Source: Pseudorhodobacter antarcticus
Lineage (GTDB): Bacteria; Pseudomonadota; Alphaproteobacteria; Rhodobacterales; Rhodobacteraceae
Assembly (NCBI GenBank): GCA_945871285.1
Contig: CAMBWO010000011.1
Location: 1-32,474 of the forward strand
Length of the DNA stretch: 32,474 nt
Reading direction: 5' to 3'
Part shown: positions 1 to 32,474 of the stretch, piece by piece
Numbering within the stretch: the stretch's first letter is position 1
Layout: each line of letters starts with the position of its first letter
The notes under the pieces: generated by a model
What the model was told of the DNA's origin: nothing
Database searches by the model: none
The model's input: the letters and a program-made list of their open reading frames with translations, nothing else
Program-made: the position numbers and the translations under genes

Positions 1-1019
1 AACTGGTTGCTCGCCGCCAACCCCTTGCGCGTCAACAGCCACTGCGCCCCCAGCCACGCCTTGCCCCAGGCATTCCAGTATTTAAAAAGGGTAATCGGCT
101 GACTGGCCGCAAATTGCAGATACAGTTCCGGATGGTCCTGCAAATTCGCCCCCACGCCGGGCCTGTCCGCCACAACGTCAATCCCATGGCTGCGCAAGGC
201 CGCCGCATCGCCAATCCCCGACAACATCAATATCTTCGGACTGTTGATGCTGGACGCCGACACAATCACCTCGCGCCGCGCCGCAATCACCTGCACCTCG
301 GTGCCCCGCGACACCTCGACCCCCGTGGCACGACCATTTTCAATCACCACCCGCCGGGCAAAGGCGTTATAGACCTGCACATTGCCGCCCTTGATCGCGG
401 GTTTCAGGTAGGCATTGGCCGCAGACCACCGCTGCCCCTTCCAGATCGTCGCCTCGAACGGCCCGAACCCCTCTTGCGCCTGCCCGTTGTAATCCCGCGT
501 CACAGGGTATCCCGCCTGCCGCCCCGCTTCGATGAACGCGTCAAACAGCGGGTTGTCGCGTGGCCCCCGCGTGATGTGCAACGGCCCGTCGGTGCCTCGC
601 CAGGTCGCGTCCCCCTCATCGCCGTGCCAGTTTTCCATCCGCTTGAAATAGGGCAGCACATCGGCATAGGCCCAGCCTTGCGCCCCCATCTCGTCCCAGG
701 TGTCATAATCCCGCGCATGGCCCCGCACATAGACCATGCCGTTGATGCTCGACGACCCGCCCAACACCTTGCCCCGTGGCGTCGCCAACCGCCGCCCGCC
801 CAGATGCGGTTCCGGTTCAGTCTGAAACCCCCAGTCATAGCGTTTCATGTTCATCGGATAGGACAGCGCCGCCGGCATCTGGATGAACGGCCCCGCATCG
901 CTGCCGCCCTCCTCGATCACTACCACCTTCATCCCCGCCGCGCCCAGCCGATACGCCAGCGCCGACCCCGCCGACCCCGACCCGATGATCACATAATCCG
1001 CCTCGTGTATCGCCTGCAT
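1..1019 (-). CDS. betA: choline dehydrogenase (GMC oxidoreductase), 3' part outside window
   Basis: This gene is missing from the ORF track because it has no stop in the window; I read it by translating the minus strand from an ATG at 1017-1019. BetA is an FAD enzyme that oxidises choline to betaine aldehyde (and can go on to glycine betaine), usually membrane-associated. The N-terminus carries the FAD-binding motif [13 protein letters not shown]. It is followed by the two GMC family signatures, seen here as [18 protein letters not shown] and [17 protein letters not shown]. About 339 codons are present. A full BetA is about 550 residues, so the C-terminal third, including the catalytic His region, lies beyond the left edge. 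The start is two bases after the betI stop, so the two genes are probably co-transcribed and repressed by BetI. The family assignment is firm; the exact substrate rests on the betI/choXWV context. Confidence 0.93.
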
Positions 1020-1021
1020 CC

Positions 1022-1609
1022 TCAGTCTTTCCCTGCATCCCTGATCTGGCATTCCAGATAAACCATCGCCGTCCTGACCGCCGCCGCCCCATCCGGCGCC
1101 CCCGATTTCAACCCCTCGCGCAGGTACAACCCGTCGATCAACGCCGCCAACCCCTCGGCCAGCGCCTCGGCCCGACCGCCGGCCAAGGGCCGCAACCCCG
1201 CCAGCAGGTTCGACCGCAACCGCCGCTGATAAATCGCCAGCAACCGCTGCGCCTGCGGCACCGTCTGCGCCAGCACCCAAAAGTTCAGCCAGGCCCCCAC
1301 CGCCTCGCGCCGAAAATTCGCCGGGCTGAACGACGCCGCCAATACCGCCTTGACCCGCCCCTGCGGCCCCTCGGCCAGCGCCAACGCGCCGCGCACCTCG
1401 GCCCCGTACAGCGTCAGGATGTGGCGCATCGCCGCCAGAAACATGTCCTCCTTGGACCCGAAATAATGGTGCGCCAACGCGCTCGACATGCCCGCACGCT
1501 TGGCGATCTGGCTGACCGTCACATCCAGCGACCCCGCCCGCCCGATCTCGGAAATCGTGGCTTTGACAAGCGCCGCCTTGCGTATAGGCTCCATCCCAAG
1601 CTTCGGCAT
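1022..1609 (-). CDS. betI: TetR-family choline-responsive repressor BetI
   Basis: The 195-residue protein is a TetR-type repressor that in other proteobacteria represses bet genes and is released by choline. The N-terminal helix-turn-helix region reads [20 protein letters not shown], and the C-terminal part is helical and ligand-binding. I start it at the internal ATG giving [11 protein letters not shown]. That matches the typical BetI N-terminus, whereas the nine upstream residues in the ORF track do not look like the family. It lies directly upstream of betA with a 2-nt gap and diverges from choX. A nested palindrome in the divergent gap is the likely binding site. The TetR call is certain; the BetI call follows from the N-terminus and neighbours. 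Confidence 0.92.
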
Positions 1610-1653
1610 CGCGCAGCCCCAATAAAATGCTTGCAAAATGCAGCTAACTTGAA

Positions 1654-1682
1654 GTTTATTGACTCGTCAATCAACAATAAAC
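1654..1682. promoter_or_regulatory. probable BetI operator between betI and choX
   Basis: Two inverted repeats share this site. The outer arms are GTTTATTG (1654-1661) and CAATAAAC (1675-1682), perfect complements. The inner site is ATTGACTCGTCAAT (1658-1671), with 6-bp arms around TC. It is followed by CAA, which resembles the ATTGAACGTTCAATCAA type of sequence I recall for BetI sites. It lies 12 bp upstream of the choX ATG and between the divergent genes, so a bound protein could repress both. Assignment to BetI is inference from position and similarity. Confidence 0.65.
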
Positions 1683-1694
1683 AGGGAGCCCCCA

Positions 1695-2615
1695 ATGACC
1701 CTTCGCACCACCCTCCTGACCACGGTCGTCACCTTCGCCCTCGCCGGGTCCGCCTTTGCCGAAGGCTGCGACAAGGTGATCTTCTCGGATGTCGGCTGGA
1801 CCGACATCACCGCCACCACCGCCGCCGCCTCGCTGGTCCTGAACGCCTTGGGGTATGAGACGGAGACCAAGCTCCTGTCCGTGCCCGTCACCTACACCGG
1901 CCTGGCCGGCGGCGATGTCGATGTGTTCCTCGGCAACTGGATGCCCACGATGGAGGCTGATCTGGCCCCCTACCGCGACGCCAAGACCGTCGATACCGTG
2001 GCCGAAAACCTGAAAGGCACGCAGTATACCCTCGCCACCAACGCCGCAGGCGCCGCCCTTGGCATCAAATCCTTTGCCGACCTTGCGGCAAACAAGGACG
2101 CGCTGGAAGGCAAGATCTACGGCATCGAACCCGGCAATGACGGCAACCGCCTGATCCTCGACCGCATCACCGCCAATGACTATGACATGGGCGGCTTTGA
2201 ACTGGTCGAAAGCTCGGAACAAGGCATGCTCGCCCAGGCCACCAGCCTGAACGGCGACGGCAAGCCGGTCGTCTTCCTCGGCTGGGCCCCCCACCCGATG
2301 AACGCGGCCATGGAACTCACCTACCTGACCGGTGGCGAAGAATGGTTCGGGGCCGAAGGCTCGGTCTTCACCAACACCCGCGCCGGTTACGTCACCGAAT
2401 GCCCCAACACCGGCAAACTGCTGACCAACATGGTCTTTTCGCTGGAGATGGAGAACGCCGTCATGGGCGCCATCCTGAATGACGGCGCCGACGCGACCGA
2501 GGCCGCCAAGGCCTGGCTCGCCGCGAACCCCGCCATGTATGAGGCCTGGCTGGACGGCGTCACCACCAAAGACGGTGGCGATGCCAAGGCCGCCGTCGCC
2601 GCCGCGCTGCAATAA
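1695..2615 (+). CDS. choX: choline ABC transporter substrate-binding protein
   Basis: A 306-residue periplasmic binding protein of the ProX/OpuAC type that captures choline for the ChoW/ChoV importer. A Sec signal peptide is visible (about residues 1-22, ending GSAFA before EGC). The mature N-terminus reads FSDVGWTDITATTAAASLVL, characteristic of ChoX. Several Trp and Tyr residues (GNWMP, FLGWAPHP) could form the aromatic cage used by quaternary-amine binders. I start at the ATG at 1695, preceded by AGGGAG, rather than at the TTG at 1659 in the ORF track. That earlier start would put part of the operator inside the gene and spoil the signal peptide. It is the first gene of choXWV. A strong hairpin follows it, which could keep its expression above that of the permease and ATPase. 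Confidence 0.94.
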   Translation: MTLRTTLLTTVVTFALAGSAFAEGCDKVIFSDVGWTDITATTAAASLVLNALGYETETKLLSVPVTYTGLAGGDVDVFLGNWMPTMEADLAPYRDAKTVDTVAENLKGTQYTLATNAAGAALGIKSFADLAANKDALEGKIYGIEPGNDGNRLILDRITANDYDMGGFELVESSEQGMLAQATSLNGDGKPVVFLGWAPHPMNAAMELTYLTGGEEWFGAEGSVFTNTRAGYVTECPNTGKLLTNMVFSLEMENAVMGAILNDGADATEAAKAWLAANPAMYEAWLDGVTTKDGGDAKAAVAAALQ

Positions 2616-2623
2616 CGACCATC

Positions 2624-2650
2624 GGCCCCGGGTAAATCCCGGGGCCTTTT
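2624..2650 (+). terminator. hairpin between choX and choW (attenuator-like)
   Basis: A perfect 9-bp stem GGCCCCGGG / CCCGGGGCC closes a TAAAT loop and is followed directly by TTTT. It lies 9 nt after the choX stop and about 20 nt before the choW ATG. Such partial terminators or mRNA-stabilising hairpins are common after binding-protein genes and would give excess ChoX. The effect is inferred. Confidence 0.7.
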
Positions 2651-2671
2651 CCATAGCGGTTCGGGGGACAC

Positions 2672-3505
2672 ATGGACTGGCTGACCGACAACAAAATCCC
2701 GGTGGGCAAGGTGGCCAAGGCCGTCTTCACCTGGATGAATGACAACCTCGGCCCCCTGTTCGACGCCATCTCGGCCGTGATGGAATGGCTGATCGACGCC
2801 ATCCTGTGGGCCCTGCAAACCCCGCATCCCCTTGTGATCGTGGCGCTGTTCATCGCCCTGACCTGGTATCTGCAACGCTCGTGGAAGGTCTGCCTTGGCG
2901 TCCTGATTGGCTTTCTGTTCATCCTGAACCAGGGCTACTGGAAACCGACGACCGAAAGCCTGACCCTGATCCTGTCGTCCTGCGTGGTCTGCATGGGGCT
3001 CGGCGTCCCCATCGGCATCGCCACCGCCCACCGGCCCCGGCTTTACACCGCCATGGTCCCGGTCCTTGACCTGATGCAAACCCTGCCGACCTTTGTCTAC
3101 CTGATCCCCGCCATCGTGTTTTTCGGCCTCGGCGCCGTGCCCGGCCTGATCGCCACCGTGATCTTCGTGCTGCCCGCCCCCATCCGCCTGACCCACCTTG
3201 GCATCGCCTCCACCCCCACCGCGCTCCTCGAGGCCGCAACCGCCTTTGGCGCCACCCCCAAGCAGCGCCTGTGGAAGGTCGAACTGCCCTACGCCTTTCC
3301 GCAAATCATGGCCGGCCTGAACCAGACCATCATGCTGTCGTTGTCCATGGTCGTGATCGCGGCCCTTGTCGGCGCGAACGGCCTGGGCGTGCCCGTGGTC
3401 CGCGCCCTGAACTCGGTCAACACCGCGCTCGGCTTTGAATCCGGCTTCATCATCGTGGTGGTGGCCATCCTTCTGGACCGCATGCTCCGGGTGACCCGCA
3501 AATGA
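2672..3505 (+). CDS. choW: choline ABC transporter permease
   Basis: A 277-residue inner-membrane permease of the ProW/OpuAB family that forms the choline channel with ChoV. Hydrophobic segments are evident, for example WALQTPHPLVIVALFIALTW near residues 45-65 and several more after residue 90. The typical cytoplasmic coupling region is present as EAATAFGATPKQRLWKVELP. The length fits the family. The gene begins with an ATG giving MDWLTDNKIPVG, 56 nt after choX, and its end overlaps choV by four bases (ATGA), indicating translational coupling. It has no fused binding domain, consistent with a separate ChoX. Confidence 0.93.
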   Translation: MDWLTDNKIPVGKVAKAVFTWMNDNLGPLFDAISAVMEWLIDAILWALQTPHPLVIVALFIALTWYLQRSWKVCLGVLIGFLFILNQGYWKPTTESLTLILSSCVVCMGLGVPIGIATAHRPRLYTAMVPVLDLMQTLPTFVYLIPAIVFFGLGAVPGLIATVIFVLPAPIRLTHLGIASTPTALLEAATAFGATPKQRLWKVELPYAFPQIMAGLNQTIMLSLSMVVIAALVGANGLGVPVVRALNSVNTALGFESGFIIVVVAILLDRMLRVTRK

Positions 3506-4527
3506 CGGCCGTAATCTTTGACCGCGTCTCCATCGTCTTTGGCGACAACCCCGACCTGGCCCTACCCCTGATGGACAAGGGCCTCTCCCGCACCGACATC
3601 CAAACCCAGACCGGCCAGATCCTCGGCGTCCACGACTGCTCCCTGACCGTGGCCGAGGGCGAGATTCTGGTCCTGATGGGCCTCTCCGGCTCCGGTAAAT
3701 CCACCCTCTTGCGCGGCGTCAACGCCCTGAACCCCGTGGTGCGGGGCGAGGTCCGCGTGCTGGACGGTGACAAGATGGTGTCGGTGACCCGCGCCACCCC
3801 CGACAGCCTGCGCCACCTGCGCCTGTCCCGCATCGCCATGGTGTTCCAGCAATTCGGCCTGCTGCCCTGGCGCACCGTGCGCGACAATGTGGGCCTCGGG
3901 CTGGAACTCGCAGGCCAAACCCCCGACCAGCGCCGCCCCCTGGTCGACGAACAATTGGCCCTGGTGAACCTGAGCGGGTGGGCCGACCGCAAGGTCGGCG
4001 AGTTGTCAGGCGGCATGCAGCAACGCGTCGGCCTCGCCCGCGCCTTCGTGACCCAAGCCCCCATCCTGCTCATGGACGAGCCCTTCTCCGCCCTCGACCC
4101 CCTGATCCGCGCCCGCCTGCAAGACGAACTGCTGGACCTGCAATCAAAACTGAAACGCACCATCATCTTTGTGTCGCATGACCTGGACGAGGCCTTCAAA
4201 CTCGGCAACCGCATCGCCCTGATGGAGGGCGGCCGCATCGTCCAAATCGGCACCGCCCGCGAAATCATCGCCAACCCGGTCAGCGATTATGTCGCGGAAT
4301 TCGTCGCCCAGATGAACCCCCTGGGCGTTCTGACCGCCCGTGACGTGATGGAACGCGGCGAAACCACCGCCGAGGCCGCCGTTGATGCCGAACTGCCGGT
4401 GAAACAGGTGATGTCGCTCTTGTCCAAGGGTGCCACCGAACTCGCCGTCACCGAAAACGGCCAGCGCATCGGCCTCGTCCGCGCCAGCAGCCTGATGGCC
4501 CGGCTGATCGACCCCAGAAACGGCTAG
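3502..4527 (+). CDS. choV: choline ABC transporter ATP-binding protein
   Basis: A 341-residue ATPase energising choline import. Walker A is GLSGSGKST at residues 60-68, the ABC signature LSGGMQQRVGLARAF lies near residue 170, and Walker B is ILLMDEPFSALDP near residue 190. It has the long N-terminal extension (about 40 residues before the core) seen in the ProV/OpuAA group. The roughly 70-residue C-terminal tail after the core looks like a single CBS-type segment, possibly regulatory. The start overlaps the choW stop (ATGA). The TAG stop lies in the tetranucleotide CTAG, which is also the stop of the convergent gene at 4524-4880, so no terminator separates the two. Confidence 0.94.
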   Translation: MTAVIFDRVSIVFGDNPDLALPLMDKGLSRTDIQTQTGQILGVHDCSLTVAEGEILVLMGLSGSGKSTLLRGVNALNPVVRGEVRVLDGDKMVSVTRATPDSLRHLRLSRIAMVFQQFGLLPWRTVRDNVGLGLELAGQTPDQRRPLVDEQLALVNLSGWADRKVGELSGGMQQRVGLARAFVTQAPILLMDEPFSALDPLIRARLQDELLDLQSKLKRTIIFVSHDLDEAFKLGNRIALMEGGRIVQIGTAREIIANPVSDYVAEFVAQMNPLGVLTARDVMERGETTAEAAVDAELPVKQVMSLLSKGATELAVTENGQRIGLVRASSLMARLIDPRNG

Positions 4528-4880
4528 GGCTTCAACACCTGCGAAAACACCGACTCCATGATTTCACCGCGTTCGCTGACCACATCACCCAGCAGCAAAA
4601 CCTCGGTCCCCACCGGCACCCGTCCCAGAAAATCCAGCACCGCCTCGGGCGTCACAGACCCATAGGCGCTTTGAAACCGCAGCCCCTCACCACTGACGCT
4701 GCAAATCACAAAGCCCTCGTCGTCAAAGCAGCCCTCGGTCTTGCCCATGACCACAAAACTGTCGCCATAGGTGTCAGGCGCAAAACCCGCCGCCGCCACC
4801 TTGTCCCAATCCGCCGCCCCAACCTCGGCCATGGCCGGTGCCGCCATCACCAAACCCAGCCCCAACATCAAAGCACGCAT
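4524..4880 (-). CDS. small secreted protein of unknown function
   Basis: A 118-residue protein with a clear Sec signal peptide (MRALMLGLGLVMAAPAMA, cleavage before EVGAAD), so it is probably periplasmic. I use the ATG at 4880, preceded by GGAGCGG, instead of the longer ORF start, which would bury the signal sequence 27 residues in. The mature part has two cysteines nine residues apart (GCFDDEGFVICS) that could form a disulfide. The C-terminal half looks beta-rich (VGTEVLLLGDVVSERGEIME) and might be a small OB-like fold, but I do not recognise a family. It follows topA on the same strand with a 99-nt gap and meets choV tail to tail, sharing CTAG as both stops. Confidence 0.8.
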   Translation of the reverse strand: MRALMLGLGLVMAAPAMAEVGAADWDKVAAAGFAPDTYGDSFVVMGKTEGCFDDEGFVICSVSGEGLRFQSAYGSVTPEAVLDFLGRVPVGTEVLLLGDVVSERGEIMESVFSQVLKP

Positions 4881-4960
4881 CCTCCGCTCCTCCGCAGCGC
4901 ACCTTTCCAATTTGTTAATGCCCCAAGCCAATCCATTGACCTGCAACACTTTTCGTCTCA

Positions 4961-4974
4961 TGTCACGCGTGACA
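4961..4974. promoter_or_regulatory. 14-bp perfect palindrome after topA
   Basis: TGTCACGCGTGACA is its own reverse complement. It lies 5 nt beyond the topA stop and about 80 nt upstream of the small secreted protein. No T-run follows on the minus strand, so it is not a standard terminator. It could be a protein-binding site for the downstream gene or a short 3'-end hairpin. Function unknown. Confidence 0.4.
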
Positions 4975-4979
4975 GACCA

Positions 4980-7631
4980 TCACTCCAACACATCCTCCGC
5001 CTTCTCGGCCGCCACCTTTTTCACCGGGGCCTTCTTCGCCACCGGCTTCTTCGCCGCCACCTTCTTGACCGGGGCCTTCTTGACCGGGGCCGCCTTCTTC
5101 TCCGCCGCAGGCTTCTTCTCCGCCGCAGGCTTCGTCGCCGCCGCAGGCTTGCGCACCGCCTTCTTCGGCGCCTTGCCCGCCTTCTCGGCAACCAGCGCCA
5201 CCGCCTCCTCCATCGTCACCGTCTCGGGGGCCAGTTCCTTGGGCAGGGTCGCATTCACCTTGCCCCATTTGACATAGGGCCCATATTTCCCCGGCATCAC
5301 CAACACCGGCCCGCCATCCGGATGCACCCCCAAATCGCGCAACGGCTCGGTCGCCGCAGCCCCGCCCCGCCGACCGGCCGCCTTCTGCGCCAGAACCTCG
5401 ACCGCTCGGTTCATCCCGATGGTGAAAACCTCCTCGACATCGGGAATGTTCGCGTAGACGGCCCCATGCTTGACATAGGGGCCGAACCGCCCAATCGCCG
5501 CCTCGACCACCACACCATCCTCGGGGTGCATCCCCACGACTCGCGGCAAGGACAGCAACTCCACCGCCCGCTCCAGCGTCAACGCATCCGCCGCCCACCC
5601 TTTCGGCAAAGATGCACGCGGCGGCTTCGGCATCTCCTCCGACGCCTCCCCCCGCTGGACATAGGGGCCAAAGCGCCCCGTCCTCAGCGAAATCTCGACC
5701 CCTTGATCCAGCCCCAAAATCCGCCCATCCGCCGAGCCACCCTCATCCCCACCCGAAATCGCCCGCGTAAATCGGCACTCCGGATAGTTCCCGCAGCCAA
5801 TGAACGCCCCGCCCGACCGCGCCGTTTTCAGATGCAACCGCCCGCTTCCGCAGGTCGGGCAAATCCGCGGGTCCGACCCGTCGGCCCGCACCGGATAGAG
5901 ATGCGGCGCCAGGAACTCGTCGATCTTGTCCAGCACCTCGGAAATCCGCAGGTCCGCCGTCTCGGCCACAGCCGCCGAGAAATCGCGCCAGAACCGCGTC
6001 AGAACGTCCTTGTAGGCCCGCTCCCCGGCGGACACATCGTCCAGCTCATTCTCCAGATCGGCCGTGAAATCATATTCCACATAGCGCCGGAAATAGTTGG
6101 TCAAAAACGCCGTCACCAGCCGCCCCTTGTCCTCGGGGATCAGGCGGTTCTTGTCCTTGCGCACATATTCGCGGTCCTGAATCGTGGTGATGACCGATGC
6201 ATAGGTCGACGGCCGACCAATCCCCAACTCCTCCATCCGCTTGACCAGCGTCGCTTCCGAATAGCGCGGCGGCGGCTGGGTGAAATGCTGCTCGGGGTGA
6301 ACACGGCGCTTTTCCACGCCCTCCCCCTGCATGATTTGCGGCAGACGGGCGTCGTCGCCCTCCTCGTCGTCGCGCCCCTCCTCGTAAACCTTCAGGAACC
6401 CGTCGAACAAAACGACCTGCCCATTGGCGCGCAAGCCCACCTGCCCATCGGGCGAGGTCACGTCCACCACCGTCCGCTCCAGCCGCGCCGCCGCCATCTG
6501 GCTCGCAATCGTGCGCTTCCAGATCAGGTCATACAGCTTGCGCTGGTCCGCTTCCGCCAGTTTCAGGCTGTCGGGCGTCGCCGACATTTCCGTCGGGCGG
6601 ATGCACTCATGCGCCTCCTGCGCGTTCTTGGCCTTGTTTTTATACATCCGCGGCGCGTCCGGCACATAGGCCGCCCCGAATTGCCGGGCAATCTCGGCCC
6701 GCGCCGCCATCACCGCCTCGGGCGCCATGTCGATGCCGTCCGTCCGCATATAGGTGATATGCCCCGCCTCATACAGCCGCTGCGCCGCTGACATGCAGAC
6801 CTTGGCCCCCATGCCGAACTTGCGGCTGGCCTCCTGCTGCAAGGTCGAGGTCATGAACGGGGCCGAGGGGTTGCGCGCCGCAGGCTTGGATTCCACCGCC
6901 TGCACCTTGAAGCTGCGGCTATCGACCGCCGCCACCGCCAGTTCCGCCGCCGCCGCCGTCGGAATGTCGAACTTGTCCAGCTTCTTGCCGCCCAGCAAAA
7001 TCAGCCGCGCCTCGAACTGCTGCCCGCGCGGCGTCTCCAGCGTCGTCGTCACCGTCCAGAACTCCCGCGCGCCGAACGCCTCGATCTCCATCTCGCGCTC
7101 GACAATCAGGCGCAGACAGACCGACTGCACCCGCCCCGCCGACTTGGCCCCCGGCAACTTGCGCCACAGAACCGGCGACAGGGTAAACCCCACCAGATAA
7201 TCCAGCGCCCGGCGGGCCAGATAGGCCTCGACCAGCGGCACATCGACCTGACGCGGGTTCTTCATCGCCTCGGTCACCGCCGCCTTGGTGATCGCGTTGA
7301 ACGTCACCCGGCTGACCTTCTTGCCCTTCTTCAGCGACCCCGCCAGGGCCTCCTGCAAATGCCAGGATATCGCCTCGCCTTCACGGTCGGGGTCGGTGGC
7401 CAGAATCAGCTCATCGTCGGTTTTCAGCGCCTCGGTGATCGCCTTGATGTGCTTGCGGCTGTCCGCCGCAATCTCCCAGGTCATCGCAAACCCGTCCTCT
7501 GGGTTCACCGATCCATCCTTGGCCGGCAGGTCCCGAACATGGCCATAAGAGGCCAGAACCGTATAGCCAGGCCCCAGATATTTGTTGATTGTCTTGGCCT
7601 TGGCCGGAGATTCAACGACGACAACTGGCAT
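4980..7631 (-). CDS. topA: DNA topoisomerase I (type IA)
   Basis: An 883-residue enzyme that relaxes negative supercoils through a transient 5'-phosphotyrosyl bond. The Toprim domain is at the N-terminus (VVVVESPAKAKTINKYLG; DPDREGE at 80-86). The catalytic tyrosine is Tyr294 in HITYMRTDG. A zinc-ribbon segment follows the core (CPTCGSGRLH, then CGNYPEC). Three C-terminal repeats are seen as RFGPYVQRG, RFGPYVKHG and KYGPYVKWG. The last 60 residues or so are a Lys/Ala/Pro-rich tail that probably contacts DNA. The start is the only reasonable one, with AGGG seven bases upstream. It follows dprA on the same strand at 174 nt, a common alphaproteobacterial order. Confidence 0.97.
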   Translation of the reverse strand: MPVVVVESPAKAKTINKYLGPGYTVLASYGHVRDLPAKDGSVNPEDGFAMTWEIAADSRKHIKAITEALKTDDELILATDPDREGEAISWHLQEALAGSLKKGKKVSRVTFNAITKAAVTEAMKNPRQVDVPLVEAYLARRALDYLVGFTLSPVLWRKLPGAKSAGRVQSVCLRLIVEREMEIEAFGAREFWTVTTTLETPRGQQFEARLILLGGKKLDKFDIPTAAAAELAVAAVDSRSFKVQAVESKPAARNPSAPFMTSTLQQEASRKFGMGAKVCMSAAQRLYEAGHITYMRTDGIDMAPEAVMAARAEIARQFGAAYVPDAPRMYKNKAKNAQEAHECIRPTEMSATPDSLKLAEADQRKLYDLIWKRTIASQMAAARLERTVVDVTSPDGQVGLRANGQVVLFDGFLKVYEEGRDDEEGDDARLPQIMQGEGVEKRRVHPEQHFTQPPPRYSEATLVKRMEELGIGRPSTYASVITTIQDREYVRKDKNRLIPEDKGRLVTAFLTNYFRRYVEYDFTADLENELDDVSAGERAYKDVLTRFWRDFSAAVAETADLRISEVLDKIDEFLAPHLYPVRADGSDPRICPTCGSGRLHLKTARSGGAFIGCGNYPECRFTRAISGGDEGGSADGRILGLDQGVEISLRTGRFGPYVQRGEASEEMPKPPRASLPKGWAADALTLERAVELLSLPRVVGMHPEDGVVVEAAIGRFGPYVKHGAVYANIPDVEEVFTIGMNRAVEVLAQKAAGRRGGAAATEPLRDLGVHPDGGPVLVMPGKYGPYVKWGKVNATLPKELAPETVTMEEAVALVAEKAGKAPKKAVRKPAAATKPAAEKKPAAEKKAAPVKKAPVKKVAAKKPVAKKAPVKKVAAEKAEDVLE

Positions 7632-7805
7632 GAATATCCCTTTTCACCGGCCTCAAGGCCCGCCCCTGCATGGCGGGGCAAGATGTGGGGCAACGCCGGG
7701 GAATGTCAACCGGGGGGTTTTCGCGACCAGCCCAAGCCGGTGGCCCGCGGCCAGAGGCGCGACAGGGACTGTGCGGCCAACGGCCGCTCCACCAGGTCAC
7801 CCCGC
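7632..7805. other. dprA-topA intergenic gap
   Basis: There is no convincing gene here: the short ORFs in the track have neither a good ribosome-binding site nor sensible composition. It must hold the topA leader. A CCCGCC/GGCGGG inverted repeat (around 7670) is visible but lacks a T-run. I see no clear promoter. Confidence 0.4.
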
Positions 7806-8921
7806 TCAGGTCTGGCGCGACAACAGCCCCCCCGCCTGACGCAGGATCAACCCCTCCAACTCCAGCGTCACCAGTTCCGGCAACACCCGCGCCGCCGGCT
7901 GATCCAGATCGCGAATCAGCTGATCCTCCGCCACCGGGCTCGGCCCCAGCCGCGCCAGAATCATGTTGTGCAGCGCCGTCACGTCGCGCAAGGGCCGCAC
8001 CGGCTCGGGCGCATCCACCGGCGTCGCCCGGTGCCCCGGCATCGCGATCTGCAACGCCTCCAGAATGTCATGCGCCGACCGCACCAGCGTAGCCCCGTCC
8101 CGGATCAGCCGGTTGCACCCCGCCGCCCGCGCATCAAACGGATGCCCCGGCACCGCGAACACCTCACGCCCCTGCTCCAGCGCCGCCTCCGCCGTGATCA
8201 GCGACCCCGATTTCGCCGCAGCCTCCACCACAACCACCGCCCGCGCCAGGCCCGAGATGATTCGGTTGCGCATCGGAAAATGCCGCACTTGCGGCTCCAT
8301 GCCTATCGGCTGCTCCGACACCCGGCACCCCCGCGCCAGAATTTCCGCCGCCAGCCCGGCGTTCTCGGCCGGATAGATGTGATCCACCCCGCCCGCCTGC
8401 ACCGCCACCGTGCCCGTGGCCAAACTCGCCTGATGCGCCTCGGCATCCACGCCCCGCGCCAGCCCCGACACCACGACCAGCCCCGCCGCGCCCAGCGTTT
8501 CCCCCAACCGCCGCGCCATCCGCAACCCCAGCGACGACGCCGACCGCGCCCCCACCAGTGCCACCATCGGCCGCGCCAGCAACCCCAGATCGCCCTGCGC
8601 CCACAAAACCGGCGGCGCATCCGAAATCTCCTGCAACGGGACCGGATAGACCCCATCTCCCCAGCGCAGCATCACAGCCCCCGCCGCCCGCGCCGCCTTC
8701 ATCTCGGCCACCACCACGCCCATCGGGCAAATCTCGTAATTCTCGACCCCCGCCGCCTTGGCAATCTCGGGCAGCGCCCGCAACGCCTCCGCCGCCGTCC
8801 CATGCTCCGCCATCACCCGGTGAAAGGTCGCGGGCCCGATCCGCCGCGACCGGATCAGCCGCAACCAATCCGCCGGGTCATCCCGCCCCATTACGGGCAC
8901 GCTCTGTCTTGCCACTGCCAT
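7806..8921 (-). CDS. dprA: DNA-processing protein DprA
   Basis: A 371-residue cytoplasmic protein that loads RecA onto incoming single-stranded DNA during natural transformation. The Rossmann-like DprA core is clear: VALVGARSASSLG, then VVSGLARGVDAEAHQ, FPMRNRIISGLARAVVVVEA, and SGSLITAEAALEQGREVFAV. A short N-terminal helical domain precedes it (DWLRLIRSRRIGPATFHRVM), and about 60 C-terminal residues form the usual winged-helix (DML1-like) domain. I start at the ATG at 8921, which has AGGAG six bases upstream. The 60 extra residues in the ORF track come from intergenic sequence. It diverges from gabT and precedes topA. Such genes occur in species not known to be competent. Confidence 0.94.
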   Translation of the reverse strand: MAVARQSVPVMGRDDPADWLRLIRSRRIGPATFHRVMAEHGTAAEALRALPEIAKAAGVENYEICPMGVVVAEMKAARAAGAVMLRWGDGVYPVPLQEISDAPPVLWAQGDLGLLARPMVALVGARSASSLGLRMARRLGETLGAAGLVVVSGLARGVDAEAHQASLATGTVAVQAGGVDHIYPAENAGLAAEILARGCRVSEQPIGMEPQVRHFPMRNRIISGLARAVVVVEAAAKSGSLITAEAALEQGREVFAVPGHPFDARAAGCNRLIRDGATLVRSAHDILEALQIAMPGHRATPVDAPEPVRPLRDVTALHNMILARLGPSPVAEDQLIRDLDQPAARVLPELVTLELEGLILRQAGGLLSRQT

Positions 8922-8998
8922 GCTGTTCTCCTGCCGCCACCATCGCCCGCAAATGGTTAACGCCAGATGAATCGCCCCCGCAAATCCGCAGATCCCCA

Positions 8999-9027
8999 TT
9001 GAAGCCCGCCCCAAAGTTTGATCAAAT
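8999..9027 (+). promoter_or_regulatory. candidate gabT promoter with short palindrome
   Basis: TTGAAG (8999-9004), a 17-bp spacer and TCAAAT (9022-9027) resemble a sigma-70 promoter upstream of gabT. The -10 region overlaps the palindrome TTTGATCAAA (9018-9027), a possible operator. It would leave a leader of only about 15-20 nt. This is pattern-based only. Confidence 0.35.
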
Positions 9028-9048
9028 ATGCCAAACGAGGAGCCCCCG

Positions 9049-10326
9049 ATGAAAAACGCCGAGATTGCCCGCCGCCGCACCGATGCCATTTCCACCGGCA
9101 TCGGGGTGCAAACCCAGATCTATGTCGACCGCGCCCTGAACTCCGAAGTCTGGGATATCGAGGGCAACCGCTATATCGACTTTGCCGCCGGCATCGCCGT
9201 CGTGAACACCGGCCACTGCCACCCCAAGGTGATGGCCGCCGTGACCGAGCAACTCAGCCGCTTCACCCACACCTGCCACCAGGTCCTGCCGTATGAAAAC
9301 TACGTCCGCTTGGCCGAACGCCTGAACGCCGCCGTCCCCGGCGACTGGCCCAAGAAAACCGTCTTTGTCACCACCGGCGCCGAGGCTGTTGAAAACGCCG
9401 TCAAGGTCGCCCGCATCGCGACGGGGCGCAACGCCGTCATCGCCTTTGGCGGCGCCTTCCACGGCCGCACCCTGCTGGGCATGTCCCTGACCGGCAAAGT
9501 CGACCCCTACAAAAAGGGTTTCGGCGCCATGATGCCCGACGTCTACCACGTCCCCTTCCCGCAAGAGGTGCACAACGTCACCACCGCCGACGCGATGGCC
9601 GGCCTGACCAAGCTCTTCAAGGCCGACCTCGACCCCTCCCGCGTCGCCGCCATCATCTTTGAACCCGTGCAGGGCGAAGGCGGCTTCTACCCCGCCCCCC
9701 TCGACCTCGTCCGCGCCATCCGCAAGCTGTGCGACGACCACGGCATCGTGATGATTGCCGACGAAGTGCAAACCGGCTTTGCCCGCACCGGCCACATGTT
9801 CGCGATGGAAGGTTACGGCGTCGCCGCCGACATCACCACCATGGCCAAGGGCCTCGCCGGCGGCCTGCCCCTCGCCGCGCTGACCGGCAAGGCGAGCCTG
9901 ATGGACGCCGCCCACCCCGGCGGCCTTGGCGGCACCTACGGCGGCAACCCCCTCGGCATCGCCGCCGCCAACGCCGTGCTGGATGTGATCGAGGAAGAAC
10001 AACTCTGCTCCCGCGCCAACGAACTTGGCTCTCGCCTGAAACAACACCTCGAAATGATCCGCGCCACCACGCCCGAGATTGTCGACATCCGCGGCCCTGG
10101 CTTCATGGTCGCCGTCGAATTCGCCAACCCCTCGTCGCACGAACCAGACGCAGCCTTCACCACCCGCGTAAGGCTCGAGGCCCAAAAACGCGGCCTGATC
10201 CTCCTCACCTGCGGCGTCTACGGCAACGTGGTGCGGTTCCTCGCCCCCATCACCATCCCCGATGCCCATTTCAAGGAAGCGATGGGGATTTTGGAAGAGT
10301 CGGTCAAAGCGGCACGGGCCGCCTAA
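9049..10326 (+). CDS. gabT: 4-aminobutyrate--2-oxoglutarate transaminase
   Basis: A 425-residue PLP-dependent class III aminotransferase that transfers the amino group of GABA to 2-oxoglutarate, giving succinate semialdehyde. It aligns by eye along its whole length with E. coli GabT: FAAGIAVVNTGHCHPKV, TTGAEAVENAVKVAR, FEPVQGEGGFY, IADEVQTGFARTG and GGLGGTYGGNP. The PLP-binding lysine is Lys267 in TMAKGLAGG. I choose the ATG at 9049 with GAGGAG seven bases upstream, not the ATG at 9028. It stands alone: it diverges from dprA and is followed by a palindromic repeat array. No gabD lies in the window. A related omega-amino acid specificity is possible. Confidence 0.93.
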   Translation: MKNAEIARRRTDAISTGIGVQTQIYVDRALNSEVWDIEGNRYIDFAAGIAVVNTGHCHPKVMAAVTEQLSRFTHTCHQVLPYENYVRLAERLNAAVPGDWPKKTVFVTTGAEAVENAVKVARIATGRNAVIAFGGAFHGRTLLGMSLTGKVDPYKKGFGAMMPDVYHVPFPQEVHNVTTADAMAGLTKLFKADLDPSRVAAIIFEPVQGEGGFYPAPLDLVRAIRKLCDDHGIVMIADEVQTGFARTGHMFAMEGYGVAADITTMAKGLAGGLPLAALTGKASLMDAAHPGGLGGTYGGNPLGIAAANAVLDVIEEEQLCSRANELGSRLKQHLEMIRATTPEIVDIRGPGFMVAVEFANPSSHEPDAAFTTRVRLEAQKRGLILLTCGVYGNVVRFLAPITIPDAHFKEAMGILEESVKAARAA

Positions 10327-10434
10327 GCGGTGCGAGACATCACGCACCCTACCTCAACCCGGTAGGGTGCGCATTCATCACGCACCTTTAGGGCGACCCT
10401 AAACAAGCGGTGCGCGATAAATGCGCACCCTGCG
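10327..10434. repeat. REP-like array of alternating GGTGCG/CGCACC palindromes
   Basis: Immediately after the gabT stop, six hexamers alternate in orientation: GGTGCG at 10329, CGCACC at 10343, GGTGCG at 10366, CGCACC at 10381, GGTGCG at 10409 and CGCACC at 10424. They form nested hairpins: CGCACCCTACC/GGTAGGGTGCG (11 bp, 10343-10371), TTTAGGG-CGA-CCCTAAA (10387-10403) and GGTGCGC-GATAAAT-GCGCACC (10409-10429). The copies GCGGTGCGAGACATCACGCACCCT and GCGGTGCGCGATAAATGCGCACCCT are imperfect direct repeats. It resembles dispersed intergenic palindromes (REP/BIME) and may also end gabT transcription. Confidence 0.7.
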
Positions 10435-10440
10435 GTTCTC

Positions 10441-11679
10441 TCATGGCCCCCCGCAACTCGCGGTATCTAGGATAGGGGGTGAGCCTATTTCAAATTCTTG
10501 GCGAGTCACATCGAGAGTCCGGTTGACCTCATACACAAAGAAACTGTTTGGATCGTATAGCGCCTCATTTGGAACGCCCGTAAGGCGGACGACCGGCTTC
10601 CCATCGCCGTCCGTCACGAAGACCGGCTCTCCGAACCGAATGCCATCTGGCAACCTGACATTGCCAACCAACATCGCAGTCTCGCCGTCAAAATAGGAAA
10701 GCTCCGTTCCTATATTTGATTTGACGCGCTTGGACGGATCGAAATGCTGCACAACAATAGTACTATCACTTGGTTCCGCGGCTAGACCAGCAACTACATA
10801 GTCGGACCTTGCTCCAATTATTCCGCTGCCAACCCCAACAGGCGAACTGAGCAATTCAGCGGTGTATTTCTCATCCTGCAAATGAACGGAATAGATGCCC
10901 GGTCCAAAGCGAAACTTTTGTATGGCGTCGTTGGCGTTGGTCGCAGGAATCCCGGACGAAGGATAAGCAGCAACGAGAAAGGTATCTTCTGTTAGTGAGG
11001 TCAACTTTCCTGGAAGCCCCAATTCCGGTCCATACATCGGCCTTTGAGCCATTTTCAGGAGTTCTATCAGTTTCATATTGAATAAAGGGGTTCCCTGACT
11101 CTCTGAAATGTAAGGTCCAGAAAAGTACAAGATGCGATCATGTCGCTCGCCAAGGATCATTATTGGGCTTGTAATCGCTTCAGAGCTTGTGATCAAAACC
11201 TCGCAACTTGCAGATTCATCTTGCAGATGTATTTCAAGCAATCGGAACTTTGTCGTTGGCCGTAGAAGGCGCTCTACAACCAACAAACGTTCATCATCTG
11301 CAATAGAAACATCGCTCAAGGAATCCGCGCTACGGATTTCGACAGATATCGAGGAACCGACCGTACCGACAAAGACACTTGATCCTGGGGGCCTGAGTTG
11401 TGTCTGCACTGGTCGATTCAGGGTAACCGCAAAGAGTTTACCTCCAAAGGCGGAGTATTGGAGAAGCATTCTCTCTGAGTCGGACTCGTCACAGGAACTA
11501 ACAAGTGCCAGACTCGACAAAGCCAAAAGGGACGCTATCGAACGATAGCTTATTTTCTTGGGTCGATCCTGAAGCCTAACTCGGTCTGCCAGAATTGCCC
11601 GGCAATAACCCAACGCCAGACCATGCCGCCAACGCCCATTCTGCCCACCCAAACCCCACCCCCGAATCGCCACCTGCAC
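10441..11679 (-). CDS. orphan lipoprotein, possibly beta-propeller-like
   Basis: The ORF has up to 412 residues; I do not recognise a family. A lipoprotein signal is visible near residues 46-63 (SIASLLALSSLALVSSC, Cys as the lipid attachment site), so the mature protein is probably membrane-anchored. The body is beta-rich and has an internal repeat: IHLQDESASCEVLITSSE resembles VHLQDEKYTAELLSSPVG, each followed about 10 residues later by an Ile-Gly-x-Arg-x-Asp-like motif. That pattern would suit a propeller. The start is unclear. The GTG at 11677-11679 has AGGGGG just upstream but leaves a long, GC-rich leader before the signal sequence, and no better start lies nearer. A 60-base sample (11281-11340) is 45% GC against 68% in bioN, suggesting recent acquisition or relaxed selection. 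Confidence 0.65.
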   Translation of the reverse strand: MQVAIRGWGLGGQNGRWRHGLALGYCRAILADRVRLQDRPKKISYRSIASLLALSSLALVSSCDESDSERMLLQYSAFGGKLFAVTLNRPVQTQLRPPGSSVFVGTVGSSISVEIRSADSLSDVSIADDERLLVVERLLRPTTKFRLLEIHLQDESASCEVLITSSEAITSPIMILGERHDRILYFSGPYISESQGTPLFNMKLIELLKMAQRPMYGPELGLPGKLTSLTEDTFLVAAYPSSGIPATNANDAIQKFRFGPGIYSVHLQDEKYTAELLSSPVGVGSGIIGARSDYVVAGLAAEPSDSTIVVQHFDPSKRVKSNIGTELSYFDGETAMLVGNVRLPDGIRFGEPVFVTDGDGKPVVRLTGVPNEALYDPNSFFVYEVNRTLDVTRQEFEIGSPPILDTASCGGP

Positions 11680-11742
11680 ATTCCCCCTAACATCCCCTGA
11701 ACAAACCTTAACAAATTCCCAAGATTCCGTTAATTTCCAAAA

Positions 11743-11758
11743 CGTCCAGATCTGGACG
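11743..11758. promoter_or_regulatory. 16-bp perfect palindrome upstream of bioM
   Basis: CGTCCAGATCTGGACG is self-complementary and ends 41 bp before the bioM ATG, a fitting place for an operator. It does not resemble the alphaproteobacterial BioR box (TTATMKATAA) or the BirA operator, and I found neither in this gap. It could bind an unknown regulator or form a short leader hairpin. Confidence 0.45.
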
Positions 11759-11799
11759 CCCCCCTTCCCAACCCACCCCCAAGGGCGCTATGGAACTCC

Positions 11800-12516
11800 A
11801 TGCCCGCCCCCATCACACTCACCAACGCCTCCTACACTGTGCAGGGCAAGCCCATCCTGCACGACCTGACCCTGACCCTGTCAGAATCCCGCATCGGCAT
11901 CCTCGGCCAGAACGGCTCGGGCAAGACCACGCGCCTCCGCCTCCTCGCCGGCCTCATCGCCCCCGCCTCGGGCACCGTCCGCATCGGCCAAACCGACCCC
12001 GCCAAAGATCGCAAGGCCGCCCTCACCCAAATCGGCATCCTCTTTCAGAACCCCGACCACCAGATCCTTTTCCCGACCGTCGAGGAAGAGCTTGCCTTCG
12101 GCCTCACCCAACAAAACCACCCCAACCCCGCCCAGGCCGTGGCCGACCTCCTCAAACAGGAAAACCGCACCCACTGGGCCAAGGCCCCTACCCATACCCT
12201 CTCCCAAGGCCAGCGCCACTACCTCTGCCTCCTCTCCATCCTCCTGATGAGCCCCCAAACCCTCCTCCTCGACGAACCCTTTGCCGGCCTCGACCTGCCC
12301 ACCCAGGTCCGCCTCAAACGCCGCCTCAAAACCCTGCCCCAACAGATCATCACCATCACCCACGACCCCGCCACCCTGACCGACGCCGACCGCATCCTCT
12401 GGCTCGACCAAGGCCACCTCCACGCCGACGGCCCGCCCGCCGAAATCCTCCCCGCCTTCACCGCCGCCATGACCCAACTGGGGGCGGCCGATGCTGACAC
12501 TGACCTCCCCGCATGA
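11800..12516 (+). CDS. bioM: biotin ECF transporter ATPase BioM
   Basis: A 238-residue ATPase of the energy-coupling-factor group (CbiO-like) that drives biotin uptake with BioN and BioY. Walker A is GQNGSGKTT at residues 36-44. The Q-loop region reads IGILFQNPDHQILFPTVEEE, a typical ECF ATPase motif. The signature is LSQGQRHYLCL, Walker B is LLLDEPFAGLD, and the switch histidine lies in ITHDPATL. The N-terminus is short, as in this family. The ATG at 11800 is the only in-frame start that fits the protein. It is the first gene of bioMNY and overlaps bioN by 26 nt. The coding strand is unusually C-rich. Confidence 0.93.
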   Translation: MPAPITLTNASYTVQGKPILHDLTLTLSESRIGILGQNGSGKTTRLRLLAGLIAPASGTVRIGQTDPAKDRKAALTQIGILFQNPDHQILFPTVEEELAFGLTQQNHPNPAQAVADLLKQENRTHWAKAPTHTLSQGQRHYLCLLSILLMSPQTLLLDEPFAGLDLPTQVRLKRRLKTLPQQIITITHDPATLTDADRILWLDQGHLHADGPPAEILPAFTAAMTQLGAADADTDLPA

Positions 12517-13090
12517 CACCTGGGCGCACCGCCTGCCCGCGGCCCCCAAGATGGTCGCCCTCGCCCTCTGGACCGTCGCCCTCTTCTCCCTGAACACCCT
12601 CCCCCCCCTCCTCGCCGCCACAACGGCCACCGGAGCGCTGATCTTGTCCGGCGGCCTGCCCTTCGCCCGCACCTCGGCGCTGATGCTCCGCCCGCTCTGG
12701 CCCTTCGTCCTGATCGTCGCCCTGTGGCAGGGCTGGCTGGGCGACCCCACATGGGGCGCCGCCCCCATCCTGCGCCTGATCACCGCCGTCGCCGCCGCCA
12801 ATTTCGTCACCATGACGACCCGCCTGTCCGACATGATCACCATCCTCACCACCCTCGCCCGCCCCCTCGCCAGCCTCGGCCTGCCCCCCCGCCGCCTCGC
12901 TCTCGCCCTCGCCCTCGTCCTCCGCTTCATCCCCGTCATGCTGCACCAGATGCAGACCATCCACACCGCCTTTCGTGCCCGCTCGCACCGACGCCCCGGC
13001 TGGCGCGTGATGGTCCCCACCCTCCTCGCCGCCCTCGACGATGCCGACCACGTGGCCGAGGCCTTGCGCGCCCGAGGTGGCACAGGTTAA
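12491..13090 (+). CDS. bioN: biotin ECF transporter transmembrane protein BioN
   Basis: A 199-residue EcfT-family membrane protein that couples the ATPase BioM to the substrate-binding BioY. Hydrophobic segments cover about residues 20-130 (MVALALWTVALFSLNTLPPL and others). The two family coupling motifs near the C-terminus are visible as FRARSHR and LRARGGT (the Ala-Arg-Gly/Ser motifs that sit in ATPase grooves). It starts inside the bioM 3' end (26-nt overlap) with GGGGG upstream, so translation is probably coupled. A stop follows 8 nt before bioY. Like bioM it is extremely C-rich on the plus strand (29 C and 12 G in 12541-12600). Confidence 0.92.
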   Translation: MLTLTSPHDTWAHRLPAAPKMVALALWTVALFSLNTLPPLLAATTATGALILSGGLPFARTSALMLRPLWPFVLIVALWQGWLGDPTWGAAPILRLITAVAAANFVTMTTRLSDMITILTTLARPLASLGLPPRRLALALALVLRFIPVMLHQMQTIHTAFRARSHRRPGWRVMVPTLLAALDDADHVAEALRARGGTG

Positions 13091-13098
13091 GGGGGCCT

Positions 13099-13641
13099 AT
13101 GGAAAAGAACCTGACCCTGATCGCCCTGTTTGCCGCCCTGATCGCGGCACTGGGTCTGTTGCCGGCCATGATGCTGCCGGGCGGCGTGCCCATCACCGCC
13201 CAGTCGCTGGGCATCATGCTGTGTGGCACCGTCCTGGGCTCTCGCCGGGGCGCTTTGGCTGTGCTTTTGTTCCTGCTCATAGTTGCCCTTGGCCTGCCCA
13301 TCCTCAGCGGTGGGCGCGGCGGTATTGGCGTGTTCTTTGGCCCCTCGGTCGGTTTCCTGATAGGTTTCCCCATCGCGGCCTTCGTTGCGGGTCTGGTTGT
13401 CGAACGTCTGAAGGCTCCGATCCTGGTTTCTGCCGGGCTTGGGGCCGTGCTGGGCGGAATGGTGGTTCTGTATCCAATCGGCGCGGTTGGTTGGGCGCTG
13501 ATCCTCGGCAAGACCCTGCCTGAAGTCGGCATCTTCCTTCTTGGCTTTCTGCCCGGCGACCTGATCAAGTGCGCCCTTGCTGCCCTGATCACGCGTGCCA
13601 TCGGGCAAATGCGCCCCGGTGTCCTTCTTTCGCGGGACTAG
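13099..13641 (+). CDS. bioY: biotin transporter substrate-binding (S) component BioY
   Basis: A 180-residue integral membrane protein that binds biotin. It has the family hallmarks PGGVPITAQSLGIMLCGTVL and FFGPSVGFLIGFPIAAFVAG, about six hydrophobic segments, and the usual length. The true start is the ATG at 13099 (MEKNLTLIALFAA), which the ORF track hides inside a longer artefactual frame. The gene follows bioN at 8 nt and completes bioMNY, the arrangement first described in Rhodobacter capsulatus. Its base composition differs sharply from bioM and bioN: 22 C and 21 G in 13141-13200 (see findings). It ends 3 nt before a long palindrome. Confidence 0.94.
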   Translation: MEKNLTLIALFAALIAALGLLPAMMLPGGVPITAQSLGIMLCGTVLGSRRGALAVLLFLLIVALGLPILSGGRGGIGVFFGPSVGFLIGFPIAAFVAGLVVERLKAPILVSAGLGAVLGGMVVLYPIGAVGWALILGKTLPEVGIFLLGFLPGDLIKCALAALITRAIGQMRPGVLLSRD

Positions 13642-13644
13642 AGC

Positions 13645-13681
13645 GGATTTTCTTCAATCTGATTCAGTTTGAAGAAAATCC
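13645..13681. terminator. long palindrome between convergent bioY and the peptide ABC operon
   Basis: GGATTTTCTTCAA (13645-13657) pairs perfectly with TTGAAGAAAATCC (13669-13681). An inner CTG/CAG pair surrounds ATT, giving a stem of 13 plus 3 pairs. It lies between two convergent genes and could end transcription from both sides. No separate T-run follows, so a dispersed REP-like element acting as terminator is equally possible. Confidence 0.65.
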
Positions 13682-13732
13682 AAGACAGGCAAGCCATTGG
13701 GTTCTGCGCCCCTCGCACATGCGGAATGCCTG

Positions 13733-14719
13733 TTACGACGGGGCGAGTTTCAGGGGGAAATGGCAGGCGACAGCACGTGCGCCCTCCGAGGCGGTGAGGG
13801 CGGGGCGTTCACTGCGGCAGCGGTCTTGCGCAATGGGGCAGCGCGGGTGAAAGCGGCACCCCGAGGGCGGGGCGATGGGGCTGGGCACATCGCCGGTCAG
13901 GATGATGCGCTGGCGGGTGCCGGTGGCGTTGACCGGTTTGGGGATGGCGGAAATCAGCGCCTGGGTATAGGGATGGGCGGGGTGGGTGAAAATCTCGGTC
14001 GCCTCACCAATTTCGACAATGGACCCCAGATACATCACGGCGATTCGGGTCGAGACCTGGCGCACAACGGACAGGTCGTGGGCGACAAAGACATAGGTCA
14101 GTTTCAGGCGGTCTTGCAGGTCGGATAACAGGTTCACAATCTGCGCCTGCACCGACACATCCAGCGCCGAGACGGGTTCATCGAGGATGACCATCTTGGG
14201 TTCCAGAGCGATGGCGCGGGCGATGCCGATGCGTTGCCGTTGACCGCCCGAGAATTCGTGGGGGTAGCGGTGGGCGTGGTCGGGCAAGAGGCCGACTTGA
14301 TCCAAGAGTTCGGCAACGCGGGCCTTTTCCTGCGCCGGGGTCAGGTTCAGGTGGATGCGCAGGGGTTCGGCGATCAGGTCTTGCACCCGGCGGCGGGGGT
14401 TGAGGGAGGCGTAGGGGTCTTGGAACACCATCTGGATCTTGCGGCGCAGCGGGCGCATTTCGCGCGGGCTGAGGTGCGAAATATCGGTGCCGTCGAAGAT
14501 GAGGGTGCCTTCGGAGATGTCGTAAAGCCGCGACAGGCAGCGGCCGAGGGTGGATTTGCCGCAGCCGGATTCGCCCACCAATCCAAGGGTTTCGCCGGGC
14601 ATGATGTGAAGGTTGACGCCATCGACCGCCTGCACGGTGCGCAGGCCTTGACGCGAAAAGCGGGTGCCGACGCGGAAGCGTTTGGACAGGTTGGTGACGG
14701 TGTAAAGGGGGGCTGTCAT
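13733..14719 (-). CDS. peptide-type ABC transporter ATPase (DppF/OppF-like)
   Basis: A 328-residue ATPase, the last gene of the amide/peptide operon. Walker A is GESGCGKST, the signature is FSGGQRQRIGIARAI and Walker B is MVILDEPVSALD. The C-terminal oligopeptide/dipeptide extension is present (HPYTQALISAIPKP), with the cysteine-containing segment GCRFHPRCPIAQDRC and a later Cys that mark this subfamily. I start it at the ATG at 14719, which overlaps the upstream stop as ATGA, rather than 21 bases further upstream. It pairs with the next ATPase to power the two permeases. Nickel or opine relatives share this architecture, so substrate is not defined by this subunit. Confidence 0.9.
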   Translation of the reverse strand: MTAPLYTVTNLSKRFRVGTRFSRQGLRTVQAVDGVNLHIMPGETLGLVGESGCGKSTLGRCLSRLYDISEGTLIFDGTDISHLSPREMRPLRRKIQMVFQDPYASLNPRRRVQDLIAEPLRIHLNLTPAQEKARVAELLDQVGLLPDHAHRYPHEFSGGQRQRIGIARAIALEPKMVILDEPVSALDVSVQAQIVNLLSDLQDRLKLTYVFVAHDLSVVRQVSTRIAVMYLGSIVEIGEATEIFTHPAHPYTQALISAIPKPVNATGTRQRIILTGDVPSPIAPPSGCRFHPRCPIAQDRCRSERPALTASEGARAVACHFPLKLAPS

Positions 14720-15675
14720 TGGGCGCTCGGCAGGATGCAAGCGGCGGCATGGGCGCCGCCGATCAGGGGGGGCTTGGCGTCGTCGCAGATGGACAGGCGC
14801 TGCGGGCAGCGCGGGGCAAAGGCGCAGCCTTTGGGCAGGATGAGGAGCGAGGGAGGCGAGCCTGCGATGGAGCGCAGGCGGTCGGGGCGGGGGCCGTCCA
14901 ACGGTGGGATCGAGTCCAGCAATGCGAGAGTGTAGGGGTGGCGGGGGTCGGCAAAGAGGGCGGTCTTGTCGGCCCGTTCGACGATGCGGCCCGCATACAT
15001 CACCATCACCCGGTCGGCGAGTTCGGCCATCACGCCCAAATCATGCGTGATGAAGATGATCGATGAGCCGTGTTTGTTTTGCAGGTTGCGCAATAGATCC
15101 AGGATTTGCGCCTGCACCGTCACATCCAGCGCTGTGGTGGGTTCATCGGCGACCAGAAGGGTGGGGTTGCAGGTCAGGGCCATGGCGATGACCGCCCGCT
15201 GACGCATGCCGCCCGACAATTGGTGCGGATAGCGATGGACGGCTTCGGAGGGTTTGGGGATGCCAACCTCCTCCAGCAGGTCAATCGCTTGGAACCACGC
15301 CTGTTTGCGGCTGACCTTTTGATGGGTCAGGATCTGTTCGGCGATCTGCCAGCCGATGGTGTAGACCGGGGTCAGCGCCGTCATCGGGTCTTGAAAGATC
15401 ATCGCGATCTGGCTGCCGCGCAGGTGGCGCATCTCGCGCTGCTTCATGCCGACCAGTTCCAGGCCCTTGTACTTGATCGAGCCTTCGATGATGGCATTGG
15501 GATCGGTGATCAGGCCCATGACGGCCAGAACCGTCACCGTCTTGCCCGAACCGCTTTCGCCGACGATGCCCAGCAGCTCGCCCTGATCGACGTCAAAGTT
15601 GACGCCGTCCAACACGCGGACGATGCCGCGTTCGGTGCGGAAGGAGATCGCCAAGTCGCGCACTTGCAAGATCAT
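14716..15675 (-). CDS. peptide-type ABC transporter ATPase (DppD/OppD-like)
   Basis: A 319-residue ATPase with Walker A GESGSGKT, signature LSGGMRQRAVIAMAL and Walker B LLVADEPTTALD. The C-terminal oligopeptide/dipeptide segment HPYTLALLDSIPPL and the cysteine motif GCAFAPRCPQRLSIC are present. Two different ATPases with this tail are the rule in Dpp/Opp systems. The start overlaps the permease stop by four bases (ATGA), and its own stop overlaps the next ATPase start, so all three are translationally coupled. Confidence 0.91.
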   Translation of the reverse strand: MILQVRDLAISFRTERGIVRVLDGVNFDVDQGELLGIVGESGSGKTVTVLAVMGLITDPNAIIEGSIKYKGLELVGMKQREMRHLRGSQIAMIFQDPMTALTPVYTIGWQIAEQILTHQKVSRKQAWFQAIDLLEEVGIPKPSEAVHRYPHQLSGGMRQRAVIAMALTCNPTLLVADEPTTALDVTVQAQILDLLRNLQNKHGSSIIFITHDLGVMAELADRVMVMYAGRIVERADKTALFADPRHPYTLALLDSIPPLDGPRPDRLRSIAGSPPSLLILPKGCAFAPRCPQRLSICDDAKPPLIGGAHAAACILPSAQ

Positions 15676-16643
15676 TGGGTGCGTACCCTTGGGTCGAGCA
15701 GGATGTAGACGACATCGACGATGGCATTGGCGAGGACGACAAAGAAGCTGGCATAGAGGACGGTCGTCATGATCACCGGAAGGTCCAGGTTTTGCAGGGC
15801 GTCGAAGGTCAGTTTGCCGACGCCTTGCAGGCCAAAGACCACCTCGGTCAGCAGGGCCGAGCCGCCGACAAGGGCGCCGAAGTCGAGCCCGAACAGGGTG
15901 ACGAAGGAGATGAGCGAGGTGCGCAGGGCGTGGCGCAGCAGGATGCGGGTTTCAGACAGGCCCTTGGCGCGGGCGGTGCGGATGTAATCCTCTTGCAGCG
16001 CCTCGGTGATGCTGGCGCGCAGGATGCGACCGTAAAGACCGATATAGAGGATGGAGAGGGTGAACCACGGGATGATCAGGGTCAGGAACCAGCCCTTGGG
16101 GTCCTCGGAGAACGGTTTGTAGCCCAAGGGCGGCACCCAGGAGAACATCCAGGTGTCGTGAAAGCGGCTTTGCGTGATCAGGTTCATCACCTCGCCCAGC
16201 CAATAGACCGGCATGGAGATGCCGATCAAACCAAGGATCATCAGCAGCTTGTCGATCCAGGTGTCGCGGTAGGCGGCGGCGAGGACGCCGATGATGATGC
16301 TGAACACCACCCACAGGACGGCCGCGCCAATGACCAGTGACAGGGTCACGGGGATGGTGTCCAAGACCGCCGGGACCACCTTCCATCCGCGATTGACGAA
16401 GGAGGTCAGGTCGCCGGTGATGAAGATTTTCTTCATCATGGTCAGGTATTGGACATAGAACGGCTGGTCGAAGCCGAAGGAGATACGGACGGCCTCCAAC
16501 ACTTCCGGGCTGGCGTTGCGGCCAGCAATGCGAGCGGCGGGGTCGACGCCGGGGGTGCCAAAGAATATCAGAAACACCAGCATCGAAATGCCGGCCATGA
16601 CGAACACCATCTGACCGATGCGCTGAAGGATGGCAAAAATCAT
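15672..16643 (-). CDS. peptide-type ABC transporter permease (DppB-like)
   Basis: A 323-residue inner-membrane permease. The first membrane helix (IGQMVFVMAGISMLVFLIFF) is followed by a periplasmic loop typical of DppB/OppB, and later helices form the channel. The cytoplasmic coupling motif is seen in EDYIRTARAKGLSETRILLRH. It begins four bases inside the upstream permease stop and ends four bases inside the ATPase start, so it sits in a tightly coupled operon. The family is certain; the transported compound is unknown. Confidence 0.91.
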   Translation of the reverse strand: MIFAILQRIGQMVFVMAGISMLVFLIFFGTPGVDPAARIAGRNASPEVLEAVRISFGFDQPFYVQYLTMMKKIFITGDLTSFVNRGWKVVPAVLDTIPVTLSLVIGAAVLWVVFSIIIGVLAAAYRDTWIDKLLMILGLIGISMPVYWLGEVMNLITQSRFHDTWMFSWVPPLGYKPFSEDPKGWFLTLIIPWFTLSILYIGLYGRILRASITEALQEDYIRTARAKGLSETRILLRHALRTSLISFVTLFGLDFGALVGGSALLTEVVFGLQGVGKLTFDALQNLDLPVIMTTVLYASFFVVLANAIVDVVYILLDPRVRTQ

Positions 16644-17647
16644 GAGGCGCGCCCGAGTTTGATCTTGGATTTGGGGTCAAGCGCGTCACGCAATCCGTCG
16701 CCAAAAACGTTCAATGAGAGGACCGAAATCACGATCATGATGCCGGGAGCCAGGGCCACGACGGGGCGGGTGTAGAGAAGGCCCTGCCCGTCCTGAATGA
16801 TGGTGCCCCAGGACGCATCGGGCGGTTGAACGCCGATGGACAGGAAGGACAAAGCACTTTCGGTCAGCATGTTCAGCGCCATCATGATGGGCACGAAGAC
16901 GATGAGGGTGGTGGAGATGTTGGGCAGGATATCCTTAAGCAGGATGCGCGAGGGCGGCGCCCCCAACCCGATGGCGGCCATGACGAAATCGGAATTCCTG
17001 AGCGACATCACCTGCCCCCGGATGGGCCGGGCGACGTAAGGAATGTAGATCAGGCCGATGATGAAGATGGGCAGCCAGAGGGAGCCAGAGTCGATCACAA
17101 AGGGCCCGATGGTGATGCCTTGGGTGATGAGGACGATCGAGAGGGAGATGGCCAGCAGGTAGACCGGAAACGCCCAGAGGACATCGAGGATGCGGGACAG
17201 AACCATATCCACCACGCCGCCGAAAAACCCGGCGGCAAGGCCAAAGGCGGTGGCGAAGGTCAGGGTGAATGTGGTGGCGGCGGCGGCGATCAGGATCGAG
17301 TTCATCCCGCCATACAGCAGACGCGCCATCACGTCGCGGCCCTGATTGTCGGCCCCCAGAAAGTAGTTGCCAAGTTCCCATGTCGGGCCGATGGGGGTGT
17401 AGCCAAGGGCAAGGCCCGTGGTCGGCAGTTCCATCACGGGACGCTGTTCGCCGTTGATCGTGATCACGGCGTCGAGGGTGGATTTGAAGGGCTGCACACC
17501 GGCCCAATAGGCATAGACCGGGGCCATCAGGCAGGCGACCACGACAGCCAGAAACACGGCAAGCGCGACCAATGCGGTGCGGTCGCGGCGCATACGATGA
17601 AATGCCGTGGCCCATGGGCCACGGCTGGTGTTTGGGGCAAGGCTCAC
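16640..17647 (-). CDS. peptide-type ABC transporter permease (DppC-like)
   Basis: A 335-residue permease with the N-terminal OppC-type region (RMRRDRTALVALAVFLAVVV) and a periplasmic loop that includes LGADNQGRDVMARLLYGG, a DppC/OppC hallmark. The coupling motif appears as DFVMAAIGLGAPPSRILLKD. It begins with GTG (17645-17647), four bases after the binding-protein stop, and overlaps the DppB-like gene by four bases. The N-terminal loop is longer than in E. coli DppC. Confidence 0.9.
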   Translation of the reverse strand: MSLAPNTSRGPWATAFHRMRRDRTALVALAVFLAVVVACLMAPVYAYWAGVQPFKSTLDAVITINGEQRPVMELPTTGLALGYTPIGPTWELGNYFLGADNQGRDVMARLLYGGMNSILIAAAATTFTLTFATAFGLAAGFFGGVVDMVLSRILDVLWAFPVYLLAISLSIVLITQGITIGPFVIDSGSLWLPIFIIGLIYIPYVARPIRGQVMSLRNSDFVMAAIGLGAPPSRILLKDILPNISTTLIVFVPIMMALNMLTESALSFLSIGVQPPDASWGTIIQDGQGLLYTRPVVALAPGIMIVISVLSLNVFGDGLRDALDPKSKIKLGRAS

Positions 17648-17651
17648 AGGA

Positions 17652-19304
17652 TCACTGGACCCATGACTGGGTGATCATCCAGTAGAACTGCGAGTTGAAC
17701 TGGAAGTTGCCCAGACGCTCGGACACAAAGTCGATCCGCTTGGGGGTGAACAGAGCGGCCATGGGGGCTGCATCGGTCACGGCCTTGTCGATATCGGCCC
17801 ACATCAGGTCGGCCGCCGCAGGATCGCTGACACCCAGCAGCAGCGCCTCGTCCATCTTGGCCTGAATGTCCTTGTCGCAGAAGCCCGCGATGTTGATGGA
17901 CGAGTCAGAGCCGGGGCTGAAGGAGGCGCAACCGAACAGGATGTTCAGGAAGTCCGACGCGGCGGGATAGTCCTGATACCATTGGGTCAACGAGATTTGC
18001 ACGTTGTTGTTGGTGTTCTGGATATAGGTGAACTGGATGTTCGGCGAGATCGGCTTGACCTCGGCCTCATAGCCAATCTCGGTCAGGACCGATTGCAGAT
18101 AAGTGCCGATCGACTTGGACACGGTGGTATCCTCGGCAATGATGGTTACCTTCTGGCCCTTGGTGCCAGACTCCTCGACCAGCGCCTTGGCTTTCTCCAG
18201 ATCGGGAGCGGACCACTTTTCGCCGGGATCGACGGTATAGGGGCAGTAGGGCACGTGTCCGGGGAAGCCGGGGGGCAGAACCTGGCAGATCGGGCTGGCC
18301 AGAACCGGGCCGCCGAACAGGTTGACCATGGCGTTGCGGTCGATGGCATAGTTGACGGCCTGACGCGCCAGCACGTTGTTGAAGGGCGCGATGTTGGTGT
18401 TCATCGGCGCATACCACCAGGCGGTGAGCGTGGTGATGTTGACCTGATCGGCATAGGTGGTGCCAATCTCGCCCAGACGGTCGGTCGGCGGCTGGTCGAA
18501 CATCCAGTCCGCTTCGCCGTTCTGAACGGCGGTGACCTGCGCTTCGTCGGTCAGGCCGAAATCGTATTGCACGACATCGGGGTAACCGTCGGGCTGGGCT
18601 TCCTCGCTCCAGACCTTGAAGTGGGGGTTGCGTTCCAGCTTCATGCCGGTGTTGGGGTCATAGGCGCTGATGTAATAGGCCCCGGTGCCGGGCGCGGGCA
18701 CGGTGCCAAGGTCACTGGCCGGAGTGTCGGCGGGCAGGATGGCCGCGTGGGGCAGCGCCAGCTTGTCAAAGAACTCGGCATCGGGGCGGGTCAGGTTGAT
18801 GGTGACGGTGCCCGCAGCCTCATCGCCCACAACGCCGCCCTCAAGGGTGCAGGTCGCGGGGTCGGCCAAGCAGGCATCGGCGCCCACGATGACGGAATAA
18901 AAGCCGCCAGCGGTGGGGCTGGACACCTTGAAGATGCGCTGCAACGAGGCGACAACATCCTTGACGCCCATTTCCTGACCGTTCGAGAACATGATCCCCT
19001 TGCGGATCTTGAACACATAGGTCTTGCCGTCATTGGTCGGCTCGGGGATCGCCTCGGCTAGGTTCGGAACCTTGGTGAAGCCGTCGGCGCCAGCGGCCTT
19101 TTTGAATCCGACAAGGCCGTCATAAAGGCTTTGATACACCTGCCAGTATTGCAAGGTATAGTTGATATGGGGGTCCACGGTGCCCCCGGCGGAACGGGCG
19201 ACCAAGCGCATGGTGCCGCCGCGATGTTCGGTCTGGTATTCGGCCAGGGCTGGCGTCAGGCCCAGAAGGCTGGCCGCGACGGTGGCAAACAGAAGTTTCT
19301 TCAT
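17652..19304 (-). CDS. family 5 extracellular solute-binding protein
   Basis: A 550-residue periplasmic binding protein (SBP_bac_5) for the operon transporter. A signal peptide is clear (MKKLLFATVAASLLGLTPALA, cut before EYQ). The mature part has the family pattern of a bilobal DppA/OppA protein, for example FKIRKGIMFSNGQEMGVKDV near residue 100 and RQAVNYAIDRNAMVNLFGGP near residue 320. The mature chain contains several cysteines (DACLADPATCTLEG; CQVLPPGFPGHVPYC), which may form disulfides. GGGGAG lies seven bases before the ATG. It follows the hydrolase gene at 19 nt. Neighbouring amide-cleaving enzymes suggest an amide or peptide ligand. Confidence 0.92.
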   Translation of the reverse strand: MKKLLFATVAASLLGLTPALAEYQTEHRGGTMRLVARSAGGTVDPHINYTLQYWQVYQSLYDGLVGFKKAAGADGFTKVPNLAEAIPEPTNDGKTYVFKIRKGIMFSNGQEMGVKDVVASLQRIFKVSSPTAGGFYSVIVGADACLADPATCTLEGGVVGDEAAGTVTINLTRPDAEFFDKLALPHAAILPADTPASDLGTVPAPGTGAYYISAYDPNTGMKLERNPHFKVWSEEAQPDGYPDVVQYDFGLTDEAQVTAVQNGEADWMFDQPPTDRLGEIGTTYADQVNITTLTAWWYAPMNTNIAPFNNVLARQAVNYAIDRNAMVNLFGGPVLASPICQVLPPGFPGHVPYCPYTVDPGEKWSAPDLEKAKALVEESGTKGQKVTIIAEDTTVSKSIGTYLQSVLTEIGYEAEVKPISPNIQFTYIQNTNNNVQISLTQWYQDYPAASDFLNILFGCASFSPGSDSSINIAGFCDKDIQAKMDEALLLGVSDPAAADLMWADIDKAVTDAAPMAALFTPKRIDFVSERLGNFQFNSQFYWMITQSWVQ

Positions 19305-19323
19305 TGCAGTCTCCCCGTTTTTG

Positions 19324-20214
19324 TTAGTCGTTCGCGTTCAGAAAACCACCGACGACGCCCATGCAGAACGGCTGTTCCTCGACATGGGGCATGTGGCTAG
19401 AGGCTTCGAAGATCACCCAGGTCGCGCCCGGGATCAGGTCCTTGTAGGGTTGGACGGTGGCAGGTGTCGCCTCGTCATGGCGGCCGGATATGATCAGCGT
19501 CGGCACGTTGATCTTGGGCAATTCTGGTGTGATGTCCCAGTTCTTCAAGGTGCCCACAACGAAAAATTCGTTGGGGCCGTTCATGGTGTGGTAAACGGTC
19601 GGGTCCTTGGCGGTTTGTTCAAAGCTGGCCACCACCTCGGGCGGGTTCGGCACGACGCGGCAGACATGGCGGGAATAGACCCATTCGGTGGCGGCCTTGT
19701 AGGCGGGGTTGTCATAGTCGCCCGAGGCTTCGTATTTGTTCAACGCGTCCTGAATATCCTGCGGCATTTCAGACCGCTGGCGCATCGCCTCGGAGGACCA
19801 CAGCGCCATCGATGCGGGTGAGTTTGCAATTGTGAGCGATTTCAACCCCTTGGACCGCCGCACGCCATATTCGGCCCCCAGCATCCCGCCCCAGCTTTGG
19901 CCCAGCACGTGAAAGCCCGCACGGATGCCCAGATGGTCGATCAGATTTTCCAACTCGTCCACAAACAATTGCGGGGTCCAGAACGAGGGGTCGGCGTCTG
20001 GCAGGTGGGTCGAGTTGCCGCAACCGATCTGGTCGTAGTGGATGACCGCCCGGCCATCGTTGGCCAGCAGTTTATAGGCGTCGATGTAGTTGTGCGCGAC
20101 GCCGGGGCCGCCGTGCAGCAGGATGATGGGGGTCTTGCCCGAGCCCAGATCGCCCGTGATGCGATACCATGTTTCATAATCGCGAAACCTGGCGCGGCCT
20201 TCTGTTTGTTTCAT
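19324..20214 (-). CDS. alpha/beta hydrolase, proline iminopeptidase / amino-acid amidase type
   Basis: A 296-residue cytoplasmic serine hydrolase with no signal peptide. The oxyanion motif HGGPG is at 34-38, the nucleophile is Ser107 in GQSWGG, and the likely acid and base are Asp247 (GRHDEATP) and His274 (SSHMPHVE). The subgroup includes proline iminopeptidases and L-amino-acid amidases that release ammonia from amino-acid amides. I use the ATG at 20214 (MKQTEGRARFRD), with GGGG six bases upstream. An alternative ATG at 20250 is also in frame. It lies between the FmdA-like amidase and the ABC transporter genes, so its substrate is probably imported by that transporter. Confidence 0.87.
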   Translation of the reverse strand: MKQTEGRARFRDYETWYRITGDLGSGKTPIILLHGGPGVAHNYIDAYKLLANDGRAVIHYDQIGCGNSTHLPDADPSFWTPQLFVDELENLIDHLGIRAGFHVLGQSWGGMLGAEYGVRRSKGLKSLTIANSPASMALWSSEAMRQRSEMPQDIQDALNKYEASGDYDNPAYKAATEWVYSRHVCRVVPNPPEVVASFEQTAKDPTVYHTMNGPNEFFVVGTLKNWDITPELPKINVPTLIISGRHDEATPATVQPYKDLIPGATWVIFEASSHMPHVEEQPFCMGVVGGFLNAND

Positions 20215-20322
20215 CTGATCCCCCGAGTCCTTTGAGCTTAAAGGTTCCATTTGTTTCGCCCTAGTCAACAAGATTCACGCGGGGTCGCAGTCCAAAGTCG
20301 GACATTTGTGCAGCTTCGCCCG

Positions 20323-21267
20323 TTATTCGAACACGGCCCGCGGGAAGTAAAAGCTGACAACCCAGTTGGGCATGTCGACGATTTCCGAGATGCGCAGATC
20401 GCCGCAGGTGGACACCAGCATATAGGCGTCCACCGCTGACAGGCCGCGCGTGGCACACAGGTGGTCGATCATGGCGGACACCGCATCGCGGGCACCGGAC
20501 ATCAGGTCAGGGCCGATGCCGGTGGTCACCTCATACCCCTTGGCGTCCAGATGGTTGGTGACCGGGCCGGGGGTGGTGAAGCGCGGGGTTTTCAGGTTGG
20601 CGCCCTTGATCAGATCCAGGGTCAGGACGACGTCCATCGGGCTTTCGATGGCGGTGCCGCACACCTCGCCGTCGCCTTGGGCGGCATGGGTGTCACCGAC
20701 ACTGAACAGGGCGCCGGCCACCTCGATCGGCAGGTAAAGCGTTGTTCCGGCGGCCAGATCGCGGATGTCCAGATTGCCGCCGACGCGGCGGGGCGGCACG
20801 ACGGAATGCAGGCCCATTGCGGCTGGGGCGCAGCCGATGGTGCCGGCAAAGGGTTTCAGCGGCACGCGGGCATGTTTGCCATAGAGGGCGGGGGCAAGGC
20901 TGGTGGAGTCATAGGACCAGATGTGCAGCGCGGGGTCGTCAAATTGGTCCGCCAGCAGGCCGAAACCCGGGATATTGGCCGTCCAGCCCCAACCCGAGGG
21001 GGCAAAGCTGTCAATCGTCACTTTCAGCGCATCGCCGGGCATGGCGCCCTCGATATAGATCGGTCCGGACACCGGATTGACCTTGGAAAAGTCCAGCGTG
21101 CTGACCTCGGCCACGGTGGATTTGGCGCTGAACTGACCGGCAGAACTGTCAAGGCAATGAAACAGGATGGTCGAGCCCGGTTCGGCGCGGACGGCTGGGG
21201 TCAAACTGTTGTCCCAGCCGAAATGGTGCTGTGCGCCGTGAATGGTGTAGTTGCAGTCCTTGCACAT
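20323..21267 (-). CDS. acetamidase/formamidase family protein
   Basis: A 314-residue FmdA/AmdA-family enzyme, expected to hydrolyse short amides such as formamide or acetamide to the acid and ammonia in the cytoplasm. Conserved stretches include HHFGWDNS near the N-terminus, GWGWTANIPGFGLL, and VGDTHAAQGDGEVCGTAIE, which holds the family His/Asp/Glu residues. The protein ends WVVSFYFPRAVFE as in relatives. I start at MCKDCNYTIHG (21267); an ATG three codons upstream (21276) is possible. The ORF track start at 21468 runs into the divergent neighbour. It is the first gene of the amide/peptide operon. Confidence 0.89.
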   Translation of the reverse strand: MCKDCNYTIHGAQHHFGWDNSLTPAVRAEPGSTILFHCLDSSAGQFSAKSTVAEVSTLDFSKVNPVSGPIYIEGAMPGDALKVTIDSFAPSGWGWTANIPGFGLLADQFDDPALHIWSYDSTSLAPALYGKHARVPLKPFAGTIGCAPAAMGLHSVVPPRRVGGNLDIRDLAAGTTLYLPIEVAGALFSVGDTHAAQGDGEVCGTAIESPMDVVLTLDLIKGANLKTPRFTTPGPVTNHLDAKGYEVTTGIGPDLMSGARDAVSAMIDHLCATRGLSAVDAYMLVSTCGDLRISEIVDMPNWVVSFYFPRAVFE

Positions 21268-21282
21268 GGCGGGCATTTCCCT

Positions 21283-21376
21283 GTTGGCTGATTCTTGCGG
21301 CCAACCTAGCGCAAGGGGTTGGGCGGGGGCCAGTTGCCTTTCACCCGGACCTTGCAACCGCTGCCAAAACTGGCAG
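21283..21376. promoter_or_regulatory. inverted repeats in the divergent amidase/dehydrogenase promoter region
   Basis: The 139-bp gap between the divergent starts holds two inverted repeats: GTTGGC (21283-21288) with GCCAAC (21300-21305), and CTGCCAAAACTGGCAG (21361-21376). The second ends 30 bp before the dehydrogenase ATG. Either could be an operator for one or both transcripts. No regulator gene is adjacent, so I cannot name the protein. Confidence 0.4.
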
Positions 21377-21406
21377 TGTCGCGGGCAACCAGTTGGAGGA
21401 AATGCG

Positions 21407-22291
21407 ATGGGTGAGACAGTAGGCTTTGTCGGCGTCGGCCTGATGGGGCATGGGATGGCGAAGAACATCGTTGAAAAGGGCTATCCGCTGATGGTGATCG
21501 CCCACCGCAACCGCGCCCCGGTCGAGGACCTGGTGGGGCGCGGCGCGGTCGAGGTGGCGACGCTGGAGGAGATGGGTGCTGCCTGCAGTGTGATCTTTCT
21601 GTGCCTGACCGGATCGCCGGAAGTGGCGGCGGTTGTGGCGCGGCTGAAACCCGTGCTGGCGGCGGGGTCGGTGATCGTCGATTGTTCAACCGCAGACCCG
21701 ACGGTGACGCTGCAACTGGCGGCGGAACTGGCCGAGAAGGGGGTGGGACTTGTGGATGCGCCACTGAGCCGGACGCCGAAAGAGGCCTGGGCCGGGACGC
21801 TGGATTGCATGGTTGGGGCCGATGACGCGCAGTTTGCCCGGTTGCAGCCGGTGATTGCATGCTTTGCCGCCAAGATCGTGCATATCGGCGGGGTCGGCGA
21901 TGGGCACAAGATGAAATTGCTGAACAATTTCCTGTCGCTGGGTTATGGCGCGCTTTATGCCGAGGCTTTGGCCCTGTCGCGCAAGGTGGGCATTCCGGTC
22001 GCCAAGTTCGACAGCGTCATCCGTGGCGGGCGGATGGATTGCGGGTTTTACCAGACCTTCATGGGCTATGCGCTGGAGGGCAACCGCGAGGCGCACCGCT
22101 TTACCCTGACCAATGCCCACAAGGACATGCGCTATGTCGAGGCGATGGCCAATGCGGCGGTCGTGGCGACACCGCTGGCCAGTGCCATCAAGAATTCCTA
22201 TGCCCATGCCGTCGCCAGCGGCAGCAACGGATCCGAGGATTACGTGCCGCATCTGGCCGATGTGATCGCCAAGGCGAACGGGGCGGCCTAG
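21407..22291 (+). CDS. NAD(P)-dependent beta-hydroxyacid dehydrogenase
   Basis: A 294-residue enzyme of the 3-hydroxyisobutyrate dehydrogenase / tartronate semialdehyde reductase family. The Rossmann motif is GFVGVGLMGHGMA (residues 6-18), the substrate loop is DAPLSRTPKEAWAGTL (118-132), and the catalytic lysine is Lys170 in GHKMKLLNNF. The loop differs from the DAPVSGG form of classical members, so the substrate is uncertain; a C4 sugar acid such as threonate is one possibility. The ATG at 21407 has GGAGG seven to eight bases upstream, and the 52 extra ORF-track residues are intergenic. It is a single gene between two minus-strand operons and shares CTAG as its stop with the kinase gene. 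Confidence 0.88.
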   Translation: MGETVGFVGVGLMGHGMAKNIVEKGYPLMVIAHRNRAPVEDLVGRGAVEVATLEEMGAACSVIFLCLTGSPEVAAVVARLKPVLAAGSVIVDCSTADPTVTLQLAAELAEKGVGLVDAPLSRTPKEAWAGTLDCMVGADDAQFARLQPVIACFAAKIVHIGGVGDGHKMKLLNNFLSLGYGALYAEALALSRKVGIPVAKFDSVIRGGRMDCGFYQTFMGYALEGNREAHRFTLTNAHKDMRYVEAMANAAVVATPLASAIKNSYAHAVASGSNGSEDYVPHLADVIAKANGAA

Positions 22292-23907
22292 CCCCGCAGC
22301 GCCTCGAACAGGCGGGCGACGGCTTCGGCGCCGGGGTCGATATGGCCCGACAGATTTTGCGCCGAGACATAAGAGGCGCGGCCGGAGCGGGCCTTTTTCA
22401 GCGTGGCGGTATAGTCGGCCCCCTTGCGGGCGGCGGTGGCGGCGGCGGCGATGCCGTCGCCCAAGGCCTCGAGTGCGGGGTGCAGGGCGTCCACCATCGT
22501 GCGGTCGCCCGGTTTTGCGCCGCCGATTTCCTGCATCCGTTCCAACCCCGCCTTCAGCGCGTCCTGCATGGTCATGCCGCTGGACGCAGCATCACCCGCA
22601 GCGGCAAAGAAGATGGCAAGAAGCACACCGGACGACCCGCCCATGGTCTGGCTCAGTTCCAGCCCGATGGCGCGGTAAAGCTGAGTATGGTCGGCCAAGG
22701 GCAGGTTGTCCATCGCGCCGATCAGGGCATGGGCCGCGCCAGACAGGGTGGACCCGGTATCGCCGTCGCCGGATTTGGCATCCAGGGCGTTCAGGTCATG
22801 TTCCAGCCCGATCATGATTTCGCAGCAATGCGTCAGGAAGGCACGGGTGGCGGGGTGGTTCGAGGGCAAGGGTTTGATCGGGGCCAGACCGTCGGGCAGC
22901 GCCAGAATGGCGGGTTTGCTGACCGAAAGGCAGCCTGGCCAGGCCGACAGATCGACGCGCGCGCACAAGGCCTCCTCATCCTGCGCGGTCAGGGGCAGGA
23001 CGGAAATCGACACGCCATGCATGTCCAGCGAGGTCATCATCGAGGACGGGCCGACCATGTATTTGATCCGGGGGGCAAGGGCGGAGCGGGCGAGTTCATA
23101 GGCCAGCACCGACATCTCCAGTTCCGACGTGGCGCCAAGGTTGTTCAAGAGCACGGCATGGGGCTGGTCGGACATCACGGGCGTCAGACGTTCGATCATC
23201 GCACTCATCGCCTGTTCGGCACCGGAAAAATCGATCTGGTCGACGCCGGGTTCACCGTGGATGCCAAGGCCCAGTTCGGCCATGCCGGGGGTGATGCGGC
23301 TTTCCTTGGCCGACCCCGGCACGGTGCAGGTGTCCAGCGACATGCCGATGGATTTGGTGCCGGCGATGACCCGCTCGGCCGCCTCGGTGACGGTCGCAAG
23401 GTCGGCGCCCTGTTCGGCGAGGTGGCCCGCGATCTTGTGCACAAACAGCGTGCCGGCAAGGCCGCGCGACTGCGGCAGGTCGGGCAGGGCGATGTCGTCA
23501 TCCACGATCACCATGCTGACCTTGCGGCCAAAGGCACGGGCGCGTTCGGCGGCCAGGCCAAAGTTCAGCCGGTCGCCAGTGTAGTTTTTCACGATCAGCA
23601 AACACCCCGCGGCCCCCGTCACCGCCAGAATCCCCGCCAGTACCGCATCGACCGAAGGGCTGGCGAACACATCGCCGCAGACCGCCGCCGTCAGCATCCC
23701 CGCACCGACAAACCCCGCATGGGCGGGTTCGTGCCCTGCCCCGCCACCCGACACCAGCGCAACCCGTGAGCGGTCCCAATCGGCCCGCACCACAACGCGT
23801 ATATGGGGAAAGCCGTCCAACCGGGTCAGACGCCCCCCCGAGGTGAGGATCGCGCCCTCGATCGCCTCGGTCACGATGTTTTCGCGCTTGTTCATGAATT
23901 GGGTCAT
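22288..23907 (-). CDS. ATP-dependent dihydroxyacetone-type kinase (fused DhaK-DhaL)
   Basis: A 539-residue kinase with both domains fused, as in ATP-dependent Dak enzymes. DhaK spans about residues 1-330: SGGGAGHEPAHAGFVG, and His217 in GIHGEPG, which in the family bonds covalently to the keto group of the substrate. DhaL spans about 350-539, with Mg-ATP ligands in SGDGDTGST (Asp381, Asp383). Likely substrates are dihydroxyacetone or a C4 ketose such as erythrulose. It starts at the ATG at 23907 with AAGGA upstream, 10 nt after the ATPase gene, as last gene of the ABC operon. This suggests that the imported sugar is phosphorylated directly. Confidence 0.91.
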   Translation of the reverse strand: MTQFMNKRENIVTEAIEGAILTSGGRLTRLDGFPHIRVVVRADWDRSRVALVSGGGAGHEPAHAGFVGAGMLTAAVCGDVFASPSVDAVLAGILAVTGAAGCLLIVKNYTGDRLNFGLAAERARAFGRKVSMVIVDDDIALPDLPQSRGLAGTLFVHKIAGHLAEQGADLATVTEAAERVIAGTKSIGMSLDTCTVPGSAKESRITPGMAELGLGIHGEPGVDQIDFSGAEQAMSAMIERLTPVMSDQPHAVLLNNLGATSELEMSVLAYELARSALAPRIKYMVGPSSMMTSLDMHGVSISVLPLTAQDEEALCARVDLSAWPGCLSVSKPAILALPDGLAPIKPLPSNHPATRAFLTHCCEIMIGLEHDLNALDAKSGDGDTGSTLSGAAHALIGAMDNLPLADHTQLYRAIGLELSQTMGGSSGVLLAIFFAAAGDAASSGMTMQDALKAGLERMQEIGGAKPGDRTMVDALHPALEALGDGIAAAATAARKGADYTATLKKARSGRASYVSAQNLSGHIDPGAEAVARLFEALRG

Positions 23908-23917
23908 GGCTTTTTCC

Positions 23918-24913
23918 TTACGGGATGCGGGCGCCGGTGGCGTCAAAGTAGAAGGGGCGGTCGGGTTGGATTTTCACGATATCGCCTGATTTCAATGCGG
24001 TATGGGCGCCGGTCACAGTGACAAGGTCGTGGTTGTGAAAGGACAGGTGCAGGCGGGTCTGGTCGCCCAGGTGTTCCACCCGCTTGACCAGACTATCCTG
24101 CCCCCTGCCCTGCAGGATCTGTTCGGGGCGCAGGCCGATCTTGACGGCACCCGGCGGGGCCGGGCCGAACAGGTCGGCGGGCAGAATGTTGATATGGGGC
24201 TGACCCAGGCGGCCTGCGGCATAAATGCTGACGGGATGTTCATAAATCTCACGCGGGGTGCCAAATTGGACCAGGCGGCCATGGTCCAACACGCCGACAT
24301 GGGTGGCCATGGTCATCGCCTCGATCTGGTCATGGGTGACGTAAAGGAAGGTGGCGCCCAGGTTGGCCTGGATGTTCTTCAACTCGACCCGCAAGTCGGC
24401 GCGCAGCTTTGCGTCCAGACTGCTGAGGGGTTCGTCCATAAGATAGACCGCCGGGTTGCGCACCAGGGCGCGGCCGATGGAGACGCGCTGCATCTCGCCG
24501 CCGGACAGGGCGGTGGCCTTGTTGTTCAGCTTGTGACTGATTTGCAAGATTTCGGCGACTTCATCCACCTTGCGGTCGATCTCGGCGCGGGGCGTTCGCA
24601 GAAGTGGGGACTTCAGCGGAAACTCCATGTTTTCGCGCACGGTCAGATGGGGGTAGAGCGAGTATTGCTGAAACACCATCGCGACGTTGCGCTGGGCAGG
24701 GGTCAGCCCCTTCATCGCGATGCCGCCGATGGTGACCGCCCCGCTGTCGGGCGCATCAAGGCCGGACACCATGCGCAAGAGCGTGGTCTTGCCCGCCCCG
24801 GTGGGGCCCAGCAGCACGACAAAGGAGCCATCGGGCACGGTCATCGTCACATCCCGCAAGGCGGCCTGCGCGCCGAAGGATTTCGTCACGGTTTGCAGAT
24901 GCACCTCAGCCAT
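23918..24913 (-). CDS. sugar-type ABC transporter ATPase (second of two)
   Basis: A 331-residue MalK/UgpC-type ATPase. Walker A is GPTGAGKTT, the signature LSGGEMQRVSIGRAL, Walker B VYLMDEPLSSLDA, and the switch region VTHDQIEAMTM. A C-terminal TOBE-like domain follows from about residue 240. It overlaps the preceding ATPase gene by 8 nt. Most CUT1 sugar importers use one ATPase as a homodimer; here two different complete ATPases are encoded, so a heterodimer is likely. All catalytic motifs look intact in both. Confidence 0.91.
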   Translation of the reverse strand: MAEVHLQTVTKSFGAQAALRDVTMTVPDGSFVVLLGPTGAGKTTLLRMVSGLDAPDSGAVTIGGIAMKGLTPAQRNVAMVFQQYSLYPHLTVRENMEFPLKSPLLRTPRAEIDRKVDEVAEILQISHKLNNKATALSGGEMQRVSIGRALVRNPAVYLMDEPLSSLDAKLRADLRVELKNIQANLGATFLYVTHDQIEAMTMATHVGVLDHGRLVQFGTPREIYEHPVSIYAAGRLGQPHINILPADLFGPAPPGAVKIGLRPEQILQGRGQDSLVKRVEHLGDQTRLHLSFHNHDLVTVTGAHTALKSGDIVKIQPDRPFYFDATGARIP

Positions 24914-26003
24914 GGGTCAGCACCTTTTGATTGGCTTTCGAGATCATGGCGCGGCCCGTTCCGCTGTCGAACAGCGTGATCGAGCGGGCGTCGAAATTCA
25001 GGCCGGTCGTCTCGCCGATCCGCACAGCGATGTCGGAGGCTATTCGGGATTTGACCTGCCCCAGTGGGGTGTCGAGGGTGACGATCTGGGTGGTGCCCAG
25101 GTATTCGGTGGCGACTACCCGAGCGCGGTAGGCGGCGCTGTCGGACAGGTGGACATGCTCGGGCCGCACACCAAAGGTCAGCGCCCCTGCCCCGCCACTG
25201 ACCATTTCAGGCACGGCAACCGCGGCCCCTGCAAGGGAGACGGTGTGCGAGCCATTGCCGACCATGCCCTCAAACGGCAGCAGGTTCATGGCGGGCGAGC
25301 CGATGAAGCGGGCGACAAAGGTGGTGGCGGGCCAGTCGTAAATCTCTTGCGGGCGGCCGAATTGTTCGACAACGCCGTGATTCATCACCACGATCTTGTC
25401 GCCCATCTGCATCGCCTCCAACTGGTCATGGGTCACGTACACGGTGGTGGCGCCCATCCGGTCATGCAGGGCGCGCAGTTCTTCGGCCATCCGCTCGCGA
25501 AACTCGGCATCCAGCGCGCCCAGGGGTTCGTCCATCAGGAAACACGCCGGATCGCGGACGATGGCGCGGCCAAGGGCCACGCGCTGACGATCGCCACCGG
25601 ACAGGCCGCCGACAGGCTTTTCCAGGATCGAGGTGATGCCGAGGATTTCGGCCACCTCGTTCACCTTGGCGCGGACCTGATCGCGGGGCATGCCCTGGCT
25701 GACCAGCGGGTAAGAGATGTTTTTGCGCACGTTCAGATGGGGGTAGAGGGCGAACATCTGGAACACAAAGGCGATGTCGCGCTGGGATGCGGGTTTCTGG
25801 CTGACCTCCTCACCATCAATAAAAATCTCGCCCGCCGTGGGCAGTTCCAGGCCTGCAATCATGCGCAGGGTCGTGGTCTTGCCGCAGCCCGAGGGGCCAA
25901 GCAGCATGAAGAATTCGCCATCCTCGACCGTAAAGCTGGAGGATTGCACGGCGGTAAAGGCCCCGAATTCCTTGCGCACATTCTTGATGACGATCTGGGC
26001 CAA
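24906..26003 (-). CDS. sugar-type ABC transporter ATPase (first of two)
   Basis: A 365-residue MalK/UgpC-type ATPase with Walker A GPSGCGKTT, signature LSGGDRQRVALGRAI, Walker B CFLMDEPLGALDA and switch VTHDQLEAMQM. The C-terminal TOBE-type region includes FIGSPAMNLLPFEG and FGVRPEHVHL. It begins 3 nt after the small membrane protein gene and overlaps the second ATPase by 8 nt. It is clearly diverged from its partner (for example FVFQMFALYPH against MVFQQYSLYPH), so the pair is not a recent duplication. Confidence 0.92.
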   Translation of the reverse strand: MAQIVIKNVRKEFGAFTAVQSSSFTVEDGEFFMLLGPSGCGKTTTLRMIAGLELPTAGEIFIDGEEVSQKPASQRDIAFVFQMFALYPHLNVRKNISYPLVSQGMPRDQVRAKVNEVAEILGITSILEKPVGGLSGGDRQRVALGRAIVRDPACFLMDEPLGALDAEFRERMAEELRALHDRMGATTVYVTHDQLEAMQMGDKIVVMNHGVVEQFGRPQEIYDWPATTFVARFIGSPAMNLLPFEGMVGNGSHTVSLAGAAVAVPEMVSGGAGALTFGVRPEHVHLSDSAAYRARVVATEYLGTTQIVTLDTPLGQVKSRIASDIAVRIGETTGLNFDARSITLFDSGTGRAMISKANQKVLTHG

Positions 26004-26006
26004 GGC

Positions 26007-26195
26007 TTACTCCGGGAAATGGCTGACGATGATGAACATGACAGTCCCCACCAGCGTGACGATGAAGGAATAGGTGAACAGGATCATGGCAAAGGGTTGC
26101 ATCAGCATGACCACGCCAAGGGCGATCAGGATGGTGGCTAGCATCTCCCACGGGCCACGGCGCAGGCGCATCAAACCGTTGATAAACTGGGTCAT
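26007..26195 (-). CDS. 62-residue membrane protein within the ABC operon
   Basis: This small gene is obscured in the ORF track by a 131-residue frame that runs into the permease gene. The true start is the ATG at 26195, which overlaps the permease stop as ATGA. It ends 3 nt before the ATPase gene. The protein has a basic N-terminus (LMRLRRGPW) and two hydrophobic segments, roughly residues 17-40 and 42-59. The N-terminus is probably cytoplasmic. I do not recognise a family. Its tight placement between permease and ATPase genes suggests a stabilising or regulatory subunit. Glycerol ABC operons in rhizobia also carry a small membrane protein gene (as I recall), but this sequence is not obviously the same. 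Confidence 0.78.
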   Translation of the reverse strand: MTQFINGLMRLRRGPWEMLATILIALGVVMLMQPFAMILFTYSFIVTLVGTVMFIIVSHFPE

Positions 26196-27130
26196 TTCCG
26201 CACCGCCCCAAAGGTGATGCCGCGCAGCAGGTGTTTGCGCAGAAGGATGGTGAACACCATGATCGGCACCAGAAACAGCGTGGCCCCGGCGGCGACGGCG
26301 GGCCAGTCCTTGCCCCCGGTCCCGATGATGGTGGGGATGAAGGGCGGGGCGGTTTGCGCGGTGCCCGAGGTGAGGAGCGCCACAAAGGCATATTCGTTCC
26401 AAGCAAAGATCAGGCAGAAGATCGCGGTCGAGGCGATGCCGGTGGCGGCCTGCGGCAGGACGACCTTGGTGAACGCCTGAAACCGCGTGTAGCCGTCGAT
26501 CAGGGCAGCCTCCTCATACTCCACCGGGATTTCGTCGATGAACCCTTTCAGCAGCCAGACCGACAGCGACAGGTTCACGGCAGTATAAAGCAGGATCATC
26601 CCCAGATGCGTATCTGACAGGCCAAGCTGGCGATACATCAGGAAAATCGGGATGGCGACGGCGATGGGGGGCATCATCCGAGTGGAGAGGATGAAGAACA
26701 AAAGGTCGTCCTTCAGCGGCACCTTGAACCGGCTGAAGGCATAGGCGGCGATGGTGCCAAGGAACACCGACAGGAAGGTCGAGCCAAAGCCGATGATGAC
26801 CGAGTTCAGGAACCGTTCGCCATATTTCGACGGGCCTGTGATGACCATGTCATACTGCCGCACGATGCGGTCGTAAAAGGTATCAGGCGGCGGCAGGGCG
26901 GCGAGATCCTCGGGCGTCACGCGGGAGCGTGAGGTGAACAGGTTCACATAGCCTTCCAGCGAGGGTTCAAAGAACACCTTGGGCGGATAGGCGATGGCGT
27001 CTTGCGGGGTCTTGAAGCCGGTTGCGATGATCCAGATCAGCGGGATCAGCGTCAGCACGGCATAGGTCACGACCAGAACGCCTGCGATCCACTTTTGACG
27101 GCCGGATGGTTCGGTGATGGAAAAGCTCAT
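26192..27130 (-). CDS. sugar ABC transporter permease (MalG-like)
   Basis: A 312-residue permease of the MalG type. The first helix is WIAGVLVVTYAVLTLIPLIW, and several more follow after a large periplasmic loop (about residues 45-105). The EAA coupling motif is seen as EYEEAALIDGYTRFQAFTKVVLP. I start it at MSFSITE (27130), overlapping the upstream permease by ATGA; the ORF-track extension is out of context. The stop overlaps the start of the 62-residue gene. It forms the channel together with the next permease. Confidence 0.91.
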   Translation of the reverse strand: MSFSITEPSGRQKWIAGVLVVTYAVLTLIPLIWIIATGFKTPQDAIAYPPKVFFEPSLEGYVNLFTSRSRVTPEDLAALPPPDTFYDRIVRQYDMVITGPSKYGERFLNSVIIGFGSTFLSVFLGTIAAYAFSRFKVPLKDDLLFFILSTRMMPPIAVAIPIFLMYRQLGLSDTHLGMILLYTAVNLSLSVWLLKGFIDEIPVEYEEAALIDGYTRFQAFTKVVLPQAATGIASTAIFCLIFAWNEYAFVALLTSGTAQTAPPFIPTIIGTGGKDWPAVAAGATLFLVPIMVFTILLRKHLLRGITFGAVRK

Positions 27131-28074
27131 CTGTCTTTGACCTTGTTGAGTGCCTTGACGTAGATCGAGGCCAGACCGAACACCGTGACGAACAGGATCA
27201 CGGCATAGGCCGAGGCATAGCCAGTGCGCCATTTCTCAAACGCCTCGCGTTTCAGGTCGATCGAGGTCAGCAAGGTCGTGGACCCCGGCCCGCCGCCGGT
27301 CAGTTGCACAACCAGATCGAACATCTTGAAATTCTCGATGCCGCGGAACAGCACGGCCAGCATCAGGAAGGGCAAGGCCATGGGAATGGTGATAGTCCAG
27401 AACTGCCGCCATTTGCTGGCCCGGTCACATTCGGCCGCCTCATATATGCTGGGCGGGATTGACCTCAGACCGGCCAGACAGATCAGCATCACAAAGGGCG
27501 TCCACATCCAGGTATCGACAATCACGATGGCCCAGGGGGCAAGGGCGACGTCGCCGATCATCGAGAAACTGGCCGGGTCGGCGCCGGTCAGGAAGGCGAT
27601 GAAGTAATTGAACAGGCCGATTTGCGGCTGATACAGGAACGTCCAGAAGTTGCCCACGACGGCGGGCGACAGCATCATGGGCAGTACGATCAGCGTCGTC
27701 CACAGATCATTGCCGCGGAATTTCTTGTTGATCAGGTAGGCGAGGGTGAAGCCGATCAGCACCTGCAACACGATGGTCCAGATCAGGAAATGCGCGGTGG
27801 ATTGCAGGGCGATCCAGGTGTCCTCATCTGTCAGGATCTTGCGGTAATTCTCGAGGCCCACAAACTCGACCGCATTGTTGGGCCGGTTGGTGCGAAAATT
27901 GGTCAGGCTCAACCGGATGGTCCAGATCAGCGGAAAGATGTTGATCGCCAGCAGCAGAAAGATCGTTGGCGCCACGAACAGCCACGCAATGGTGCGGTCC
28001 GACAGACCCCGGATGCGATGGGCAAGCTGGGGCGGCGTGGCAGAGGCCACGCGGTGTGCCAAAGGATCAGACAT
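27127..28074 (-). CDS. sugar ABC transporter permease (MalF-like)
   Basis: A 315-residue permease with a first helix WLFVAPTIFLLLAINIFPLI near residues 30-50 and five more hydrophobic segments. The EAA-type coupling motif appears as SIYEAAECDRASKWRQFWTI. The C-terminal region contains LTGGGPGSTT, common in this family. It is the second gene of the operon, 114 nt after the binding-protein gene, with two hairpins in that gap. It overlaps the following permease by four bases. Confidence 0.91.
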   Translation of the reverse strand: MSDPLAHRVASATPPQLAHRIRGLSDRTIAWLFVAPTIFLLLAINIFPLIWTIRLSLTNFRTNRPNNAVEFVGLENYRKILTDEDTWIALQSTAHFLIWTIVLQVLIGFTLAYLINKKFRGNDLWTTLIVLPMMLSPAVVGNFWTFLYQPQIGLFNYFIAFLTGADPASFSMIGDVALAPWAIVIVDTWMWTPFVMLICLAGLRSIPPSIYEAAECDRASKWRQFWTITIPMALPFLMLAVLFRGIENFKMFDLVVQLTGGGPGSTTLLTSIDLKREAFEKWRTGYASAYAVILFVTVFGLASIYVKALNKVKDR

Positions 28075-28117
28075 GATTCGGGGCTTTCCTGAGGGCTATG
28101 GGATAGATGATGCGCGA

Positions 28118-28181
28118 GGCCCTGGTGACCCTCAAGGGCCCCGCGGCTGATGCTGCCCGCCAAGCGGGAGGGGCGGGCAGC
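28118..28181 (-). terminator. hairpins between binding-protein and permease genes
   Basis: GCTGCCCGCC (28152-28161) pairs perfectly with GGCGGGCAGC (28172-28181), a 10-bp GC-rich stem with a 10-nt loop, 7 nt after the binding-protein stop. A second, weaker stem GGCCCT/AGGGCC (28118-28140) follows. No T-run is present, so these are more likely mRNA-stabilising or attenuating structures that raise binding-protein output over the rest of the operon. Confidence 0.6.
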
Positions 28182-28188
28182 AATCGGG

Positions 28189-29502
28189 TCAGAGCTTGCC
28201 TTCTTCCTCGAAAACTTCGGTCCAATCGGCAACCAGACCGTCCAGCGCCTCTTTCGCGCTGCCCTGACCGGCAACCACATAGTCATGGAACCGCTTTTGC
28301 GAGGCCTGCAACAGGGTTGCATAGGCGGGTTCAGCCCAGAAGTCCTTGACGATGGCCATGCTGTCCAGGAAGGTCTGCGCATAGGGCGCGCTTGCCACGA
28401 ACCCCGGATCCTCGACCACGGCCCGCAGAGCCGAGAAGCCACCCAGTTTCCACCACTTGGCCTGCACTTCGGGCTGGGCGAACCACTTGATATAGGTCAG
28501 CGCCGCCTCTTGCTTTTCCGAGGAAGCAACAACCGAAATGCCCTGGCCGCCCAGTTGCGCGAACTTGTCGCCATTCGGACCAGCGGGGTTGGCGAAATAG
28601 CCGGTCACGTCGCCGCCGACAGTGGCATCGGTGTCAAAACCCGGCCAGGTGAACGCAAAGTTCATCTGCAACGCAACCTGCCCCGATTTGAACGCATCCA
28701 CACCCTCGCCCATATAGCTGTTGGACGATCCGGGCGGGGTGCAGCAATCATACAGCGCCTTGTAGAACTCCAGACCGGCAATCGCCCCTTCGGAGTTCAC
28801 GAAACCCTCCATCTCATAGGGCTTGTCGGGGTTGTCGTAATTGAAGCCAAAGCTGTAAAGGACGTCCATCGCGCCCATCGTGATGCCTTCGGACCCGCGC
28901 TCGGTATAGATCGAGGCGCCGTAGACCGTCTTGCCGTCAATGTCGCGGCCCTGGAAGAATTCGGCGGTGTCCTTGAGTTCCGCAAAGGTCGCAGGCACGC
29001 CCAGATCGCGGCCATACTTTTCCTTGAACGCGGCCTGAATGTCCGGACGAGCGAACCAATCCTTGCGGTAGGTCCAGCCGACCACATCGCCAAAGGCCGG
29101 CAGCGACCAGTAGTTCGGCGTGCCCTTGGGCCATTCGGAATAGCCGGTCACGGTGGCGGGGATGAAGGCATCCATCGAGATGCCGTTGGCATCGAAGAAA
29201 TCGTTCAGCTTGACATATTGACCATTTTCAGCCGCTCCGCCGATCCACTGGCTGTCACCGATCAGCAGGTCGCACAGCTTGCCACCCGAGTTCAACTCGT
29301 TCAACATCCGGTCGGCAAAGTTCGTCCACGGCACGAATTCAAAGGACATCTTGTTGCCCGACTGCGCCTCGTAATCCTTGCTCAACTCGATCAGTGCGTT
29401 TGCCGGGTCCCAGGCGGCCCAGCACAAGGTCAGGTCTTCGGCCTGAGCCGCCCCCGCGACAAACGCCAGCACGGCGGACGTCAACATCAACTTAGATTTC
29501 AT
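28189..29502 (-). CDS. sugar ABC transporter substrate-binding protein
   Basis: A 437-residue periplasmic binding protein of the family 1 (maltose-type) class. The signal peptide is MKSKLMLTSAVLAFVAGAAQA, cut before EDL. The mature N-terminus reads CWAAWDPANALIELSKDYEA, and a further Cys pair occurs in YDCCTPPGSSN; disulfides are possible. I use the ATG at 29502 with GGAGG eight bases upstream, rather than the GTG at 29508, which is too close to that site. It is the first gene of the operon ending in the DhaK-DhaL kinase. Its promoter carries a LacI-type operator. The ligand is unknown; a triose or tetrose is suggested by the kinase only. Confidence 0.92.
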   Translation of the reverse strand: MKSKLMLTSAVLAFVAGAAQAEDLTLCWAAWDPANALIELSKDYEAQSGNKMSFEFVPWTNFADRMLNELNSGGKLCDLLIGDSQWIGGAAENGQYVKLNDFFDANGISMDAFIPATVTGYSEWPKGTPNYWSLPAFGDVVGWTYRKDWFARPDIQAAFKEKYGRDLGVPATFAELKDTAEFFQGRDIDGKTVYGASIYTERGSEGITMGAMDVLYSFGFNYDNPDKPYEMEGFVNSEGAIAGLEFYKALYDCCTPPGSSNSYMGEGVDAFKSGQVALQMNFAFTWPGFDTDATVGGDVTGYFANPAGPNGDKFAQLGGQGISVVASSEKQEAALTYIKWFAQPEVQAKWWKLGGFSALRAVVEDPGFVASAPYAQTFLDSMAIVKDFWAEPAYATLLQASQKRFHDYVVAGQGSAKEALDGLVADWTEVFEEEGKL

Positions 29503-29561
29503 CTTCACTTCCTCCCGGTTAAAGGCCCCGGCTTGCCTGCCGTGACTCTATTCCCCTTCGA

Positions 29562-29591
29562 TTGTTACGTGAGGTGCGTGCCTCATGGCAA
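29562..29591 (-). promoter_or_regulatory. candidate promoter of the ABC/kinase operon
   Basis: Read on the minus strand, TTGCCA (29591-29586) and TAACAA (29567-29562) are separated by 18 bp and fit a sigma-70 promoter. The first LacI-type operator (29570-29585) fills almost the entire spacer, so bound repressor would block RNA polymerase directly. The leader to the ATG would be about 50 nt. Confidence 0.5.
29570..29585. promoter_or_regulatory. LacI-family operator O1
   Basis: TGAGGTGCGTGCCTCA has 5-bp perfect arms (TGAGG/CCTCA) and matches the second site in 15 of 16 positions. It lies inside the spacer of the candidate promoter for the ABC/kinase operon. The adjacent divergent LacI-family gene is the obvious binding protein. 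Confidence 0.72.
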
Positions 29592-29599
29592 GAAGATTC

Positions 29600-29615
29600 T
29601 GAGGTGCGTACCTCA
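29600..29615. promoter_or_regulatory. LacI-family operator O2
   Basis: TGAGGTGCGTACCTCA has 6-bp perfect arms (TGAGGT/ACCTCA). It starts exactly 30 bp from O1, about three helical turns, so two dimers could bind on the same face. It is 60 bp upstream of the regulator ATG and could mediate autoregulation. Confidence 0.72.
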
Positions 29616-29674
29616 AGTTGGTTGCGTCAGGCCCTGCTTTGCGCGACAAGGGCCGGAGGAGGTGATGGATCGTG

Positions 29675-30694
29675 ATGCGACCGACGACAAAAGACCTGGC
29701 AAAGGCGGCCGGGGTCAGCCTGGCCACAGTGGACCGGGTTCTGAACGACCGTCCGGGCGTGCGCGAGGATACTGTCAAGATCGTCCACGAGATGATTGAA
29801 AAGATTGGCTTCATCCGAAACCTGTCCGCCGCCAATCTGGCGCGCAGCCGCAGCTATCGGTTCCTGTTTCTGGTGCCGCGCACCGGCGATCAGTTTCTGG
29901 CCGAGCTGATAGCCCGCGTGGCGGAGGCGAATACCACCCTTGCCAGCGACATGAGTTTCGCCGAAGTGGCGCAGATTCACGAAAGCGACCCGCACCAGAT
30001 TGCCGATTACCTCAGCGCGTTGGACCCGCAGGCGGTGGACGGCGTGGCGATCATGGCGCCCGAGTCGCCGCAGGCCCGCGACGCCAAGGCGCAGTTGCGC
30101 CGGCGCGGCATCGAAACGGTGACGCTGATTTCCGGCCAGACCAGCGGGGATGAGGTGTTCGTCGGCATCGACAACCACGCCGCCGGGGCCACGGCGGGGC
30201 GGCTGATGGGGCGGTTCCTGGCGGATCGACGGGGCAAGCTGATGGTCATCGCCGAAACCATGCGCGCCCGCGACAGTCTGGAGCGGAGGCTGGGCTTTGA
30301 TGAGATCATCAACGCCGATTATCCGCAACTGAACGTCCTTCCCTCGCTGGAAACCCATGGCGACCCGGACCGCACCGAACGGGTGTTGGCCCAGACGCTC
30401 GCCAGCCACAGCGACATTTGCGGCATCTATCTGCTGGGGTCCGAGGCGCGCCTGCCGCTGCAAAAGGTGGCCCATTTGCGCCCCGAGGCCAAGCCGATCA
30501 TCATCGCCCATGAACGCACGCCGTTCACCGAGGCGGGCCTGCGATCGGGCCAGATCGACGCGCTGATCACCCAGGACCCCGGTCATCTGGTGCGCAGCGC
30601 CGTGCGGATCATGCGCGCCCGCTGCGACCGCCGCGAGGTTCTGGCCAGTCAGGAAAAGATCCGGATCGAGATTCTGCTGAGCGAGAATTTGTAG
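29675..30694 (+). CDS. LacI-family transcriptional regulator
   Basis: A 339-residue regulator. The N-terminal helix-turn-helix reads TTKDLAKAAGVSLATVDRVL, with the LacI hinge segment SAANLARSRS near residue 55. The rest is a periplasmic-binding-protein-like sensor domain. The recognition helix has TVDRVLN rather than the more common TVSRVLN, a variant I have seen in sugar regulators. I use the ATG at 29675; a GTG one codon upstream is possible, and AGGAGGTGAT precedes both by about 9-12 bases. It diverges from the ABC/kinase operon and most likely represses it through the two 16-bp operators until a sugar or sugar phosphate binds. Confidence 0.9.
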   Translation: MRPTTKDLAKAAGVSLATVDRVLNDRPGVREDTVKIVHEMIEKIGFIRNLSAANLARSRSYRFLFLVPRTGDQFLAELIARVAEANTTLASDMSFAEVAQIHESDPHQIADYLSALDPQAVDGVAIMAPESPQARDAKAQLRRRGIETVTLISGQTSGDEVFVGIDNHAAGATAGRLMGRFLADRRGKLMVIAETMRARDSLERRLGFDEIINADYPQLNVLPSLETHGDPDRTERVLAQTLASHSDICGIYLLGSEARLPLQKVAHLRPEAKPIIIAHERTPFTEAGLRSGQIDALITQDPGHLVRSAVRIMRARCDRREVLASQEKIRIEILLSENL

Positions 30695-30713
30695 CGGCCA
30701 AAGGTGCGGCAGA

Positions 30714-30776
30714 GCGGAACTTTCGAAAATTCCGCCGCGAAACTACGATTTCTTCAAAGAAATCGGCCTGCGGCGG
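30714..30776. terminator. compound palindrome between convergent LacI and ATPase genes
   Basis: Two overlapping structures fill the gap. The first is GCGGAA-C-TTTCGAAA-A-TTCCGC (30714-30735). The second is a long hairpin with outer arms CCGCCGC (30732-30738) and GCGGCGG (30770-30776) and an inner stem CGATTTCT-TCAA-AGAAATCG (30746-30765). They compete for 30732-30735. The element abuts the ATPase stop and probably terminates transcription from both sides; it looks like a dispersed repeat. Confidence 0.65.
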
Positions 30777-31832
30777 TCAAGTCAGCACGCGGCCATCCGG
30801 GCCAAAAAGAACTGCGCTCGTCAGGTCAAATCCGATATGGGCGACATCGCCCAAACGGACCTGCACATCGCCGGGGGCCTTGATCGTCAAGCTGGCACCG
30901 GTGTCCAAACGAACATGCAGGATTGATTCGTCACCCAAATGTTCCACCAGCGTGACCTGCCCGCTGGCCTGTGCCCGGGCTTGCGGCACCAGCGACAGCC
31001 GATCCGGTCGCAAACCCAAAGTCACGGGCCCCGCTAGCGCAGGCTTGGGCCAGGGAAGCTGGGTTCCCCAAGGCAGGGTCAATCCGCCCTGCCCCGCCAT
31101 CGCCGGGATCAGGTTCATCGCCGGGCTGCCGATGAAGCCCGCGACGAACAGGTTGGCGGGGTTGTGATACACCTCACGCGGGGTGCCGACCTGCTCGACA
31201 CGGCCCGCATTCAGCACAACGATGCGGTCAGCCAGCGTCATCGCCTCGACCTGATCATGGGTGACGAAGATCATCGTGGCCTTCAGGTCGTGGTGCAGGC
31301 GGGCGATCTGGCTGCGCATTTCCACCCGCAGCGAGGCATCCAGGTTGGAAAGCGGCTCGTCGAACAGGAACACCTCGGGCTTGCGCACGATGGCGCGACC
31401 GATGGCGACGCGCTGCCGCTGACCGCCGGACATCGCCTTGGGGCGGCGGGGCAAAAGTTCAGTGATTTGCAGCAGGACGGCAGCTTCCTGCACGCGGGCA
31501 TCGACATCGGCGCGGGCCATGCCGGCACGGCGCAGACCGTAGGCAAGGTTGTCGTAAGCGGTCATGTGGGGATACAGCGCATAGTTCTGAAAGACCATCG
31601 CCACCCCGCGCCGCGCCGGGGCCAGTTCGGTGACATCGGCACCCGCAATGCGGATATCGCCGTAATCGACATCCTCAAGCCCCGCAATCATCCGCAACAG
31701 GGTGGATTTGCCGCAGCCCGACGGGCCGACAAACACGACCAACTCGCCATCCGCCACGGTCAGATCGACACCCTTGATCACCTCCATCTGACCAAACAGC
31801 TTGCGCACCCCTGTCAGTTGAACCGCGCCCAT
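30777..31832 (-). CDS. sugar ABC transporter ATPase (MalK/UgpC-like)
   Basis: A 351-residue ATPase with Walker A GPSGCGKST, signature MSGGQRQRVAIGRAI, Walker B VFLFDEPLSNLDA and switch VTHDQVEAMTL, followed by a TOBE-type C-terminal domain (LGLRPDRLSLV). It is the last gene of a second sugar-import operon, starting 9 nt after the permease gene to its right. The window has no binding protein for it, so the substrate is unknown; maltose-like sugars, polyols and glycerol-3-phosphate are all possible for this family. Confidence 0.91.
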   Translation of the reverse strand: MGAVQLTGVRKLFGQMEVIKGVDLTVADGELVVFVGPSGCGKSTLLRMIAGLEDVDYGDIRIAGADVTELAPARRGVAMVFQNYALYPHMTAYDNLAYGLRRAGMARADVDARVQEAAVLLQITELLPRRPKAMSGGQRQRVAIGRAIVRKPEVFLFDEPLSNLDASLRVEMRSQIARLHHDLKATMIFVTHDQVEAMTLADRIVVLNAGRVEQVGTPREVYHNPANLFVAGFIGSPAMNLIPAMAGQGGLTLPWGTQLPWPKPALAGPVTLGLRPDRLSLVPQARAQASGQVTLVEHLGDESILHVRLDTGASLTIKAPGDVQVRLGDVAHIGFDLTSAVLFGPDGRVLT

Positions 31833-31841
31833 ACCGTGCCC

Positions 31842-32474
31842 CTATTTCAAACTGGAGGAGGCCAGCCCCTGCCGGAACAGGCGCTGGGTCAAGAGGAACA
31901 AGATCACCATGGGCAACGCCGTGATCAGCGCACCGGTCATCACCGCCGACCATTCCTTGGCCCGCGTCGCCTGAAAGGTGAAGAGGCCCAGCGACAGTGG
32001 AAACTTCTCGCGGTCCTGCAGATAGATCAGGGGGCCGAAGAACTCGTTCCAGGTGTAGACGATGGCGAACAGCGCGACGATCACCAGCGCCACCCGCACC
32101 TGAGGCAGCACGATCTGCCACCAGATGCGGAATTCCGACGCCCCATCCAGCCGGGCCGCGTCCATCAATTCGCGCGGCACCCCCATGAAGAATTGGCGCA
32201 GCATGAAGATGTAGAAGGCATCGCCCAAGAGGAAGGGCGCGATCAGCGGCCAATAGGTGCCGTTCAAACCCAGTTTCGTCCAGCCCAGATAGACCGGCAG
32301 AAAGGTCACGATAGCGGGCATCAGCAGGGCACAGACGGTCAGGCCAAACACCAGATTGCGCCCCCTCCAGCGCAGGCAGCCAAAGCTGTAGGCGGCGAGC
32401 GAGCAGGAAAACACCACGGCCACCGCCACCGATCCGGCGTAAAAGACCGAGTTGAAAAACTGGCGCAGGAAGGG
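31842..32474 (-). CDS. sugar ABC transporter permease (MalG-like), 5' end outside window
   Basis: About 210 C-terminal residues are present. The frame stays open to the right edge (PFLRQFFNSVFYAGSVAVAV), so the M at 32429 in the ORF track is an internal GTG, not the start. The EAA coupling motif is seen as ELMDAARLDGASEFRIWWQI, and the last helices include MTGALITALPMVILFLLTQR. The missing part should be about 60-80 residues (the first helix and part of the periplasmic region). It is followed by its ATPase at 9 nt. Confidence 0.9.
   Translation of the reverse strand, partial: PFLRQFFNSVFYAGSVAVAVVFSCSLAAYSFGCLRWRGRNLVFGLTVCALLMPAIVTFLPVYLGWTKLGLNGTYWPLIAPFLLGDAFYIFMLRQFFMGVPRELMDAARLDGASEFRIWWQIVLPQVRVALVIVALFAIVYTWNEFFGPLIYLQDREKFPLSLGLFTFQATRAKEWSAVMTGALITALPMVILFLLTQRLFRQGLASSSLK

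Follow-up and report, generated by a model that had tools for sequence, protein, structure and literature searches.

The window, which is the whole stretch of 32,474 nt that was analysed, is one entire contig of a 4.6-Mb assembly with 89% completeness and 4% contamination. Its plus strand encodes a LacI-family regulator (29675–30694), and divergently from it, on the minus strand, runs an operon for an ABC importer and a kinase. The first operon gene codes for the solute-binding protein (28189–29508), assigned by PF01547 and synteny, and is followed by permease A (27127–28074; profile match and synteny), permease B (26192–27136; profile match and synteny, the coordinates being those of the reading frame, with the true start codon slightly inside it), two ATPases (24906–26003 and 23918–24913; profile matches and synteny) and, as the last gene, a kinase of the ATP-dependent dihydroxyacetone kinase type (22288–23907), assigned by its Dak1 and Dak2 domains and by alignment. 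Between permease B and the first ATPase lies, on the same strand, a 62-aa membrane-type ORF (26007–26195) that has no Pfam match and in whose place annotated plasmids carry a hypothetical protein. Almost all of the close relatives examined share this gene order, and so do annotated plasmids, among them a Ti plasmid and one of Agrobacterium vitis.

The kinase aligns over its full length with the Citrobacter freundii enzyme (1un9; 503 bits) and conserves the substrate-binding histidine (His220) as well as the metal-binding GDGDTGST segment. Against the NCBIfam glycerone kinase equivalog it scores 491.7, below the cut-off of 574.95, and its substrate could be another short ketose instead of dihydroxyacetone. 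It differs from the C. freundii kinase in being encoded together with a dedicated ABC importer, and no description of such an operon was found in the literature searched, which covers few subscription papers. Elsewhere in the window, a second sugar ABC system (30777–32474), with a UgpC-like ATPase and a permease, converges on the regulator gene from the opposite strand and has no copy of the operators described below beside it, and the region 13733–21468 holds peptide-type ABC transporter genes together with genes for an alpha/beta hydrolase and a member of the acetamidase/formamidase family.

The regulator combines a LacI-type helix-turn-helix (HTH) domain (PF00356; 47.5 bits, with the cut-off at 27), which has the recognition helix VSLATVDR, with a ligand domain of the Peripla_BP_4 type (PF13407; 112.9 bits), and its predicted model matches sugar-binding proteins, PurR and CcpA. 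The architecture of HTH domain and hinge is like that of Escherichia coli LacI, and the invariant Leu56 and Ala57 correspond to the hinge residues that enter the central CG of the operator. Unlike LacI, the 340-residue protein has no C-terminal tetramerisation helix, as the model ends at residue 340 directly after the ligand domain, so that one tetramer cannot bridge two sites. The recognition helix also reads TVDR where LacI has TVSR, and base pair 6 of the operator is A, not G.

Two palindromic 16-bp sites lie between the regulator gene and the operon. The spacer operator, O1 (29570–29585), reads TGAGGTGCGTGCCTCA, or TGAGGCACGCACCTCA on the minus strand, and the distal operator, O2 (29600–29615), reads TGAGGTGCGTACCTCA, or TGAGGTACGCACCTCA on the minus strand. 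The first-pass annotation had reported them as twin sites that differ at one base and are phased by 30 bp, and these coordinates are exact: the start-to-start distance is 30 bp, and the sites are separated by a 14-bp linker (GAATCTTCTTGCCA; 29586–29599). In a scan of the window for the palindrome with up to three mismatches, four strand-matches were found where 0.64 are expected, and none of 100 shuffles gave four. When the degenerate pattern was searched in the whole assembly (427 contigs), O1 and O2 were the sole full-strength copies, no other match had fewer than two mismatches, and a wider regulon with additional full-strength sites was not detected in this genome. Likewise, in about 1.1 Mb of related loci, few sites occur beyond the promoter region, and nearly all of them lie upstream of the transporter gene. 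Since the module is also present in isolates (Cypionkella, Pleomorphomonas), an assembly artefact is excluded.

Among the 16 LacI-type HTHs of the genome, only the regulator at 29675–30694 has such a pair. Twin sites were considered as a general habit of the LacI proteins of this genome and this was rejected, as just one further upstream pair of similar palindromes was found, with a distance of 20 bp. A separate LacI-type HTH reading frame of the same assembly (locus L167; G000:C321:83-220) lies at a contig end, has an in-frame TAG near its start and is directly preceded by two palindromes 14 bp apart (ATGACATCGGTGTCAT); possible explanations are a pseudogene and an error of assembly.

The linker contains the predicted −35 element of the operon, TTGCCA (29591–29586, minus strand), and an A-rich stretch that adjoins O2. 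The −10 element, TAACAA (29567–29562, minus strand), begins two bases beyond O1, so that O1 occupies 16 of the 18 bp between the two hexamers. Counting the −10 as −12 to −7, we infer that O1 covers about −30 to −15 and O2 about −60 to −45 of the operon promoter. A rule-based sigma-70 scan made no call for this promoter in the contig; it passes over it for want of a T at position 6 of the −10, and the support for the promoter is therefore comparative, coming from positions that are conserved across loci. In 50 dereplicated loci, the TTG of the −35 is invariant (50/50), the preceding C is found in 42 and the following C in 38, and an A stands at linker position 2 in 46. The A-rich stretch by O2 reads GAAT in the contig and AAAAT in most relatives. 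A TA two bases past O1 is present in about 80% of these loci, with T in 39/50, A in 42/50 and a T at hexamer position 6 in 25/50. Read in the direction of the operon, the conserved order is O2, A-rich stretch, C-TTG-C, O1, two bases and TAnnnT. The suggestion that O1 fills the spacer between a possible −35 and a possible −10 thus gains support from conservation across loci.

Relatives of the regulator were drawn from GTDB contigs and from a set of 298 family genomes, 84 of which contain a match at E ≤ 1e-50; some loci are present in both collections, among them L017/L066, L020/L073, L041/L100 and L052/L117. The statistics on 50 loci and the trees are dereplicated, and the counts for the other gene arrangements, given below, are raw. 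The pair stands beside regulator orthologues in 60 divergent loci of Rhodobacterales and Hyphomicrobiales, which is the conservation that had been proposed as a check on the motif, and its spacing is 30 bp in 59 of them and 29 bp in one. In the 50 dereplicated loci, the palindromes, the TTG of the linker and the TA past O1 stand out from flanks that are near background. The operator is an even palindrome, and its central CG is found in 100 of 100 sites. In the same loci, O2 lies 50–130 bp from the regulator start and O1 lies 25–278 bp from the transporter start. As these distances vary freely, the fixed 14-bp linker does not merely reflect recent ancestry, and selection most likely keeps its length constant.

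A pattern for the whole module matched in six of the 298 family genomes, in all six cases beside a regulator orthologue, and the reversed pattern, used as a control, had no match in the 298. A class-wide search for pairs spaced by 20–50 bp yielded a single genome out of 385, with 30 bp, which is too few for a test of spacing. The whole switch and operon are also found on the Ti plasmid pTiL51_94 (L100) and on a plasmid of A. vitis (L102), where they adjoin transposases or type IV secretion genes. A non-alphaproteobacterial copy, in a Granulosicoccaceae metagenome-assembled genome (L046), has the divergent arrangement and a single operator.

Besides the divergent loci, two further gene arrangements were found. 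In more distant relatives, the regulator gene follows the kinase at the far end of the operon, about 7.2–7.7 kb from the promoter, and the pair still stands at the transporter promoter, with a spacing of 30 bp in 12 of 16 loci and 31 bp in two, and with one site in the remaining two. Where the regulator gene lies upstream and co-directional, 27 loci have fewer than two sites, spacings of 30, 31 and 32 bp occur in three loci each, and the surviving single site is mostly in the O2 position. The exact 30-bp phasing of the first-pass annotation therefore holds strictly for the divergent loci, but among relatives overall the spacing is 29–32 bp, mostly 30, and the occurrence of 31 and 32 bp points to a window near an integral number of turns instead of one exact number. 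Furthermore, since the pair remains upstream of the transporter even with about 7 kb between promoter and regulator gene, both sites belong to the operon.

The co-directional relatives also carry a composite site, TGATTGACGTACCTCA, upstream of the regulator gene in 31 loci (e.g., L082, L055, L091, L115, L117), in which a −35-like TTGACG takes the place of part of one half-site; in many of them a TAnnnT-like −10 follows about 17–18 bp on. The composite resembles a fusion between an operator and the −35 of the regulator gene itself. The −35 elements of the operon differ between arrangements as well. It is always TTG, usually with C at position 4, in the divergent loci; in the operon promoters of L104, L105, L110, L114 and L124–L139 it departs from TTGACA, in most cases by one base (TGGACA, TAGACT, TCGACA, TTTACA), and in the upstream co-directional loci it is likewise off TTGACA, mostly at one position. 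Such deviating hexamers could signal dependence on an activator.

On the other side of O2, a probable promoter of the regulator gene (29622–29650, plus strand) consists of a −35 TTGCGT (29622–29627), a 17-bp spacer and a −10-like GACAAG (29645–29650). In 32 of 36 motif-A divergent loci, TTGC or TTGA is found 4–7 nt past O2, and 23 nt beyond it comes an A-rich box resembling GAAAA; TTGC past O2 occurs in 36 of the 50 loci against 2.3 in shuffles. The view that O2 faces the regulator gene needs to be amended accordingly: the pair belongs to the operon promoter, but in divergent loci O2 does lie 4–7 bp from a conserved regulator −35, and this position makes a role of O2 in autoregulation plausible. 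Motif-B loci (e.g., L073, L080, L079, L026) have a TGCTATA-like box 5–11 nt past O2, which points to an overlap, within this branch, of O2 with an extended −10 promoter of the regulator.

The assignment of the sites to the adjacent regulator, already made in the first-pass annotation, is supported by this conservation and by covariation between recognition helix and operator. Regulators with VSLATVDR go with operators of the form TGAGGT(A/G)C|G..., and those with VSRATVDR with TGAG(G/A)CAC|G.... At the third base pair from the centre, 137 of 144 half-sites have T where the regulator has Leu (LA helix), and 56 of 56 have C where it has Arg (RA helix); the residue at position 1 of the recognition helix tracks this base pair, as well as base pairs 2 and 4. 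On a tree of the ligand domain, built without the HTH, helix residue and operator base each change twice, and a single origin of the Arg regulators is rejected (p-AU 0.005), with L081 as the outlier. This locus, from genome G083, combines an Arg-type helix and motif-B operators with a ligand domain that groups, on a long branch, with the Leu-type regulators. It is possible that HTH and operators were exchanged together by recombination, which would look identical, and under either history helix and operators travel together. Genome G083 also carries another copy of the system, in which the regulator stands at the operon's end (L105).

The paired-operator switch is very probably genuine, and it belongs to a kind that is already known, the LacI-family tandem operators. 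With good confidence, the regulator is predicted to be a local, ligand-released repressor, two dimers of which on O1 and O2 would bracket the −35 of the ABC/dihydroxyacetone-kinase operon (29508–22288). Without inducer, one dimer on O1 would cover the spacer and block RNA polymerase, while a second on O2 would close the upstream contact region, and a spacing near an integral number of turns would place both on roughly one face of the DNA. Binding of the imported ketose, or of a compound made from it, to the Peripla_BP_4 domain would release both dimers, and O2, directly upstream of the regulator's −35, may in addition tune expression of the regulator. As there is no tetramerisation helix, looping between O1 and O2 by a tetramer is ruled out, and any contact would be made between two dimers or via the polymerase. 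Operators of the raf operon likewise flank a −35 element. Comparison of loci bears out the operators, the promoter elements, the spacing constraint, the covariation and the attachment of the pair to the operon; that control is by repression, that the dimers cooperate and that the ketose is the inducer, we infer. Several features count against it. One half-site of O1 deviates (TGAGGCAC), the −10 of the contig is poor, and 30 bp correspond to 2.86 turns at 10.5 bp per turn, slightly off the same-face ideal, with 31 and 32 bp nearer to three. Survival of O2 alone in co-directional loci would also be unexpected if O1 were the main repressing site.

There is some room for dual control, in which O2, centred at about −52 by an A-rich region of the proximal alpha-CTD type, activates, O1 represses, and ligand or occupancy decides between them. 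LacI-family proteins that activate from upstream sites include CcpA and Cra. O2 is indeed the site retained where O1 is lost in the upstream co-directional arrangement, and the co-directional and downstream −35 elements usually miss TTGACA at one position (e.g., TGGACA, TAGACT, TTTACA), as in promoters that need help. However, the divergent loci, including the contig, always keep the TTG and have O1 in the spacer, where a repressor classically blocks, and dual control is unlikely, although a real chance for it is left. Equally unlikely is its extension to a two-way switch, in which O2, kept in all three arrangements, would activate or prime transcription and so make up for an imperfect −35, and O1 would be an optional brake; if true, the lineage would document how, once the regulator gene had moved, the brake was lost step by step and the −35 decayed.

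A division of labour, with O1 repressing the operon and O2 serving mainly as the regulator's autoregulatory operator, was the reading of the first-pass annotation, and it would be in line with the conserved regulator −35 at 4–7 bp past O2 in motif-A divergent loci and with the TGCTATA-like −10 at 5–8 bp past O2 in motif-B loci, where O2 would overlap the regulator promoter. Yet the pair stands at the transporter promoter even without a regulator gene nearby, O2 is retained there more often than O1, and the regulator of co-directional relatives has a separate site of its own, which leaves this reading a slim chance. That the palindromes are targets of an unlinked regulator, with the neighbouring LacI-type protein as a bystander, is very improbable: the genome does encode 15 other LacI-type HTHs, but operator core and the neighbour's recognition helix have changed together twice, and the sites occur at one locus only, tracking operon and regulator across two bacterial orders. 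Chance palindromes or a structural (RNA or terminator) element can practically be dismissed, for although O2 and the linker score as a terminator-like hairpin on the minus strand, the pair and its fixed 14-bp linker persist in 60 loci despite diverged flanks, the site lies upstream of a promoter, and a −35 stands where a run of T would be expected.

The bracketing arrangement can be placed among characterised LacI-family systems. Operators of this family are even palindromes with a central CG, and about 20% of the regulated operons have two or more sites, whose distances show peaks at 13, 22 and 32 bp, of which the latter two were read as cooperative binding of dimers (Ravcheev et al., 2014; PMC4052901). 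In comparison with these tandem operators from RegPrecise (PMC4052901), O1 and O2 are of the same kind, palindromic with a central CG, but their 30 bp (31–32 bp in some relatives) fall just short of the 32-bp peak and are tied to the −35 in the linker. RafR, of the raffinose operon, and ScrR of Burkholderiales have double sites only, spaced by 21–22 bp and thought to be bound cooperatively (PMC4052901). O1 and O2 are not spaced in this way (30 bp in 59 of 60 loci), and they belong to a different regulator group and a different motif. The motif strings were not found in the literature searched, in which few subscription papers are included. The analysis hence offers a specific predicted operator for a widespread LacI-type regulon, of which that literature gave no description and which would serve to import and phosphorylate a short ketose in Rhodobacterales and Hyphomicrobiales, and the three gene arrangements allow the role of each operator to be asked.

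With regard to recognition, positions 1 and 2 of the helix set specificity in the LacI family, and in the TVSR subgroup residues 15 and 16 go with base pairs 5 and 4 (Camas et al., 2010; PMC2978694). Specificity would likewise reside in the recognition helix here, but the aligned relatives have TVDR or TIDR and an A at base pair 6, outside of the TVSR subgroup, and position 1 tracks base pair 3. The paired changes from Leu to Arg and from T to C, which took place twice, amount to a natural experiment on how operators are recognised in the TVDR branch, a branch not covered by the published LacI code.
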